A stretch of DNA of 64,000 nt from Eubacteriales bacterium SKADARSKE-1 (lineage in GTDB: Bacteria; Bacillota; Clostridia; Oscillospirales; Acutalibacteraceae): assembly GCA_030920305.1 (NCBI GenBank), contig JARLUB010000001.1, forward strand, positions 372,001-436,000. The letters run 5' to 3'. The stretch's first letter is position 1, and every line of letters begins with the position of its first letter. A program made the position numbers and the translations under genes. The notes below the pieces were generated by a model. It did no database searches and was not told the DNA's origin. It saw only the letters and a program-made list of their open reading frames with translations. Of the stretch, positions 1 through 64,000 are shown in pieces.

Positions 1-908
1 AAAATGTCTTCAAGATTAGTTTCAAAGTTTTTCATTAAAAGAATAGGGAAACTAGCATTTGCAAGAGAATTAAAAATTTCTCGTCTTGTTTCAACTGATT
101 TATCAGTTTCAATGGTGTATTCAAATATACCGGGTTCAACTTTTCTGCCATTGCTTACTTTTTTAATTTTTTCTATGCTGGTTAAAACAGGTCTAACTTT
201 TTCTCTGTCACCTTCAACTTGTAATATTAGTCGATAGTTTTTATTAATGTTTCCAGCAAGATTAGATGTTGTGTCGTCAGCTATTATTGAACCATTATTA
301 ATTACAACAATTCTATCACAAATAGCTTGTATTTCAGGCAGTACGTGAGATGAAAGAATAATAGTATGTTTTTTTCCTAAGTTTTTTATAAGGGTTCTAA
401 TTTCAATTATTTGTTTTGGATCAAGACCAACAGTTGGCTCGTCCAATATTAAAACAGGAGGATCTCCAAGAAGCGCCTGAGCCAAACCTACTCTTTGTTT
501 ATATCCTTTCGACAAATTTTTTATAACTCGATCATATACATCTGAGATTTTTACAAGGGTACAAACATTTTTAATATGTTCTTCTTTTGGAAGTTTAACT
601 TTTTTTAGGTCAAACATAAAACTTAAGTAAGATTTAACAGTCATATCTGGGTACAGAGGTGGTGTCTCTGGTAAATATCCAATTTTGCTTTTTGCTTTTA
701 TTGGGTTTTCCAAGATTTCGTTGCCGTCAATAGTAACGGTTCCGCTATTGGATGATAAATATCCCGTAATTATATTCATAGTTGTAGATTTACCTGCGCC
801 GTTTGGCCCCAAAAAACCTAATACTTCACCTTCTTTAACGGAAAAGCTAATATTTTTTAGGGCTTCTTTTCCACCATAATTTTTTACAAGATTTTTAACT
901 TCTACCAT
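1..908 (-). CDS. ABC transporter ATP-binding protein (3' part beyond window)
   Basis: ATPase subunit of an ABC exporter of the CcmA/ABC-2 type. The reading frame is open from an ATG at 908 to the window edge (302 codons), so the C-terminus is missing. Visible motifs are Walker A GPNGAGKST (about residues 34-42), the signature NLSKGYKQR, Walker B with LILDEPTVGLDP, and the switch histidine in SSHVLPEIQ. The part after the ATPase core (from about residue 215) is the usual C-terminal extension of this family. GGAGTGA lies just upstream of the ATG. A permease gene would be expected beyond the left edge. The substrate cannot be told. Confidence 0.93.
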   Translation of the reverse strand, partial: MVEVKNLVKNYGGKEALKNISFSVKEGEVLGFLGPNGAGKSTTMNIITGYLSSNSGTVTIDGNEILENPIKAKSKIGYLPETPPLYPDMTVKSYLSFMFDLKKVKLPKEEHIKNVCTLVKISDVYDRVIKNLSKGYKQRVGLAQALLGDPPVLILDEPTVGLDPKQIIEIRTLIKNLGKKHTIILSSHVLPEIQAICDRIVVINNGSIIADDTTSNLAGNINKNYRLILQVEGDREKVRPVLTSIEKIKKVSNGRKVEPGIFEYTIETDKSVETRREIFNSLANASFPILLMKNFETNLEDI

Positions 909-944
909 TTAATTCACTCCTTATTTTAGCTGCTAATATAAAAG

Positions 945-1262
945 TTAATTAAACCAATTAATCACGTATTTTTCGGATATATCGCCAATTAAAGGCAATT
1001 TATAATATGTTTTGTTATATGCCTTGCAGATCAATATAATCCACACTATAAAGCAAAGAAGAGAAAATATAGAATTAACAAATTTTCCAACAAACGGAGT
1101 AAAGCTTATGAATATGCTCAATAAATTTGCTGTTATACCAAAAACTACAGATTGAGCAGCATTTTTTCTTACAAATTCATCATCTTTTTCAATTGCTAAG
1201 AAAATTATTCCTGTGATATAAAGCCCTATATAAGATAACATAGCCTTTGTATTACTTCCCAT
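945..1262 (-). CDS. DUF4870-type small membrane protein
   Basis: Protein of 105 residues with three or four hydrophobic segments. It has the family-like pattern of a first helix (MLSYIGLYITGIIFL), then a charged stretch with FVRKNAAQSVVF, which corresponds to the FVR-hA-QS/A motif of DUF4870/Tic20-like proteins, then two more helices. Function unknown. It sits 36 bases upstream of the ABC ATPase on the same strand and may be co-transcribed. The start is supported by AGGGGAT about 7 bases before the ATG. Confidence 0.7.
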   Translation of the reverse strand: MGSNTKAMLSYIGLYITGIIFLAIEKDDEFVRKNAAQSVVFGITANLLSIFISFTPFVGKFVNSIFSLLCFIVWIILICKAYNKTYYKLPLIGDISEKYVINWFN

Positions 1263-1281
1263 TTTTTATATCCCCTTTTTA

Positions 1282-2031
1282 TTATTTTAATATAAGTTCA
1301 ACTGGACAATGATCACTTCCCATTACATCATCATGTATGACAGAATCTATAACTTTGTCTTTTATACGGTTAGAAACTATAAAGTAGTCAATTCTCCACC
1401 CAGCGTTGTTTTTTCTGGCATTAAACATGTATGACCACCAAGTATAGGTAATCTTGTTTGGATAAAGATACCTAAATGTATCAGTGAATCCAGAGCTTAA
1501 AAGCTCTGTCATTTTAGCTCTTTCTTCGTCAGTAAATCCAGCATTTTTATGGTTATTATTCGGATTTTTTAGATCAATTTCTTTATGAGCAACATTTAAG
1601 TCACCACATAAAATAATAGGTTTTTGCAAATCAAGCCTTTTAAGATAACTTCTAAAGTCATCTTCCCATTCCAGTCTATAGTCAAGACGTAAAAGCTCTC
1701 TTTTTGAGTTTGGTGTATAACAGTTAACAAGATAAAAATCATTCATCTCAAGAGTAATTACACGACCTTCAAGGTTATGTTTTTCTAAGCCAAGATCAAA
1801 GGTGACATTTAATGGCTTGTGCTTTGTAAATATGGCAGTTCCGGAATACCCTTTTTTAACAGCACTATTCCAGTATTGATAGTATCCGGGTGTGTCGATT
1901 TCAACTTGATTTTCTTGCATTTTGATTTCTTGCAAGCAAAAAAAATCAGCATCAGCATTATGGAAAACATCAAAAAAGTTTTTGTTAATACAGGCTCTAA
2001 GGCCATTTACGTTCCAAGAGATAAATTTCAT
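1282..2031 (-). CDS. exoA: Exodeoxyribonuclease III
   Basis: AP endonuclease/3'-5' exonuclease of the EEP superfamily, 249 residues and full length. It acts in base excision repair. The N-terminus MKFISWNVNGLRA carries the catalytic Asn. LQEIKMQE supplies the metal-binding Glu, GDLNVAH the Asp/Asn pair, and the C-terminal GSDHCPVEL the Asp-His. The family contains both AP endonucleases and strict exonucleases; this one is close to the bacterial ExoA/XthA group. GGAG lies 9 bases before the ATG. Confidence 0.96.
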   Translation of the reverse strand: MKFISWNVNGLRACINKNFFDVFHNADADFFCLQEIKMQENQVEIDTPGYYQYWNSAVKKGYSGTAIFTKHKPLNVTFDLGLEKHNLEGRVITLEMNDFYLVNCYTPNSKRELLRLDYRLEWEDDFRSYLKRLDLQKPIILCGDLNVAHKEIDLKNPNNNHKNAGFTDEERAKMTELLSSGFTDTFRYLYPNKITYTWWSYMFNARKNNAGWRIDYFIVSNRIKDKVIDSVIHDDVMGSDHCPVELILK

Positions 2032-2144
2032 AATTTTCAGCTCCAGTAGTTTTTACATTGAAAATTATAACACAATAACTTTTGAATTTCCACCGTAGGA
2101 TAGTTTTTAATATAATTTTAGATTCTGTTTATTAATTATTTTAG

Positions 2145-2151
2145 TTCGACC
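2145..2151 (-). promoter_or_regulatory. Candidate Spo0A box upstream of spoIIE
   Basis: TTCGACC on the plus strand (GGTCGAA on minus) matches 6 of 7 positions of the Spo0A box TGTCGAA. It lies about 130 bases upstream of spoIIE, in the 247-base divergent region between exoA and spoIIE. Transcription of spoIIE by Spo0A~P is established in Bacillus; here the link is inference from one short motif. I see no strong -35/-10 pair beside it. Confidence 0.25.
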
Positions 2152-2278
2152 ATTATCTAAACCTAAACAACTAAACTTTTAAAAAGTTACAGCGTTATAA
2201 AACAAGCTGTGACTTAAAAATATTATATACTTATTCTTATGAAATTTATATATTTATAAGTTGAAAGGGTGGTGGCAT

Positions 2279-4603
2279 ATGAAGACATCAGAATTAGTTA
2301 CCAATGAAAAAGTTAGATTAAAATTGTTTTTGTCTGACCAAGGTAAATCTGTTATTTTAAATGTTTTATACTTTATTTTAGGAATATTTGTTTCAAAAGG
2401 TACGATTATGGGTGAATATGCACCGTTTGGTGTAGCTCTAGTAGCTTCTGTGCCTTATGAAAATATTTGGGTTTCGCTTTTAGGTACAATTATAGGTTAT
2501 ATTATTCCTTCTGAAATGAATGTTGGAATAAGATATATAGCAACTGTAATAGCTGTTTGCGCTGTAAGATGGACTTTTAATGATTTGAAAAAAATAAAGG
2601 AACACCCGCTGTTTGCACCCTTACTTGCAGCTTTGCCTATACTTGCAACTGGATTTGCAATTAATAAATTTAATGGATTATGGGGAAATCGGATTTCTAT
2701 AAATTTTATTGAGGCAATACTAGCAGGAGGCTTTGCATATTTTTTTAAAGAGACAAGCTTTATAATGTCGGGTAAAAAAAGCTCTTTGACTATAAGTCAA
2801 AGAGAACTTGCAAGTATTATACTTAGTATCTGTGTAGTTATTTTATCATTATCTGGCGTAATGTTAGGGCCTGTATCAATAGGCAGAATTTTGGCAATAG
2901 TTGCGATCTTGTTCTGTTCGCAGCATTTAGGAATAACCGGAGGTAGTGTTTCTGGAATAGCGGCAGGGGTGATTTTTGGACTAGCTTTTAAGGAGCCTTC
3001 CTATGTGGTTGGGGCATATTCATTGGGTGGATTGATAGCAGGCATGGTTTCAAGATTTGGCAAATTTGCTTTAGCTGGGGCTTTTATGATAGCTAATTTA
3101 ATGTTATCAGTACAGATAGAAAAATCAGAAACGATAATATCCTGTGTATATGAAGTTGTTCTTGCGGCAATTATTTTTATATTTTTGCCAGACAGACTTG
3201 GAAACAAATTCATGGGGCTGTTTTATTACCCTAAAAACTGTGAAGATTCAAAAAGTTTGCAAAAATCTGTGCTTATGAGGCTAGATTTTACAGCAAACGC
3301 GTTAATTAATGTTAGCGATTCGATTAATGCCGTGTCTAAAAAACTTTCTAGATTATCTAATTTTAGCCTTGAAAAAATATATTCTTATATCATGGAAAAT
3401 GTTTGTACTCATTGCGGTTTAAGAACACTATGCTGGGAAACTAGACGGGATGAAACCATAAATTCATTTGATTTAGCAGCCAAAACTCTTTCAGAAAATA
3501 AAGAAATAAAAATAGAAAATTTTCCAAAAGCAATAGCAACAAGGTGCTGTAGATTAAATGAAATCAGTGAATTTACAAATAGGTTTTACAGAGAAAATTC
3601 AATAAGAAACGCTTCAAAGCAAAAAATAAACGAAGTTAAAAGTTTTATATCTGAACAGTTTTCAGATATGGGAGGAATTTTAGAAGATATTTCAAAAGAG
3701 TTTAAATATTATGATAGTTTTGACTTAAAGATGGAACAGAATGTAACAGGTGTTTTAAAAAGTTTAGGACTTATTCCGCTTGATGTAAGTTGTAGAATTG
3801 ATAGATTTAGGAGAATTTCCTTAGAAATTGAAATATTACATAAAGAAAAAGAAACCTTAGAGTTGTTAAATCTTAATGAAATACTTTCCAAAGAATGTTT
3901 TAAAACATTGGACAAGCCATGTATTACTATGATGCCAGATAGATGTAAAATATATATTAGTGAAAAGCCAGTATTTAATTTACAAATAGGTTCAGCCCAA
4001 CATATTTGTAATAATGAAAGTTTATGTGGAGATAGTTATACTTATTTTAATGATGGAAAAGGAAGAGTAATATTTGTTTTAAGTGACGGAATGGGAACAG
4101 GAGGGAGAGCTGCTGTAGAAGGTGCCATGGCATGCGAAATTATTTCCAGCCTTATCAAAGCCAAGATTGGATTTGAAACTGCATTAAAAATAACCAATTC
4201 AGCGCTTTTTGCAAAATCAGAAGATGAGTCTTTGTCAACATTAGACATAATCTGCTTTGATTTATTTACCGGAAAGGTAGAGTTTATTAAAGCTGGGGCA
4301 CCGGTTACTTTTATTAAGAAAAATGAAAAGGTAGAACAAATTGATTTACCTTCATTGCCTGTTGGAATATTAAAAAACATAAATTTTGTATATAAAAAAG
4401 CAGAACTTTCAAAAAATGATAGGATTTTGATGTTATCAGATGGAGCAATTTACCCTGATGACATTTGGATAAATGAAGAATTTGAAAGGTGGACTGATGA
4501 GACGCCGCAGGTTTTTGCTGAGCGCATTATAAAAAGAGCTGTAAGCTTGCGAAATCAAGGTCATGATGATGATATAACAATAATTACAATGAAAGTAGAA
4601 TAA
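2279..4603 (+). CDS. spoIIE: Stage II sporulation protein E (SpoIIE)
   Basis: Membrane-bound PP2C-type serine phosphatase that dephosphorylates SpoIIAA and so activates sigma-F in the forespore; it also takes part in asymmetric septation (known for the family). About ten hydrophobic helices fill roughly residues 20-310. A regulatory region follows, then the phosphatase from about residue 565, with SDGMGTG near 602 and SDGAIYPDD near 720. A TTG at 2261 is in frame, but AAAGGGTGG directly precedes the ATG at 2279, which I take as the start. It gives 774 residues, close to the usual length. The gene stands alone. Confidence 0.96.
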   Translation: MKTSELVTNEKVRLKLFLSDQGKSVILNVLYFILGIFVSKGTIMGEYAPFGVALVASVPYENIWVSLLGTIIGYIIPSEMNVGIRYIATVIAVCAVRWTFNDLKKIKEHPLFAPLLAALPILATGFAINKFNGLWGNRISINFIEAILAGGFAYFFKETSFIMSGKKSSLTISQRELASIILSICVVILSLSGVMLGPVSIGRILAIVAILFCSQHLGITGGSVSGIAAGVIFGLAFKEPSYVVGAYSLGGLIAGMVSRFGKFALAGAFMIANLMLSVQIEKSETIISCVYEVVLAAIIFIFLPDRLGNKFMGLFYYPKNCEDSKSLQKSVLMRLDFTANALINVSDSINAVSKKLSRLSNFSLEKIYSYIMENVCTHCGLRTLCWETRRDETINSFDLAAKTLSENKEIKIENFPKAIATRCCRLNEISEFTNRFYRENSIRNASKQKINEVKSFISEQFSDMGGILEDISKEFKYYDSFDLKMEQNVTGVLKSLGLIPLDVSCRIDRFRRISLEIEILHKEKETLELLNLNEILSKECFKTLDKPCITMMPDRCKIYISEKPVFNLQIGSAQHICNNESLCGDSYTYFNDGKGRVIFVLSDGMGTGGRAAVEGAMACEIISSLIKAKIGFETALKITNSALFAKSEDESLSTLDIICFDLFTGKVEFIKAGAPVTFIKKNEKVEQIDLPSLPVGILKNINFVYKKAELSKNDRILMLSDGAIYPDDIWINEEFERWTDETPQVFAERIIKRAVSLRNQGHDDDITIITMKVE

Positions 4604-4633
4604 AAAAGAAACCCCTATGTCATAGGAGTTTCT
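4602..4633 (-). terminator. Rho-independent terminator of the exported-protein gene at 4695-5336
   Basis: A 13-bp stem with one mismatch (4607-4633) is followed on the minus strand by six U. On the plus strand no U-tract follows, so it serves mainly the minus-strand gene, although spoIIE ends at its foot. Confidence 0.8.
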
Positions 4634-4694
4634 GAAGTAAAACAAAAGAAATACAGTATTGTCTACTTGTTAAATTGTTATAAAGGCTTATCGT

Positions 4695-5336
4695 TTAAGA
4701 ATTTACTGTAGCGTTGTCTGGAGTGACTGTAGTGACTGTAGTGTTGCCTGATGTAAACCAATTAGATACAGTGTTTTTTGCATTTGAGGCAGAACTGCAG
4801 ATACCAGGATAGTTACTGTCGGAGCAGAATATATTTTTTGATGCAGTTAAAGAACTTCCGGCTACGCCCAGCATTTTGCCTGCATGTTTATAAATAAAAC
4901 CACAAACTAATTTAGTAACGTTTGGTACAGTTTCAGTTACAAAGCTTTTGCTTGCAGGGAAAGCTGTTTCTAGAGCAAAAGATTTAATTGCAGGGCCAGC
5001 TGTTTCTTGTGCATAAGTAGCGATTTCTTGGCGGTTGGTGTAACCAAAGTATGCACCAGCAGCAACAATTGACGCACCAGCAACACAACCGACAACTTTC
5101 AATATACTAGATCTGCTACCATTAGCAGGTTCACTGTCAGTGTCTTCTTCATCATCGGCATCTGCATCAAATTCAGAAGATGAATCTTCTGAGTTGGCAT
5201 CGAAATCTTCTTCGCAAATAACAGCTGATTCAGTCTCTTCAGACTCAAGATTAGCTGCGGATGCAAAGCAAGATAAACCTCCAATTGAACTTAACACCAT
5301 AGTGCATGTTAGGATACTTGATATAACCTTTTTCAT
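4695..5336 (-). CDS. Exported single-span protein with acidic region and 12-residue repeats, unknown function
   Basis: 213 residues, family not recognised. The order is: signal peptide MKKVISSILTCTMVLSSIGG ending near the AS-AAN site (about residue 27); a very acidic Asp/Glu/Ser stretch (about 30-70); a hydrophobic span (about 77-97, ILKVVGCVAGASIVAAGAY); then imperfect 12-residue repeats on an E-T-A-x-P-A-x-K-S-F theme (about 105-140); and a Ser/Thr/Asn-rich tail. The N-terminus nearly repeats that of the genes at 5611-6099, 19308-20765 and 33288-34721. AAGGAG precedes the ATG. Probably exported and membrane-anchored; role unknown. Confidence 0.8.
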   Translation of the reverse strand: MKKVISSILTCTMVLSSIGGLSCFASAANLESEETESAVICEEDFDANSEDSSSEFDADADDEEDTDSEPANGSRSSILKVVGCVAGASIVAAGAYFGYTNRQEIATYAQETAGPAIKSFALETAFPASKSFVTETVPNVTKLVCGFIYKHAGKMLGVAGSSLTASKNIFCSDSNYPGICSSASNAKNTVSNWFTSGNTTVTTVTPDNATVNS

Positions 5337-5389
5337 GTTTATTATCTCCTTTTTAAAAAATATTTTTAGATAGGTTAGTACCGAATATA

Positions 5390-5400
5390 ATTATATCACA
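5390..5400 (-). promoter_or_regulatory. Extended -10 promoter element for the 4695-5336 gene
   Basis: On the minus strand TGTGATATAAT is an extended -10 (TGnTATAAT) about 55 bases before the start codon. No good -35 is visible. Downstream lies an AAAAATATTTTT palindrome and then the ribosome site, a leader layout shared with the AAA+ gene at 19308-20765. Confidence 0.45.
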
Positions 5401-5521
5401 AGGAAAAGCATTATTTTTTCTTTTTAAGAATAATAATAATTTTCTAGATTTTTGTAATATATTCAGCGAATTGCTCTTGCTTTTTGTGAATATTAACCTA
5501 AAGCAGGGGCAATAATTTAAT

Positions 5522-5556
5522 AAACAAGGCTGACAATTTAGATGCCAGCCTTGTTT
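5522..5556 (-). terminator. Hairpin terminator after the 5611-6099 gene
   Basis: A perfect 11-bp stem (5522-5532 with 5546-5556) and a 13-base loop lie 55 bases past the stop codon of the minus-strand gene. The following minus-strand sequence is U-rich (TTTATTAAATTATT) but not a pure U-tract. Confidence 0.6.
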
Positions 5557-5610
5557 TAAATAAGTTTTAAAAACTTAAATATATATTTACATTTTTGTTT
5601 GTTTGAAGTA

Positions 5611-6099
5611 CTACTTCGCTGCTTCTGATTGTACGGTTAATGCTTTTTCATCTTTTCCTTCTGAAACTATACGATTTTTTAAGCCGACGGTAGCTTTAAC
5701 AACGTTTTCTTTAACTTTATTTAAGAAATTAACAATTACAGGATATTCACGATATATAACATATCCGATTGCAGATAAAACGACGCCACCTACAGCTACT
5801 AAAATTGCAGTTTTATGGTCTACTATTTTACCGTTAAGTTTTTCCATATTAGCGAAAACTGAACTTTTTATAGAATCAAAAAAATTTACTTCTGTTCCAG
5901 TTGTTGCTCCTGGTGCTTCTGGTCCTTTTGCATCTGTTCCAGTTGTTGCTCCTGTTGCTGTTGCTGTTGTTGTTTTTACTTCTGTCACTGTTGAGGCCCC
6001 TGTTTGATCACCTGTTGTTACTTCTGCTGCACATGATATGGCAAAAACTGAAGAAAATAATAGGGCACATGTTAAAATACTAGATATAATTTTTTTCAT
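5611..6099 (-). CDS. Exported single-span protein with Thr/Ala-rich ectodomain, unknown function
   Basis: 162 residues, not recognised. Signal peptide MKKIISSILTCALLFSSVFA is followed by a Cys (AISC) that could be a weak lipobox, or cleavage may occur near AA-E. Next is a Thr/Ala/Gly-rich low-complexity stretch (about 27-70) in which GATTGT occurs twice; then a span AILVAVGGVVLSAIGYVIY (about 98-116); then a Lys-rich amphipathic tail. The plan signal peptide - low-complexity - span - basic tail parallels the neighbour at 4695-5336, but outside the signal peptide there is no clear sequence identity. AAGGAG precedes the ATG. Confidence 0.78.
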   Translation of the reverse strand: MKKIISSILTCALLFSSVFAISCAAEVTTGDQTGASTVTEVKTTTATATGATTGTDAKGPEAPGATTGTEVNFFDSIKSSVFANMEKLNGKIVDHKTAILVAVGGVVLSAIGYVIYREYPVIVNFLNKVKENVVKATVGLKNRIVSEGKDEKALTVQSEAAK

Positions 6100-6362
6100 T
6101 GTGAAAGTCTCCTTTGAAATTTAAAATTAATGATAAACATCACCTTTTTAGTATAACATAAGGTTAAGGGTCTTTTAATTCCTTTTTAGAACAATCATAA
6201 TTTTCTATTTAATTGTAATAATATCAATAAATTGTTAAAATTTTTTATTTATTCAGGATGTTTTTTAAAATATGGCAAGGAAAGCGGAAGAAAAAATGTT
6301 CTAAATTTATCCTAAAATTGGGCTTACTTTTCTAATTTTTGTTATTAAATACTTTCAAGAAG

Positions 6363-7739
6363 TTAAAAAGAAATTTTTCTTTGAATAAATTCAACAAGCT
6401 TTTCAATAGGAACTCTTTCTTGGCTCATATCATCCCTATTGCGAACAGTTACACAGTTATCATTTTCACTGTCAAAGTCATATGTTAAACAAAACGGCGT
6501 TCCAATCTCATCTTGTCGTCGATATCTCTTGCCAATTGACCCAGCATCGTCGTACTCAACCATAAAGTACTCTAAAAGAAGTTCATACACTTTATTAGCA
6601 CCGTTGCTAAGCTTTTTAGAAAGTGGGAGAATAGCCGCCTTAATTGGCGCAAGGGCAGGATGTAGGTGTAGAACGACACGGGTATCTGTATCGTTAAGCT
6701 TTTCTTCATCATAAGCATCACATAAAAATGCAAGCGCCGCGCGGTCAGCACCAAGTGAAGGCTCAATAACATATGGTAAATAACGTTTATTTTCTTCACT
6801 ATCAAAATATTCTAAAGTCTTTCCAGAATTATTTTGGTGTTGAAGCAAGTCAAAGTTTGTACGGTCAGCAATTCCCCAAAGCTCGCCCCATCCAAAAGGA
6901 AATAAAAACTCAATATCTGTGGTAGCTGTGGAATAATGTGAAAGTTCCTCAGCGCTATGATCACGCAAACGAATGTTTTCTTTTTTAAGGCCGAGATCAA
7001 GCAGCCAATTTTTGCAAAAGTCTCTCCAATAACTAAACCAATCTAAGTCTGTTCCGGGTTTGCAGAAAAATTCAAGTTCCATCTGTTCAAATTCACGTGT
7101 TCTAAATGTGAAATTTCCAGGTGTGATCTCATTTCTGAAAGATTTTCCAATTTGGGCAATACCAAAAGGTAACTTTTTGCGAGAAGTTCGTTGAACGTTA
7201 CAGAAGTTTACAAAAATACCTTGTGCGGTTTCAGGTCTTAAATATATCTCGTTTTTAGCATTTTCGGTTACACCTTGGAATGTTTTAAACATCAAGTTGA
7301 ATTTTCTAATACTAGTAAAATTTTCAGATCCACATTCTGGACATTTAATGTGGTTGGCCTCTATGTAATCAGTCATTTGTTCAAATGTCATCCCATTTGA
7401 ATCGCCACCGTTCTCCTCTATAAGTTTATCAGCTCTGTGGCGAGTTTTGCAGTCCCTGCAGTCCATAAGAGGATCAGAAAATCCACCAACATGGCCAGAA
7501 GCCACCCATACTTCCGGGTTCATAAGTATAGCAGAGTCAATTCCAACATTATATTTGCTTTGCCTTACAAATTTTTTAAGCCATGCATTTTTAACATTAT
7601 TTTTAAATTCTACACCCAAAGGACCATAATCCCAAGTGTTTGAAAGGCCACCATATATTTCTGATCCAGCATATACAAAGCCTCGATTTTTACAAAGATT
7701 AACGATCTTTTCCATATTTTTTTCACTGTTTGATATCAT
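6363..7739 (-). CDS. glyQS: Glycyl-tRNA synthetase (single-chain, class II dimeric type)
   Basis: Charges tRNA-Gly. 458 residues, usual for the single-subunit GlyRS of Firmicutes rather than the split GlyQ/GlyS form. Class II motifs are visible: motif 2 around [21 protein letters not shown] and motif 3 ending in [14 protein letters not shown]; the C-terminal anticodon-binding domain starts near [12 protein letters not shown] CxxC/CxxC pair (CRDCK; CPECG) marks the insertion near residues 93-140. GGAGG lies 9 bases before the ATG at 7739, supporting that start over an internal Met. Monocistronic as far as can be seen. Confidence 0.96.
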
Positions 7740-7807
7740 ATAAATATGCCTCCATATAATTTAGTTATATTAAGTTTAAATTTATTTATGTGGGTAAACA
7801 AATTAAT

Positions 7808-9814
7808 TTAATAAAAATATGCATCTAATATATCTTTTGCAACTCCTTTAGAAGCAAGTCCTATAGCACCATGTTCAAGAATTACAGCACCAGCTATTTC
7901 AGGGTTTTCATAAGGAGCAAAAAAGATAAACAAGGTATGATCAGATCCACTATTTTGAGCTGTTCCAGTTTTAGCGGCTATATTAATACCATAACTGTTA
8001 AAAACAGAAGCTGTTCCATCTAAAACAACCTGACGCATGCCTTCTTTTACTATGTTTAGATTTTGCGTTGATATTCCTGAGGTTTCAAGGAGTTCAGGCT
8101 TTTCAGGGTCGTTTTCCATAATTGTATTTTCACGACGATAATCTGTTATTTTTCTTACAAAATGGGTTTTATAACGGTTGCCACCATTTGCAATTGTAGC
8201 TACATAAGTGGCTAGCTGCACGGGTGAAAAAAGATTATCAGATTGTCCAATAGCAGCTTTAATAGTAACTTTATCGCTCCAAGCCATTCCTAAAGAGCGG
8301 CTGTGTTCAGGGCCAGCTATAACACCCGAAGTTTCAGGAACTTCTATGCCAGTTTTTACTCCAAGGCCAAAACGCTTACAGTAAATATTCATATTGTTTA
8401 TTCCAAGACGTCTGCCCATTTCAGAAAAATATACGTTGCATGATTTTGCAAGAGCGTATTTAAAATCTGCAGCACCGTGAATGCCTAAACACTTTGTAGT
8501 GAAATCAGAGCCGGGGTAGTGATATATTCCGTGGCAAGTGACCCGGTCTTTTGGAGTGGCTACATTTTCTTCGAAAGCACCACATGCAACAAGCGGTTTG
8601 AAAACAGATCCGGGAGCAAAACTACCATTTAAAGCACGGTTAAATAGTGGTACACAGCTATCTTTTGTAACCTCATTATAATAACTTTTGTCATTTACGT
8701 ACCTGGTTAGATCATACCCAGGATATGTAGCTGCGGCCAAAACTGAAAAATCTTTTATATTTAAAAGAACTGCAGCGCCAGCTTTGCAATCATATCCTTT
8801 TCCTGAAGAACCAGCAGAACTTTTTATTGATTTTATATATTTCCCGAGAGATTCATTGGCGGCCTTTTGAATTTTAGAGTTTATTGTTAAAAAGATGGTT
8901 TTACCTGGTTGAGCATTTTTAGACTGTAATACGTTTAGAACATTTCCTTCACGTGAAATTTCTATTTTTTTCTCGCCAGCTTCGCCCCTTAGATAATCTT
9001 CCATAGCAAGTTCTATTCCACTTTTTCCAACAATATCTTCGATGGAGTAACCTTTTTCTTTAAATTCATCAAATTGTTCAGATGACATTTGCCCAGTAAC
9101 CCCTATTAAGTGTGGAGCTAAATCAGGATTTGAAATTTTTCTTTTTGATGATAAGTTAATTCTCACTCCTGGTGTATCTTGATATTTTTCACAAATAATA
9201 GAAACCAATTCTTGACTTATACCTTCAGCAAAAACATAGGAAGTATTTATTGCTTGATAATATCCATTTGCAAGCATGTTATATTTTACGCTTGTAAGGT
9301 CACGCCGTAAGTTTGGCTCATATTGGCTGCAGTTAAACTTTTGTGCTAATTTATCCATACAGTCATTAGCTGTAGCGTAGCTATTTAAATTAAGCCTGTT
9401 TTTGCTCTTAAGGTCCGAAATTTCTTTATCCTTGCCCTCAATAAAGTCGAAAGTGCCATTTTTATTAACTGAAATAGGTAATTCATCTATCCAAGGTTCC
9501 TTTTTTAGTTTCATTAAATTAATGAGGTTGACAATAACTTCATTTTCCTTATCAAGAGCGAATCTATCAAAAACTATTCGGTATCCGGTTTCGGTTTCTG
9601 CAAAAGCAGTACCGTTTGTATCTAAAATTTCACCCCTTAGGGCATCAGTTCTTGTAACAAAAATATTACTTTTATTTGCTACTTCAAGATATTTTTGACC
9701 ATTTATAATTTGCCAATCAACAAGCCTTATTATATATAAAGACAAAATAGCCACAATGAAAATGCTTGTAAAAACATATCTTGAAAAACAATTTTTTTTA
9801 TTTATTTTAAACAC
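7808..9814 (-). CDS. mrdA: Penicillin-binding protein 2 (elongasome transpeptidase)
   Basis: Class B PBP that cross-links peptidoglycan during sidewall growth together with RodA and MreBCD. 668 residues: a short cytoplasmic tail, one membrane anchor (about 13-32, YVFTSIFIVAILSLYII), a dimerisation domain, then the transpeptidase with SxxK (PGSVFK), SxN (KSCN) and KTG (AAKTGTAQ). Last gene of the mreB-mreC-mreD-mrdA operon, 35 bases after mreD. The frame opens with GTG at 9814, but the ribosome site AAGGGGAG almost abuts it; the nearest well-spaced codon is ATA at 9805, so the exact start is uncertain. Confidence 0.95.
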   Translation of the reverse strand: MFKINKKNCFSRYVFTSIFIVAILSLYIIRLVDWQIINGQKYLEVANKSNIFVTRTDALRGEILDTNGTAFAETETGYRIVFDRFALDKENEVIVNLINLMKLKKEPWIDELPISVNKNGTFDFIEGKDKEISDLKSKNRLNLNSYATANDCMDKLAQKFNCSQYEPNLRRDLTSVKYNMLANGYYQAINTSYVFAEGISQELVSIICEKYQDTPGVRINLSSKRKISNPDLAPHLIGVTGQMSSEQFDEFKEKGYSIEDIVGKSGIELAMEDYLRGEAGEKKIEISREGNVLNVLQSKNAQPGKTIFLTINSKIQKAANESLGKYIKSIKSSAGSSGKGYDCKAGAAVLLNIKDFSVLAAATYPGYDLTRYVNDKSYYNEVTKDSCVPLFNRALNGSFAPGSVFKPLVACGAFEENVATPKDRVTCHGIYHYPGSDFTTKCLGIHGAADFKYALAKSCNVYFSEMGRRLGINNMNIYCKRFGLGVKTGIEVPETSGVIAGPEHSRSLGMAWSDKVTIKAAIGQSDNLFSPVQLATYVATIANGGNRYKTHFVRKITDYRRENTIMENDPEKPELLETSGISTQNLNIVKEGMRQVVLDGTASVFNSYGINIAAKTGTAQNSGSDHTLFIFFAPYENPEIAGAVILEHGAIGLASKGVAKDILDAYFY

Positions 9815-9849
9815 TCCCCTTGTGCAGTCGTTGATATTAACATTAGTAA

Positions 9850-10380
9850 CTACTGCTTTGTCTTTTTTTCTTTTTCTTTTTCTTTTCTAATGTTTAGGGC
9901 AAGAGTTCTGTTAAAGAAATACATTAATAAAGAAATTAATAGAGTGTATACCATTCGTGGAACATAGTGAAAAGTGAAGGTATAAAGATTATCCCCACAA
10001 CCGTTTATTAAATAACAAAACAGAAAATGGAAACTATATATGAAAAATATAAAAATTGCTGAGATTATCATAGCAGTAGACAAGTTGCTTTTAACAACTC
10101 GCCTTGAAATTAGACCTATTATGTAGCCGCAAACTGATATCATAATCGCAAAAAAACCAATACTCCAAGAAGTGCTAATATCTAATAAAATACCAATAAA
10201 TAATCCAAAAATAAGACCTATTTTTTCACCCTCAAATAAAGCAATCATAAAGAGAATAGGAATGAGAAGTGTAGGCTTGATTCCGTTTATATTTGGAATC
10301 AAATTTGGTGTTTGCTCTATTACATAAAACACAGTAATTTCTAAAAAGTAAGCAAAATAACGAATTGCTTTAAAATACAA
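9850..10380 (-). CDS. mreD: Rod shape-determining protein MreD
   Basis: Small integral membrane protein of the elongasome, 176 residues with five or six hydrophobic helices, as expected for MreD. The C-terminal tail is a run of Lys/Glu (RKEKEKEKKTKQ). TTG start at 10380 with GGAGG 8 bases upstream. Its place between mreC and the PBP2 gene is the main support, since MreD sequences are poorly conserved. Confidence 0.9.
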   Translation of the reverse strand: MYFKAIRYFAYFLEITVFYVIEQTPNLIPNINGIKPTLLIPILFMIALFEGEKIGLIFGLFIGILLDISTSWSIGFFAIMISVCGYIIGLISRRVVKSNLSTAMIISAIFIFFIYSFHFLFCYLINGCGDNLYTFTFHYVPRMVYTLLISLLMYFFNRTLALNIRKEKEKEKKTKQ

Positions 10381-10422
10381 AGACTTTTCCTCCTATAACT
10401 TTTTCGGGAGTTTAAAAAGTGG

Positions 10423-11286
10423 TTATTTACCATCCTTTAAGGATGAAACAATATCTCCTTTGCCAAGAAAATCAGTTATAATGAATACATCCATAATATT
10501 TTTTATGTCATCAAAAGGTTTTATTACAGCATAAAAAGATGAATCATAATCATCGTGTTTTAATTCAGTAACTTTTCCAACAGGAAAATCTTTTGGGTAT
10601 ATACCGCCAAGGCCTGAAGTGATAACAATGTCATCCGGTTGAATACTGTTTTGAGCTGACAAATACATCATTCTGGTTAAGTTTTGATCAGAATTTTTTG
10701 TGTTTCCTACTAGAACACCGCTATCCCGTGTTCTAGTGTCAATAACACCAGCCTTAAAATTTGGTGATAAAATAGTACTAACCTTGCACGATGTTCCTGA
10801 AATAGAAGTTACTCTTCCAATAAGACCGTTTTCGGTAATTACAGGGTCATTTACAGAAACACCAGCAGAGCTGCCTTTATCGAGGGTAAATCCACCAAAA
10901 ATTTCATTTGGATCACGGGCAATAACAGAGCTAGATATGAATTTTAAACTTTTATTTTTTGTTTTAAAATCATAAAATTTTAAATACTGTGCATTTTCTT
11001 TTTTTATGTCATAATAATCGATTGTAATCGCTCTTAATTTTTTAATTTCATCGTTTAATTTATCTATCTCTGCCTCATATTCAGTTGAGCTTTTTTTAAT
11101 TTTTATTGTGTTCTTAGCAGATTCAGAGACACTTTCTGAAACTTCTGATAATGGACTGGTTAGAAAATTAACAGTAGATGAAATATTAAAAGCACCTGGA
11201 GTAAAATTTAGTATTATTACTCCAATGGATATAAAAACTAGCGCCATGAGAATTTTTATTCCATCTCTTTTTAAAAAATTTTTCAT
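10423..11286 (-). CDS. mreC: Rod shape-determining protein MreC
   Basis: Bitopic elongasome scaffold. It has one N-terminal membrane helix (about 12-30), a coiled coil (about 45-90) and the paired beta-barrel MreC domain, with GFTLDKGSSAGVSVNDPVI and ENGLIGRV in the usual places. The frame can be extended upstream to 11358, but GAGG sits 6 bases before the ATG at 11286, giving MKNFLKRDG and 287 residues, the normal MreC length. Second gene of the mre operon. Confidence 0.93.
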   Translation of the reverse strand: MKNFLKRDGIKILMALVFISIGVIILNFTPGAFNISSTVNFLTSPLSEVSESVSESAKNTIKIKKSSTEYEAEIDKLNDEIKKLRAITIDYYDIKKENAQYLKFYDFKTKNKSLKFISSSVIARDPNEIFGGFTLDKGSSAGVSVNDPVITENGLIGRVTSISGTSCKVSTILSPNFKAGVIDTRTRDSGVLVGNTKNSDQNLTRMMYLSAQNSIQPDDIVITSGLGGIYPKDFPVGKVTELKHDDYDSSFYAVIKPFDDIKNIMDVFIITDFLGKGDIVSSLKDGK

Positions 11287-11425
11287 TCGAATCCTCACAT
11301 TATGAAAATTTGGTTTATTGCAATGCTTTTTATAAGGCGAAAGGAGTGGAGAATCCAATAAAGAATCCCCGCTCCTTTTTAATGAAAATCAAATTTTAAT
11401 TTTATACAGGATAGGGTATTAAATT

Positions 11426-12430
11426 CTACCTGAATTTATAATAATCCTTTGGTAAAACAATTTCAAGTCTTTGCCCTGTCCCGTCAACTACGCAATCAAG
11501 AGGATTTTCAGCAATTTTAACAGACATACCAGTTTTATCTAAAACTAGTTGGTCCATTCCGCGAAGGAGCGCGCCACCGCCTGTTAACATTATTCCATTT
11601 CCAACAATGTCTCCTGCTAATTCTGGTGGAGTATTTTCAAGAGTAGACTTAATAGCGTCTATTATCATTTGTAATGAATCATCAAGCGCTTCTCTCACTT
11701 CTTCTGCAGTTATCTCTATGTTTTTTGGTAAACCATCGATAAGGTTTCTTCCTTTAATCTCCATGGAACCTTCGTTTTCATAAGGTGCTGCGGAACCAAT
11801 TTGAATTTTCACGTTTTCAGCAGTACGCTCGCCAATTAACAAATTATATTTTTTCTTAACGTAGGCTATTATTGCCTCATCAAATTTATTTCCAGCGACT
11901 CTAACGGAACGAGAGGTAACAATATCTCCAAGTGAAATAACAGCAACTTCAGAAGTTCCGCCGCCAATGTCTACTACCATATTTCCAGTTGGCTCTGATA
12001 CAGGAAGTCCGGCACCAATTGCAGCAGCCATTGGTTCTTGAATTAATTCAACTTCACGAGCTCCAGCTTGGCGAACAGCATCCTCGACTGCGCGACGTTC
12101 AACTTCAGTGACACCAGAAGGTACACACACAACGACTTTAGGACGCTTGCTAAATAGTCCTGATTTTACAGTTTTTCTTACAAAATATTTAAGCATTGCA
12201 GCGGTAATATCAAAATTTGCAATAACCCCATCTCTTAAAGGGCGCACTGCAACTATAGAACCAGGAGTCTTGCCAATCATCTCTTTAGCTTGAGTCCCAA
12301 CAGCTAAAACAGTATCAGTAGTAACATCAACTGCAACGACCGATGGTTCACGCATAACTATACCTTTATTTTTTACAAACACTAATGTATTTGCTGTTCC
12401 TAAATCGATTCCAATATCTTTTGAAAACAT
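11426..12430 (-). CDS. mreB: Rod shape-determining protein MreB
   Basis: Bacterial actin homologue that organises cell-wall elongation at the membrane. 334 residues. Motifs: phosphate 1 [13 protein letters not shown], connect 1 around [13 protein letters not shown], phosphate 2 [13 protein letters not shown], and adenosine motif [13 protein letters not shown]. First gene of mreBCD-mrdA. A cell with this operon is expected to be rod-shaped or to retain lateral wall synthesis. Confidence 0.98.
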
Positions 12431-12523
12431 ATAATTTTCTCCTCTCTGTTTTTAAGCCAAAACTAAAAGCTAAGGATTTTCCACAAAGTTGTGTTGTTCT
12501 TTAGCGTGAAACTATACCAAAAC

Positions 12524-12553
12524 ATTATACTACACTTATGTTATATTTCTCAA
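12524..12553 (-). promoter_or_regulatory. Sigma-A type promoter of the mre operon
   Basis: On the minus strand TTGAGA (12548-12553) and TATAAT (12524-12529) are separated by 18 bases. The predicted start lies about 85 bases before the mreB ATG. Confidence 0.65.
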
Positions 12554-12629
12554 CAAAATATTACTTTCCATTTTATTATCTACATAACATTCAAAAAAAT
12601 AGATTTATTCATGTTTTTTTTGTGGACAT

Positions 12630-13076
12630 CTATTTACCAGTAGAGCCGAATCTCTTTTCATTTCTATCGGTAGGATCTAAATTATCTTTAGGCAGGAGAT
12701 TAAGATTAGCTAAAGGGAAAAAGATTAGCTGGGCAATTCTTTCTCCTGGAATTATTTCATATGGTTCTTTACTAAGATTACAAAGCCCAACAAAAATTTC
12801 TCCACGATAATCACTATCTATTACACCAACACCATTTGAAAGGGTGATACCATATTTTACACCAAGACCACTTCTAGCAAAAATTAAGGCTACGTAATTT
12901 TCATTTGGCAGTGCAATAGCAATACCAGAAGGAATAGAAACTAAATCTCCAGGAGCAATAATTATACTTTCATCTATAGCTGCGCATAAATCAAGACCAG
13001 CCGAGCCAGTTGTTGCGCGGTAGGGAATTTTAGCATTGTTCCTTTTTTTTACTATAGCTACTTCATTTTGATTCAT
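12630..13076 (-). CDS. dut: Deoxyuridine 5'-triphosphate nucleotidohydrolase
   Basis: Trimeric dUTPase: dUTP to dUMP plus PPi, keeping uracil out of DNA and feeding dTMP synthesis. 148 residues with all five motifs: AGLDLCAA, ARSGLG, GVIDSDYRGE, GERIAQLIF and the C-terminal RFGSTG arm. GAGG precedes the ATG. It runs toward mreB but the strong mre promoter lies between, so it is probably a separate unit. Confidence 0.97.
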   Translation of the reverse strand: MNQNEVAIVKKRNNAKIPYRATTGSAGLDLCAAIDESIIIAPGDLVSIPSGIAIALPNENYVALIFARSGLGVKYGITLSNGVGVIDSDYRGEIFVGLCNLSKEPYEIIPGERIAQLIFFPLANLNLLPKDNLDPTDRNEKRFGSTGK

Positions 13077-13363
13077 AAAAACAACCTCAATTATTTTTTG
13101 ACAATTTCATTTATTTTTTTCAACAAAAAAATATTTTTTTGCGATTTTTCTGCGCGTACTTTTTGATGGGGGTGTGGAAAAAATCATTATTTTTCCACTT
13201 TTTCAACTTGTTTTTCAACCAATAAAAATAACAACTGACATGTCAAAACAAATTTTATCAAATTAGCTTGACAGTAAGGACTATATTGTATTTTATTTGA
13301 ATTAAAATAAACAAAAGACCGAAGATTTAAAAATTTTTTAAATAAAAAGGTATTTTTAAAAGT

Positions 13364-14065
13364 TTAAACCGAAGAACTAAGTGAAACACTTTTAAAAGAA
13401 TTAGTGTCTGGATTTACTATTTCAAATATAGATTCAGAATATGTAACATTTTCTGAAAGAGGTTGACTTAACTTTTGTGTTAGCAATTCTTCGTTAAGAG
13501 CATTTATTTTATCTTCATAAGCTTGAGATTGCAGCCTTAATTCCTCTGATATACTTTTATTTTTTAAAATTAATTTATTTAACTCAGTTTTATGGTCCAG
13601 CGTTAAACTTTCTGTTAATTTTTCCGTTTCTTTTAGTTTTGAATAAGTAGTATTATATTTATCTTGAAGGTCAACAATTTCATTTGCATATTTTTGAGCC
13701 TGTATATCCAAATTATTAGCTCGGTTGATTTGCTCGTCTAATTCAAAGGATTTGTTCTTTAAAGTATCTATTTCAGAAAGAGCTTGCTCATATAAGGCTT
13801 TGAGTTGAGATATTTCGTGCATATTTTCTTTGATTTTTTCTTTAAGGCCTTCTACACTAGTAGATAATTTATTAGCCGAGTCACAATATTCTAAAGCTGC
13901 TAAGATAGAAGCCATTGTAATGGAAACTTTAGGACTTTTTTCAAAAATATCTTTTATTTTTTTGTCTACATCTTCGCCAATAGATAAAACATAATCATAA
14001 GAATCTTCTGATGTAATAACATAATCAGTTCCGCAAATATTTAATTTTATCTTACTTTTTTCCAT
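13364..14065 (-). CDS. zapA: ZapA-like cell-division protein with long coiled coil
   Basis: The first ~90 residues fit ZapA: MEKSKIKLNICGTDYVITSEDSY start, a helix with DVDKKIKDI, and a second with ITMASILAALEYCDS. ZapA cross-links FtsZ filaments at the division ring. Typical ZapA has about 85-110 residues; this protein has 233, the rest being heptad-like coiled coil (about 70-205) and a Ser-rich tail. Whether the extension is common in relatives cannot be judged here. AGGGAGA precedes the ATG. Directly downstream (minus) of tRNA-Pro and its terminator. Confidence 0.75.
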   Translation of the reverse strand: MEKSKIKLNICGTDYVITSEDSYDYVLSIGEDVDKKIKDIFEKSPKVSITMASILAALEYCDSANKLSTSVEGLKEKIKENMHEISQLKALYEQALSEIDTLKNKSFELDEQINRANNLDIQAQKYANEIVDLQDKYNTTYSKLKETEKLTESLTLDHKTELNKLILKNKSISEELRLQSQAYEDKINALNEELLTQKLSQPLSENVTYSESIFEIVNPDTNSFKSVSLSSSV

Positions 14066-14129
14066 AAAACTTATCTCCCTTAAAAATTACTGTTAATTAA
14101 AGATGTTGAGTTCTATGCATAAAACAAAC

Positions 14130-14154
14130 ACCGGTAACATTTTGAGTTACCGGT
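14130..14154 (-). terminator. Terminator of tRNA-Pro
   Basis: A perfect 9-bp stem, ACCGGTAAC with GTTACCGGT, and a 7-base loop are followed on the minus strand by GTTTGTTTT. It begins 4 bases after the tRNA CCA end. Confidence 0.8.
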
Positions 14155-14158
14155 ATGG

Positions 14159-14235
14159 TGGTCGAGGTGACAGGGCTCGAACCTGCGGCATCTTGGTCCC
14201 AAACCAAGCACTCTACCAAACTGAGCTACACCTCG
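14159..14235 (-). tRNA. tRNA-Pro (anticodon TGG)
   Basis: Read on the minus strand: 7-bp acceptor stem CGAGGTG with CACCTCG, D-arm with AGCTCAGTTTGGTAGAG, anticodon arm CTTGG-TTTGGGA-CCAAG (anticodon TGG), T-arm with GGTTCGAGCCC, and an encoded CCA end. All stems close. Confidence 0.98.
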
Positions 14236-14358
14236 AAGAATAAATTTAATTTCTAAAAGATAAAAGAGTAAAAAACCTGAATATTATTATATTATGCTAG
14301 TAATTTATTGTCAAGTTTTTATTTTTTTTAATTTCCAAATTATTTTTGGGTTAAATAA

Positions 14359-14387
14359 TTGATTTAGTTTTAATAATGTAATATAAT
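14359..14387 (+). promoter_or_regulatory. Promoter of the SRP RNA
   Basis: TTGATT (14359-14364), 17-base spacer, TATAAT (14382-14387). Predicted start near 14394, just ahead of the SRP RNA helix. Confidence 0.8.
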
Positions 14388-14393
14388 AAATTG

Positions 14394-14550
14394 ATGCAGA
14401 AAAAGTGTGCACTCAAATATGCAGGCGGCGAGCGCTGCACGGTCTGGCGCCGTGAATCATGTCAGGCGAGGAATCGAGCAGCATTAAGCGGAGTTGCTGG
14501 AGGCGATGTAGTTAGTTTGTTCGTCTGCATATGTGAGTGCACAGTTCTTA
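14394..14550 (+). ncRNA. ffs: Signal recognition particle RNA
   Basis: RNA scaffold of the SRP, which binds Ffh and targets membrane proteins. The apical domain IV hallmark is GTCAGG-CGA-GGAA-TCG-AGCAGC at 14461-14482: a GGAA tetraloop closed by CGA/TCG with the asymmetric CAGG/AGCAG loop. The ends pair over about 20 bases (14407-14428 with 14521-14542). The strong GC content stands out from the AT-rich surroundings. The order SRP RNA-dnaX-ebfC-recR matches Bacillus (scr-dnaX-yaaK-recR). Exact ends are estimated from the promoter and the terminal helix. Confidence 0.92.
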
Positions 14551-14684
14551 TCTTTGATTTAAGTGGTGAGTTTTTACACATCAATATTCAATACAGAAGA
14601 AATTTAAGAGGTTAAAAAGAAAGACAGTTTGCACTTTTTTGTTTTAAGCTGTATTTATAAAAAAGCGGATTGGAGGTATTGTTT

Positions 14685-16319
14685 ATGTACCAAGCACTTT
14701 ATAGAAAATGGAGACCAAAATCATTTTCTGATGTAATTGGTCAACCACACATAACCAAAACGCTCCAAAATGAGATAACTTCAAATAGGATTGGACATGC
14801 TTATTTGTTTATTGGTTCAAGGGGTACAGGTAAAACTACTTGTGCTAAAATTTTTGCTAAGGCAGTTAACTGTTTAGAACCAAAAGGTGGAAACCCATGC
14901 GAAAAATGTGAGATTTGTTTAGATATTGAAGATTCGAAAATAATGGATGTAGTAGAGCTTGATGCTGCTAGTAATAATGGTGTCAATGACATTAGGGGTA
15001 TTTGTGAGTCGGCAGGGTTTACTGCTGCTAAAGCAAAATATAGAGTTTATATAATAGATGAGGTACACATGTTGTCAGCGGGTGCTTTTAATGCTCTTTT
15101 AAAGACATTGGAAGAACCTCCAGCACATGTTATTTTTATATTGGCAACAACTGAAGCGCATAAAATCCCAGTAACGATACTATCGCGGTGTCAAAAATTT
15201 GAGTTTCATAAGATACCTGTTGAAGATATTGCAAAAAGACTTAATTTTATTGCAAATCAAGAAAATATAGAATTAGAACCTAAAGCGGGAACTTTAATTG
15301 CGCGGGTTTCTGATGGAGCTATGAGGGATGCTTTAACTATCTTAGATAAATGCCTTGGTGATGGTAAGGCAGTAACCCTTCAAAAGGTTGAAAAAACTGT
15401 TGGTGTTGCAAGCAGAGAGTATTTATTAAACATTTGCGAAGCTATTTTTCAGCAAAAGGCAGATGTAGCTTTAGATGCAGTGGATAAATTAAATAAGGAT
15501 TCTAAAGATATGGTTCTTATTTGCGAAGAATTAATTGGACTTTTTAGAGATATAATGCTTGTAAAATCTATGAATGAGCCAAGAACCTTACTTAACATAG
15601 CTGATGAGGACTTTCAACAACTTTATGAGTTATCTAAAAAAACTGAGCTTTCAAAAGTTATAGATATTATGGATACGTTGGAATCATCTCTTGAACGTAT
15701 GACAAAAGTTTGCAGTTTTAAAATAGAATTTGAAATGTGTTTAGTGAGGCTTTGTTCACCAGAGCTAAGTTTTACTGAAAAATCTATAATCAACAGGTTA
15801 GAAAAGCTTGAAAAAATAATAGCTGATAAAAATTTTGGGAGCAGAGAAAAATTAGAATCAGTAAAGCAAAAATTGAATCCATTAAAAACAGCTCATGTAG
15901 AAAAAGATTTATCACAGTTTGAGGATATATCTACAAAAACAAACGAACCGTCAGCTTTGGAAAAACAAGCATTTTTTGAGATGGATGAACTTCAAAAGAA
16001 TGCTCAAAAAATGACAAATTGGCAAACAGTTTTGGATGTTTTAAAAGAATATTCACAAACGGTAGCCATAGCGTTTAAAGGTTCAACGGCATACATAAGT
16101 GGTCAGTTTGTATTAATAGATGCACCGAAAGAAATGGCTTTTGAGCTTTTAAGAAAATCTTCTCAAAGGGATAAGTTAAGGCGGGCAATAATGGAAGTTA
16201 CTGGTAAATCATATAAGTTAGGTCCCTACAAGAAGGAAAAAAAGCAAAAAAAGGATGATCCATTGAAAAAATTAGCCGAATTGGCTAAAGATTTAGGTGT
16301 GAATGTTACGGCAGAGTAA
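14685..16319 (+). CDS. dnaX: DNA polymerase III subunits gamma and tau
   Basis: Clamp-loader AAA+ ATPase. Start MYQALYRKWRPKSF is the classic DnaX N-terminus; an upstream in-frame TTG (14670) is rejected because GGAGG lies 8 bases before the ATG at 14685. Motifs: Walker A GSRGTGKTT, zinc site with C-x8-C-x2-C-x2-C, Walker B VYIIDEVHML, sensor 1 ILATTE. 544 residues, ending in a Lys-rich tail. Domains IV-V after about residue 370 are diverged, as usual. The tail is encoded by two A7 runs (about 16236-16257). Confidence 0.97.
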   Translation: MYQALYRKWRPKSFSDVIGQPHITKTLQNEITSNRIGHAYLFIGSRGTGKTTCAKIFAKAVNCLEPKGGNPCEKCEICLDIEDSKIMDVVELDAASNNGVNDIRGICESAGFTAAKAKYRVYIIDEVHMLSAGAFNALLKTLEEPPAHVIFILATTEAHKIPVTILSRCQKFEFHKIPVEDIAKRLNFIANQENIELEPKAGTLIARVSDGAMRDALTILDKCLGDGKAVTLQKVEKTVGVASREYLLNICEAIFQQKADVALDAVDKLNKDSKDMVLICEELIGLFRDIMLVKSMNEPRTLLNIADEDFQQLYELSKKTELSKVIDIMDTLESSLERMTKVCSFKIEFEMCLVRLCSPELSFTEKSIINRLEKLEKIIADKNFGSREKLESVKQKLNPLKTAHVEKDLSQFEDISTKTNEPSALEKQAFFEMDELQKNAQKMTNWQTVLDVLKEYSQTVAIAFKGSTAYISGQFVLIDAPKEMAFELLRKSSQRDKLRRAIMEVTGKSYKLGPYKKEKKQKKDDPLKKLAELAKDLGVNVTAE

Positions 16320-16438
16320 TTTTCATTTTTTAGAAAACTAAAGGGCAAAAGGATTTTTTAAAACAATAAAGAAATCGCTGTAATTTTTGTAATTGCACAG
16401 ATTAATAAGTTAATAGTAATTAACAGGGGGTATAACAA

Positions 16439-16789
16439 ATGAAAGCTAGATTACCAAAGGGATATGGTTCAGGGGGAATAGGAAATATACAACAACTTGC
16501 ATCTAAAGCACAAAAAATGCAAGAAGATATGAAAAAGGTCACAATGGAGCTAGAAGAAAAGGATTATGTAGCAAGTTCTGGAGGAAATGCGGTTAAAGTT
16601 ACGGCTACAGGAAAAATGGAAATTAAATCAATTGAAATAAGTCCAGAAGTTGTTGATAAAGATGATATAGAAATGCTTTCTGATTTAGTGATAGCTGCAG
16701 TCAACGAGGCTTTAAGAATGGCTTCAAATGAAAAAAGTGAAGCTATGGAGCAACTTTCTGGTGGACTTAATATGCCCGGGTTGTTTTAA
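16439..16789 (+). CDS. ebfC: Nucleoid-associated protein, YbaB/EbfC family
   Basis: Small dimeric DNA-binding protein, 116 residues, with the Gly-rich N-terminus, the long helix containing KAQKMQEDMKK, and the core G-G-x-A-V-K-V-T-A-T-G. AGGGGG precedes the ATG. It lies 3 bases upstream of recR, the conserved dnaX-ebfC-recR arrangement. Confidence 0.94.
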   Translation: MKARLPKGYGSGGIGNIQQLASKAQKMQEDMKKVTMELEEKDYVASSGGNAVKVTATGKMEIKSIEISPEVVDKDDIEMLSDLVIAAVNEALRMASNEKSEAMEQLSGGLNMPGLF

Positions 16790-16792
16790 ATC

Positions 16793-17395
16793 ATGTCCGG
16801 TTATAGTGTAGCGCCGTTAGATAATTTAATAGAAAAGTTTGAGTCTTTGCCCGGAATTGGCAAAAAAACCGCACAAAGATTATCTTATTATGTTTTGACT
16901 TTGCCAAAAGACAGAGCAGAAGCTTTTTCACGTGCAATTTTAGAGGCGCATGAAAAGATAAGATATTGCAAAGTGTGCCGGAATTTAACAGATTCAGACC
17001 TTTGTGGGGTTTGTAAGGATGACTCAAGAGAAAAATCAGTAATATGTGTTGTTGAAGATACAAAGGATGTTGTAGCACTTGAAAAAATAGGGGAATTCAA
17101 TGCCTTATACCACGTTTTGCATGGATCATTATCTCCGCTAAATGGTATAGGACCGGATCAACTTTACATTAAAGAACTTTTGGCTAGAATAAATAAAGGT
17201 AATATATCAGAGGTAATTATGGCGACAAACCCAACTGTTGAAGGTGAAGCTACAGCTATGTACATATCAAAGCTTATAAAACCATTGAATATAAAAGTTA
17301 CACGTTTAGCATATGGAATTCCAGTTGGAGCAGATTTGGAATATGCAGATGAGATTACACTTTCAAGGGCCTTAATTGGACGGAGTGAAATGTAA
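16793..17395 (+). CDS. recR: Recombination mediator protein RecR
   Basis: Works with RecO/RecF to load RecA at gaps. 200 residues: helix-hairpin-helix SLPGIGKKTAQRL, a four-Cys zinc finger (CKVC...CGVC) near residues 57-72, and a Toprim domain with VVEDTKDVVALE and ATNPTVEGEATAMY. Co-transcribed with ebfC. Confidence 0.97.
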   Translation: MSGYSVAPLDNLIEKFESLPGIGKKTAQRLSYYVLTLPKDRAEAFSRAILEAHEKIRYCKVCRNLTDSDLCGVCKDDSREKSVICVVEDTKDVVALEKIGEFNALYHVLHGSLSPLNGIGPDQLYIKELLARINKGNISEVIMATNPTVEGEATAMYISKLIKPLNIKVTRLAYGIPVGADLEYADEITLSRALIGRSEM

Positions 17396-17557
17396 ATAAT
17401 CAATAAAGATTTTATAAAAAACATGTCTTTTTGCTGAAAAATAACAATTAATGAAATGGGATAATATTAAATAGTTTTTTAATGTAGTTTAATCAAAATC
17501 AATGAAAATTTTATAATGTATTTAAATTTTTTCTACGCGAAATCAAGAAAAATCCCA

Positions 17558-17586
17558 TTGACAAGGCAGAATGTGCATGTTATAAT
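17558..17586 (+). promoter_or_regulatory. Consensus sigma-A promoter of smpB
   Basis: TTGACA (17558-17563), 17-base spacer, TATAAT (17581-17586): a perfect match to the housekeeping consensus, about 30 bases before the smpB start. The same transcript may run into ssrA. Confidence 0.85.
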
Positions 17587-17624
17587 TTTAATTACAAGGG
17601 AAAAGCGAAGGGGAGAATATTTTT

Positions 17625-18089
17625 ATGAAGGAGGAATCTTTTAAGACAGTAGCAAAAAATAAAAAAGCTTTTCATGATTATTTTGTGCTTGAAAAATTGG
17701 AAGCAGGTATAGAGCTTTGTGGTACGGAAGTAAAATCTATACGACAAGGAAAGGTTAACCTTAAAGAAGCATGGTGTTCTATAGTTGATGGGCAGATTTT
17801 TATTAATGGAATGCATATATCACCTTATGAACAAGGAAATATTTTCAATAAAGACCCTTTGAGAGTTAGACGACTTTTAATGCATAAAAAAGAGATTTCA
17901 AAGCTTTTCGGTGCTGTTAAGCAAGATGGTTATTCTTTAATTCCTTTATCCATTTATTTTAAAGGTTCTATTTTAAAGGTTCAGGTAGGGCTGTGTAAGG
18001 GTAAAAAGCTGTATGATAAAAGAAATAGTATGGCAGAAAAGTACGCTAAGCGAAATATAGAGAGAACTATGAAAGAAAACAATCGATAA
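17625..18089 (+). CDS. smpB: SsrA-binding protein SmpB
   Basis: Binds tmRNA and brings it to stalled ribosomes in trans-translation. 154 residues, full length: [21 protein letters not shown]-terminal signature, [17 protein letters not shown], and the basic C-terminal tail with [13 protein letters not shown]. Its RNA partner starts 7 bases after the stop codon. Confidence 0.97.
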
Positions 18090-18096
18090 TTAATTG

Positions 18097-18441
18097 GGGG
18101 ATGTAAAGGTTTCGACGGGGATTGTGAGCCAAGATTTGCAAGTAGAGGTGCGAATACTCTTAAAAAATCGTATTTTATAAATTAAATAACAATAATTTAG
18201 AACAAGCAGCTTAAATTAGCTGCCGTCTCTACTAAGAATACCGCGGCTTTTTAGGGGCGTCATTTAGCGGTGAACGTGAATTTTTGAGTTTCTCGGCTTT
18301 TATTCATGAATTAGAGAATACCAACGTAAAAAGCCTGTCAACTGGCGTTTTTCAGCGGGAATTTTAAAAAATTGACTATACTTGTAGACGGTTTTGGTAA
18401 ATGGTTTTCGGACAGGGGTTCAACTCCCCTCATCTCCACCA
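18097..18441 (+). ncRNA. ssrA: Transfer-messenger RNA (tmRNA)
   Basis: 5' end GGGGATG pairs with CATCTCC at 18431-18437 (one G-U) to form the tRNA acceptor stem, followed by encoded ACCA. The 5' box AAAGGTTTCGACGGGG and the T-arm GGGGTTCAACTCCCC are clear. The tag frame ends GAA CAA GCA GCT TAA at 18200-18214 inside the H5 helix. Aligning AAAAAATC-GTA with the conserved AAAAATAGTC-GCA of other tmRNAs gives a resume codon GTA (18170) and a tag (A)VFYKLNNNLEQAA. The tag is inferred; it keeps the terminal Ala-Ala but not the usual LAA. Confidence 0.96.
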
Positions 18442-18515
18442 AAAAAGATTTATGTTTGCTAGGTAAAGTTGTATTTTGATTAGCAAAGGTTTATGTTTTT
18501 TTGATTTAGCAAATA

Positions 18516-18551
18516 TTTTTCTAGAAAGATAATATAATGAATCTAGAAAAA
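18516..18551 (+). promoter_or_regulatory. Inverted repeat around a -10 box upstream of the GIY-YIG gene
   Basis: TTTTTCTAGA (18516-18525) and its exact inverse TCTAGAAAAA (18542-18551) enclose 16 bases containing TATAAT (18533-18538); TTTTTT follows shortly. It could be an operator over a promoter or an AT-rich terminator of ssrA. No -35 is evident. Confidence 0.4.
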
Positions 18552-18605
18552 TTTTTTACGGCTTTTGAATAGAGCCTTATAACAAAAAATTTGGAGTGAT
18601 AGAAT

Positions 18606-19232
18606 TTGGTAGGTATTTATAAGATTACAAATAAGATTAATAACAAAATTTATGTTGGGAAAAGTACAGACATAAAAAACGTTTGGGAAAAACATAGAAA
18701 TTTAAATGAAGCAAAAAAGTTTGCATTAGAAAAAGATATGGCACTTTATGGTGCTGATAAATTTGAATTTTCTATTTTAGAAGAGTGCGATGAAGACAAG
18801 CTTTCTGACCGGGAAAGTTTTTATGTTGATTTATATGATGCTATAAAGGCTGGTTATAATTCAAAGAAAAATAAGGTATCAAGCTTTTCAAGCGAAAGAA
18901 TATCTGCCAAAGAACAAAAGTGTTGTGGAAATTCTAGTAATATAGGTATTGGGCTAAAAAAACATGTTGAAAGAATGAGAACGGACCCGGAATATAGAAA
19001 TAAGATGGTTCAAAAATATAAAAATAATAGGCCAAATGCAATTCCAGTTGATATGGTAGATAAAAGTACTTGCGAAATCGTAATGACTTTTCCAAAAATC
19101 ATGGATGGTGCTTTGTGGATAAGAGAAAATACAGATTATAAAAAAGCTGATTATGCTACCATAAATAAGATCTGTAAAGGTCAAGGCAAAACAGCATATG
19201 GTTATAGATGGAGATATACGAGAGACAGATAA
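18606..19232 (+). CDS. GIY-YIG homing-endonuclease-like protein, probably catalytically impaired
   Basis: 208 residues. The N-terminal GIY-YIG domain has GIYKITNKINNKIYVGKS (residues 3-20) and the Glu motif RESFYVDLY. The C-terminus looks like the NUMOD/IENR1 DNA-binding modules of free-standing homing endonucleases (RMRTDPEYRNKM; MDGALWIRENT...GYRWRY). The Arg expected in the D-I-K-x-R-W-x-x-H segment is Val here (DIKNVWEKH), so cleavage may be lost. TTG start with GGAG 9 bases upstream. It sits right after ssrA, a common insertion site for mobile DNA, although no repeats bound it. Confidence 0.8.
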   Translation: MVGIYKITNKINNKIYVGKSTDIKNVWEKHRNLNEAKKFALEKDMALYGADKFEFSILEECDEDKLSDRESFYVDLYDAIKAGYNSKKNKVSSFSSERISAKEQKCCGNSSNIGIGLKKHVERMRTDPEYRNKMVQKYKNNRPNAIPVDMVDKSTCEIVMTFPKIMDGALWIRENTDYKKADYATINKICKGQGKTAYGYRWRYTRDR

Positions 19233-19247
19233 TTTTATTAATAATCA

Positions 19248-19287
19248 AAAAATAAGTGTACTAGTTTTTGCTAGTACACTTATTTTT
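19248..19287. terminator. Bidirectional terminator between convergent genes
   Basis: A perfect stem of at least 14 bp (AATAAGTGTACTAG with its complement) and a 6-base loop are flanked by A-rich and T-rich runs on both sides. It serves the GIY-YIG gene (plus) and the AAA+ gene (minus). Confidence 0.9.
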
Positions 19288-19307
19288 AATTAAGGTTGTT
19301 TTCAAAG

Positions 19308-20765
19308 TTAAGTATTAGAAGTTATTTTTGGAATGATCTTCAAAGTAAAAGTGTCGGTATCTTCATTATAGGAAACGAAAATTTTTGTGTTTTTACAGTT
19401 ATTATTAAATTCAGGAGAAATTACAGTGTTGGCAAGTTCTTTTATTAGACCATCCATTATATTTTTTATTGTTCGAGAGCCTTTATTTTCATTTGCTGTT
19501 CTTTTAGCAACATGTTGGAATGTATCGCCCATATAAAGTTCAATGCCAGCAAATTTTAACCAATAGTTTGTAAAATTATTGTGATATTCGGCTCTAGCTA
19601 TTTCCTCATAGTTTGTTTCAGTTAAATTTTCGAACTCAACTACTTTTATTCGGTTTAAGAATGATTTGTCATGTTTTATGGTTGTTCTCGAACCTGTGCC
19701 ATCATCAATTTTTTTATCAATTTCCTGATTTCCACCATTAACAGAACCAGAGCTTTCATTAGAAGTTATAATAAAAATAATGCTAGAACAATCTATAATT
19801 TGCCCCTTTACGCTTATAACACCTTGGTCAGTAATAGTTCTCATTATTTCATCTAGGGAAGGGCTCCACATTTTATCATACTCATTAATTATTACAATGC
19901 CATCTTTATTTCTTTCTAGGTATTTTACAAGACAAGAGCTATCCTTTATAGACATTCCATAATCGCTCCCATAACTTTGAAGACCAAAGAGCTGGTCAAC
20001 AATAGTTGATGTGCTAGCCACATCTATTTCAGAGGCTGAAATTATAAATGGGTTTGAATTAGATAAAGCTTTTGCAATATGCTCAGCAGCAAAAGATTTA
20101 CCAACACCAGATGCACCTGTAAAGTAAAGAACATCTCCATGACTATACTTTTCTTTATTAAATTTTGCCTGGTTTTTTCCATGTATAATACCATATATAA
20201 TTTTTTGTATTTTTTCTTTTGCAAGTTTTTGCCCTTTGAGAGCCTCTAACTCCTTATTTAATTTTTTAATAGTTTCTTGTGGGCTAACAGTTTTTTTGGG
20301 AATCAATTTTTTTGTTAAGTCTGCAATATCATAAATTTTACTTTTAAGCCAGTCATATGAACACAAAGTATAAAAGATTCCCCTTGAACGAGAAGAAAAA
20401 GAATCGAGCAGTATAAACCCTGTGGTAGCAATACTGAAGAATATACTTTTGCTAAACAAATCTTTAGATTTATCAATAATATGTGTTCCACTAAAGTCAC
20501 ACTCATTGAGTAGATTTCCAAAGTTGTAAAAAACTTTTAAAGGAATTTTTTTAAAAAGGTCAGCCAAAAAATAGGTACTTTTTTTAGTTTGAGGATCTTG
20601 AGAATCTGTTGAGTTTGAGTGATTTAGCACATATGCTTTAATATTGTCCGGAAGAGTTTCCAAATTATTAAAACAAATAGATTGAGGTTCTTGGGCAAAT
20701 GCAAAAATAGAATTAGAACTTAAAAAAACGGTAATTGCTAAAATGATTGATATAATTTTTTTCAT
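19308..20765 (-). CDS. Exported AAA+ ATPase, ClpB-D2/torsin-like (copy 1)
   Basis: 485 residues. Signal peptide MKKIISIILAITVFLSSNSI..FA-Q (about 1-25), a hydrophobic segment (about 107-121), then one AAA+ module: Walker A GASGVGKS (217-224), Walker B IVIINEYDK (290-298), sensor 1 TSN (334-336), Arg finger FLNRI (369-373), sensor 2 GSR (429-431). The order and the DKM/FLNRI motifs place it with ClpA/ClpB second domains and torsins, but it has no Clp N-domain or second ring. Walker B has Asn where Asp is usual. By its signal peptide the ATPase should lie outside the cytoplasm. Copy 2 at 33288-34721 is clearly homologous. Partner and function unknown. Confidence 0.85.
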   Translation of the reverse strand: MKKIISIILAITVFLSSNSIFAFAQEPQSICFNNLETLPDNIKAYVLNHSNSTDSQDPQTKKSTYFLADLFKKIPLKVFYNFGNLLNECDFSGTHIIDKSKDLFSKSIFFSIATTGFILLDSFSSRSRGIFYTLCSYDWLKSKIYDIADLTKKLIPKKTVSPQETIKKLNKELEALKGQKLAKEKIQKIIYGIIHGKNQAKFNKEKYSHGDVLYFTGASGVGKSFAAEHIAKALSNSNPFIISASEIDVASTSTIVDQLFGLQSYGSDYGMSIKDSSCLVKYLERNKDGIVIINEYDKMWSPSLDEIMRTITDQGVISVKGQIIDCSSIIFIITSNESSGSVNGGNQEIDKKIDDGTGSRTTIKHDKSFLNRIKVVEFENLTETNYEEIARAEYHNNFTNYWLKFAGIELYMGDTFQHVAKRTANENKGSRTIKNIMDGLIKELANTVISPEFNNNCKNTKIFVSYNEDTDTFTLKIIPKITSNT

Positions 20766-20852
20766 GTTTGTTATTTCCTCTTTTAAAAATATTTTTTAAA
20801 TTGCCTGGTTCTTTTTAATTGTATTTTAAGTAAATTAGAAAATTTTTCTCTT

Positions 20853-20880
20853 TTGGAATTATATGGTTTTTTTGTATAAT
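20853..20880 (+). promoter_or_regulatory. Promoter in the divergent region upstream of spoIIM
   Basis: TTGGAA (20853-20858), 16-base spacer, TATAAT (20875-20880), giving a leader of about 175 bases before spoIIM. A minus-strand TATAAT (20858-20863) overlaps it and may serve the AAA+ gene, so the two units may compete. The leader contains a long AT-rich inverted repeat at about 20944-20995. Confidence 0.45.
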
Positions 20881-21059
20881 TGAAGCAACATTGTAAAAAA
20901 ATGGAGGAATTTTTATATAATTTATCAAATATCAACTTAATTTGAAAATAAAAAGTAAGGTTTTAGCCTTTTAAAGGTTATTTTTTTATTTTCTACAAGT
21001 AATATTTCATAGCTTTTTTTCATACTTATCCTATATAAGTCCGAAATGGAGGAAGTAAT

Positions 21060-21701
21060 ATGGAACGGATAAGTTTTTTGAATAAAAATTTAAAAAAAGA
21101 TAAGCTTTTAAAGCTTCTTTCAGATAACAAAACATTTGTTATTTTGTCTGCAATATTGCTTTTTGGGGTATTTTTAGGGGCTATTTCCTCAGGGTTAGCT
21201 GATAAAAATACCATTGCCAGGATAAATGCATTATTTTTAAATAGCTTTAAAGTTCGTGAATCTGAATTAGCGTTTAATATTTTTGTTTCGTCGTTGTCTT
21301 CAGTATTCTTTTTTGTATTAATTGCTTTTTTTATGGGTTTATCTCTCTGGGGGTGCGTATTAGCTCCGGTTGTTCCACTTGTGAGGGGCTTTTGTATAGG
21401 GCTTTTTCAAAGTTATTTATATGGAACTTATGGTTTGAGGGGAATTTGTTTTCAGCTTTTAGTCTTACTTCCAGGTTTTTTCTTATCATCGATTGCTATT
21501 TTGTTAATGTCACGAGAGGCCATGAGATTATCCCATAATTTTTTAACATTTGTATTTTTTAAAAGTAGTAATACATACGATAAAAAGGAAGATATTCGCA
21601 TTTATTTATTAAGGACTGGCTGCGTTTTGATAATAGCAGTTTTATCAGCAATACTAGACTTGATTTTTAATTTTATATTTTTACGTTTTTTTTCTTTTTA
21701 G
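21060..21701 (+). CDS. spoIIM: Stage II sporulation protein M-like membrane protein
   Basis: 213 residues with about five hydrophobic helices and the SpoIIM/DUF95 layout. There is an N-terminal helix after a basic start, then an ectodomain segment, then FFMGLSLWGCVLAPVVPLVRGFCIGL and a long helix with LLVLLPGFFLSSIAILL. In Bacillus SpoIIM joins SpoIID/SpoIIP in septal peptidoglycan degradation during engulfment. GGAGG precedes the ATG. Sequence support is moderate because the family is diverse. Confidence 0.75.
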   Translation: MERISFLNKNLKKDKLLKLLSDNKTFVILSAILLFGVFLGAISSGLADKNTIARINALFLNSFKVRESELAFNIFVSSLSSVFFFVLIAFFMGLSLWGCVLAPVVPLVRGFCIGLFQSYLYGTYGLRGICFQLLVLLPGFFLSSIAILLMSREAMRLSHNFLTFVFFKSSNTYDKKEDIRIYLLRTGCVLIIAVLSAILDLIFNFIFLRFFSF

Positions 21702-21719
21702 AAGGTGACATTGTATGTA

Positions 21720-21746
21720 GGCGATGCATTTAGCATCGTCTTTTTT
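21720..21746 (+). terminator. Terminator of spoIIM
   Basis: An 8-bp stem (21720-21727 with 21733-21740, one G-U), a 5-base loop and six T, 19 bases after the stop codon. Confidence 0.88.
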
Positions 21747-21873
21747 ATTGAGGTGAATTTGGTCAAGTTGTTTATTGAGCTAATAAAAAAACAAATTTAC
21801 TGTAAATAAAATAGGCTTTTTAAAAAATATATTTATGTAAATAAAAAGTTACTAAATTTTTTTAGTTATCTAG

Positions 21874-21902
21874 TTGCAATCCTCTAAACATTTGTGTAAA
21901 AT
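21874..21902 (+). promoter_or_regulatory. Promoter of the PucR-type regulator gene
   Basis: TTGCAA (21874-21879), 17-base spacer, TAAAAT (21897-21902), about 65 bases before the start codon. Confidence 0.55.
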
Positions 21903-21974
21903 ATACTTAGGTCAATATTATTTGTTGTAATTGACTCAAAAATTAAATAATATTAATAGTAAGGGAGTAGTTTT

Positions 21975-23060
21975 ATGTCTAACAGATTGTTTCAAGGTAT
22001 TATCCATAAGATGCATGATGCCATAGGAAGAACTATTGGAGTTATTGATGAAGCATCGGTTGTTGTAGCGTGTAGTGATCTTGATAAAATAGGTGAGGTT
22101 AGAGAGAATATAACAGCGGATTTCTTTAAACCTTCATCAACATTTGTGATAAATGGCTATACATACAAATCTTTTGATTGCAAAGGTCATTCTGAATATG
22201 CTGTATTTGTAAAAGGCGATGATGAATCAGCTCAAAGATATGTTTCTATTTTAGCTATATCTCTTGGCAACATTAAGCAATATTATGATGAAAAATACGA
22301 CAGAGGCAACTTTATAAAAAATGTTATACTTGACAACATTCTTCCTGGAGACATATACATAAAAGCTCGTGAATTACACTTTAACGCTGACACTTCCCGT
22401 GTTTGTATGCTTGTAAAAATTCTTTCAAAGACAGAGCATGTTCCTTATGAGATAATTCAAAACCTATTTCCAGATAGAACAAAAGATTTTGTTGTTAGCA
22501 TTAATGAATCAGATATAGCATTAATTAAAGAAGTGAAAAAGGGAATTGACTCAAAAGATTTAGAAGAGCTTGCAAAATCCATAATTGACACTTTAACGAG
22601 CGAATATTATATTCATTGTTGCGTTGGTATAGGTACAACAGTTACAACAATTAAAGATTTAGCATTTTCATTTAAAGAAGCTCAAATAGCTATTGAAGTT
22701 GGTAAGGTGTTTGACACTGAAAGACAAATAATAAACTATGATAATCTTGGTATTGCAAGATTGGTATATCAATTGCCAACAACTCTTTGTGAAATGTTTT
22801 TACAAGAAATCTTTAAAAATGGGTCAATAGATTCCCTAGACCCTGAAACTTTATTTACAATTCAAAGATTTTTTGAAAATAATTTAAACGTTTCAGAGAC
22901 TTCACGTAAATTATTTGTACATAGAAATACGCTGGTCTATAGACTTGAAAAAATAAAGAGACTTACAGGGCTTGATATTCGTGAATTTGAAGATGCAATT
23001 GTATTTAAAGTTGCATTGATGGTTAAAAAATATTTATCATCAAACCCAGTAAAGTATTAA
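21975..23060 (+). CDS. PucR/CdaR-family transcriptional regulator
   Basis: 361 residues. The C-terminal helix-turn-helix is the PucR type: NLNVSETSRKLFVHRNTLVYRLEKIKRLTGLD, with the near-invariant HRNTL-YRL. The centre (about 180-260) resembles the GGDEF-like domain of CdaR proteins, with VGIGTTVTTIKDLAFSFKEAQIA. The N-terminal part may be a sensory domain. Located 71 bases upstream of ftsE; its target is not known. AAGGGAG precedes the ATG. Confidence 0.85.
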   Translation: MSNRLFQGIIHKMHDAIGRTIGVIDEASVVVACSDLDKIGEVRENITADFFKPSSTFVINGYTYKSFDCKGHSEYAVFVKGDDESAQRYVSILAISLGNIKQYYDEKYDRGNFIKNVILDNILPGDIYIKARELHFNADTSRVCMLVKILSKTEHVPYEIIQNLFPDRTKDFVVSINESDIALIKEVKKGIDSKDLEELAKSIIDTLTSEYYIHCCVGIGTTVTTIKDLAFSFKEAQIAIEVGKVFDTERQIINYDNLGIARLVYQLPTTLCEMFLQEIFKNGSIDSLDPETLFTIQRFFENNLNVSETSRKLFVHRNTLVYRLEKIKRLTGLDIREFEDAIVFKVALMVKKYLSSNPVKY

Positions 23061-23131
23061 TTTTAAATTAGAGCTAATGTTTTTGGATATTTATATTACA
23101 TCTGAAGACAAGTCAAAAAGGAGCGAAAAAG

Positions 23132-23812
23132 ATGATAGAGTTTAAAAATGTATCAAAAGTTTATCCCAATGGTACAAACGCTCTAAAAAATATTAGTCTT
23201 CATGTGGAAAAAGGCGAATTTGTATTTATTGTAGGTTCATCGGGTTCGGGAAAAAGTACATTTTTAAAACTTATAATGCATGAAGAGGAACCTTCGTGCG
23301 GGGAAATATTTATAGACGGAATAGATATAACCAAACTTTCAAAAAAAGAAGTTCCATATTTAAGGCGAAAAATGGGAATAGTCTTTCAAGATTTTAGATT
23401 AATTGATAAAATGAATGTTTTTGATAATGTAGCTTTTGCAATGAGAGTTACAGGTGCTAGCGAAAAAGATGTGAAAAAACGCGTTCCATACATATTGGGT
23501 TTAGTTGGTCTTCAAGATAAATCTGATAGAAGGCCGTCAGAGCTTTCAGGTGGAGAGCAGCAAAGAGTGGGATTAGCTCGTGCACTTGTAAATAATCCGT
23601 CTATAATTATTGCAGATGAGCCGACAGGAAATGTAGATCCAACAATGTCTTATGAAATTGTTGAGCTGCTAAGTGAGATAAACAAACGTGGGACAACCAT
23701 ATTAATGGTAACGCATGAACATAATTTAGTTGAACGTTTTAAAAAACGTGTTGTAGAAATAGATGAGGGCCACGTTACCTCTGATAATGAAGTATTGGAG
23801 GTGGGAAAATGA
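23132..23812 (+). CDS. ftsE: Cell-division ATP-binding protein FtsE
   Basis: 226 residues. ABC ATPase of the FtsEX complex, which gates peptidoglycan hydrolases at the division site. Walker A GSSGSGKST, Q-loop FQDFRL (FtsE-typical), signature LSGGEQQR, Walker B IIIADEPTGNVDP. AAGGAG precedes the ATG; the stop overlaps the ftsX start (ATGA). Confidence 0.97.
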   Translation: MIEFKNVSKVYPNGTNALKNISLHVEKGEFVFIVGSSGSGKSTFLKLIMHEEEPSCGEIFIDGIDITKLSKKEVPYLRRKMGIVFQDFRLIDKMNVFDNVAFAMRVTGASEKDVKKRVPYILGLVGLQDKSDRRPSELSGGEQQRVGLARALVNNPSIIIADEPTGNVDPTMSYEIVELLSEINKRGTTILMVTHEHNLVERFKKRVVEIDEGHVTSDNEVLEVGK

Positions 23813-24708
23813 AGGTTTGTTCTGTAAAATATTTGTTGGCAGAAGGTTTTAGAAACGTATGGAAGAATTGGATGATGTCAATAGCATCAATTGGTGTTTT
23901 AGTTTTATGCTTAGTTCTTACTGGTTCGTCTGCACTTTTGTCACTAAATATAACTAATGCTTTAGGTGAAATTGAATCAAAAAATAGCATTAAAGTTTGT
24001 TTGAAAGAAGATGTCGATACTGATCAAGCTATGGCTATTGGAGAAAAGCTAAAAAATATTGATAATATAGCTTCTTGTGAATTTTATTCACGAGAGGAAG
24101 CGGCCGAAAAGTATAGAGAACAAATGGGTGCAATTTTTGACAGTATGAAAGATAGAAATTTTCTTCCACACGCTTTTCATATTACTCTAAAAGATATTTC
24201 AAGGTATGGTGAAACAGTAGAGAAAATAAAGCAAGTAGAAGGAGTTGACACGGTTGTAAACCGTAGTGAACTTTTTGAAAAACTTACAAAATTTGACCAC
24301 TTTGTATCTTTAGCAGGAATAGCTGTTGTTTTAATTTTAACTTTAGTATCATTATTTATTATTTCAAATACTATAAGGCTTACCATGTATAATAGACGTT
24401 TTGAAATAAGCATTATGAAATCTGTTGGTGCAACAGATTGGTTTGTGCGATTACCTTTTATGGTGGAAGGTATGATTATAGGGATTATTTCCGCTATAAT
24501 TTCATCTATCATATTAAAGTTTTTTTATGATTTTGTGATAAGTTGCGTGGAAAAGAATATATCGTTTTTCCATACACCGTTTAGTGATGTATCTTTGCCG
24601 TTGTTCTTCTCATTCTTGCTTGCGGGTATAGGCTTTGGCTTAATTGGAGGCTTAATTTCAATTAGCAAATATTTAAAGAAAGAGGGAGGAGAGGTTCTTG
24701 GTTGGTAA
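23809..24708 (+). CDS. ftsX: Cell-division protein FtsX
   Basis: Permease-like partner of FtsE, 299 residues. N-terminal helix (about 22-48), an extracellular domain (about 50-165), then three more membrane helices with LTMYNRRFEISIMKSVGAT between the second and third. It overlaps ftsE by 4 bases and the next gene, an M23 hydrolase, by 11, a set-up expected if FtsEX controls that hydrolase. Confidence 0.96.
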   Translation: MKVCSVKYLLAEGFRNVWKNWMMSIASIGVLVLCLVLTGSSALLSLNITNALGEIESKNSIKVCLKEDVDTDQAMAIGEKLKNIDNIASCEFYSREEAAEKYREQMGAIFDSMKDRNFLPHAFHITLKDISRYGETVEKIKQVEGVDTVVNRSELFEKLTKFDHFVSLAGIAVVLILTLVSLFIISNTIRLTMYNRRFEISIMKSVGATDWFVRLPFMVEGMIIGIISAIISSIILKFFYDFVISCVEKNISFFHTPFSDVSLPLFFSFLLAGIGFGLIGGLISISKYLKKEGGEVLGW

Positions 24709-25918
24709 AAAATTAGCACAAAAAATTTTAAGTTTTTTACTAACAATTAACTTTTTAATTGTTCCCAATTATTTAAATTTCGCTTTAGCAATTGATATAA
24801 AAGAGAGTGAGAGTTTAAGACGAGAACTTCAAAGCGAAGGAGAAATACTAAGGAAAACTTTAAGTGAAACCAAAGGTAAAATAGAAAAGAAGAACGAGTA
24901 CATAAAGACAGTAAGTTCTCAAATTACTAATGTAAATAAGCAGATAAGAATTACAAATGATAGAATTGTTTCATTGTCTAATGAGATAGTAACAAAACAA
25001 AATAAAATAATATCAAGCCAAAAAGCAATTGACGACAATTTAGATATTTTAGTAAAGAGAATTAGAGCGGTTTATGTTGCTGGTGATGTTAATGCCTTGG
25101 ATATTGTCTTAGGTGCTAAAGACTATAATGACTTTATTGATAAGATGGAAATTGTTTCTAGAATGAGTATGCATGACGAAAAATTAGTAAAAGAACTGAA
25201 CAATCAAATAGAAACACTCAATGATGACAAAAAAAACATTGAACAAAATAAAGAAAAAGTTACAAGTGAGAAGCACTTACTATCTGAAAAACAAACAGAA
25301 CTTAACGGGTTGCAAGCAGAAAATGAGAAAGCCCTGGAAGAACTTAATGTAAAAAAAGAGGAAGCTCAGAGTTGTATTGATGAAAATGACGCCGAGTTTA
25401 AAAGGATACAAGCTCAAATAAGCAAGTATTATGCTGAGCAAGCTAAAAAAAAGGTATCAGGAAAACTTAGTAAATATAATGTTACTCCATCTGGTAAGAA
25501 TTTAGTTTGGCCGGTTCCTGGTTTTACGAGACTTTCTTCTCTTTTTAATGAAAAAAGGGGAGAAAAATACCATAAAGGGATAGATATAGCAGGTGCAGGA
25601 ATTCATGGTCAGGCAGCAGTTTCTGCTGATAATGGTGTGGTAATGTTAACTTATAATGGCTGTACTCATGATTATGGCAAATTGGGGAGCTGTGGCTGTG
25701 GTGGAGGCTATGGAAACTATGTTTTTATTGACCATGGAAATGGAAAGTGTACAGTTTATGCGCACCTTTCAGACGTATTGGTTCATCAAGGACAAGTTGT
25801 AAAAAGAGGAGAAACTATAGGCCTAGTGGGCTCAACGGGGCATTCTACAGGTTTTCACTTGCATTTTGAGTGCAGGTTATTTAATCAAAAATATGATCCG
25901 ATGTCTGAGTACCGATAA
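24698..25918 (+). CDS. FtsEX-linked M23 peptidoglycan hydrolase (EnvC/PcsB-like)
   Basis: 406 residues. Signal peptide (about 1-31, ending NFALA), long coiled coil (about 35-245) and a C-terminal LytM/M23 domain with YHKGID near 291, AHLSDV and HLHFEC near 387 supplying the zinc ligands. A Cys-rich insertion (CTHDYGKLGSCGCGGGYGN) precedes the conserved VFIDHGN. Coiled coil plus M23 directly after ftsX is the EnvC/PcsB arrangement, so activation by FtsX is inferred. TTG start at 24698 with GGGAGGAGAGG upstream. Confidence 0.93.
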   Translation: MVGKKLAQKILSFLLTINFLIVPNYLNFALAIDIKESESLRRELQSEGEILRKTLSETKGKIEKKNEYIKTVSSQITNVNKQIRITNDRIVSLSNEIVTKQNKIISSQKAIDDNLDILVKRIRAVYVAGDVNALDIVLGAKDYNDFIDKMEIVSRMSMHDEKLVKELNNQIETLNDDKKNIEQNKEKVTSEKHLLSEKQTELNGLQAENEKALEELNVKKEEAQSCIDENDAEFKRIQAQISKYYAEQAKKKVSGKLSKYNVTPSGKNLVWPVPGFTRLSSLFNEKRGEKYHKGIDIAGAGIHGQAAVSADNGVVMLTYNGCTHDYGKLGSCGCGGGYGNYVFIDHGNGKCTVYAHLSDVLVHQGQVVKRGETIGLVGSTGHSTGFHLHFECRLFNQKYDPMSEYR

Positions 25919-25959
25919 TATAGAGGGCAGTTAATCGAATTGATTGTTATAAGTTTAAC

Positions 25960-26002
25960 TTGCGCCGCGAAAGTCGAGCAAGGTTTTTCAGAAGTGGCAC
26001 AA
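25960..26002. repeat. GC-rich intergenic hairpin element, copy A
   Basis: 43-base GC-rich block. The ends pair imperfectly (TTGCGCCGC with GTGGCACAA) and it contains CGCGAAAGTCGAGC. Its 14-mer TGCGCCGCGAAAGT also occurs, inverted, in copy D (52278-52291). No U-tract follows, so it is not an obvious terminator. It lies between two plus-strand genes. Confidence 0.6.
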
Positions 26003-26116
26003 ATTAAATGGTTGTAAAAAATAATGTTTATGTTAAGGCTTTAGAATAGCTATAACATAGGCGTTATTTTTTTTTATATTTTAGCATATATAAATTGGAA
26101 AAGAGAGGTGAAAAAT

Positions 26117-26947
26117 TTGATTGTTGCTCTAACAATAAAAAAAATTAGAAATGAAAATTGGTTTAGTAAAATAATGGCCTTAGTATGTCCAAATAAAATA
26201 AATTTTGAAAAAAAAACATTGGGACCAGTTAAACTTTTACATATTACTATAAATCAAAGAAACAAAAGAATTCCATGGAAGAAACTTTCTAAAATATTAA
26301 AAAAGAAAACTCAGAATATTTTATGTCAAGAAAATACAAAGTTGCCAAAAAAATATGGGTTTTCAAGGTATAATTCAACTTGTTTAAAAAAGGTTTTGTG
26401 CAAAAATGCAGCCGTAAACGTTTTAAAACTTAGTAATATAAATCCTAATAAGTTAAAACTTAGCCTTTTTGATCCTAAAGCGGAACATTCTGAGATTTTA
26501 AAGGAATTAATTTTATTTTCAAATCAAGTAAACGTTGTAACTTATAATACATCAAAGTATTTAAAGGATCAGGAAAAAATGATGGCGGAATATGGTGCAT
26601 CCATTGTTGGTTCTGACAACTTAGATTTACTATTTAAAAGTAATGTTGTAATAGCCCCTAACAAAATAATGAAAACGCTACCAATTAGTCAAAGTTGTTT
26701 AGTTTTTACAAGTGAAAGAAGCTCAGCACCTTTAAAAGGAATAATATATCACGACTATAAAATATCTGTGCCACAGATTTTTAATTCCATAATGCCACCT
26801 GATTTAGATCCAGAATATTTTTTATCGGCAGTTTATGATAAATATAACATTTGTGAAATAAAACAGATAATTCCGAAGAATTGTTTGTGTGAAAATAAAG
26901 AATTATCAATAAAAGATATAGCAAGTAAAATTTTTTATGAGCAGTAA
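26117..26947 (+). CDS. Conserved-looking protein of unknown function
   Basis: 276 residues from a TTG at 26117, chosen because AGAGAGG lies 8 bases before it; the frame can be extended to a GTG at 26108. No signal peptide or membrane span. The N-terminal 110 residues are very basic. The C-terminal half alternates beta-type and helical stretches (VNVVTYNTSKYL; GASIVGSDNLDLLFKSNVVIA) like a Rossmann-type fold, though no nucleotide-binding Gly motif is visible. I do not recognise the family. It stands alone between the ftsEX unit and miaB. Confidence 0.75.
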   Translation: MIVALTIKKIRNENWFSKIMALVCPNKINFEKKTLGPVKLLHITINQRNKRIPWKKLSKILKKKTQNILCQENTKLPKKYGFSRYNSTCLKKVLCKNAAVNVLKLSNINPNKLKLSLFDPKAEHSEILKELILFSNQVNVVTYNTSKYLKDQEKMMAEYGASIVGSDNLDLLFKSNVVIAPNKIMKTLPISQSCLVFTSERSSAPLKGIIYHDYKISVPQIFNSIMPPDLDPEYFLSAVYDKYNICEIKQIIPKNCLCENKELSIKDIASKIFYEQ

Positions 26948-27079
26948 TGTTTGTAGATATAAAGTAAAATTCTTTGAAAGTGCCATGGATTTTTTATTAT
27001 ATAGCAATGGTGAATTATTGAAGAGACTTAAAAAAAATGTTAAACTAAAAGTATAATACATTTTGGAGGTACTTTTTAG

Positions 27080-28492
27080 TTGCAAAATATTATAGATACA
27101 AATAAATGTTTGAACGTAAAAAAAGGTGAAGAGCTAGAAATTGTAAAAAAATTGATCTTACAAAGGTTTAAAAATAAAGTACCAAAAGCTCTTGTTAGAA
27201 CTTATGGGTGTCAGCAAAATTTTTCTGATTCAGAAAAAATAAAAGGAGTTTTAGCAGAACTTGGCTTTTTTTTTACAGGAAATGAAGCAGATGCAGATTT
27301 AATTTTATTTAATACTTGTGCGATAAGAGAGCATGCCGAAGATAGAGTTTTTGGAAATGTTGGAGCTTTAAAAAATATTAAGATGAAAAATCCTTCTTTA
27401 ATCATTGCTCTTTGTGGGTGCATGATGGAGCAAGAGCATATTGTAAAAAAAATAAGGACAAGCTTTCCTTTTGTTGATTTAGTTTTTGGGACTCATTCTA
27501 TTTCAAAAATTCCAGAACTTATATATAAAATTCTTTTAAAAAAGCAAAGGGTATTTGAAAATGTGGTAGATGAGAAAGTTATTAGCGAGGATTTGCCAGT
27601 TCTTCGAGAAAATAAAATAAAAGCTTCAGTCCCAATTATGTATGGCTGCGATAATTTTTGTTCATATTGCGTTGTGCCATATGTTAGAGGCCGCGAAAAA
27701 AGCAGGGAACCTTCAAATATACTAAAAGAAGTTAGTGAAATAATAAATTCTGGTTATAAAGAAATAACTCTGTTGGGCCAAAATGTTAATTCATATGGGA
27801 AAAATTTAACCCAGAGTATTAATTTTTCAGAACTTTTAAAAAGAATAGATTCTATAGATGGTGAGTATTGGATTAGGTTTATGACTTCACATCCAAAAGA
27901 TGCAAGCTGTGATTTAATTGATACTATGGCAACAGGTAAACATATATGCAAACATTTACATTTACCGTTTCAATCAGGGAACAATAATATTTTAAAGAAA
28001 ATGAATCGGCATTATACCAGAGAAAAATACCTTGAAATTATTAATTACGCAAAAAAGAAAATACCGGATATATCAATAACAAGTGATGTAATAGTAGGAT
28101 TTCCGGGCGAAACTTATGAAGAGTTTTGCGATACTTTAAGTTTAATAAAAGAAGTTGGATTTTCTTCTTTGTTTACATTTATTTATTCTAAGCGAGAGGG
28201 AACGATTGCAGCTACTTTAGATGACCCGATACCTTATGAAGAAAAGTCTAAATGGTTTAGTGAACTTTTAAAAGTTCAGACGGAGATAGCAGACAATTTA
28301 TATAAAAATATGATAGGCAAAAAAGAAAGAGTTTTGGTTGAAGACAAAAGCTCTAAAGATGGTATATTTATAGCCAGAACTAGTGGAAATATAGCTGTAG
28401 AGATTGAGGACAAAAATAATTTAATTGGGCAATTTGTTGATGTTTTGATATTAGATGCAAAGAGAAGTTACTTAACAGGAAAAATAGTTTAA
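27080..28492 (+). CDS. miaB: tRNA-2-methylthio-N6-dimethylallyladenosine synthase MiaB
   Basis: Radical-SAM methylthiotransferase acting on A37 of tRNAs that read UNN codons. 470 residues: UPF0004 domain with three Cys (TYGCQQN, NTCAIRE, LCGCM), radical-SAM CDNFCSYC (CxxxCxxC), HLPFQSGNN, and a C-terminal TRAM domain. NTCAIREHAEDR marks MiaB rather than MtaB or RimO. TTG start with GGAGG 10 bases upstream. The order miaB-ylbF-mutS is as in many Firmicutes. Confidence 0.96.
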   Translation: MQNIIDTNKCLNVKKGEELEIVKKLILQRFKNKVPKALVRTYGCQQNFSDSEKIKGVLAELGFFFTGNEADADLILFNTCAIREHAEDRVFGNVGALKNIKMKNPSLIIALCGCMMEQEHIVKKIRTSFPFVDLVFGTHSISKIPELIYKILLKKQRVFENVVDEKVISEDLPVLRENKIKASVPIMYGCDNFCSYCVVPYVRGREKSREPSNILKEVSEIINSGYKEITLLGQNVNSYGKNLTQSINFSELLKRIDSIDGEYWIRFMTSHPKDASCDLIDTMATGKHICKHLHLPFQSGNNNILKKMNRHYTREKYLEIINYAKKKIPDISITSDVIVGFPGETYEEFCDTLSLIKEVGFSSLFTFIYSKREGTIAATLDDPIPYEEKSKWFSELLKVQTEIADNLYKNMIGKKERVLVEDKSSKDGIFIARTSGNIAVEIEDKNNLIGQFVDVLILDAKRSYLTGKIV

Positions 28493-28511
28493 AATTTAAG
28501 GAGAAATAAAA

Positions 28512-28919
28512 ATGGATGTTATAGACATAGCAAGACAATTAGGGAAAGCAATTCAAGATGATGAGAATTATTTGAATTTTAAAATAGCCAGTCAAAATAA
28601 TGACGAAGATGAGATACTTCAAAATTTAATAAAAGAATTTAATCTTAAAAAGATTTCTATAAATAATGAAATTTCAAAAGAAAATAAAGATGAGGAAAAA
28701 ATAAAAAATTTAAATGATGAATTGAATAAATGCTATGAAGAAATAATGGAAAATGAAAGTATGAAAAATTATAAGCTTTCAAAGATTGAATTTGATAATT
28801 TAATGAAAAGAGTTAGTGCAATAATTATGCAATCAGCAAACGGTGAAGACCCAGAAACCACTGATTTAGTTGAACCAAATTGCGGTGGCTCTTGCAGCAG
28901 TTGTACAGGTTGTCACTAG
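28512..28919 (+). CDS. YlbF/YmcA-family protein with C-terminal cysteine cluster
   Basis: 135 residues: mostly helical (two long charged helices, about 5-105) as in YlbF/YmcA (RicF/RicA), then a Cys tail CGGSCSSCTGCH. In Bacillus the Ric complex binds [4Fe-4S] clusters and affects RNase Y and phosphorelay function. Its place between miaB and mutS matches ymcA of B. subtilis. The four-Cys tail could bind a metal or an Fe-S cluster; that is inference. Confidence 0.8.
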   Translation: MDVIDIARQLGKAIQDDENYLNFKIASQNNDEDEILQNLIKEFNLKKISINNEISKENKDEEKIKNLNDELNKCYEEIMENESMKNYKLSKIEFDNLMKRVSAIIMQSANGEDPETTDLVEPNCGGSCSSCTGCH

Positions 28920-28937
28920 TTAAAAAATATAGGGTGT

Positions 28938-28985
28938 GGGGTGTCGCGAAAGTGCGAGCATAACGAGCGCGGAAGTGGCGACCCG
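28938..28985. repeat. GC-rich intergenic hairpin element, copy B
   Basis: 48-base GC-rich block. The ends pair with a two-base bulge (GGG-TG-TCGC with GCGACCC). It contains CGCGAAAGTGCGAGC and the related CGCGGAAGTGGCGA. It lies between ylbF-like and mutS. Family shared with 25960, 36213 and 52248. Confidence 0.55.
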
Positions 28986-29044
28986 TAATTATAAATTTAA
29001 ACTAATTATTAGCAACTGACTATTTTATACGGGAGTGTATTATT

Positions 29045-31654
29045 TTGGCAGAATTATCACCAATGATGAAACAATATTTTGAGATAAAAGAGAAAAATAA
29101 AGATTCTATTTTGTTTTTTAGACTTGGCGATTTTTATGAGATGTTTTATGATGACGCAGAACTTGCAGCTAAAGAATTAGAGCTTACTTTAACCGGCCGC
29201 GACTGTGGCCAAGAAAAAAGAGCACCGATGTGTGGTATTCCATATCATAGCTGCGAAAGCTACATTGCACGGCTTATTGAAAAAGGATATAAGGTTGCAA
29301 TTTGTGAGCAAATAGGGGATGTTTCCGCTAAGGGGCTTGTTAAACGCGATATAATAAGGGTTGTTACACCAGGTACAATTTTGGAAAGTGACTTGCTTGA
29401 TGAATCAAAAAACAATTTTATGTGTTCTTTATTTGCAGGTAAATTTGGAATTGGATTTTCTGTGTGTGATGTTTCAACGGGAGAACTTAGTGTAACTCAT
29501 ATTTTTGGACAAGATTCAGAACAAAAATTAAAAAATGAACTTACAAAATTTTCACCTAAAGAAATTTTGCTTAGTGGCGATATAAATAAGTTCCAAGAGA
29601 TTAAAGAGTTTATAAAAGAAAAATTTACCGCTTCAATAGAAGCTTTAAAAGGTAGCTTTAAAAATTTTAGTGAGTGTGAACTTTTAATATTAAAACAATT
29701 TAAAAAAGAAAGTTTAACTGAACTTAATATAGAAAATGAAGATTTAATATTTAGTCTTGCTGAATTGATTTTATATCTTCAAAACACACAAAAAATAGGC
29801 CTTGAAAGAATAAGTTCAATTGACCTATATAGTGAAAATGAATTTATGCGGCTGGACTTAAACACTTGCCGAAACCTGGAATTAGTTGAGACGATGAAGG
29901 GGAAAGAAAAAACAGGCTCACTTCTTTGGGTTTTAGATAAAACAAAAACAGCTATGGGCAAAAGGCTTATTAGAACATATATTGAAAGACCTCTTTTAAA
30001 TTGTATGAAAATAATAAAACGGCAAAATGCCATAGAAGAGCTTTTTTCTAATATTAGATTACTTGATGATATAGGCGAACAGCTAGATGGGATTTATGAT
30101 TTAGAAAGGCTTTTAACAAAAGTAGTTTACGGTTCTGCAAATGCTAGAGACTTAAGAGCTATTTGTTATGCTGTTTCAAGATTGCCAACCTTAAAAGAAA
30201 AGTTAAATGGGGTCAATTCCAATCTTTTAAATGAAATTAAAAATAATATTGATTCGTTAATAGATATAAAGGAACTTATTGATTCTTCGATAGTGGAAGC
30301 TGATATACCGGTATCGTTAAAAGATGGCGGAATAATAAAGCAGGGCTATGACTTAGATCTTGACGAACTTAGAGACGATTTATTTAGCGGTACTGACGTT
30401 ATAGCAAAAATTGAAGCTAGAGAAAAAGAAAAAACCGGGATTACAAAACTTAAAATAGGGTATAATCGAGTTTTTGGGTATTATATAGAAGTTTCAAATT
30501 CATATAAAAATAAAGTGCCAGAAAGTTATATAAGAAAACAGACACTTACTAACTGTGAAAGATATATAACGCAAGAACTTAAAGAATTGGAAGGGAAAAT
30601 ATTAGGAGCTAAAGACAGAGCAATTAATCTTGAGTATGAACTTTTTGTTAAAGTTCGAGAAAAGGTTGCAAGCGCTCTTGGAAGAATTCAAAAAACAGCC
30701 CAAAATGTAGCACAGCTTGACGTTTTATATTCTTTATCGGTGGTGGCGTATAAGAATAATTACACTAAACCGGAAATTAACAATAGTGGAAAAATTATAG
30801 TTAAAGAGGGACGGCATCCGGTTGTTGAACTACTTTCCAAGAATTCTTTATTTGTACCAAATGATGTGCTTTTAGACAAAGACGAAAATAGAGTTGCAAT
30901 TATAACAGGACCTAATATGGCCGGTAAATCTACATATATGAGGCAAATTGCCTTAATTACGCTTATGGCACAGATAGGAAGTTTTGTTCCGGCTGTTTCT
31001 GCTCAAATTGGAATTGTTGATAGTATATTTACAAGAGTTGGAGCAAGTGATGATTTAGCTAGTGGGCAATCAACTTTTATGGTTGAGATGAGTGAAGTTG
31101 CCAATATAATTAAAAATGCTACTTTAAATAGTCTTCTTATATTAGATGAAATAGGACGAGGCACTTCTACATTTGATGGTATGAGCATAGCTAGGGCTGT
31201 TCTTGAATATGTAGCGGATAAGAAAAAGTTGGGCGCAAAAACTTTATTTGCTACACACTACCATGAATTAACAATACTTGAAGATTTAATAGATGGGGTT
31301 AAAAATTATAATATAGCCGCTAAAAAACGAAACGATGATATAATATTTCTTCGAAGAATTGTGCGGGGTGGGGCTGATGACAGCTACGGAGTAGAGGTTG
31401 CAAAATTAGCAGGTATTCCTGAATGGATTATAAGTAGAGCAAAGAAAATATTAAATGAGCTTGAAACACAAAAGCGCCCTGAAAGTCCCAATAGAACCGT
31501 AGTGAACAATGATGAGATAATGCAAATTTCTCTTGAAAACACAAATGATAAAAAGGTTATTGATCGCCTTAAAAAGCTAGATGTAACAACCCTTACACCT
31601 ATTGAATCAATGAATATCTTATTTGAAATTTCAAGTTTTCTAAAAAGTAATTAA
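29045..31654 (+). CDS. mutS: DNA mismatch repair protein MutS
   Basis: 869 residues. Mismatch-binding N-terminus with FFRLGDFYEMFYDDA (the Phe-x-Glu wedge), connector, lever/clamp domains, then the ATPase with GPNMAGKST near residue 622, LLILDEIGRGTSTFDG and ATHYHEL. TTG start supported by GGGAGTG. In many Firmicutes mutL follows; here tyrS does, so mutL must be elsewhere or absent. Confidence 0.97.
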   Translation: MAELSPMMKQYFEIKEKNKDSILFFRLGDFYEMFYDDAELAAKELELTLTGRDCGQEKRAPMCGIPYHSCESYIARLIEKGYKVAICEQIGDVSAKGLVKRDIIRVVTPGTILESDLLDESKNNFMCSLFAGKFGIGFSVCDVSTGELSVTHIFGQDSEQKLKNELTKFSPKEILLSGDINKFQEIKEFIKEKFTASIEALKGSFKNFSECELLILKQFKKESLTELNIENEDLIFSLAELILYLQNTQKIGLERISSIDLYSENEFMRLDLNTCRNLELVETMKGKEKTGSLLWVLDKTKTAMGKRLIRTYIERPLLNCMKIIKRQNAIEELFSNIRLLDDIGEQLDGIYDLERLLTKVVYGSANARDLRAICYAVSRLPTLKEKLNGVNSNLLNEIKNNIDSLIDIKELIDSSIVEADIPVSLKDGGIIKQGYDLDLDELRDDLFSGTDVIAKIEAREKEKTGITKLKIGYNRVFGYYIEVSNSYKNKVPESYIRKQTLTNCERYITQELKELEGKILGAKDRAINLEYELFVKVREKVASALGRIQKTAQNVAQLDVLYSLSVVAYKNNYTKPEINNSGKIIVKEGRHPVVELLSKNSLFVPNDVLLDKDENRVAIITGPNMAGKSTYMRQIALITLMAQIGSFVPAVSAQIGIVDSIFTRVGASDDLASGQSTFMVEMSEVANIIKNATLNSLLILDEIGRGTSTFDGMSIARAVLEYVADKKKLGAKTLFATHYHELTILEDLIDGVKNYNIAAKKRNDDIIFLRRIVRGGADDSYGVEVAKLAGIPEWIISRAKKILNELETQKRPESPNRTVVNNDEIMQISLENTNDKKVIDRLKKLDVTTLTPIESMNILFEISSFLKSN

Positions 31655-31719
31655 GCTTTTTGATTTGGAACTAAAAAAAGATGTTATTTCACAAAATAAA
31701 AAAGCAAGGAGAATTAGCT

Positions 31720-32955
31720 ATGAATGTATTTGATGAACTGAAGGAGCGCGGACTTATAGCTCAAACCACAAACGAAGAGAAAATTAAAGATATGTTAGAA
31801 AATCAAAAAATAAGTTTTTATATAGGTTTTGATCCGACAGCAGACAGCCTTCATGTAGGACATTTTGTGCAAATGATGGTAATGGCGCATATGCAAAAAG
31901 CAGGGCACACGCCAATTGCTTTATTTGGCGGAGGAACCGGGATGATCGGGGATCCTTCAGGCAAAACAGATATGCGAAAAATGTTAACTCATGAAGATAT
32001 AGACCATAATATTTCATGTTTTAAACGACAAATGTCAAGATTTATTGACTTTTCTAATAACAAGGCTATTATGGTAAATAACGCAGATTGGCTTTTAAAT
32101 CTTAATTATATTGAATTTTTGCGTGATATTGGTGTGCATTTCTCAGTTAACCGTATGTTAGCTGCAGAATGTTATAAACAACGCTTAGAAAATGGACTTT
32201 CTTTTTTTGAATTAAATTACATGATAATGCAAAGCTATGACTTTTTAGTTTTAAATCAAAAATATAACTGCCAATTAGAGCTTGGTGGAGATGACCAGTG
32301 GAGCAATATTATTGGCGGTGTTGCGCTAGTTAGAAAAAAACTGCAAAAAGAAGTTTTTGGTATGACTTTTAACCTTTTAACAACTAGTGAAGGCAAAAAA
32401 ATGGGTAAAACTGAAAATGGTGCAGTTTGGCTTGATCCAGAAAAGACAAGTCCGTATGATTTTTATCAATACTGGAGAAATGTTGCCGACAGTGATGTTA
32501 TTAAGTGCCTTAAAATGTTAACATTTGTACCACTATTTAAAATAAATGAATTAGCAAAATTAACTGGCAGTGAACTTAACGGCGCAAAAGAGATATTAGC
32601 TTTTGAAATTACTAAGCTGGTTCACGGACAAGAGGAAGCTGAAAAAGCTCAAAATGCGGCTCGTGCAATTTTTTGCTCGGGCGAAAACACAGATGATATG
32701 CCAACAACTAAAATAAAACTAAGTGACTTTAACGATAAAAAAATACCTGTTGTTGAGCTGTTGATCATCTCTAAACTTGTTGCTTCTAAAGGTGAAGCTA
32801 GAAGGTTAATTGAACAGGGCGGGGTATCAGTACTTTTAAAAGATGAGACAAAAAAAATCTCATCAATAAGCGATGAGATTTTAAAAGATGATTTTACTGA
32901 TAATTTTATAATTATAAAAAAAGGGAAAAAAGTTTTTCATAAAATAGAACTTTAA
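31720..32955 (+). CDS. tyrS: Tyrosyl-tRNA synthetase
   Basis: Class I synthetase, 411 residues. HIGH-type motif SLHVGHF, KMSKS-type motif KKMGKTENG, tyrosine-binding YDFLVL and GGDDQWSN, and a C-terminal S4 domain ([28 protein letters not shown] region). The frame extends upstream to 31681, but AAGGAG lies before the ATG at 31720, giving [12 protein letters not shown], the standard start. There is no room for a T-box leader after mutS. Confidence 0.96.
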
Positions 32956-32983
32956 AAAGCTCTATTCAACAAGCTTTAAAATA

Positions 32984-33038
32984 AAACAAAGCATCATGGC
33001 ATTTTTAAAAAGTCTTGGTGCTTTGTTTGGGCTTTTTT
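32984..33038 (+). terminator. Terminator after tyrS
   Basis: A stem of about 13 bp (AAACAAAGCATCA with TGGTGCTTTGTTT, one G-U) and then GGGC plus six T. It occupies the first part of the 332-base gap before the AAA+ gene; the rest holds that gene's promoter. Confidence 0.7.
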
Positions 33039-33169
33039 GATTTATCTTATCATAAAAAATACTACCAAAATAGTTTAAATTTACAGTTATTTTTATTTAA
33101 TAAAACAAAAAAACTATTTTATTCATAAATTTATTACAAAACTGTCCTTAACTTTAAAAGAACTACAAA

Positions 33170-33199
33170 TTGATATTGATGGTTAATATATGGTATAAT
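33170..33199 (+). promoter_or_regulatory. Promoter of the second exported AAA+ gene
   Basis: TTGATA (33170-33175), 18-base spacer, TATAAT (33194-33199), about 85 bases before the start codon. Confidence 0.65.
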
Positions 33200-33287
33200 T
33201 ATATATAAGATATATGTGTCAGATATGCAAGTTTATTATATAACTAATTATACTTATAATTCATTACTAAAAAGGAAGGGAATTTTT

Positions 33288-34721
33288 ATGAAAAAAATTA
33301 TATCATTTATATTAGCAACCTCTATGATAATATCTTGTAGCATTATAGTACCAAATCTTTCCTGTAGGGCAGCAGGTTCAACTAGTGTCTCAAATATTGC
33401 CAATTGCGTTGGAACTTGGTGTAATAAAACATACGAGCAGATGAATGGAGGAGAACGTTTACAATATCATGCAGCCCTAGCCAGTTCGGGTGCATCAGCA
33501 CCTCAGCCTAATGGAATGCTGGAATATATGAAAATGAATTTTCTTTTTCAAATTTTTACTACGGTTGTTCCAATTGGACTTAAAGCTATATATATGTCAT
33601 ATAGCCACTGGAGAGAAAGTCGAAAAAATTGTGGAAAAATATTGGATATTAAGGATCCAATAGCCACATTGCAGAACTTAGATATTGGTTTGTTTTCTTT
33701 AAAAGGGCAAGAAAAGGCAAAAAAACAAATAAGGAGTATGATTTTAAATATCATTACTAAAAAGAATCATAAGTTAAGTTCAGATAAAAATGGAGCTACA
33801 GTTATATATATGGTGGGGCCATCAGGCGTAGGTAAATCATATTCATCTGAAATACTAACAAAAATTTTGACTGGTTCTAATTCAAAACCATATATAATAG
33901 AAGCTTCTGATATAGATAAGCAATCAAAAGCCAGCCCAGTTGAACAGTTGTTTGGCATGCGTACGCTGCGGGTTGGACCATGGGAAACATATGAAAAGTC
34001 TCCACTTATTAATCAGATAAAATCAACTCCTAAAATGGTAGTTTTAATAAATGAGTATGATAAAATGCATAGTCCTGAAATGGATGAAAAACTTAGAACT
34101 ATTATGGATCAAGGCTACATAAAAGTAAATGGTGAAACAATCGATTGTTCTGGTGTAACTTTTATAATTACCTCAAACGAAAGTTCAGGCTCTGTTAATA
34201 ATGGTAATCAGGATACTGAAAATGTAGATGATGGAACGGGTTCTAGAACATTTATCAAACATGATAAGGCATTTTTAAATAGGATTCATTTGATAGAGTT
34301 TGAAAACTTAAGTACACAAGAGTACCAAGAAATAGCAGAAACCCCGTGCAAAGAGCTTGCGATGCGCTTTTTACAAGAATATAAGATATTAATAGACCTA
34401 AGAAAGGTCCCTCAAGTAATAGCTGAAAGAACTTCTAAGCTAAATAAGGGCGCAAGACCAATATATAACTTTATTGAAGAATTAAACACAAAGATTTTAG
34501 ATGAAGTTATCTTAAAGGGAAGACAAGATAAAAATTATACCGGAAAAATTTTCGGAGTGTCTTATGATGAAACTGAAAATGAATTTAAGATAACAGAACT
34601 AGCTTTACCAAAACAGTTAAACGAGCAAGTTGAAAAATCATCACAAGAATCTACAACTGTTGAGTCTATAAATTTAGATAAACAACCAAAAGAACCAATA
34701 CTCTCAGTCAGTCAAAATTAA
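33288..34721 (+). CDS. Exported AAA+ ATPase, ClpB-D2/torsin-like (copy 2)
   Basis: 477 residues from the ATG at 33288 (GGAAGGG upstream; the frame runs on to 33216 without a ribosome site). N-terminal export signal MKKIISFILATSMIISC; IISC fits a lipobox with Cys17, so it may be a lipoprotein. A hydrophobic stretch follows at about 84-103. AAA+ core: Walker A GPSGVGKS (177-184), Walker B VVLINEYDK (251-259), sensor 1 TSN (295-297), FLNRI (329-333), sensor 2 GARP (388-391). The ATPase shares long identical runs with copy 1, including the SSGSVN...DDGTGSRT segment between sensor 1 and the Arg finger. The N-terminal 130 residues are not alike. Ser/Glu-rich tail. Confidence 0.87.
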   Translation: MKKIISFILATSMIISCSIIVPNLSCRAAGSTSVSNIANCVGTWCNKTYEQMNGGERLQYHAALASSGASAPQPNGMLEYMKMNFLFQIFTTVVPIGLKAIYMSYSHWRESRKNCGKILDIKDPIATLQNLDIGLFSLKGQEKAKKQIRSMILNIITKKNHKLSSDKNGATVIYMVGPSGVGKSYSSEILTKILTGSNSKPYIIEASDIDKQSKASPVEQLFGMRTLRVGPWETYEKSPLINQIKSTPKMVVLINEYDKMHSPEMDEKLRTIMDQGYIKVNGETIDCSGVTFIITSNESSGSVNNGNQDTENVDDGTGSRTFIKHDKAFLNRIHLIEFENLSTQEYQEIAETPCKELAMRFLQEYKILIDLRKVPQVIAERTSKLNKGARPIYNFIEELNTKILDEVILKGRQDKNYTGKIFGVSYDETENEFKITELALPKQLNEQVEKSSQESTTVESINLDKQPKEPILSVSQN

Positions 34722-34741
34722 TTTAAAAAGTTAAAATAAGA

Positions 34742-34773
34742 AAAAGCCGTTAACTAAAAAGTTAACGGCTTTT
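34742..34773. terminator. Bidirectional terminator between AAA+ gene and yccF
   Basis: A perfect 13-bp stem AAAAGCCGTTAAC with its complement and a 6-base loop, with A/T runs on both sides, between convergent genes. Confidence 0.9.
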
Positions 34774-34788
34774 AAATTTCATATCTAT

Positions 34789-35163
34789 TTAAATTTGTTT
34801 TACTCTTGCGCCAAATGGCATAAAAGATAACTGAGCAAACTTTAAACATTGAATACCTACAGGGATTCCTATAATAGTAATACACCAAGCAAAACCAATT
34901 ATAACAGCAAAAAGAGCAAGTTCCCAACCAAAAAATATTATCCACAATATGTTTAAAAGAAAGCTTCCAGCACCCCCTTCATAATATATTTGTTTGCCAA
35001 AGGGGCAAAGAACTAAATAAGCTAATTTAAAGCACTGAATTCCAAAAGGGATACCTATAATTGTTATACAGAAGATAAACCCACTAATAAACCACATTAT
35101 TGAAAGAATAAGACCTCCAAAGATAATCCATAAAATATTAGCTAAAGTTTTCATATTTTCCAC
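34789..35163 (-). CDS. yccF: YccF-family inner-membrane protein
   Basis: 124 residues built of two related halves, each with a hydrophobic pair and the motif C-I-T-I-I-G-I-P-x-G-I-Q-C (residues about 32-44 and 93-105), followed by PFG. This internal duplication is the hallmark of YccF (DUF307). Function unknown. Confidence 0.88.
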   Translation of the reverse strand: MENMKTLANILWIIFGGLILSIMWFISGFIFCITIIGIPFGIQCFKLAYLVLCPFGKQIYYEGGAGSFLLNILWIIFFGWELALFAVIIGFAWCITIIGIPVGIQCLKFAQLSFMPFGARVKQI

Positions 35164-35283
35164 CTTTCCTATAAATTATTATACTAATAGTTTTGCCTCG
35201 GGTGCAATAGTAAATGATTATTAAATTTTACTTAAAAAGATATTTAATGTGATATAAGAGCCTTCTTAAAATAAAAATACAAA

Positions 35284-35442
35284 AGAAGCACCCCTAAAAC
35301 AGGGTGCTTCTCACTAAAGAAAAGGAATTTATGAGAATGAAAAAGGTAAAATCAATCTCAACTATAATATTATCATATTTTTAACTTTTTGTAAACACTT
35401 TTTTAAAAAAGTTTACAAAAACATTGAATTAGAAAAAGTAGG
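35284..35442 (-). ncRNA. Candidate minus-strand small RNA
   Basis: In the 338-base gap between yccF and the sleB-like gene a strong hairpin (GAAGCACCC with GGGTGCTTC, 35285-35310) is followed by a U-rich run only on the minus strand, where no gene ends. A minus-strand promoter TTGAAG (35472-35477), 17-base spacer, TAATAT (35449-35454) lies upstream. Together they would define an RNA of about 160 bases with no useful reading frame. On the plus strand the same gap holds a possible 17-codon frame (35331-35384) and an AT palindrome (35392-35417). Speculative. Confidence 0.3.
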
Positions 35443-35501
35443 AATATTATATTACTTATGGGAAAAAATAACTTCAATAAAACCAAGGAGGCGAAGTTAT
35501 T

Positions 35502-36197
35502 TTGAAATTAAAAATCGGTAAACTAGCTTTTTGTGCTTTTATAATATTCATATTGAACTTATGCGCTATTTCTGTCGTGAGTAATTTTAAAAATCCAACC
35601 GTTAATGTTTTATCAAAACAAGGTGACAAAACTGAAGAAGTAAAAAAAATACAAACAGCACTTGCTGATAAAGGATATTATTGTGGGCAAGTAGATGGGG
35701 TATTTGGAGACGCAACAAAGGAAGCTGTAACTAATTTTCAAAAAGATAATAATATAACAGCTGATGGTATTGCAGGATCTAAGACATTGGAACTGTTAGG
35801 AGTTACAGCAAGCAATAATCAAAATAATCAAACATCTAAATATAGTGATGCTGATATGAGTTTACTTGCTAGAATTATTTCTGCTGAAGCAAGAGGGGAG
35901 CCATATAGTGGACAAGTTGCGGTTGGCGCAGTAGTTTTAAATCGTATTGGACACCCGTCATTTCCAGACACACTTTCGGGTGTAATATATCAGCCAGGTG
36001 CTTTTTCCTGCTTAACAGACGGGCAAATCAATGAACCAGTTGATGAATCGGCAAAACGAGCAGCTCAAGATGCTATGAATGGAACAGACCCAAGTGGTGG
36101 TGCTATATATTATTATAATCCGGAAAAGACGACCAATAGTTTTATGTTGTCGCGTCCAGTTATAACGGTTATTGGTAAACATAAATTCTGTAGTTAA
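35502..36197 (+). CDS. sleB: SleB-like spore cortex-lytic enzyme
   Basis: 231 residues. N-terminal signal/anchor (about 8-28), a PG_binding_1 domain (VKKIQTALADKGYYCGQVDGVFGDAT, about 45-100), a short Asn/Gln linker, and the Hydrolase_2/SleB lytic domain with LLARIISAEARGEPYSGQVAVGAVVLNR (catalytic Glu in SAEARGE). Such enzymes are lytic transglycosylases for spore cortex; vegetative relatives exist. TTG start with AAGGAGG 10 bases upstream. No ypeB follows. Confidence 0.9.
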   Translation: MKLKIGKLAFCAFIIFILNLCAISVVSNFKNPTVNVLSKQGDKTEEVKKIQTALADKGYYCGQVDGVFGDATKEAVTNFQKDNNITADGIAGSKTLELLGVTASNNQNNQTSKYSDADMSLLARIISAEARGEPYSGQVAVGAVVLNRIGHPSFPDTLSGVIYQPGAFSCLTDGQINEPVDESAKRAAQDAMNGTDPSGGAIYYYNPEKTTNSFMLSRPVITVIGKHKFCS

Positions 36198-36212
36198 GTA
36201 ACACTTTTAATT

Positions 36213-36253
36213 GGCGCCACTTTCGCCGAGCAAAGCTCGGCAAAAGTGGCGCC
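36213..36253. repeat. GC-rich intergenic hairpin element, copy C (near-perfect)
   Basis: A 19-bp stem with a single mismatch (36213-36231 with 36235-36253) and an AAA loop, opening with GGCGCCACTTTCGCCGAGC. It is placed between the convergent sleB-like and rnfB ends. No U-tract on either side, unlike the other terminators here. Same CTTTCGC/GCGAAAG core as copies A, B and D. Confidence 0.75.
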
Positions 36254-36294
36254 GCACAAATGTTGGAACAATTTAATTGTTAATTTCTTATACA

Positions 36295-37092
36295 TTAAGA
36301 TAAAGGTAACAGTTTTATACATTTGGATGGGCAAACTTCAACACACTTTTTGCAACCAGCACATTTTTCAGGGTCAACTTTGGCAACAAAATCTTGAACA
36401 GTAATAGCACCAGCCGGGCACTCTTTAACACACCTCATGCAGCCAATACAACCAACTTTGCAAACCTTTTTCGTTTCAATTCCTTTATTTTTGTTTGAAC
36501 AATGGACAACAGCTTGCTCTTTATCAGGAATAAGTTTAATAATATTTTTAGGGCAAGTAGCAACACATTTACCACAACCAACACATTTTTCGAAAGATAC
36601 AGAGGCTACTCCATCATAAATATCAATAGCGCCGTATGGGCAAACATTCTTGCAATCGCCAAAACCAATGCAACCATATTGACAACTGCCTATTCCACTA
36701 TAAAGTTGTGCAGCTGCAGAACAAGATCCTATTCCCTGATATTTCATCTTATTTTCGGTGTTTTCATGTGTTCCAAAACACATAACAACAGCCTTTTTTC
36801 CTTCAATTTTTTCAGACTCAATACCAAGTAGCTTACTAATTTCTTTTGAGACTTTATCTCCTCCCGGAGAGCAAAGGCCGACCTTGGCTTCATTATTTGC
36901 TAAAGCTTTAGCATAGCCTTCACATCCTGAAAATCCACAAGCACCACAGTTAACTCCTGGTAAAATTTCTAAAATAGCTTCCATTTTTTTATTAACTGGA
37001 ACAGCCATAACAATTGAAGCTATAGCTAAAATTAACCCAGCCACGAATCCAATGCCTGCTACTATTATTATTGGTAACAATATTTCACTCAT
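36295..37092 (-). CDS. rnfB: Rnf complex subunit RnfB
   Basis: Ferredoxin-interacting subunit of the Rnf ferredoxin:NAD+ oxidoreductase. 265 residues: N-terminal helix (about 3-28); a four-Cys Fe-S domain (CGACGFSGCEGYA...C); then several [4Fe-4S] ferredoxin motifs of CxxCxxCxxxCP type, including CVGCGKCVATCP, CIGCMRCVKECP and CAGCKKCVEVCP. Last gene of apbE-NusGII-Gx-rnfCDGEAB, as in clostridia. Confidence 0.96.
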   Translation of the reverse strand: MSEILLPIIIVAGIGFVAGLILAIASIVMAVPVNKKMEAILEILPGVNCGACGFSGCEGYAKALANNEAKVGLCSPGGDKVSKEISKLLGIESEKIEGKKAVVMCFGTHENTENKMKYQGIGSCSAAAQLYSGIGSCQYGCIGFGDCKNVCPYGAIDIYDGVASVSFEKCVGCGKCVATCPKNIIKLIPDKEQAVVHCSNKNKGIETKKVCKVGCIGCMRCVKECPAGAITVQDFVAKVDPEKCAGCKKCVEVCPSKCIKLLPLS

Positions 37093-37109
37093 AAATTCAC
37101 CTTCTTTTT

Positions 37110-37721
37110 TTAGCCTAAAAGTCCTTCGACTAACCCTTGAAACCCTAAAAATGATACAGCCACTAAAGAGGCGGCAACCAATGTAATTGGTAACCCTTGC
37201 ATAAATTTTGGTATATCACACTTCTCAATTCTTTGACGAACACCTGCAAACAAAACCATAGCAACTAAAAAACCAATTCCAGCGCCGAAAGCGTTGGTTA
37301 AAGATTGTACATATCCAAAAGATAAATCAATAGCTCCTTTTTCAATTACCAGCATAGTTACACCCAAAACTGCGCAGTTTGTAGTTATTAGAGGCAGGTA
37401 TATGCCAAGAGAGTTGTAAAGTGGTGGAATATACTTTTTAAGTATTGTTTCAACCAGCTGAACAAGAGCTGCAATTACAAGAATAAAAACGATTGTTTGA
37501 AGATAAGCTAAATCATTGGGTTTTAGAATATAAGTATAAATTGGCCAGGTTGTAGCTGTGGCTAAAATCATTACAAAAGTTACCGAAAGGCTCATGCCAA
37601 GCGCTGTATTAAGTTTTTTTGAAACTCCTAAAAAGGGGCAAATACCAAGAAATTTATTTAAAACATAGTTTTCTGTTAGGATCGAAGCTAAAAAAACGGC
37701 AATTAAACTTTTAATGTACAT
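37110..37721 (-). CDS. rnfA: Rnf complex subunit RnfA
   Basis: Six-helix membrane subunit, 203 residues, with the RnfA/RnfE-typical ENYVLNKFLGICPFLGVSKK (the Cys of this loop helps ligate the intramembrane [2Fe-2S] centre) and the pseudo-symmetric TNCAVLGV. Neighbours rnfE and rnfB confirm the call. Confidence 0.96.
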   Translation of the reverse strand: MYIKSLIAVFLASILTENYVLNKFLGICPFLGVSKKLNTALGMSLSVTFVMILATATTWPIYTYILKPNDLAYLQTIVFILVIAALVQLVETILKKYIPPLYNSLGIYLPLITTNCAVLGVTMLVIEKGAIDLSFGYVQSLTNAFGAGIGFLVAMVLFAGVRQRIEKCDIPKFMQGLPITLVAASLVAVSFLGFQGLVEGLLG

Positions 37722-38399
37722 TTAAGCTTCCTCCTTTTTTGAAATAGAAGTACAATTTTTACCAAGAGGACATGAGCTGCAACCCAACTCAGCTTTTTTT
37801 GCCGGTTTGTCTGACAGTTTATTTGCAATGGCAATCAACATACCAAATACAAAAAATCCACCTGGTGGCAAAATAAATATAATAACAGGGTCAATTAAGT
37901 TTGTTAAAATTGGAATTCCCAATATGGTGCCAGATCCTAAAAGTTCGCGAATAATTCCCATAGAAAGAAGTGCCGCTGTAAATCCAACACCCATTCCAAG
38001 ACCATCAACAATTGAGGGCAATACGGTATGTTTATTTGCATACATTTCAGCCCTACCTAAAATAATACAGTTTACTACTATTAAAGGTAAGTAAATGCCG
38101 AGGGTTTTGTCTATTTCTGGAGTAAATGCTTTAACTAACATTTGAACAACACTTACAAAACCAGCAATAATGGTTATGTATGCTGGAATTCTAACTTTAT
38201 CTGGAATAACCTTTCTTAAAAGCGAAATAGCAGCATTTGAGCAAATCAAAACAAGGGTTGCAGCAATACCCATTCCAATGGCATTTGAAGCGGCTGTTGT
38301 GATAGCTAAAGTTGGGCAAGTTCCAAGAACTAGTCGCAAAACTGGATTTTCTTTTATAATTCCTTTAGTAAATTCAAGTTTAAAAGAAGTCTTTTCCAA
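37722..38399 (-). CDS. rnfE: Rnf complex subunit RnfE
   Basis: Membrane partner of RnfA, 225 residues. ENPVLRLVLGTCPTLAIT corresponds to the RnfA Fe-S loop, and VNCIILGRAE to its second Cys loop. It ends in a Cys-bearing tail (CSSCPLGKNC) seen in some clostridial RnfE. TTG start at 38399; its GGAGGTG site lies inside the last codons of rnfG. Confidence 0.95.
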   Translation of the reverse strand: MEKTSFKLEFTKGIIKENPVLRLVLGTCPTLAITTAASNAIGMGIAATLVLICSNAAISLLRKVIPDKVRIPAYITIIAGFVSVVQMLVKAFTPEIDKTLGIYLPLIVVNCIILGRAEMYANKHTVLPSIVDGLGMGVGFTAALLSMGIIRELLGSGTILGIPILTNLIDPVIIFILPPGGFFVFGMLIAIANKLSDKPAKKAELGCSSCPLGKNCTSISKKEEA

Positions 38400-38972
38400 C
38401 TAAATTTCACCTCCAGCCTTTATTTCTTTAAAAAGATCTATTGCATCATTTACAGCGCTAGTTACGGCCTTTGAAGAAATAGTAGCGCCGGTTAGTGCCT
38501 CTATTTGACTATCACTTGCTGCTTTGCCCTTTACAACGGAAAATTCACTTTGAGGCACTAAACCTATAAATTGATTTTTAAAGTTATCATTTTTTATATT
38601 AGCACCAAGGCCTGGGGTTTCGTTTTGAGACAATATATTGACACCAGAAACTTTAGAGTCAGCAGTAATACCAACCATAATTTTAATTGTACCACCATAA
38701 CCACGAGCCTCCGTGTTGAATACAAACCCCTCAACTTGACCGGAGGAATTTATCCCCTCGTAGTACTCAGTACTTCTAAACGTTTTTTGGTTAAAGCTTT
38801 TGGAATTAGGTAAAACAATCTGCCTAGAACTTTGTTCTGATAACATGTTTTGTTCTTTTACTTTTTTTTCTGTGAAAATATTAGTTGCAGCTAACGCAAA
38901 AGTAACTACGACACAAATTGTAAAAAGAGAAATTACTGGAATTGCAACATTTTTAAGATTAAGCTTTTCCAA
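38400..38972 (-). CDS. rnfG: Rnf complex subunit RnfG (FMN-binding)
   Basis: Bitopic subunit that carries covalent FMN on its periplasm-facing side. Membrane helix about 10-30, then an FMN_bind domain with the flavinylation motif LTGATISSKAV, the Thr being the expected attachment site for ApbE. The frame extends to an ATG at 38993, but GGAGG lies 8 bases before the TTG at 38972, so I use that start; it overlaps the rnfD end by 14 bases. Confidence 0.94.
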   Translation of the reverse strand: MEKLNLKNVAIPVISLFTICVVVTFALAATNIFTEKKVKEQNMLSEQSSRQIVLPNSKSFNQKTFRSTEYYEGINSSGQVEGFVFNTEARGYGGTIKIMVGITADSKVSGVNILSQNETPGLGANIKNDNFKNQFIGLVPQSEFSVVKGKAASDSQIEALTGATISSKAVTSAVNDAIDLFKEIKAGGEI

Positions 38973-39912
38973 TTGATTTTCCTCCTTTTCCAAATGGTTT
39001 TGTAATTGTTAGCTTTTCAATGTGTGGGACTAAAATGTTCATAAGAATAATTGAAAAAGAAACGCCTTCAGGAAGAGCACCATAAAGTCTTATTAAAACC
39101 GTAAGAATTCCGCAACCAATTCCAAAAATAACTTTGCCTTTAAAGGTTAGAGGTGATGTTGTATAATCTGTTGCCATAAATATTGCTCCTAATAAAAGCC
39201 CGCCTGAAAGAATATGAAAAATTGGATCTTTGCCTAAAATTAAAGTAAGTATAAAAACAGTGCCTATGTAGCAAATAGGGATAGTTGGCGTTATAATTTT
39301 TCTTATTAAAAGATAAATGCCACCTAGAATTAAAGCCGCTGCACAAATTTCACCCATGCAACCGGGTCGAATGCCAAAAAACAAATCAAAATAATTTTTA
39401 TCATATGTACCAACAACAGCTTTAGATAAAGGAGTTGCCGTCGTTATTATATCAGCTTTGCTAAAAGTATTTGTAAAAGGTTTTGACCAAGTGCTCATAG
39501 CAGTTGGAAATGAAGCCACTAAAATAATTCTAGCTGCCAATGCCGGATTTACAAAATTCTGACCTATGCCGCCAAACATTTGTTTTACTACAACAATAGC
39601 AGCAATTCCACCAAAGGCTGCAATAGCTAAGTTGATGCTAACAGGTAAATTAAATGCCAATAAAATTCCAGTTACAACTGCACTTAAATCGTATATTGTG
39701 TTGTCTCTTTTCATAAGTTTTCTTGAAATATATTCTGAAGTAACACAGGAAAGAACCGTAACTAAAATAACAATCAGTGCACGTATTCCAAAGATAATAA
39801 CACTTGCTACAAGTGCGGGGATTAATGCAATTATAACATCTAGCATGATCTTAGATATTGTGATACCAGAGTGCAAGTGCGGGGATGAAGAAACATATAA
39901 CTTTGAATTCAT
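38959..39912 (-). CDS. rnfD: Rnf complex subunit RnfD
   Basis: Membrane subunit of the NqrB/RnfD family, 317 residues with about nine helices. TTATPLSKA contains the family flavinylation-type Thr site. GGIGQNFVNPALAARI and ATDYTTSPLTFKGK are the usual conserved loops. 127 bases separate it from rnfC; I see no terminator in that gap. GAGG precedes the ATG. Confidence 0.95.
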   Translation of the reverse strand: MNSKLYVSSSPHLHSGITISKIMLDVIIALIPALVASVIIFGIRALIVILVTVLSCVTSEYISRKLMKRDNTIYDLSAVVTGILLAFNLPVSINLAIAAFGGIAAIVVVKQMFGGIGQNFVNPALAARIILVASFPTAMSTWSKPFTNTFSKADIITTATPLSKAVVGTYDKNYFDLFFGIRPGCMGEICAAALILGGIYLLIRKIITPTIPICYIGTVFILTLILGKDPIFHILSGGLLLGAIFMATDYTTSPLTFKGKVIFGIGCGILTVLIRLYGALPEGVSFSIILMNILVPHIEKLTITKPFGKGGKSIGKA

Positions 39913-40039
39913 AATATTTTAACCTCTTTATTTAGAATCAATTGTGAACTCCAGCAAAGGCTTTACTTTAGCAGGGGCTCAAGAAAGATTTGCCTAAGTG
40001 CTCATATATTTCAATCACTCATGTCTATATGAAGTTTTT

Positions 40040-41386
40040 TTATGGTTTTGATATGTTATTGTCTTTTAATAGCTTTTTCCCTAACCGAATTGCTTGCACA
40101 AGTGGCCGCCCTGAGGGGCAAATAAATGAGCAACAGCCACATTCCATGCAATTCATTGTATCAAGTTTTTGTAATTCTTTTAGATCTTTTGAATTTACGT
40201 TGGATTCAATTAAAGTAGGCATAAGCCCCATAGGGCAACTTTCAATACATTTACCGCACCGAATACAGTCTTGCGTTTCAGGTAATATAGCATCATTTTC
40301 GTCAAGTGCTAAAATTGCATTAGTATTTTTTAAAATAGGAAAAGTGTCATCAAGCAATGCTATACCCATCATAGGCCCGCCCATTAAAATCTTTTTAGGC
40401 TCAGTCTTATAGCCGCCACAAAATTTAATAATTTCTGAAATAGGTGTTCCAATTAAAGCGGTAACATTTTGAGGCTTTTTAATAGCGGAACCAGCTATAG
40501 TAATTCTTTTTTCAATTAGAGGAATACCATTTCTTATATATTTTGATAAAAATGCTATTGATGCAATGTTCATAACAATACAACCAATATCAAGCGGCAA
40601 TTTGCCGATAGGTACGACTCTGTTTGATGCAGCTTTAATAAGTACCTTTTCAGCTCCTTGAGGGTAGCGCGACTTTAATTTTACTAAGTTGATATTTTCT
40701 TTTTGTGTATTTATAGCATCCTGCAACATCTTTATTGCGTGTGGTTTGTTATCTTCAACAGCTATTATTGCCGTATCTATTTTAAGCATTTTCTTAACGG
40801 TAATTATTCCTGATATGACGTCGCTAGTGTCTTCAATTGCAGCTCTATTATCGGATGTTATATAAGGTTCACACTCAGCAGCATTAATTATAAGGGTATC
40901 TATTTTTTTATCATCTGAAACATTTAATTTTACATGAGTCGGAAACCCAGCGCCACCAAGCCCTACAAGCCCACTTTCCCTAGCTATTTTTATTAAATTT
41001 TCTTTAGTTTCTAGTTTTGGCGGTTTTATTTTTGTGCTAAGTTCACCTAATCCATCTGATTCAATGTATATAGCGTCAACTTTAGCACCGTCAGGCATAA
41101 TAATTTTTGAAATTTTAGAAATGGTGCCAGAAACACTGGAATGAATTGGAGCGGAGATGAATTTATCACTATCAGCAATTATATCTCCGACTTTTACTGA
41201 ATCTCCCGTTTTCACAACTGGCACACATGGCGCTCCAATATGCTGTAGGGTTGTAATAACAACCTGCTTTGGTGCTGGCATTACAACTGTTTTTTCAAGA
41301 GCTGTTGACTTTTCATGTGGGACTTTAACACCACCACGAGTTCTAAATGGCAAAGATGAAGATTTAAAATAACCCGTTAGGAACAT
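40040..41386 (-). CDS. rnfC: Rnf complex subunit RnfC (NADH-binding)
   Basis: Peripheral subunit where NAD(H) and FMN bind. 448 residues from the ATG at 41386 (AGGTGG 8 bases upstream; a GTG at 41398 is in frame). It has FRTRGGVKVPHEK at the start, GLVGLGGAGFPTHVK, the nucleotide-site loop AAECEPYI, and two [4Fe-4S] motifs near the end, CIRCGKCIESCP and CMECGCCSFICP. First Rnf gene of the operon. Confidence 0.95.
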   Translation of the reverse strand: MFLTGYFKSSSLPFRTRGGVKVPHEKSTALEKTVVMPAPKQVVITTLQHIGAPCVPVVKTGDSVKVGDIIADSDKFISAPIHSSVSGTISKISKIIMPDGAKVDAIYIESDGLGELSTKIKPPKLETKENLIKIARESGLVGLGGAGFPTHVKLNVSDDKKIDTLIINAAECEPYITSDNRAAIEDTSDVISGIITVKKMLKIDTAIIAVEDNKPHAIKMLQDAINTQKENINLVKLKSRYPQGAEKVLIKAASNRVVPIGKLPLDIGCIVMNIASIAFLSKYIRNGIPLIEKRITIAGSAIKKPQNVTALIGTPISEIIKFCGGYKTEPKKILMGGPMMGIALLDDTFPILKNTNAILALDENDAILPETQDCIRCGKCIESCPMGLMPTLIESNVNSKDLKELQKLDTMNCMECGCCSFICPSGRPLVQAIRLGKKLLKDNNISKP

Positions 41387-41452
41387 AATACTTACCACCT
41401 TTTAATTGTGATTTACCATTATCTGATTTTTATTGTTGTTAAGGTTTTTCAC

Positions 41453-41986
41453 TTAATTTAATGAATATGGTACTTTACTTAAAGCTGGCGAAATTACTTT
41501 TAGCAAAGTGCCTGTTATACTTCCTGTAAAAACTGCTGCTAAAATTAAAACAGGTATATAAAAAAAAATAGATTTACCGATTAAAAAACTTGATACTAAA
41601 AGCTGGACTAAATTGTGAGAAATTGCACCCACAATGCTTATAAAAATAAAGCTAAGTTGTTTTTTAGGTTTTTTTGTTAAAACCCATATCATACATATAC
41701 TGCAAATGCCACCAAAAAAACTCATTAGAAATGCGGTTGGCCCTCTAAGACTTAATACGAAGAACGATTTAACAGTAGCAATAATTAACGCTGGCAAGAG
41801 ACCGAAAGTTCCGCATATAAACATTGTAATTATATTTGAAAGCCCTAATTTTGCTCCAGGTGGCAGTATATTAGCAGTTGGAATAATTGATTCCAAAATT
41901 GATAATGTTATTGAAAGCGCAGAAAATAATGCCAAAGTTGTTATCATATTTGTTCTTTTATTTATGTTTAAATTAATTTTTTTCAT
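41453..41986 (-). CDS. Gx transporter / heptaprenyl diphosphate synthase component I-like membrane protein
   Basis: 177 residues from the ATG at 41986 (a second ATG at 42010 is in frame; neither has a strong ribosome site). About five helices. FSALSITLSILESIIP, PPGAKLGLSNIITMF and SFFGGICS are the family signatures (Pfam Hpre_diP_synt_I). Genes of this family commonly stand between apbE/NusG-II and rnf genes in clostridia. Name and true function are unsettled; transport is only a proposal. Confidence 0.8.
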   Translation of the reverse strand: MKKINLNINKRTNMITTLALFSALSITLSILESIIPTANILPPGAKLGLSNIITMFICGTFGLLPALIIATVKSFFVLSLRGPTAFLMSFFGGICSICMIWVLTKKPKKQLSFIFISIVGAISHNLVQLLVSSFLIGKSIFFYIPVLILAAVFTGSITGTLLKVISPALSKVPYSLN

Positions 41987-41993
41987 AATTATT

Positions 41994-42374
41994 TTACCCG
42001 GTGATACCATCTATTTCATTGGTTTTACCATCAATTCTTATAGTAATTTTGGCTGGTAAACAGATAGCTGTTTGATTTGGTTGTGATATTTTCCCCATCT
42101 TTTTACAGATCTTATCAGGGCACGACGCTTCTAAAAAGGAGATTTTATTTTTTTCAACAAGAATAACTGCAGGATACTTTGAGTCGATATTAATAAGATA
42201 TGAATTTTCAACTTTTGATAAGTCAATTCGATTTATTTCAACACCATCTTTTTCTATAACTGCAACTTTTTTATTCCCAAAAGTATTGTTGAAAGCAAAG
42301 AATAGTGCAGTGATTATGGTTATGCATCCAATAAAAATGATATCATACTTATTTACTAATTTTCTTTTTTCCAT
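41994..42374 (-). CDS. NusG domain II-like membrane-anchored protein
   Basis: 126 residues: N-terminal helix (about 10-27), then a beta domain of the NusG_II type with KISFLEASCPDKICKKMGKI and ICLPAKITIRI. Such proteins neighbour rnf operons in many anaerobes. The role is unknown; a link to Rnf assembly is inference from location. GTG at 42392 is an alternative start; no clear ribosome site for either. Confidence 0.8.
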   Translation of the reverse strand: MEKRKLVNKYDIIFIGCITIITALFFAFNNTFGNKKVAVIEKDGVEINRIDLSKVENSYLINIDSKYPAVILVEKNKISFLEASCPDKICKKMGKISQPNQTAICLPAKITIRIDGKTNEIDGITG

Positions 42375-42378
42375 AATT

Positions 42379-43464
42379 TTAATACAAGTCACATAAAATA
42401 TAGGACTGATTTGTTATATTAAGCTTATCTTTTAAACCTTTTGTAACAAAAACATGTTTACTTTTATCTACAAAAATCGCCTCTGCATTGTAATATTCTA
42501 AAAGGGGTAAACTTTTTTCTTTTCCTAAAACATAGCAGGCTGTTGATAAAATATCAGTTAAAAGTCCGCTTTCATTGTAAACAGTGGTACTGATAAGATC
42601 ATTATCTGTAGGGTAGCCTGTTTTTGTATCTAATACATGATGATAAAATTTACCGTCAACATTAAAATTTCTTTCATATGAGCCGGATGTCGAAACGCAA
42701 CCTTTATATATTTTTAAAGTTGCAAAACTCACGGCATCATTTTTTGTATTTAGGGGGTCACGAATAGCAATATTGAATGCACTTTTATCTTTTTTTGTGC
42801 CATAAACACCAATACTTCCACCAACAGAAATTATAGCGCTTTTAGCATTTGATTTTTCATATTCTTTTATAGCAGTATCGCATGCAGCACCTTTTCCAAC
42901 TGCACCTAAATCAACTAATGATAAGGGACTAAGTTTTCGTACTTTTAGTGAATTTTTATCAATCTCTAAGTTTGAGTGACCAACATTAGAAACAGCTTTT
43001 TTAAGCTCATTTTCATTTGGAACTTTAGGGGTATCTGCAGAAAAGTCCCAAAGAATAGAAACAGGTAAAATGGCGGGTTCAAAAGCTCCATTTGTCATTT
43101 TAGCAGTATTTAGTGCGGCACATAAAATGTTTATGGTTTTTTCAGTTACACTTACCCATTCCAAGGCCGGAGCAATGTTAACCTTTTCTATATCAGATCC
43201 TTTAATGCGCCAAGATATTAAATTTTCTAAATCCGTTATTTCTTTAGAAACGTTAATTGCAATGCTTTCTGGGCTTTCAGCAGATATAGTTTGATTTACA
43301 AAGGTTCCCATTGCAGTTGTTGTATTTGTAAATGATTTTTCGTGGTTATTGATTTTATTTATAAATAATAATACGGAAACAATTAAAATTATACTTATTA
43401 AAAAAAATGTTGTTCGAGGAAATTTGTTACTTAAAAAAATTCTATGTAATTTTAAAGCTCTCAT
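42379..43464 (-). CDS. apbE: FAD:protein FMN transferase ApbE
   Basis: Attaches FMN from FAD to Thr/Ser of target proteins, here most likely RnfG and RnfD of the same operon. 361 residues: N-terminal helix (about 19-36), then the ApbE domain with TAMGTFVNQT, LVDLGAVGKGAACD, SVGGSIGVYG and HHVLDTKTGYPTD. First gene of the apbE-NusGII-Gx-rnfCDGEAB unit, divergent from nusB. The ribosome site GGGAG nearly touches the ATG. Confidence 0.95.
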   Translation of the reverse strand: MRALKLHRIFLSNKFPRTTFFLISIILIVSVLLFINKINNHEKSFTNTTTAMGTFVNQTISAESPESIAINVSKEITDLENLISWRIKGSDIEKVNIAPALEWVSVTEKTINILCAALNTAKMTNGAFEPAILPVSILWDFSADTPKVPNENELKKAVSNVGHSNLEIDKNSLKVRKLSPLSLVDLGAVGKGAACDTAIKEYEKSNAKSAIISVGGSIGVYGTKKDKSAFNIAIRDPLNTKNDAVSFATLKIYKGCVSTSGSYERNFNVDGKFYHHVLDTKTGYPTDNDLISTTVYNESGLLTDILSTACYVLGKEKSLPLLEYYNAEAIFVDKSKHVFVTKGLKDKLNITNQSYILCDLY

Positions 43465-43565
43465 CTCCCAGCTAAATTGTTAACTTTAATCTTAGCACTT
43501 AAATATGAATAATTCAAGGATTAACTTAATAAAAACTAGAGGGTAATTATTATTTAGTTAAAATG

Positions 43566-43595
43566 TTGATTATAGTAAAAATTTTGTGGTATAAT
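43566..43595 (+). promoter_or_regulatory. Promoter of the nusB-xseAB-ispA operon
   Basis: TTGATT (43566-43571), 18-base spacer, TATAAT (43590-43595). It predicts a leader of about 120 bases before the nusB TTG; an ATG at 43604 lies almost at the transcript start. Confidence 0.65.
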
Positions 43596-43720
43596 TTACT
43601 TGTATGTTTAGAGCAAAAGGGTGTCACTTTTGTGTAGCCCTTAAAAGATATTTAAGCGACGGATTTTTTAATAATTTAATAGTTGCATTAATTAAACAAT
43701 TTTTATTTGGAGATGAGTTT

Positions 43721-44134
43721 TTGAATCGAAGAAAAGAAAGGGAAAAAGCATTTTTGTTTTTATTTGAAAATAGCTTTAATAACTATTCGCTTGATGAAAT
43801 TATAGAAGCCAAAAACCACGATGAAAAAGAAAAATTTGAACAGCCCGGAGAATTTGCAAAAAGATTATTTTTAGGCGTTAAAGAAAATGAAGAAAAAATA
43901 GATGGATTAATAAATAAAAACTCAATTGGATGGCAAAAAAGTAGAATTTCTAAAATAGCTTTAGCAATATTGCGTTTGGCTACATACGAAATTATGTTTT
44001 GCGAAGATATTCCTGACAGTGTATCTATTAACGAGGCGGTTGAACTTGCAAAAAAATACGGAATGAGTGAAGAATCAGCGTTTATAAATGGGATTTTAGG
44101 CTCGATTTGCAAAGATAAAAATAAAGATGAATAG
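43721..44134 (+). CDS. nusB: Transcription antitermination protein NusB
   Basis: 137 residues, all helical: MNRRKEREKAFLFLFE start, RISKIALAILRLATYEIMF, and the signature DIPDSVSINEAVELAKKYG. Part of the rRNA antitermination complex with NusE. The open frame extends to an ATG at 43604, but GGAGATGAG precedes the TTG at 43721 and that start matches the family. Overlaps the next gene by 8 bases. Confidence 0.94.
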   Translation: MNRRKEREKAFLFLFENSFNNYSLDEIIEAKNHDEKEKFEQPGEFAKRLFLGVKENEEKIDGLINKNSIGWQKSRISKIALAILRLATYEIMFCEDIPDSVSINEAVELAKKYGMSEESAFINGILGSICKDKNKDE

Positions 44135-45065
44135 TTATTTAGGAATTGATACTAGCAACTATACAACTTCAGCAGCAATAATTTTTGAAAATGGCTCATT
44201 AAAACATGTAAAAAAGCTATTACCCGTAAAACCAGGAGCGCTGGGGCTTCGACAAAATGAAGCGGTGTTTCATCATGTAAACAGGTTACCTGAAATTATA
44301 GAAGAATTGCTACGAGATGAGAAATTATCGATGAAAGCAATTGGAGTTTCGTCAAAACCCCGGGATGAAGAAAATTCATATATGCCATGCTTTACTGTGG
44401 GGGTTTCGCAAGCTAAAATTTTATCTTCATTTTTAAAGGTTCCTTACTATGAATTTTCACATCAATCAGGCCATATAATGGCTGCAATTTATTCAGCGAA
44501 AAGATTTGATTTATTAAATAATAAATTTTTAGCGTTTCATGTTTCTGGTGGAACAACTGAGGCGGTTTTGGTGGCACCCGATGCAGGCAAAATCATAAGT
44601 ACAAAAATTGTAGGGGAAACACTAGACTTAACTGCTGGCCAGCTAATAGATAGGGTAGGCCTTATGTTAGGGCTTAATTTTCCCGCAGGAGCTGAACTTG
44701 AAAAATTAGCTCTTAACTATAATGAAAAACTAGCTATAAAACCGTGTGTTAAAGGCACAGACTGTTGTTTGTCAGGAGTTCAAAACATTTGTGAGAAAAT
44801 GAGGGAAAACGGGGAAGAGAAAAATAAAATAGCCAAAGTATGCATTGAATATGTATGCGATACTTTAGATAAAATGTGTGAAAATTTGCGTTTAAAATAT
44901 GGAAATATGCCTGTTTTGTTTTCAGGTGGAGTTATGGCAAATAGCATTATGAGAGAAAAGCTTTCATTAAAGTATAAAGCTATTTTTGCACAAGCAGAAT
45001 TTTCTTCAGATAACGCTGCAGGGATTGCTGTTTTAACGAAGATGAGGTTAGAAAACAATGGCTAA
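44127..45065 (+). CDS. TsaD/Kae1-like ASKHA-fold protein (M22 family paralogue)
   Basis: 312 residues. N-terminal LGIDTSNYTTSAA (phosphate 1), metal motif HQSGH in the place of TsaD's HxxGH, HVSGGTTEAVLV and FSGGVMAN. This is the Kae1/TsaD/Gcp fold, but shorter than TsaD (usually about 335 or more) and with different loops. It sits in the nusB-xseA operon, a place where a TsaD paralogue is seen in related clostridia. Whether it works in t6A synthesis or has another role cannot be decided here. Confidence 0.75.
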   Translation: MNSYLGIDTSNYTTSAAIIFENGSLKHVKKLLPVKPGALGLRQNEAVFHHVNRLPEIIEELLRDEKLSMKAIGVSSKPRDEENSYMPCFTVGVSQAKILSSFLKVPYYEFSHQSGHIMAAIYSAKRFDLLNNKFLAFHVSGGTTEAVLVAPDAGKIISTKIVGETLDLTAGQLIDRVGLMLGLNFPAGAELEKLALNYNEKLAIKPCVKGTDCCLSGVQNICEKMRENGEEKNKIAKVCIEYVCDTLDKMCENLRLKYGNMPVLFSGGVMANSIMREKLSLKYKAIFAQAEFSSDNAAGIAVLTKMRLENNG

Positions 45066-46275
45066 TATAAATGTTTTAACAATATCGCAGCTAAATTGTT
45101 ATATAAAATCAATTTTAGATTCTGATGTTAATTTAAATAATGTATTTTTAGTTGGAGAAATTTCAAATTTAACAAACCACTATCAGTCTGGTCACATATA
45201 TTTTTCTTTAAAGGACGAAAAATGTACGGTTCGTGCAGTGGCCTTTTTCTGGTATGCAAAAAGTTTACGGTTTAAACCTGCTAATGGAATGAAAGTTATA
45301 GTAAGGGGCAAAATTTCTGTTTATGAAACAACGGGAGTATATCAAATTTTGGTTGAAGACATGCAACCGGAAGGATTGGGTGCTTTAAATTTAGCTTTTG
45401 AACAGCTCAAAACTAAACTTTCAAGTGAAGGACTTTTTGATAAAAGCAGAAAAAAGGAAATTCCTAGGTTTCCTAAAAAAGTAGGAGTAATAACTGCAAA
45501 AACTGGCGCTGCTTTTTGGGACATACAAAGTATATTAAAAAGGCGGCTTCCTCTAATTGAAATTTTATTTTATCCAGTTTTAGTTCAAGGAAACGAAGCA
45601 CCAAAACAAATCATTGAAGCAATAAATCTTTTTAACAATTCGTTTGATGCAGAGGTTTTAATAGTTGGCCGAGGCGGCGGGTCGATTGAAGACTTATGGG
45701 CATTTAATGATGAAGGTGTTGCCAGGGCTGTTGCTAATTCCAAAGTACCTATAATTTCCGCTGTTGGACATGAAACGGATTTTACTATATGTGACTTTGT
45801 TGCAGATTTAAGAGCGCCTACACCATCTGCAGCAGCAGAACTGGTTTCACCAGATCAAAATGAATTAATGCACAGTTTGGGCTATTTAGTTGAGCGCATG
45901 AAAGAACTTGCAAAGAAAAAATTGCAAGTTTGTACTAATAGACTTCAGAGCTTATTAAGATGTGAAAGGCTTATTAATCAAAAAAGTTTAATAGATGCTA
46001 AAAGATTAAAGATGGAAGTTTTGATGGGTGAACTAAACATAACTTTTATTAAAATTGTGGATGAGAATAAAAACAGATTTTTAAGTTTGAGTTCAAAGCT
46101 TGATGTTTTAAGCCCTTTAAAAATATTAAAATCTGGATATAGCGTTGTACTTTCTAATGAAAATAAAGTTGTTCGGAGTATTAATAAAGTAAAGCAAGGT
46201 GAACAGGTAAATATTAGATTGAATGATGGTGTTTTAAATTGCAAGGTAGAGAGCATAGTTAAAGGAGAATTATAA
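45058..46275 (+). CDS. xseA: Exodeoxyribonuclease VII large subunit
   Basis: 405 residues. N-terminal OB domain (LTISQLNCYIKSIL; LVGEISNLTNHYQSGHIYFSLKD), catalytic region with PKKVGVITAKTGAAFWDI, ILIVGRGGGSIEDLWAFN and SAVGHETDFTICDFVADLRAPTPSAAAE, then coiled coil. Degrades single-stranded DNA with XseB. Overlaps the upstream gene by 8 bases. Confidence 0.97.
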   Translation: MANINVLTISQLNCYIKSILDSDVNLNNVFLVGEISNLTNHYQSGHIYFSLKDEKCTVRAVAFFWYAKSLRFKPANGMKVIVRGKISVYETTGVYQILVEDMQPEGLGALNLAFEQLKTKLSSEGLFDKSRKKEIPRFPKKVGVITAKTGAAFWDIQSILKRRLPLIEILFYPVLVQGNEAPKQIIEAINLFNNSFDAEVLIVGRGGGSIEDLWAFNDEGVARAVANSKVPIISAVGHETDFTICDFVADLRAPTPSAAAELVSPDQNELMHSLGYLVERMKELAKKKLQVCTNRLQSLLRCERLINQKSLIDAKRLKMEVLMGELNITFIKIVDENKNRFLSLSSKLDVLSPLKILKSGYSVVLSNENKVVRSINKVKQGEQVNIRLNDGVLNCKVESIVKGEL

Positions 46276-46279
46276 TTCT

Positions 46280-46510
46280 ATGAAAAAAGATGAAACATTT
46301 GAATTGTCAATAAAAAAATTAGAAGATATAGTTTCTAAATTAGAAAATGGAGAAGAATCTCTTGAAGATTCGTTAAAACTTTTTAAAGAGGGAACAGAAC
46401 TAGCAGGGTTTTGTTATAAAATATTGGAAAATGCAGAACAAAAAATAACAGATTTATCAAAGGTTACATTAAAAGATAAATTGAAAGAGGCTGAGAGCAT
46501 TGACGAATAA
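46280..46510 (+). CDS. xseB: Exodeoxyribonuclease VII small subunit
   Basis: 76 residues: FELSIKKLEDIVSKLENGE, then SLEDSLKLFKEGTELAGFC and CYKILENAEQKI, the two helices typical for XseB. 4 bases after xseA; its end overlaps the ispA start by 11 bases. Confidence 0.95.
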   Translation: MKKDETFELSIKKLEDIVSKLENGEESLEDSLKLFKEGTELAGFCYKILENAEQKITDLSKVTLKDKLKEAESIDE

Positions 46511-47375
46511 GGATTATATTTCTTTAATAGAATCTTCGCTTAGAGGGTATTTGGAGAAAAATAATAGCAAAGATGACGTTACACTTGCAATGGGCTATAG
46601 CTTGTTGTCTGGCGGCAAAAGGGTGCGCCCTACTTTAACTTTAGAATTTTGCAAAGCTTGTGGTGGAGATTTTAATATGGCTTTACCATTTGCTTGCGCT
46701 GTTGAAATGGTGCATACTTATTCGCTAATTCATGATGATCTTCCTTGCATGGATAATGATGACTTAAGACGAGGAAGGCCTACTAACCATATAGTAAATG
46801 GTGAAGCTTTAGCTCTTTTGGCAGGAGACGCTCTTTTAAATTTAGCTTTTGAAGTTATGCTGTCAGACGAAACTGTAAAGTTAGTTGGAGGAGAAAAGGC
46901 CATAGCATCAGCTAAAATTTTAGCAAATTGCAGTGGCCGTTTAGGTATGATAGGTGGACAAGCAATTGATTTAAAAAGCGAAGGAGAAAAAATTAACCTT
47001 GAGACATTAGAGGAATTGCATTTAAAGAAGACGGGTGCATTAATTAGTGCGGCAGCTCAAATAGGTTGTATAGTGGCGGGGGCTGACAAAGAAAAATTAA
47101 TTGCTGCTAAAAATTATGCTAAATGTTTGGGGCTTGCTTTTCAGGTGATGGATGATGTTTTGGAGGCTACATCGTCTGATGAAAAGCTTGGGAAAAGTAC
47201 TAGTAGTGATATATTAAATAAAAAAGCAACTTATGTTTCTGTTTTAGGTCTTGAAAAGTCAAAAAAAAGAATAGATGAGCTTACAAAAGAGGCGATAGAT
47301 TCGCTTTATGTGTTTGGCCAGCAAGCGGACGCTCTAAAAAAGTTTGCTTTTAATTTGGCAAAAAGAGACACATAA
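46500..47375 (+). CDS. ispA: Polyprenyl (farnesyl/geranyl) diphosphate synthase
   Basis: 291 residues. First Asp motif DDLPCMDNDD with RRGRPT, second Asp motif DDVLEATSSDEKLGK, plus LSGGKRVRP. Condenses IPP with DMAPP/GPP, most likely to FPP. TTG start at 46500 with AGAGG upstream. Next to dxs, so both ends of the MEP-to-prenyl route are here. Confidence 0.93.
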   Translation: MTNKDYISLIESSLRGYLEKNNSKDDVTLAMGYSLLSGGKRVRPTLTLEFCKACGGDFNMALPFACAVEMVHTYSLIHDDLPCMDNDDLRRGRPTNHIVNGEALALLAGDALLNLAFEVMLSDETVKLVGGEKAIASAKILANCSGRLGMIGGQAIDLKSEGEKINLETLEELHLKKTGALISAAAQIGCIVAGADKEKLIAAKNYAKCLGLAFQVMDDVLEATSSDEKLGKSTSSDILNKKATYVSVLGLEKSKKRIDELTKEAIDSLYVFGQQADALKKFAFNLAKRDT

Positions 47376-47404
47376 TTGAATAAGTTTTCACTAAATGATA
47401 TAAT
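47376..47404 (+). promoter_or_regulatory. Promoter of dxs
   Basis: TTGAAT (47376-47381), 17-base spacer, TATAAT (47399-47404), starting right after the ispA stop codon and 34 bases before the dxs start. Confidence 0.7.
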
Positions 47405-47437
47405 ATAAGGTATTGTATAAAAAGAGGGGTTTAGTCA

Positions 47438-49336
47438 TTGTCGAAAGAAATTCTTGGAAGAATGAATTCTCCAAAAGATTTAAAAAAATTATCACTTTCT
47501 GAACTTGATACCTTATGTGAAGAAATAAGAGAAAAAATTATAGATACAGTTTCAAAGAATGGTGGGCACCTAGCATCCAACTTGGGCGTTGTAGAACTTA
47601 CGGTGGCTCTTCATAGGGTATTTAATTGCCCAGAAGACTATATTGTTTGGGACGTTGGGCACCAATGTTATGCTCATAAAATTTTAACCGGGCGTTTAGA
47701 TAAATTAAATACAATTCGACAGGAAAATGGGATATCAGGGTTTCCTAGAAGAAATGAGAGCGCTTATGATACCTTTAGTACCGGTCACAGCAGCACATCT
47801 ATTTCCTCAGCCTATGGCATAGCTAGAGCCAAAAACATTTTAGAAGAAGATGCTAAGGTTGTTGCGATTATTGGAGATGGGGCTTTGTCAGGAGGATTAG
47901 CCTATGAGGGCTTAAACAATGCCGGCTCTTACAGAAAAAATTTTATTGTAATATTAAATGACAATAAAATGTCTATTTCTAGAAATGTTGGATCAATGGC
48001 CAGGTATTTGTCTGCTATGAGAACTAGGCGCACATATTTAAAATTTAAAAATATGGTAGCTAATTTTTTGGATCGATTGCCTTTTTTAGGAAATTTTACA
48101 AAGAAAGTAATTACTTGGTCAACATCGGCGTTAAAGCATCTTTTATATAATGGCAATATTTTTGAAAGTATGGGATTTATTTATTATGGACCCATTGATG
48201 GCCACAACGTGAAAAAGCTTATAAATGTTTTAAATTTTGTAAAAAAAGTGGACAGGCCAGTTTTAGTTCATATTAATACTATTAAAGGAAAGGGCTACAG
48301 TTTTGCCGAAAAAAATCCAAAAGTATTTCATGGAATTTCCAGTTTTGACATAAAAACGGGGGGACAAAAAATTTCAAATGGAGATTTTTCATCTGTATTT
48401 GGAAGAAAGCTTTGCCAGATGGCACAAAAGGATGAAAAAATTTGTGCAATAACAGCTGCCATGAAATTAGGAACAGGTCTATTGCCCTTTTCTAAAAACT
48501 TTAAAAATAGATTTTTTGATGTAGGAATAGCAGAAGAGCATGCCGTTACTTTTGCAGGAGGGCTTGCAGCAGGAGGGGTGATTCCTGTTTTTGCTGTATA
48601 CTCAACATTCTTGCAAAGAAGTTATGACCAAATTATACACGACGCTGCACTTCAAAGGCTAAAAGTTGTTTTGGCAATTGACAGAGCAGGTGTAGTTGGA
48701 GAAGATGGCGAAACCCATCAAGGGGTATTTGACACAGCCTTTTTAAATTCTATACCGGGAGTTACAATTTTTTCACCTAGTTATTTTAACGAACTTGAAA
48801 CTATGTTAGAATCTGCTATGTATAGTTGCCCCGGCGTTTGTGCTGTAAGATATCCAAGGGGGGCACAGCCTTTAAATTTGAAAGATTTTAAATCTACGGG
48901 TAAAGACTTTGACATATATGGAAAAGTAGATAGCGATATATTGATAGTAACTTATGGGCGCATTTTTTCAAATGCGTGCATAGCTAGAGAAAGTCTACAA
49001 GCAAAGGGCATAAATGCTTGCATTTTAAAGCTTAATAAAATAAAGCCAATTGATGAAAATGCAATAAAGTTTGCAGCTAAGTTTTCTAATGTTTTCTTTT
49101 TTGAAGAGGGCATATTAAATGGTGGAATAGGCGAGCATTTTAATTATAAATTATCAAAAAGTAATTTTTGTGGTAAATTTAATTTAACTGCAATTGATGA
49201 TAAATTTGTTGCACAAGCCACAGTAAAAGCTACTTTAGAAAACCTTTACCTTGATGAAAAGGGTATGGAAAATATTATTTTACGGAGTGTTTTAAAAATT
49301 GGTGACAAAAAAGAGACTAGATGTGCTACTGTTTGA
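47438..49336 (+). CDS. dxs: 1-deoxy-D-xylulose-5-phosphate synthase
   Basis: First enzyme of the MEP isoprenoid pathway (pyruvate + glyceraldehyde-3-P to DXP). 632 residues: GGHLASNLGVVELTVALH, thiamine-PP motif GDGALSGGLAYEGLNN, GPIDGHN, the second domain with DVGIAEEHAVTFAGG, and DRAGVVGEDGETHQG. TTG start with AGAGGGG upstream. Its last 38 bases overlap tlyA. Confidence 0.96.
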   Translation: MSKEILGRMNSPKDLKKLSLSELDTLCEEIREKIIDTVSKNGGHLASNLGVVELTVALHRVFNCPEDYIVWDVGHQCYAHKILTGRLDKLNTIRQENGISGFPRRNESAYDTFSTGHSSTSISSAYGIARAKNILEEDAKVVAIIGDGALSGGLAYEGLNNAGSYRKNFIVILNDNKMSISRNVGSMARYLSAMRTRRTYLKFKNMVANFLDRLPFLGNFTKKVITWSTSALKHLLYNGNIFESMGFIYYGPIDGHNVKKLINVLNFVKKVDRPVLVHINTIKGKGYSFAEKNPKVFHGISSFDIKTGGQKISNGDFSSVFGRKLCQMAQKDEKICAITAAMKLGTGLLPFSKNFKNRFFDVGIAEEHAVTFAGGLAAGGVIPVFAVYSTFLQRSYDQIIHDAALQRLKVVLAIDRAGVVGEDGETHQGVFDTAFLNSIPGVTIFSPSYFNELETMLESAMYSCPGVCAVRYPRGAQPLNLKDFKSTGKDFDIYGKVDSDILIVTYGRIFSNACIARESLQAKGINACILKLNKIKPIDENAIKFAAKFSNVFFFEEGILNGGIGEHFNYKLSKSNFCGKFNLTAIDDKFVAQATVKATLENLYLDEKGMENIILRSVLKIGDKKETRCATV

Positions 49337-50114
49337 AAAAGGATTAGCTCAGAGCCGTGAAAAGGCGCGTGCTCTTATTATGTCTGGGAATGTGTATGTT
49401 GATAACCAAAAGGCCGATAAACCTGGAGTGTCGTATCCTGACACAGTAGAAATAGATGTAAGACAAACGAGCCTTCCTTATGTAAGCCGCGGTGGGTTAA
49501 AACTTGAAAAGGCAATAAAAGTTTTTAACATAGATTTAAAAGATAAGATAGCTATGGATATAGGCGCATCAACAGGAGGGTTTACTGATTGCATGCTGCA
49601 AAATGGCGCTAAAAAGGTTTATTCTGTTGATGTAGGTTATGGTCAGCTTGCATGGAAACTTAGAAATGACCCTAGGGTTGTTAATATGGAAAGGACCAAT
49701 ATACGTTATATAAACGAAAGTTTAATAACAGATAAAATAGACTTTTTAAGTGTTGATGTTTCTTTTATTTCTCTATGTTTAGTGTTGCCGGTAGCTCGAA
49801 AGCTGATGAGCGAGAAAGCTTTAGCTGTATGCCTTATAAAGCCGCAGTTTGAGGCTGGAAGAGAAAAGGTTGGAAAAAACGGCGTAGTGAGAGATAGAAA
49901 AACTCATGCTGAAGTTATAAAGAAAATCTGTTCTTTTTCAGAAAATGAGGGTTTTAAAGTATTAGGACTTGATTTTTCACCAGTTAAAGGTCCTAAAGGT
50001 AATATAGAATATCTTATGTACCTTGAAAAATCAGAGCCAAAAGGAAGTATAAGTTTGATTGATATTGACAATGTTGTGTTAAATTCACACTTGGTTTTAA
50101 ATGAAGGTGAATAG
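49299..50114 (+). CDS. tlyA: TlyA-family rRNA 2'-O-methyltransferase
   Basis: 271 residues: N-terminal S4 RNA-binding domain (RLDVLLFEKGLAQSREKARALIMSGNVYV), then an FtsJ-like domain with MDIGASTGGFTDCMLQNGA and YVSRGGLKLEKA between. Methylates rRNA cytidines in Mycobacterium; in Firmicutes (YqxC) the target is less clear. TTG start at 49299 inside the dxs end. The order ispA-dxs-tlyA-nadK is typical of Firmicutes. Confidence 0.92.
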   Translation: MVTKKRLDVLLFEKGLAQSREKARALIMSGNVYVDNQKADKPGVSYPDTVEIDVRQTSLPYVSRGGLKLEKAIKVFNIDLKDKIAMDIGASTGGFTDCMLQNGAKKVYSVDVGYGQLAWKLRNDPRVVNMERTNIRYINESLITDKIDFLSVDVSFISLCLVLPVARKLMSEKALAVCLIKPQFEAGREKVGKNGVVRDRKTHAEVIKKICSFSENEGFKVLGLDFSPVKGPKGNIEYLMYLEKSEPKGSISLIDIDNVVLNSHLVLNEGE

Positions 50115-50116
50115 AT

Positions 50117-50983
50117 TTGAAAGTAGCTATAATACCTAATATAAGTAAAAAAGATGTACCTTTTTATACTGAAAAAATAATTAAAACATTGATGGAGTTT
50201 AATGTTTCTATTTTAATGGAAAGACAATATGAAATGGCGTTTAAAGATACAGGCTGTTGCTTTTACAGCGAAATAGAAGACGTCTTTAATTTATGCGATG
50301 TGGTTTTGGCAGTTGGTGGCGATGGCACGCTTATTCATACGGCAAAATTTGCATCAAAAGCTAAAAAACCTATATTAGGTGTTAATTTAGGACGGCTTGG
50401 TTTTGTTTCAGGCCTTGAAGTTAATGAACTTTACAAATTAGGAAAAATAGTAAATGGCAATTACGAAACACAAAACAGGATGTTGCTCTGCATTGAAGTT
50501 TTAAAAAAGACTGGAAAAGAAGCTTTTTATGCATTAAATGATGCAGTTATATCGCGGGGAGAACTATCAAGAATTCTTGATGTTGATATCATGTTAGAAG
50601 AAACAAATGTGTGTGCTTTTAGGTCGGATGGTGTTATTCTTGCAACACCAACAGGGTCTACTGCATACTCTTTGTCAGCAGGAGGGCCTATTGTGGATCC
50701 AAGAATGGGGTGCATCTTAATGACACCACTTTGTTCTCACTCAATGTTTTCGCGGCCTCAGATTTTTTCTGAAGATTCTAAACTTATAATTAATGCAAGA
50801 TCTCGTGAAAATGCGGGGGTCTTTTTAACGATTGATGGCGAAGATGTAATTGATATTTCTGATGGGACTTTAATTTCCGTTAGCAAAGCTTCTTTGCCAG
50901 TTAAATTAATAAACTTGGAAGACAAATCATTCTACCAGAAAATATCAGAAAAGCTTTCAGAAAGACGGGTAGGCCTAATGTAA
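50117..50983 (+). CDS. nadK: NAD kinase
   Basis: Makes NADP from NAD. 288 residues: VLAVGGDGTLIHTAK (GGDGT motif), GVNLGRLGFVS, DGVILATPTGSTAYSLSAGGPIVDP. TTG start with GAAGGTGA upstream, 3 bases after tlyA. In many clostridia argR and recN follow; here a terminator and rodA do. Confidence 0.96.
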   Translation: MKVAIIPNISKKDVPFYTEKIIKTLMEFNVSILMERQYEMAFKDTGCCFYSEIEDVFNLCDVVLAVGGDGTLIHTAKFASKAKKPILGVNLGRLGFVSGLEVNELYKLGKIVNGNYETQNRMLLCIEVLKKTGKEAFYALNDAVISRGELSRILDVDIMLEETNVCAFRSDGVILATPTGSTAYSLSAGGPIVDPRMGCILMTPLCSHSMFSRPQIFSEDSKLIINARSRENAGVFLTIDGEDVIDISDGTLISVSKASLPVKLINLEDKSFYQKISEKLSERRVGLM

Positions 50984-50997
50984 AGCCTGCCTTTTTT
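50968..50997 (+). terminator. Terminator of the dxs-tlyA-nadK unit
   Basis: Stem GGTAGGC (50968-50974) with GCCTGCC (50985-50991), one G-U, and then six T. The nadK stop codon lies in its loop. Confidence 0.88.
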
Positions 50998-51005
50998 AAT
51001 TCTGC

Positions 51006-51034
51006 TTGATCTTATGTTGACTTGGTAATATAAT
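51006..51034 (+). promoter_or_regulatory. Promoter of the rodA-like gene
   Basis: TTGATC (51006-51011), 17-base spacer, TATAAT (51029-51034), 21 bases before the start codon. Confidence 0.6.
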
Positions 51035-51054
51035 TGTGCATGTGGAGGGAACTT

Positions 51055-52209
51055 ATGAAAAAATTTTCTGTTAACTTAAAAAGTTATTTTGATAGAACTG
51101 ATAAAGTTTTTTGGTTTATTTCAATTTCAATTTCCATTTATTCTTTGCTGCTGCTTTTGAGTGTATCTAGAAATAGTAATTTTAGTTATTTTAAGACACA
51201 GTTAGTTTCAGTTATTGTGGGCTACATAGGGGCGTATTTGATAACAAAATCAGATTATCGGGTAATAGCTAATTATTGGTATATTGTTGCTGGGATTTGT
51301 CTGTTTCTAATAGTTTGCACATTTGTTTTTGGGACATCGGTTACTGGCAATTCTGGGGTTGATGCAAAGGCATGGATCAAACTGCCTGGCGGGGTTACTT
51401 TTCAACCATCAGAACTAGCTAAAATTGGTTTTATAATTACATTTTCAAAACATTTGTCGGAAGTAAAAGACAAAGATGAATTAAAATCAATAAAACAATT
51501 AGCATTTCTAGGCATGCACGCCATAGTTCCAATAGCCCTTACCCACTTACAAGGTGATGATGGCGCGGCTATAATATTCTCCTTTATGTTTTTGTTTATG
51601 GCGTTTGCTGCAGGAGTTCAACTTAGATACTTTGTTGGCTTGTTTGTAGCAGGGGTTGTATCCATTCCTTTTTTATGGAATTATGTATTGGCAGATTATC
51701 AAAAACAACGGTTGCTTAGCCAGCTGAATCCGGAATCTGATCCGCTGGGGATTGGATTTCAACAAAGTCAAGGGAAACTTTCAATTGGTTCTGGCAAAAT
51801 TTTTGGGCAAGGGCTTTTTCATGGTCCAAGAGTAGGATATGGATCCGTACCAATTCAACAAAGTGACTTTATTTTTTCCGTTGCCGGGGAAGAATTAGGA
51901 TTTATTGGCTGCATCATAATAGTTTTATTACTTTTAGCAATGTTTTTAAGGACGCTTAAAATAGCGTTTGATTCGTCTGACAATATGGGAAGTTATATGT
52001 GTTTTGGCTTTTTAGGAATGGTAGTATCACAAACAGTTTTTAACCTTGGTATGTGCCTGGGTTTATTGCCAGTAATAGGTGTAACGCTTCCATTTTTTAG
52101 CGCAGGTGGGTCATCTGCTGCGTGTTTGTATTTGGGGCTTGGGCTAGTACAAAGTGTATATATGCAACGGTATGATGATAATTTAGCTCATAGAGAGAAA
52201 CACGAATAA
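51055..52209 (+). CDS. rodA: SEDS-family peptidoglycan polymerase (RodA/FtsW)
   Basis: Lipid II polymerase of the SEDS family, 384 residues, about ten helices. FQPSELAKIGFIITFSK, the conserved catalytic-type Asp in THLQGDDGAAIIF, and GQGLFHGPR...PIQQSDFIFSVAGEELGFIG are family signatures. RodA rather than FtsW is preferred because an elongasome operon is present and GLFHGP/VPIQQSDFIF is RodA-like, but SpoVE/FtsW cannot be excluded. ATG at 51055 follows GGAGGG. Confidence 0.88.
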   Translation: MKKFSVNLKSYFDRTDKVFWFISISISIYSLLLLLSVSRNSNFSYFKTQLVSVIVGYIGAYLITKSDYRVIANYWYIVAGICLFLIVCTFVFGTSVTGNSGVDAKAWIKLPGGVTFQPSELAKIGFIITFSKHLSEVKDKDELKSIKQLAFLGMHAIVPIALTHLQGDDGAAIIFSFMFLFMAFAAGVQLRYFVGLFVAGVVSIPFLWNYVLADYQKQRLLSQLNPESDPLGIGFQQSQGKLSIGSGKIFGQGLFHGPRVGYGSVPIQQSDFIFSVAGEELGFIGCIIIVLLLLAMFLRTLKIAFDSSDNMGSYMCFGFLGMVVSQTVFNLGMCLGLLPVIGVTLPFFSAGGSSAACLYLGLGLVQSVYMQRYDDNLAHREKHE

Positions 52210-52247
52210 AATAAATTATAGAACAGAAAATCTGAAAACTTTAAAGT

Positions 52248-52292
52248 GTGCGCTGCTTTCGCACTTTCAAAGTTCAAACTTTCGCGGCGCAC
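52248..52292. repeat. GC-rich intergenic hairpin element, copy D
   Basis: The ends GTGCGCTGC and GCGGCGCAC pair with one G-U; the inside carries CTTTCGCACTTTC and ACTTTCGCGG. It lies between convergent genes. Positions 52278-52291, inverted, equal the 14-mer TGCGCCGCGAAAGT of copy A. No U-tract follows directly. Confidence 0.65.
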
Positions 52293-52328
52293 ATCTTTTG
52301 CAATTAAAAACTTTAATTAATTAATATT

Positions 52329-52736
52329 TTAATTTGTAGAGCTTAGTTTAACAGCACTTTGCCAGGAACTTATTTTATCTGAAAAATAAGAAATGGGGAT
52401 GCCTAAAAAACCCCACAAAACAGAGTATAATATACACACTTGCCCTAAAGCGTTTCCAGAAATGCAGGAATAATCCCACACATTTAAATTAAGCCACAAG
52501 TTTACAACGCTACCAACAATAAACTCTATGCTTGTAATTACGATTGCGGAAATTATGCATTTTTCTGGCATAGATAATTGTAAGTTTTTTTTATACAACT
52601 TAAAAAGTATTAAAAAACAAATGCCACCAGCTAAAAACATAGAAAAGTGGCTGCGGCCACGAAAAATTATCTCCATTGAAGTATATAAAGCACCACTAAA
52701 TGTAAATATAGAAAAATCCTGCAACAACTTTTTCAT
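52329..52736 (-). CDS. Small membrane protein of the ABC_trans_CmpB (putative permease) family
   Basis: 135 residues, four helices. FRGRSHFSMFLAGGICFLI, ITSIEFIVGSVVNL and LNVWDYSCISGNALGQVC are the conserved blocks of the family annotated as putative ABC transporter permease (PF06541). Actual function unknown; no ATPase is nearby. Confidence 0.82.
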   Translation of the reverse strand: MKKLLQDFSIFTFSGALYTSMEIIFRGRSHFSMFLAGGICFLILFKLYKKNLQLSMPEKCIISAIVITSIEFIVGSVVNLWLNLNVWDYSCISGNALGQVCILYSVLWGFLGIPISYFSDKISSWQSAVKLSSTN

Positions 52737-52810
52737 TAAAACATCACCGTAATTAGTTTTACAAAAGTTGGAACTTTTATGTAATTACAAAATTTAAAAA
52801 GGAGAAAATA

Positions 52811-53272
52811 ATGAGAGAAAGATTTAAAATTCCTAGTGCTGTAATAATACTTTTAGAAAGAAATAATGAAGGGACTCGAGAAATTTTGCTTCAAAAGAGA
52901 CAAAACACAGGCTATAAGGATGACTGGTGGGATTGTGCGGCAAGTGGGCATGTTGAAAAGGGTGAATCTATGACAACGGCAGCTGCACGTGAAGCAAAAG
53001 AAGAGATAGGGATAGATGTGAAGCAAGAAGATTTAAAGTTTTCATTGTTATCGCATGTTTGTTTGGACGTCACTTATAGTTATACATATTTTTTTGTTAA
53101 GAACTTTAATGGAGAACCACAAATAAAAGAGCCAGAAAAGTGCTCTGATTTGTGTTGGTTCCCAATTAATAAACTTCCGGAAAAATTAATACCGGATAGA
53201 AAACAATCCATAATAGATTACTTAGACGGGAAAAATTATAATGAAATAGGTTGGAAAAAGATTAAAAAGTGA
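52811..53272 (+). CDS. Nudix hydrolase
   Basis: 153 residues with a complete Nudix box, GHVEKGESMTTAAAREAKEEIGI (G-x5-E-x7-R-E-x2-E-E-x-G). Preceded by LLQKRQNTGYKDDWWDCAASG, resembling nucleoside-diphosphate or IPP-isomerase-like Nudix enzymes. Substrate not predictable. AAGGAG precedes the ATG; the gene is directly upstream of rbgA. Confidence 0.9.
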   Translation: MRERFKIPSAVIILLERNNEGTREILLQKRQNTGYKDDWWDCAASGHVEKGESMTTAAAREAKEEIGIDVKQEDLKFSLLSHVCLDVTYSYTYFFVKNFNGEPQIKEPEKCSDLCWFPINKLPEKLIPDRKQSIIDYLDGKNYNEIGWKKIKK

Positions 53273-53283
53273 GGACAGTTAAT

Positions 53284-54165
53284 ATGAGTGAAGCTGAGAC
53301 AATTCAATGGTTTCCTGGGCATATGACAAGAACCAAAAGGAAAATAGAACAGAGCTTAAAATTAGTTGATGTTGTAGCTGAAATTGTAGATGCAAGATTG
53401 CCGCTTAGTAGCCAAAACCCCGATTTAGATAAAATTATTTTAAATAAGCCAAGAATTATTATTTTAAATAAATGCGATATGGCAGATAAAAAAGCAACTA
53501 ATATGTGGCTGGAATATTATAAATCAATAGGGAAATTAGCAATTGCAGTTGATTGCAAGTCTGGCAGAGGCCTTGAAAAGTTCATTCCTTGCGTTAAAAG
53601 TTTACTTAAAGAAAAAATAGAATCAGCAAAAAAGAAAGGCATAATTAATAAAAATATAAAGGTAATGGTAGTTGGAATACCAAATGTGGGAAAATCCTCA
53701 TTTATAAATAAAATGGCCAAAGGAGCAAGAGCAAAAACAGAAGATAGGCCTGGAGTTACAAGGGGTAACCAGTGGTTTACTATTGGTCAAAACTTTGACC
53801 TTTTAGATACTCCCGGTGTATTGTGGCCAAAATTTGAAGACAAATTAGTTGGGGAAAAATTAGCTTTTTGTGGTTCTGTAAAAGACGAAATATTAGATAC
53901 AGAACATTTAGCAATTCGACTTTTAGACTTTTTAAAAAAAGACTTTGGTGGGAATATAAATATCCGGTATAAGTTAGAAAAGGTAAAAGATGAACTAGCC
54001 GATTTGTCGGGGCTAGACTTATTAAAACTTATAGGCAAAAAAAGAGGTATGCTGATATCGGGTGGGGAGATTGATACTGAAAGAGCCGCAATTATGGTGC
54101 TAGATGAATTTAGGAGTGCAAAGCTTGGCAGCATTACTTTAGAAAACCCACCAAAATCAAAGTAG
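53284..54165 (+). CDS. rbgA: Ribosome biogenesis GTPase RbgA (YlqF)
   Basis: 293 residues. Circularly permuted GTPase: G4 LNKCDMAD comes before G1 GIPNVGKSSF and G3 DTPG. The N-terminal IQWFPGHMTRTKR signature is RbgA-specific. Acts in late 50S assembly. GAGG lies 9 bases before the ATG at 53284; a GTG at 53269 is less likely. Followed by rnhB, as in Bacillus. Confidence 0.96.
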   Translation: MSEAETIQWFPGHMTRTKRKIEQSLKLVDVVAEIVDARLPLSSQNPDLDKIILNKPRIIILNKCDMADKKATNMWLEYYKSIGKLAIAVDCKSGRGLEKFIPCVKSLLKEKIESAKKKGIINKNIKVMVVGIPNVGKSSFINKMAKGARAKTEDRPGVTRGNQWFTIGQNFDLLDTPGVLWPKFEDKLVGEKLAFCGSVKDEILDTEHLAIRLLDFLKKDFGGNINIRYKLEKVKDELADLSGLDLLKLIGKKRGMLISGGEIDTERAAIMVLDEFRSAKLGSITLENPPKSK

Positions 54166-54198
54166 GTTACAGGCCTAATATAAAAAAGGGAGACTATT

Positions 54199-54825
54199 AT
54201 GGTAGCGGAACAAGATTGGCTTTTATATGAAAAAAAAGCTTTTGAAGATGGTTATGCGATAGTTTGTGGAGTTGACGAAGCAGGGCGAGGACCTTTAGCG
54301 GGACCGGTCTATGCAGCAGCGGTTATTTTGCCACAAAACTTTATGATTGATGGCCTTAATGATTCTAAAAAGCTTAGTGCAAAAAAAAGAGAGCTTCTTT
54401 ATGACCAAATTATAAAAAATGCAAGAGCTTTTAGTATAGCCTCTGCTAGCGAAGTTGAAATTGATGATATTAATATATTAAATGCTACATTTTTAGCTAT
54501 GAAAAGCGCTGTAGAGGGGCTGAACACTAAGCCGGATTTAGCTCTAATCGATGGCAACCGTGCGCCAAATCTTAATATCCCCACTAGAACTATTGTAAAA
54601 GGTGATTCCCTTTCAGCCTCAATTGCAGCAGCGTCAATTTTAGCCAAGGTTACAAGGGATAGGGTTATGGTGAAATTAAGCCACGAATATCCTCAATATA
54701 GTTTTGAAAAACATAAAGGATATGGGACGAAGCTTCATGTTGAAGCTCTTAAAAAATATGGTCCGTCTATCATACATAGAAAAAGCTTTTTAAAGAAAAT
54801 TTTAGGAAAAGAAGAGAATGAATAA
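54199..54825 (+). CDS. rnhB: Ribonuclease HII
   Basis: Removes ribonucleotides from DNA-RNA hybrids. 208 residues with [14 protein letters not shown] (catalytic Asp-Glu), [12 protein letters not shown] and [27 protein letters not shown] precedes the ATG. Overlaps yraN by 8 bases. Confidence 0.96.
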
Positions 54826-55204
54826 AATTATTGGTAATTTTGGAGAAGAGTTTGTTTCAAAGTATATGCAACAAAAAGGTTATAGCCTTGTAGAAAGAAA
54901 TTTTCACAGTCGGTTTGGAGAAATTGATATAATAGTAAAAAACAGTGAATACATTGTATTTATTGAGGTAAGAACTAGAAAAGGTAATTCAATTATATCG
55001 GGAGTTGAATCCGTTGACACAAAAAAACAGAAAAAAATTATAAAAACTGCCATGATGTATTTGAATAAGAATCACACAGAGCTTCAACCTAGGTTTGATG
55101 TTGTGGAAGTTAATTATGACAATAAGTGTGGCAAAAAATTTATAAAGATTAACCATATAGAAAATGCTTTTTCTTGGAGGGATGAGTATGATGAAACTTT
55201 TTGA
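54818..55204 (+). CDS. yraN: YraN/UPF0102 family nuclease-fold protein
   Basis: 128 residues: [49 protein letters not shown]. The Asp/Glu/Lys pattern is that of the restriction-nuclease-like fold. Biological role unknown. The rnhB-yraN pairing is widespread. Its 3' end overlaps the dipeptidase start. Confidence 0.93.
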
Positions 55205-56120
55205 TTTGCATTGTGACACGCTGTATAAAGCCTTGAAAGAAGATAAAACTTTATTTGAGCCTTCGTTTCATATTTCAATAGATAAAGGGCTTAAATATTT
55301 TCCATGGATTCAATGTTTTGCTGTTTGGATCCCGGATGAGATAAGAGAAGCCAAGGCTTTGAATTTATTTTGTAGAGCGAAAGAAAAGCTAGATGCTACT
55401 ATAAAAGAAAATAAAGATAAACTTTTTTTATGCAAAGAAAAGTCGGATTTTGATAAAGCAGAAAAAGAAAATAGTTGTGGTGTAATTTTAACTGTTGAAG
55501 GTGGTTCTGTTTTAGGCGGTAACATTGATAATCTTGATTATTTACATAATTGCGGTGTAAAGATGATTACACTGACATGGAATGGTGACTGCGAAATAGG
55601 TTCTGGAGTTGGAGTTGAAAATTGTAGAGGGATTACACCGTTTGGCAAAGAAGTTATAAAAAAAATGGAAGATTTTAAAATAGCTATAGATATTTCGCAC
55701 GCAAGTGACAAGCTGTTTTATGATGTTATTGAAACTGCAAGTGGGCCAATTGTAGCTAGCCATTCAAATTCAAGAAAAATTTGTAGCCATAGGCGAAATT
55801 TAACGGATGATCAGTTTAAAATAATGAAAGATAAAAGTGGGCTTGTTGGATTAAATTTTTCAAAAGGTTTTTTAAATGGCTCAAAAGAAGCCACTATGTA
55901 TGATATAATACGCCATGCAGATCATTTTTTGTCTTTGGGCGGCGAAAAAGTATTGTGTATGGGCAGCGATTTTGATGGTACCGATATACCAAATGATTTA
56001 AGGGGCATTGAAGATATGGAAAGTTTATATGAATTGTTTTTAAAAGAAGGTTATAAACAAGGCCTTGTGGATGATATATTTTTTAACAATGCGTTTAATT
56101 TTTTTAAAGATCGTGTTTAA
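55188..56120 (+). CDS. Membrane-dipeptidase-like peptidase (M19)
   Basis: Zinc dipeptidase family, about 310 residues. FDLHCDTL (first metal pair), TVEGGSVL (bridging Glu), DISHASDK and ASHSNSRKIC (His ligands), GSDFDGTD. GGAGGG at 55176 points to the ATG at 55188 or 55191; an ATG at 55164 lies before the ribosome site. No signal peptide, so probably cytoplasmic. May act on D- or L-dipeptides. Confidence 0.92.
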   Translation: MMKLFDLHCDTLYKALKEDKTLFEPSFHISIDKGLKYFPWIQCFAVWIPDEIREAKALNLFCRAKEKLDATIKENKDKLFLCKEKSDFDKAEKENSCGVILTVEGGSVLGGNIDNLDYLHNCGVKMITLTWNGDCEIGSGVGVENCRGITPFGKEVIKKMEDFKIAIDISHASDKLFYDVIETASGPIVASHSNSRKICSHRRNLTDDQFKIMKDKSGLVGLNFSKGFLNGSKEATMYDIIRHADHFLSLGGEKVLCMGSDFDGTDIPNDLRGIEDMESLYELFLKEGYKQGLVDDIFFNNAFNFFKDRV

Positions 56121-56140
56121 TTTTAAATGGGGGAAAATGG

Positions 56141-56839
56141 ATGGCACTTTATGCTATAGCAGATTTACATTTAGCCTTTTCTACTGGTAAAATAAAGTCT
56201 ATGAATATTTTTCCTGGGTGGGAAAACTATACTGAAAAACTAGAGTCAAATTGGAGAAAAAAGGTTACAGACAATGATACAGTTGTTATAGCCGGTGATA
56301 TATCTTGGGCAAAAAGGCTAGATGAGAGCTACGAAGATTTTGCTTTTATAGAGTCATTACCAGGCAGGAAGCTTTTAATAAAAGGAAACCATGATTATTG
56401 GTGGACTTCAAGGAAGAAGATGGATACATATTTTGCTGAAAACTCTTTTAATTCAATATCAGTGATATTCAACTCAACAAATGTTGTAGAAAATTTTGCT
56501 GTTTGTGGTACTCGAGGGTGGTTTTTTGATTCATCAACCGATGAGGATATTAAGGTTTTAAAAAGGGAGGTTGGGAGATTAGAAACATCCATTAAATTAG
56601 CTGAACAAACGGGTGCACAGCCAGTTGCATTTTTGCATTATCCGCCAGTTTATGGAGACTTTGAATGCGAAGAAATTATGAGTGTTTTAATAAGTCACAA
56701 TATAAAAAAATGCTATTATGGCCATGTGCATGGAAAAAATGCTGCTAAGCGAGTAATTGAAGGTGAATATAAGGGAATAGATTTTAAACTTATTTCATGT
56801 GATTATTTAAAGTTTACGCCGGTTTTAGTAGGAGGTTAA
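56141..56839 (+). CDS. Calcineurin-like metallophosphoesterase
   Basis: 232 residues with all metal motifs: IADLHL, GDISWA, KGNHDYWW, LHYPPVYG and YGHVHG. A common clostridial phosphoesterase; substrate unknown. It follows the dipeptidase by 20 bases and may share its transcript. Confidence 0.9.
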   Translation: MALYAIADLHLAFSTGKIKSMNIFPGWENYTEKLESNWRKKVTDNDTVVIAGDISWAKRLDESYEDFAFIESLPGRKLLIKGNHDYWWTSRKKMDTYFAENSFNSISVIFNSTNVVENFAVCGTRGWFFDSSTDEDIKVLKREVGRLETSIKLAEQTGAQPVAFLHYPPVYGDFECEEIMSVLISHNIKKCYYGHVHGKNAAKRVIEGEYKGIDFKLISCDYLKFTPVLVGG

Positions 56840-56888
56840 AAAGGTTTTTTGTGCATTAGTAAAAGGTGTAGAAAAACTAGTTTTTTTG

Positions 56889-56897
56889 TGATATAAT
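56889..56897 (+). promoter_or_regulatory. Extended -10 promoter of tig
   Basis: TGATATAAT (TGnTATAAT form) lies 37 bases before the tig start. No convincing -35. Confidence 0.5.
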
Positions 56898-56933
56898 ATA
56901 CGGGATAAAATTGTAATTTTTGGGAGGATAAAA

Positions 56934-58214
56934 ATGAATTTAAAGTCATCGAATAAAATAGATACAAATCGTTTTGAATTGGAAGTTGAAATTAATCAGC
57001 AAGATTTTGAGGATGCTGTGAATAAAGCTTTTTTGAAAAATCGTAAGAAAATTTTAATTCCTGGATTTAGAAAAGGAAAAGCTCCAAGAGCTTTCATTGA
57101 AAAATATTATGGGGAAAATGTTTTTTATGAAGATGCTGTAAACGATATATATCCAAAGGCACTTGATGAAGCTATTGAAGAAGCAAAACTTGATGTAATT
57201 AATGATAAAATTGATTTTGATATTGTTAAAATAGGAAAAGACGGTTTTATCTTTAAGGCTTGCGTTACTGTTAAACCAGAAGTTAACATTGATAATTACA
57301 AAGGCCTTGAAATTTCTGAAAAATCCAGTGAAGTTACAGAAGAAGATTTAGAAAAAGAGATAGATTCTCAAAGAGAAAAAAGTGCTCGGTTTATTGAAGT
57401 TCAAGATAGAGCTGCACAAAATGGGGATATCGTTGTTATTGATTTTAAAGGTTTTGTTGACGGCAAAGAATTTGAAGGTGGAATGGCTGAAAACCATAGC
57501 TTAAAATTAGGATCGAATCAGTTTATACCAGGATTTGAGGATCAAATTATCGGTCACCATAAAGATGAAGAATTTGATATAAATGTAACATTTCCCGAAG
57601 ATTATGCGGCCCCAAATTTAGCTGGGAAACCCTGTGTATTTAAAATAAATTTACATGAGATTAAAGAAAAGGAATTGCCAAAACTTGATGATGAGTTTGT
57701 TAAAGACATTAGTGAATTTGATACACTTGAAGAATATAAAGCTGACTTAAAAGCTAAGCTTGCTGAAAAAAAAGAGAGTGAATCAAAAGACGATTTTGAC
57801 AATAAGATTATTGACAAAGTTATAAGCCTTTTAAAAGCTGAAATTCCAGAAGCTATGTTTGAACAAAAAGTAAATGAAAATTTAAAAGATTTTGCTAATA
57901 GGTTGAGTTCACAAGGGCTTGACATGACAACTTACATGAAATATACAGGTATGGATGCACAAAGCTTTAAAGAAGAATTTAGACCAATGGCAGAACGTCA
58001 AGTAAAATTAAGGCTTGCCCTTGAAAAAATAGCTGAATTAGAAAATTTAGTCCCAACAGAAGAAGAATTTGAAAATAAATATAAAGAGTTTTCAGAATTG
58101 TATAAGTTAGGCGTGGACAAAATTAAATCAATCATTTCAGAAAAAGATTTAGGCTTAGACCTTTCTTGCGAGAAAGCGATAGATTTTTTAAGAGGGAATG
58201 CAGTAAAAAAATAA
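56934..58214 (+). CDS. tig: Trigger factor
   Basis: Ribosome-bound chaperone, 426 residues: N-terminal ribosome-binding domain with the signature PGFRKGKAPRAFIEKYYG, FKBP-type PPIase domain (GDIVVIDFKGFVDGKEFEGG), then the helical C-domain. GGGAGGA precedes the ATG. Leads the tig-clpP-clpX-lon-engB cluster. Confidence 0.97.
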   Translation: MNLKSSNKIDTNRFELEVEINQQDFEDAVNKAFLKNRKKILIPGFRKGKAPRAFIEKYYGENVFYEDAVNDIYPKALDEAIEEAKLDVINDKIDFDIVKIGKDGFIFKACVTVKPEVNIDNYKGLEISEKSSEVTEEDLEKEIDSQREKSARFIEVQDRAAQNGDIVVIDFKGFVDGKEFEGGMAENHSLKLGSNQFIPGFEDQIIGHHKDEEFDINVTFPEDYAAPNLAGKPCVFKINLHEIKEKELPKLDDEFVKDISEFDTLEEYKADLKAKLAEKKESESKDDFDNKIIDKVISLLKAEIPEAMFEQKVNENLKDFANRLSSQGLDMTTYMKYTGMDAQSFKEEFRPMAERQVKLRLALEKIAELENLVPTEEEFENKYKEFSELYKLGVDKIKSIISEKDLGLDLSCEKAIDFLRGNAVKK

Positions 58215-58366
58215 ATATTCTTATGTAGCTGAATATTAGTTTAAGTAAATGTTAATTATTTGTGGTGTAAGTTTATCACTATTTTAAACAGTTAAGTTTT
58301 TATTGCATAACTTAAAATAATAAGTGCAAGTGTTTAGTAATTAATAGTTAGAGGTGAAAGATTTTT

Positions 58367-58972
58367 ATGAACAAAGATAATAGACCATTTATGAGCTTGG
58401 TGCCGTATGTTGTAGAACAGACCAATAGAGGCGAGCGCTCTTATGATATTTTTTCAAGACTTTTAAACGATAGGATAATAATTTTAGCAGAAGAGGTAAA
58501 TAATACAACAGCAAGTTTAATTGTTGCTCAGCTTTTATACCTTGAAGGACAGGACCCTTCAAAAGACATTAATCTTTATATAAATAGCCCTGGTGGCTCT
58601 GTTACAGACGGCCTTGCAATTTATGATACAATGCAATATATAAAATGTGATGTTTCAACGATTTGTATGGGAATGGCTGCCAGCATGGGTTCATTTTTAT
58701 TAGCAGCGGGAGCAAAAGGAAAACGCTTTGCACTCCCAAACAGCGATATAATGATTCACCAACCAAGTGGCGGAACTAAGGGACAGGCTACTGATATAAT
58801 GATTCACGCTGATCACATTATTCAGACGAAAAAACGTCTCAATACAATTCTTTCTGAAAAGACTGGCCAACCATATGAAGTCATTGCTAGAGATACAGAG
58901 CGAGACAACTTTATGACAGCTGAAGAAGCTTTAAATTATGGAATTATTGATAAAGTTATATACGAAAGATAA
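58367..58972 (+). CDS. clpP: ATP-dependent Clp protease proteolytic subunit
   Basis: 201 residues. Catalytic Ser in [11 protein letters not shown], His in MIHQPSGG, and the later Asp in TERDNFM. Starts with [24 protein letters not shown], the canonical processed N-terminus. 14 bases upstream of clpX. Confidence 0.98.
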
Positions 58973-58986
58973 AAGAAGGTGATTTT

Positions 58987-60300
58987 ATGGCGACAAAAGA
59001 TGGCAAGCATACAAAACATATTTGTTGCTCATTTTGTAATAAGCCGCAGGATCAGGCAATTAAACTTATAGCTGGACCTGGAGTTTATATTTGTGATGAA
59101 TGTGTTAGCCTTTGTAAGTCTATTCTTGAAGACGAGGAAATATCAAGTCTTGGAAAATGTAAAAAAGTATCGGATGACCCTAAAATTTTACCTAAACCTA
59201 AAGAAATAAAGCATATGCTGGATGACTACGTTATAGGTCAAAACTTAGCAAAAATTACACTTTCTGTCGCTGTATACAATCATTATAAAAGAATATATTT
59301 TGGTCAAGAGGATGACGATGTTGAATTAAAAAAGAGCAATGTCTTGCTGCTAGGGCCTACAGGGGTTGGAAAAACTCTTTTAGCTCAAACATTAGCAAAG
59401 GTTTTGGATGTGCCGTTTGCAATAGCCGACGCCACAACGTTAACTGAAGCCGGCTACGTTGGAGAAGACGTTGAAAATATTTTGTTAAGACTTATCCAGG
59501 CAGCAGATTTTGATATTGAAAAAGCTGAACACGGTATAATATATGTCGATGAGCTTGATAAAATATCAAGAAAATCTGAAAATCCCTCAATCACTAGAGA
59601 TGTTAGTGGAGAAGGTGTTCAGCAAGCTCTTTTAAAGATTCTTGAAGGAACAGTTTCAAATGTTCCGCCACAAGGTGGTAGAAAACACCCTCAACAAGAA
59701 TTTATTCATATTGATACTTCAAATATTTTATTTATTTGTGGAGGAGCCTTTGATGGGCTTGAAAAGATAGTTGGCAAAAGAACCGGTTCTTCCTCTATGG
59801 GGTTTGGAGTGCCTGTAAAATCTAAAAAAGAAATGGATACTACAGCATGGATGAAAGATGTTGTTCCGCACGATTTAGTCAAATATGGATTAATTCCTGA
59901 ATTAATAGGAAGACTCCCAGTTATAACTTCTTTAGATGGGCTTGACGAGGAAGCTTTAATTAAAATATTGATCGAACCTAAGAATGCAATGATAAAGCAG
60001 TATAAAAAATTATTTAAACTTGATAATGTTGACTTAGAGTTTGAAGAGGATGCTTTAGAAGCAATTGCTAAAAAGGCACTAGAAAGAGAAACTGGTGCCA
60101 GAGGTCTTCGTTCAATTATGGAGGATATTTTAACAGATCTTATGTATGAAACGCCTGGAGACCATACAGTTGAAAAAATAGTTATAACAAAGGATACAGT
60201 TAATAAAAATGAAGATGCAACTATTATACGCAACAAAAAAAGAAAACCTGTTAATATCACTATTAATTCCAACCCTGAGATGGAAAGCTCAGTTTCCTGA
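58987..60300 (+). CDS. clpX: ATP-dependent Clp protease ATPase subunit ClpX
   Basis: 437 residues. Zinc domain [10 protein letters not shown]...CDECV, Walker [12 protein letters not shown], Walker [11 protein letters not shown], pore loop [18 protein letters not shown] sensor 2. Unfoldase for ClpP. It also recognises LAA-type ssrA tags in other bacteria, relevant to the unusual tag of the tmRNA in this window. Confidence 0.98.
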
Positions 60301-60374
60301 GGATATTGATTTATAGCATATTTGTTTAAAATGATTTTTATTAAATTTTAGTATTAGATATATCATTTATTTTT

Positions 60375-60418
60375 AAAAGGATTGAGGAATTACACCTGCA
60401 GTCCTTTTAGCATTTTTT
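60375..60418 (+). terminator. Terminator between clpX and lon
   Basis: A 10-bp stem (60375-60384 with 60399-60408, one G-U), then AGCA and six T. It suggests that lon can be transcribed separately, or that read-through is partial. Confidence 0.65.
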
Positions 60419-60437
60419 ATGATAGGAGGCGATTCTT

Positions 60438-62846
60438 ATGAGTGAACTTTTTGAAAAAGATTTTTCTAAAATAAAATTACCTGTTTTACTGCTTAGGGGT
60501 TTAGTCCTTTTTCCGGGAATGATATTAAGTTTTGATGTCGGTAGGGTAAAATCTATTGCTGCTTTAAATGAGGCTATGAATAATAATCAAAGAATTTTTG
60601 TTGTCACACAAAAGGACGTAAAAGAAGAAGACCCGAAATTAGAAGGCTTAAACCCAGTTGGTGTTTTTGCTGAGGTTAAACAAGTTTTAAGGCAAAAAGG
60701 TAACGTTATTAGAGTTTTAGTTGAAGGACATGGCAGAGGAAAAATAAGTGCACTTGTTCGTGAAAAGCCTTTTATGGAAGCTGAAGTTTTAGTTTGTGAA
60801 GACGAACAAACAAAAGATAGTTTAGAAGAAGTTGCATCTCTTAGAACAATAAGAACCATATTTAAAGAGTATGTAAAATTGTCACCTATGATATCTCCAG
60901 ATCTTATAATTGGAGTTAGCTCATGCGAAGATCCGGGTAAAGTTGCTGATTATTTGGCGGCAAACCTGAATTTTGACTATAAGGTTAAACAAGATTTATT
61001 AAATAAAACAGATGTGTTGGAACGGCTTGAGGATTTAATGGGCCTGCTTTTAAATGAACTTAACATCTTATCTATAGAACAAGATTTAAATTTAAAATTA
61101 ATAGACAAAATAGAATTAGGGAAAAAGGAGTACTTTTTAAGAGAACAAAAGCAAATTATTTCTGAAGAATTAGGTGAAAAGGATTTTCAGACTGAGTCAG
61201 AGGAACTAAAAGGGAAAATAATAAAACTTAAACTACCAAAATCCGTACATGATCAGCTTACTAAAGAATGCATAAAACTTTCAAACATGCAACCTGGGTC
61301 ACAAGAAACAAATGTTATAAGAAATTATATTGAGTTGTGCCTTGACTTGCCTTGGAACAAAAAAACAAAGGAAAAAATTGATTTAGGTCGAGCACAAGCA
61401 ATTTTAGATAGGGACCATTATGGCCTTAGTAAAGTTAAAGAAAGAATAATTGAAACATTAGCTGTTAGAAAATTAACAAACGATGCCAATGGGCAAATAA
61501 TTTGTCTTGTTGGCCCGCCTGGAGTAGGAAAAACTTCTATTGCTAAATCTATAGCAAAGGCTATTGGGCGGCGTTACGCTAGAATTTCGCTTGGTGGGGT
61601 TCACGATGAAGCTGATATTCGAGGCCATAGAAAGACTTATGTTGGAGCTATGCCTGGCAGAATAATTACGGCTATTAAGTCAGCAGGAAGTAAAAATCCA
61701 TTAATTTTACTTGATGAAATAGATAAGCTTGGTAAAGATCAATTTGGTGACCCGGTGTCAGCGCTTTTAGAAGTTTTAGACTCTGAACAGAACTATTCAT
61801 TTTATGACCACTATGTTGATATGCCTTTTGACTTAAGCGAGGTTTTCTTTATAACTACTGCGAATAATTATGAATCAATTCCAGAACCGTTACTTGATAG
61901 AATGGACGTAATAGAGCTTATTAGTTATACATCAGAAGAAAAATACCATATAGGAAAAGAGCACTTAATTCCCAAGCAACTAAAAAAGCATGGTATAACT
62001 AAGGGCGAATTTAAAATTTCAGAAGCAGCACTTCGTGAATTAATAACTTGCTACACCAGGGAGGCTGGTGTTCGAACCCTCGAAAGAACAATAGCTAATC
62101 TAATGAGAAAAGCTGCAAAGACATTTGTTTCCGGAGAAAAACAGCGAATTTCTATAAACACCAAAGATTTAGAAGAGATGTTAGGACCAAGAAAGTTTTT
62201 GCCGGATAAATTAAAAACTAAGGTACAAGTTGGAGTTTCTACAGGGTTAGCTTGGACTAAAGTGGGTGGAGAAACCATTTCGGTTGAAGTTGCTACTATG
62301 CCAGGTACTGGTAAAGTTAAACTAACGGGTTCACTTGGTGATGTAATGAAGGAATCAGCACAAACAGCAATTAGTTTTATAAGAAGTAATGCAAAGCAGT
62401 TTAGTATTGATCCTAACTTTTACAATAAACTTGATATTCATATACATGTGCCGCAAGGAGCAACACCAAAAGATGGACCATCAGCCGGTGTAACTTTAGC
62501 ATCAGCAATAGTTTCAGCGTTAACTGGAATACCGGTTAAGCAAAATGCTGCAATGACTGGTGAAATAACTTTAAGGGGCAGAGTTTTAGCAGTTGGTGGG
62601 CTTCGTGAAAAAACAATGGCAGCTTATAGAGCTGGTGTTGATACAGTTATAATACCAAAAGAAAATGAATCGGATTTATCCGAGTTAGATTCAATTGTAA
62701 AATCAAAGATGAAATTTATCGTAGCAGATAATATGGATATAGTTTTAAAAAATTCATTGGTATCTAATAAATTCAATTCTTTGAATAAGAGCATGTTGAC
62801 GAAGAGAAAAAAAGGACTAGATTCGGGTGTATGTTTAACAACGTAA
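60438..62846 (+). CDS. lon: ATP-dependent protease Lon
   Basis: 802 residues: N-terminal substrate domain (LPVLLLRGLVLFPGMI), AAA+ with Walker A GPPGVGKTS and ILLDEIDKLG, and a C-terminal protease with catalytic Ser in KDGPSAGVT and Lys downstream (AVGGLREK). LonA type, single copy here. AGGAGGCG precedes the ATG. Confidence 0.97.
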   Translation: MSELFEKDFSKIKLPVLLLRGLVLFPGMILSFDVGRVKSIAALNEAMNNNQRIFVVTQKDVKEEDPKLEGLNPVGVFAEVKQVLRQKGNVIRVLVEGHGRGKISALVREKPFMEAEVLVCEDEQTKDSLEEVASLRTIRTIFKEYVKLSPMISPDLIIGVSSCEDPGKVADYLAANLNFDYKVKQDLLNKTDVLERLEDLMGLLLNELNILSIEQDLNLKLIDKIELGKKEYFLREQKQIISEELGEKDFQTESEELKGKIIKLKLPKSVHDQLTKECIKLSNMQPGSQETNVIRNYIELCLDLPWNKKTKEKIDLGRAQAILDRDHYGLSKVKERIIETLAVRKLTNDANGQIICLVGPPGVGKTSIAKSIAKAIGRRYARISLGGVHDEADIRGHRKTYVGAMPGRIITAIKSAGSKNPLILLDEIDKLGKDQFGDPVSALLEVLDSEQNYSFYDHYVDMPFDLSEVFFITTANNYESIPEPLLDRMDVIELISYTSEEKYHIGKEHLIPKQLKKHGITKGEFKISEAALRELITCYTREAGVRTLERTIANLMRKAAKTFVSGEKQRISINTKDLEEMLGPRKFLPDKLKTKVQVGVSTGLAWTKVGGETISVEVATMPGTGKVKLTGSLGDVMKESAQTAISFIRSNAKQFSIDPNFYNKLDIHIHVPQGATPKDGPSAGVTLASAIVSALTGIPVKQNAAMTGEITLRGRVLAVGGLREKTMAAYRAGVDTVIIPKENESDLSELDSIVKSKMKFIVADNMDIVLKNSLVSNKFNSLNKSMLTKRKKGLDSGVCLTT

Positions 62847-62859
62847 AGGGAGTTACAAT

Positions 62860-63456
62860 ATGAATTATAATAATGCTACATTTGAAGCAGCTTTTGGAAA
62901 GCCAAATCAACTATTAAAATCAACCATTCCAGAAATAGTTTTTTCAGGTCGCTCAAATGTTGGCAAGTCATCGCTAATAAATAAACTATTGAATAGAAAG
63001 TCTTTAGCCAGGGTTAGCTCAAAACCAGGGAAGACAGGTACAATTAACTTTTATAGTTTAGGAGATGCTAGGTTTGTTGATTTGCCTGGGTATGGATTTG
63101 CTAAGGTTTCGCAAAACGAAAAACAACGTTGGGCTGAATTGGTTGAAGGGTATTTTAATGCAGGCAGAAACTTAACCTTAGTAATACAAATTGTTGATAT
63201 GCGGCATATGCCTACAAAAGATGACCTTAATATGATAAATTATTTAGAAATGAATAATTTTAATTTTATTATTGTATTAACAAAGAGTGATAAACTAAAT
63301 AAAACGCAGAGAAATGAACGCTTACTTGAGTTGGAAAAACATTTTGGAGATAAAAGAATAAATTTTTTAGTTTTTTCTTCACAAACTGGTGAAGGCGTAG
63401 AGGAATTAAAAGAATTAATAGAAAAGTCTGTTAACAGCAAAAAGCTTGATAATTAA
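62860..63456 (+). CDS. engB: Ribosome biogenesis GTPase EngB (YsxC)
   Basis: 198 residues. G1 GRSNVGKSSL, G3 DLPGYGFAKV, G4 TKSDKL, G5 SSQTGEG. Needed for 50S assembly in Bacillus. 13 bases after lon, the usual lon-ysxC arrangement. Confidence 0.97.
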   Translation: MNYNNATFEAAFGKPNQLLKSTIPEIVFSGRSNVGKSSLINKLLNRKSLARVSSKPGKTGTINFYSLGDARFVDLPGYGFAKVSQNEKQRWAELVEGYFNAGRNLTLVIQIVDMRHMPTKDDLNMINYLEMNNFNFIIVLTKSDKLNKTQRNERLLELEKHFGDKRINFLVFSSQTGEGVEELKELIEKSVNSKKLDN

Positions 63457-63580
63457 AATTAAGGACAAGGAGCATTTTTGCTCTTCTGTAATATAATAAA
63501 CATACTCAAAGCATAGTTTATAAATTTAAGACATACTATTTATTATTGTGAAAATAGTATGGAAAGGTGATTTATAAGCT

Positions 63581-64000
63581 ATGTTTTTTTCTTTTAAAAC
63601 CAGATTTTTAAAATTTGTTGTAGCCTTTTTAACTGTAATATTAATACCATTTTTGTTTCCAATAGATGTTTTTGCTAAAGTTGAAATGAATATTGCGGCA
63701 CCATCAGCAATTCTTGTTGAAGCTACATCTGGAAAAGTATTGTATGAGAAAAATCCAAAAGAAATAAGAAGTTGTGCTTCGATTACTAAAGTGATGACTT
63801 TGCTTTTAGTTATGGAAGCGCTTGATTCAGGGAAGATTTCGTTGGCAGAAAACGTAACAGCAAGCGAGCATGCTTCAAGTATGGGTGGGTCTGATATTTG
63901 GCTTGAAGTTGGCGAGAGTATGACAGTACATGAACTTATTAAAGCTGTAGTTGTTGCATCAGCAAACGATGCAGCGGTGGCTTTAGCAGAGCATATATCA
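63581..64000 (+). CDS. D-alanyl-D-alanine carboxypeptidase, N-terminal part (runs past window end)
   Basis: 140 codons visible. Signal peptide (about 1-32, FPIDVFA), then the S11 peptidase (low-molecular-mass PBP5/DacF) core: IAAPSAILVEATSGKVLYEKN, SxxK motif ASITKVMT and SxN motif VASANDAAVALAEH. The KTG box lies beyond the window. Trims pentapeptide stems of peptidoglycan; the spore-cortex type DacF/DacB cannot be told from vegetative DacA here. AAAGGTGA precedes the ATG. Confidence 0.93.
   Translation, partial: MFFSFKTRFLKFVVAFLTVILIPFLFPIDVFAKVEMNIAAPSAILVEATSGKVLYEKNPKEIRSCASITKVMTLLLVMEALDSGKISLAENVTASEHASSMGGSDIWLEVGESMTVHELIKAVVVASANDAAVALAEHIS

Follow-up and report, generated by a model that had tools for sequence, protein, structure and literature searches.

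A Clp-type AAA+ ATPase family with export signals in a probable intracellular bacterium of the Acutalibacteraceae

Can a motor that runs on ATP have its place on the far side of a bacterial membrane? AAA+ unfoldases require ATP and for that reason are expected in ATP-rich compartments, and, to our knowledge, AAA+ motors of the Clp type are not expected at or beyond the bacterial surface. The question is raised by two genes, here P0001 and P0002 (Table 1), in a window of 64,000 nt, by which we mean the whole stretch of DNA analysed (assembly GCA_030920305.1, contig JARLUB010000001.1, positions 372,001 to 436,000 of the forward strand), from the 1.38 Mb genome of Eubacteriales bacterium SKADARSKE-1. 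A bacterial AAA+ family with export signals would alter the expectation that unfoldases sit where ATP is plentiful. Our preferred reading, to which we give a probability of about one half, is that the two belong to a clade-specific group of exported Clp/HSP100-type ATPases, made by an intracellular lineage of Clostridia that imports ATP, and act as an extracytoplasmic remodeller, on host ATP, at the interface between parasite and host. If that is right, intracellular bacteria would possess a means of generating force where they meet the host, something best known from malaria parasites.

Both genes are real and complete. The minus-strand frame has exactly the coordinates given for it in the earlier note on this DNA, and those given for the plus-strand gene were also correct: its longest frame opens upstream, with GTG at 33216, and it is the ATG at 33288 that has the strong ribosome-binding site, AAGGAAGG. 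The promoter-like match further upstream is weak evidence, since the scan of the whole stretch yields 76 such matches against a shuffle mean of 81.6 and so no excess. The two proteins are 45% identical across residues 123-436, with identical runs that include IITSNESSGSVN and DDGTGSRT, and past the signal their N-terminal parts have no convincing alignment; the suggestion that variable front ends are set on a shared ATPase core was thus well taken.

Table 1. Features of the two AAA+ genes in the window (coordinates in the window; residue numbers for protein parts)
Feature	Position	Strand	Details and basis
P0001, exported AAA+ protein A (predicted), 485 aa	19308..20765	-	ORF, Pfam, motif and hydrophobicity scans
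P0001, predicted parts			signal peptide ~1-25; marginal hydrophobic segment 107-125; AAA+ module ~165-470
P0001, motifs			Walker A GASGVGKS; Walker B VIINEYDK; sensor 1 TSNES; arginine finger FLNR; sensor 2 KGSR
Terminator-like hairpin 3' of P0001	19248..19287	-	
Promoter-like TTGATA-18-TATAAT upstream of P0002	33170..33199	+	TG before -10 (extended -10); consensus match only
Ribosome-binding site AAGGAAGG before ATG 33288 of P0002	33272..33279	+	strong
P0002, exported AAA+ protein B (predicted), 477 aa	33288..34721	+	ORF, Pfam, structure model, motifs
P0002, predicted parts			signal peptide ~1-28; predicted helix 74-115; AAA+ module ~120-440
Hairpin and T run just 3' of P0002	34742..34773	.	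listed minus; stem with A/T ends symmetrical

What kind of ATPase is it? Pfam AAA_2 scores 41.2 bits in P0001 and 54.7 in P0002, with a curated cut-off of 27, and Walker A, Walker B, sensor 1, FLNRI and sensor 2 are all present in both proteins, so that the module is complete, as had been claimed for it. Neither a D1 nor a Clp N domain was found in either by Pfam. Among 38 aligned domains of the family the Walker A Lys is kept in all 38, the Walker B Glu in 35, the sensor-1 Asn in 37, the arginine finger in 37 and the sensor-2 Arg in 35, and the catalytic residues fall in the same columns in 22 of 22 Clp rows used for comparison. (The 38 omit the near-identical twin L061, the partial or overlapping L063, L137, L138, L175 and L177, both pieces of a split copy, the weak L129, L140 and L142, and other AAA/P-loop proteins; the 22 are a subset of the Clp/TssH-like rows listed.) ATPase activity and ring formation would be expected of such a module. 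The first Walker B residue, though, is Asp in only 16 of the 38, being Asn in P0001 and P0002, and hydrolysis may therefore be slow. The aromatic GYVGY pore loop 1 occurs in none of the 38 family rows, its place being taken by a loop variable in length and sequence; it is there in nine of ten printed Clp rows, the tenth having GYVGF.

In a tree of those 38 family rows and 22 Clp/TssH D2 domains, which took in neither torsins nor ClpX, the family makes up one separate side of a branch of length 2.9 with support 100/100; some branches are long and the bootstrap had not settled, and annotation is available for just three of the 22 Clp rows (one TssH, two ClpB), the others being unnamed Clp-length frames. 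The longest branch, within the 38 rows, is that of the divergent, signal-bearing L179. Placement inside a ClpB/ClpC/TssH clade, a check set beforehand, is rejected on this tree, as is a recent duplication giving P0001 and P0002, since each groups with copies of other genera. The family is, on its sequences, a single-module Clp/HSP100 D2-type AAA+ group separate from the Clp proteins compared.

Are these then true bacterial torsins, by descent or by transfer? The earlier note had spoken of a ClpB-D2/torsin type, and the Clp-D2 half of that stands while the torsin half, in the sense of membership, is not supported. There is a likeness of layout, for TorsinA consists of a signal, a hydrophobic stretch and a single module of Clp kind that lacks the Clp pore loop (PMC4999309, PMC5425593), and the Torsin model PF06309 does give a weak match. 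Its best score, however, is 20.8 bits, below the cut-off of 27 that none of the 12 proteins scanned reached, and torsins, according to PMC4999309, are without the arginine finger and have Gly-Cys-Lys as sensor 2, whereas the present family almost always retains both arginines. Torsin membership was rejected on the Pfam cut-off and on the arginine finger and sensor 2 of Clp kind, and we regard it as very improbable. Solved torsins are not among the 50 structural rows listed, an absence that excludes nothing.

That the N-terminus of both proteins is exported is well supported by the features of its sequence: on simple scales there is a positively charged start, a hydrophobic core and small residues at the cut, and the segments, with 19-residue biological-scale sums of 0.5 and 0.6-1.1, are like the window's membrane segments, which bears out the claim of export signals on both. 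A simple and crude signal-peptide rule is passed by 25 of 39 family N-termini, two of 22 Clp and 26 of 60 window ORFs (by eye, L093, L167, L170 and L175 would be added and L114 and L117 removed), and the export reading rests on the sequences themselves more than on that count. Six relatives, proteins of 660-890 aa, open with a Nif11-like leader ending GG or GA, followed by a second, Sec-like segment; such leaders also occur on other proteins of the family-bearing genomes. C39-peptidase ABC transporters are the kind that cleaves and exports double-glycine leaders, and one is encoded in 19 of 19 family genomes and, over the cut-off, in one of ten other relatives tested. Compared by eye with the published leader pattern, L(-12)xxxE(-8)L(-7) (PMC6363468), L095, L104 and L114 have a residue of the right kind at each of the three places, L099 and L105 at two of them and L101 at none; no Pfam or NCBIfam leader model came over its cut-off, the class IIb bacteriocin model giving 15.8 against 21.5 in L104. 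That one ATPase core carries two unrelated export signals argues for conservation of protein export rather than of one N-terminal domain. Several copies of a motor with such signals suggest work at or beyond the bacterial surface.

On which side of the membrane would the ATPase lie? If the signal is cleaved and a single true membrane span comes after it, the AAA+ module would stay in the cytoplasm, so much turns on the second hydrophobic segment. On the same scale it reaches only 5.4 in P0001 and 5.3 in P0002 (in the latter as a marginal stretch, ~85-103, of the predicted helix). As had been claimed, there is a segment, and it is slightly more hydrophobic than the best stretch in any of 22 soluble Clp/TssH controls (5.7 to 10.8), but that part of the observation is weak because it falls within the range of presumed-soluble proteins of the window, namely RnfC (5.5) and those we take to be MutS (4.0), DXS (3.2) and ClpP (2.2). 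Eight of 45 rows were set aside, namely ClpX, frames split or cut at the 5' end, one fragment, one duplicate and L117, which left 37 members with a usable N-terminus. In nine of these a clearly membrane-like segment precedes the module, in 16 the segment there is marginal and in 12 it is not membrane-like; four of the 12 carry one at their extreme N-terminus alone. An additional hydrophobic segment is seen in several members whose N-termini are long. With such variability and such extra segments, segment counts do not imply that the module is always cytoplasmic.

The layout of FtsH nonetheless offers an alternative that we take seriously even though we would bet against it. The signal would be removed, leaving a short outside domain that senses or binds, one span, and a membrane-anchored AAA+ motor in the cytoplasm, acting on bacterial proteins, for instance in feeding or quality-controlling secreted effectors. 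ATP is certain within the cell, the nine clear segments stand directly before the module, and the AF2 model of P0002 has one continuous helix 74-115, albeit with a first part of low confidence. Charges, one before the segment and three after, favour an inside module for P0002; for P0001, with three before and two after, the pattern is reversed and they do not. In L107, L108, L112 and L120 the N-terminal segment is the only one, and its lack of a preceding positive charge in three of them fits an N-out/C-in orientation. Set against this are the marginal or missing segment in 28 of the 37 members, the window pair's being marginal, the flipping that members with two segments would undergo, the ill fit of a cytoplasmic motor with whole-protein export by a double-glycine transporter, and the lack in P0001 and P0002 of any FtsH peptidase domain (C-terminal zinc peptidase) detectable by Pfam. 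More improbable is that the proteins are putative injected or surface-displayed effectors, whose helix would insert in the host vacuole membrane so that the AAA+ module faces the host cytosol. ATP is abundant there, the family is diverged and multi-copy, small proteins of the genome that are otherwise unrelated repeat the layout of a signal and a short hydrophobic stretch, and a host membrane was seen to enclose two of three published related endosymbionts (PMC10579323). That layout was observed in the window at 4695-5336 and 5611-6099 and in genes of contig C17.

Does the cell live where external ATP could be had? SKADARSKE-1 is a gut bacterium that probably lives within other cells and takes up host ATP, since an ATP/ADP translocase is encoded in its genome (E = 2.5e-132) and the family goes with that gene from genome to genome; the notion of a cell inside a host with external ATP, raised in the earlier note, is in this sense probable. 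Among 399 genomes from its taxonomic family, 19 carry the ATPase family at a strict threshold, one of them, G179, barely past it (7.7e-30, where ordinary Clp frames reach 2e-28) though clear with a wider profile (2.4e-46). A translocase match was found in 18 of those 19 genomes against six of the 380 others (Fisher p = 3.6e-25, relatedness not corrected; the match is weak in G090, 9.2e-15, and a fragment in G326), and G289, the source of L179, is a translocase genome scored by the strict threshold as lacking the family. Possible further divergent copies were seen in G120, G122 and G289. The strong co-occurrence predicts that external ATP is the fuel. The same co-occurrence characterises a clade already published, the small-genome Acutalibacteraceae described as intracellular 'energy parasites' (PMC10579323), of whose traits a small genome and the translocase are both present here; from these two we infer that lifestyle for SKADARSKE-1. 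It differs from the three published endosymbionts, all of which lack the Rnf complex, in retaining an Rnf cluster (window 36295-41398). Three 'hypothetical protein' groups are given in that study as unique to the clade, and the present family might be among them.

The SKADARSKE-1 genome has six intact copies, P0001 and P0002 among them. Contig C17 has one split copy and one fragment, and it is these that would support a view of P0001, P0002 and their relatives as decayed Clp copies without function. We find that hardly credible, given that most of the 38 domains retain the catalytic residues across very long branches and several genera, and that copies from other genera group with P0001, P0002 and P0003. 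In a search for a mobile or phage origin, phages yielded three records, unannotated and 25-27% identical; plasmids yielded 26, those annotated among the 20 listed being TssH, ClpB, Clp or 'AAA family ATPase', and viral contigs yielded no relatives among 258 pattern matches. No partner gene recurs in most of the 38 stretches around family genes. Genes common to three to seven of them include some that, judged by their sequences, are presumably for an ABC ATPase and for integrase-like, sugar-transferase-like (directly beside the family member of L089, L090 and L091, of one genus, and somewhere in the L112 stretch) and lysozyme-like (in the L096, L097 and L104 stretches) proteins, along with a presumed tyrS that adjoins the AAA+ gene in the window and in L100 and L102, which are close relatives of each other.

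How might an exported remodeller work? The N-terminus would be exported, in P0001 and P0002 by Sec and in relatives by a Sec-like route, by way of the double-glycine leader or by both; the AAA+ module would then most likely be outside the cytoplasmic membrane, with the weakly hydrophobic helix attaching it lightly to that membrane or to a host one, and host ATP would drive the remodelling of proteins at the parasite-host interface. A bolder version, doubtful and put forward tentatively, has bacteria that live on host ATP evolve dedicated exported motors as a counterpart of torsins and malaria HSP101, with two export routes and, within single genomes, old diverged paralogues for different targets. 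Outside the bacterium, and fuelled by the very host ATP that the translocase takes in, the motors would thread proteins or pull them apart, either at the vacuole or within the host cell.

Among known systems the D2 module of ClpA, ClpC and ClpB, which belongs to the HCLR clade, is like the present one in having Walker A, the Walker B Glu, sensor 1, the arginine finger and the sensor-2 Arg at the same positions; the family differs in its single module, export signal, separate clade and lack of GYVGY. HSP101 of the Plasmodium PTEX translocon is a full-length Clp with two modules, against one here. FtsH has two N-terminal hydrophobic segments and then an AAA+ module, a layout shared by P0001 and P0002, whose AAA+ is of Clp rather than FtsH type and without the peptidase. 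Skd3/CLPB of the mitochondrial intermembrane space is set apart by its ankyrin repeats; Pfam found none in P0001 or P0002. Systems of Nif11 leaders and C39 exporters are matched by the six GG/GA-ending leaders and an exporter in every family genome, but their known cargo is small peptides rather than proteins of such length. Similar in layout are TorsinA and TorsinB, likewise exported, in which a hydrophobic stretch (weak in P0001 and P0002) precedes a single Clp-like module and the Clp pore loop is missing; unlike them the present family is bacterial and multi-copy, lies under the Torsin cut-off and has its own arginine finger and sensor-2 Arg, and it would be an independent case on the question that torsins pose, the role of exported, pore-loop-less Clp relatives.

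The proposal of the earlier note that the two ATPases of the window, proteins A (P0001) and B (P0002), represent a family is borne out both in their own genome, where four further intact copies accompany a split one and a fragment, and among relatives. A profile built from four members (E <= 1e-29) detects the family in 19 of the 399 genomes searched within the bacterium's taxonomic family; these 19 come from eight genera and are all 0.9–1.4 Mb in size. Copy numbers from this search are minimum values, since only the three best candidates of each genome entered the scoring; when nearly all candidates were scored, up to several more copies per genome appeared, mixed with ordinary Clp. An even sample of the class (391 genomes, E <= 1e-28) yielded a clear match in the window's own genome only, plus one borderline match to an ordinary 838-aa frame of Clp length. 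The genome collection returned nine named loci. Eight belong to metagenome bins whose titles read Clostridia or Oscillospiraceae (for one bin, roe deer rumen is named); the ninth is a deltaproteobacterial match, and a remote one.

Members of the AAA+ family and other genes noted
Feature	Location	Strand or orientation	Remarks
Small protein	window 4695-5336	-	Sec-like signal and second hydrophobic stretch; no Pfam match
Small protein	window 5611-6099	-	Sec-like signal and second hydrophobic stretch; no Pfam match
GIY-YIG nuclease gene	window 18097-19232		directly downstream of tmRNA gene; adjoins protein A
Intact member	contig C12		one copy
Intact member, 451 aa	contig C17		one copy
Intact members, 531 aa	L024:10540-13097 and L025:5930-8463, contig C17	opposite orientation	near-identical pair
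Split copy	L024:1354-3341, contig C17		second tandem copy, frame in two pieces
Fragment	L023:7475-7690, contig C17		71-aa frame with short piece of AAA+ core
Leader-bearing members	L101, L104, L105, L095, L114, L099		N-termini

Each of the 531-aa copies is adjoined by a similar or related small secreted-protein gene, and their surroundings, on reading, include an integrase-like gene. The 71-aa fragment overlaps an integrase-like frame of the opposite strand, which suggests recombination among the copies. The nuclease/tmRNA site beside protein A is possibly an insertion hot spot. The two small proteins have the layout of the AAA+ proteins minus the ATPase. In three genomes of one genus (L089, L090, L091) the AAA+ gene is adjoined by a gene, presumably sugar-transferase-like, with a relative in L112.

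In a maximum-likelihood tree of 38 family domains and 22 Clp/TssH-like domains (three of the 22 annotated), a branch with 100/100 support and a length of 2.9 divides the two sets; the window pair, which the note had wished to see placed, is thereby separated from the Clp/TssH side. The bootstrap of this tree was not settled, its inner order is uncertain, and the family includes some very long branches. Protein B clusters with copies of other genera (100/99), protein A with L165 and P0004 (100/97), and a further member, P0003, with L094 (100/95). From these groupings, the paralogues appear to predate the genera.

Is the ATPase module likely to be active? All 38 domains retain the Walker A lysine, 37 each the sensor-1 asparagine and the arginine finger, and 35 each the Walker B glutamate and sensor-2 arginine. 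ATP binding is therefore expected of the family and hydrolysis is probable, with an active site complete by itself. The first Walker B residue is Asp in 22/22 Clp controls; the family divides into 16 domains with Asp, 14 with Asn (among them both window proteins), six with Glu and one each with His and Lys. The Clp pore loop GYVGY occurs in 0/38 family domains, a loop of variable length being in its place.

An ATP/ADP translocase gene is present in the window's genome (E = 2.5e-132); the translocase model matches 24 of the 399 genomes, among them 18 of the 19 with the AAA+ family (Fisher p = 3.6e-25, which overstates the independent evidence as the genomes are related). G179 has the family without the translocase. 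At these thresholds the reverse holds for G109, G120, G122, G289, G346 and G326, the match in G326 being a fragment and G289 holding a divergent member (L179) under the family threshold; the translocase match of G090 is weak (9.2e-15). Small genome size alone does not seem predictive, because G004 (1.4 Mb; neither family nor translocase) and G022, G023 and G027 (1.1–1.5 Mb; ordinary Clp-length frames only, and absent from the named translocase matches) are small and lack the family. This pattern fits the 'small genome clade' of Acutalibacteraceae, whose members have been described as obligately intracellular energy parasites and one of which is also without translocase; of 42 eukaryotic-like proteins considered there, at least 20 were predicted to carry signal peptides (PMC10579323). 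The main text of that paper makes no mention of AAA, ClpB or torsin. We infer that the window's genome belongs to this clade. However, alongside the translocase in the same genome, there is an Rnf cluster in the window (36295-41398), whereas the three endosymbionts of PMC10579323 lack Rnf, and so the organism may be less reduced than they are.

A Sec-like signal is present on 25 of 39 family N-termini by a crude rule, and on about 27 by eye. Six members start instead with a leader of roughly 80–110 residues ending in GG or GA, which we take to resemble Nif11 leaders, followed by a second signal-like hydrophobic stretch. No leader model of the libraries reached its cut-off. The pattern L(-12)xxxE(-8)L(-7), as it appears in an excerpt of PMC6363468, is fitted in kind at all three places by three leaders, at two by two and at none by one. 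A search with the leader profile gave matches, some of them weak, in 15 of the 19 genomes with the family, the window's own not among them, and none in four larger-genome relatives tested. The leader also sits on many other proteins of these genomes, mostly without Pfam match (L136-L159), in which a signal-like stretch often comes next; one of them, L143, has an EndoU-like match (22.8 bits, cut-off 25.3), and two, L140 (1236 aa) and L142 (1312 aa), have another, more distant AAA domain and are perhaps a second exported AAA group. Double-glycine leaders are cut, and their cargo exported, by C39-peptidase ABC transporters. Among 34 genomes searched, such a transporter was found in 19/19 with the AAA+ family and in 23/23 translocase-bearing ones; of 10 relatives outside these sets one was over the cut-off and one sub-threshold. 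Apparently it is a clade-wide secretion machine. With Sec-like signals, double-glycine leaders and this transporter all in family genomes, we read this as one ATPase family that would be fed by two export routes.

On which side of the membrane would the module then lie? Judged from sequence, we put a location outside the cytoplasmic membrane at roughly 0.6. An inside-facing module with an FtsH-like layout is the somewhat less probable alternative: one further span after signal removal would leave the AAA+ module inside the cell. Several long members carry an additional hydrophobic segment, which would flip the module if all segments span. The segment before the module is marginal in the two window proteins (19-residue biological-scale sums of 5.4 and 5.3, lower being more membrane-like), the lowest score of 22 soluble Clp/TssH controls being 5.7, while other window proteins taken as soluble score down to 2.2-5.5 and true spans mostly <3. 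Of the 37 members whose N-terminus could be used, nine have a membrane-like segment before the module and 16 a marginal one; in the other 12 none was found there, although four of these have one at the very N-terminus. A segment that sets topology would not be expected to vary so much, but this does not by itself place the module. The function with most support is that of a remodeller of proteins, exported and powered by host ATP, which would act at the parasite–host boundary; that its members are old and diverged suggests different clients.

Clp-type AAA+ proteins that are exported, or work in an extra compartment, are known in eukaryotes: torsins, HSP101 and Skd3. No bacterial one was found in print in the main text of open-licence papers, PMC10579323 included. 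The variable segment before the module resembles the membrane-associating stretch of TorsinA. As torsins are described in excerpts of PMC4999309 and PMC5425593, the family differs from them in that its own active site is complete, but is like them in being without the standard substrate-gripping loop.
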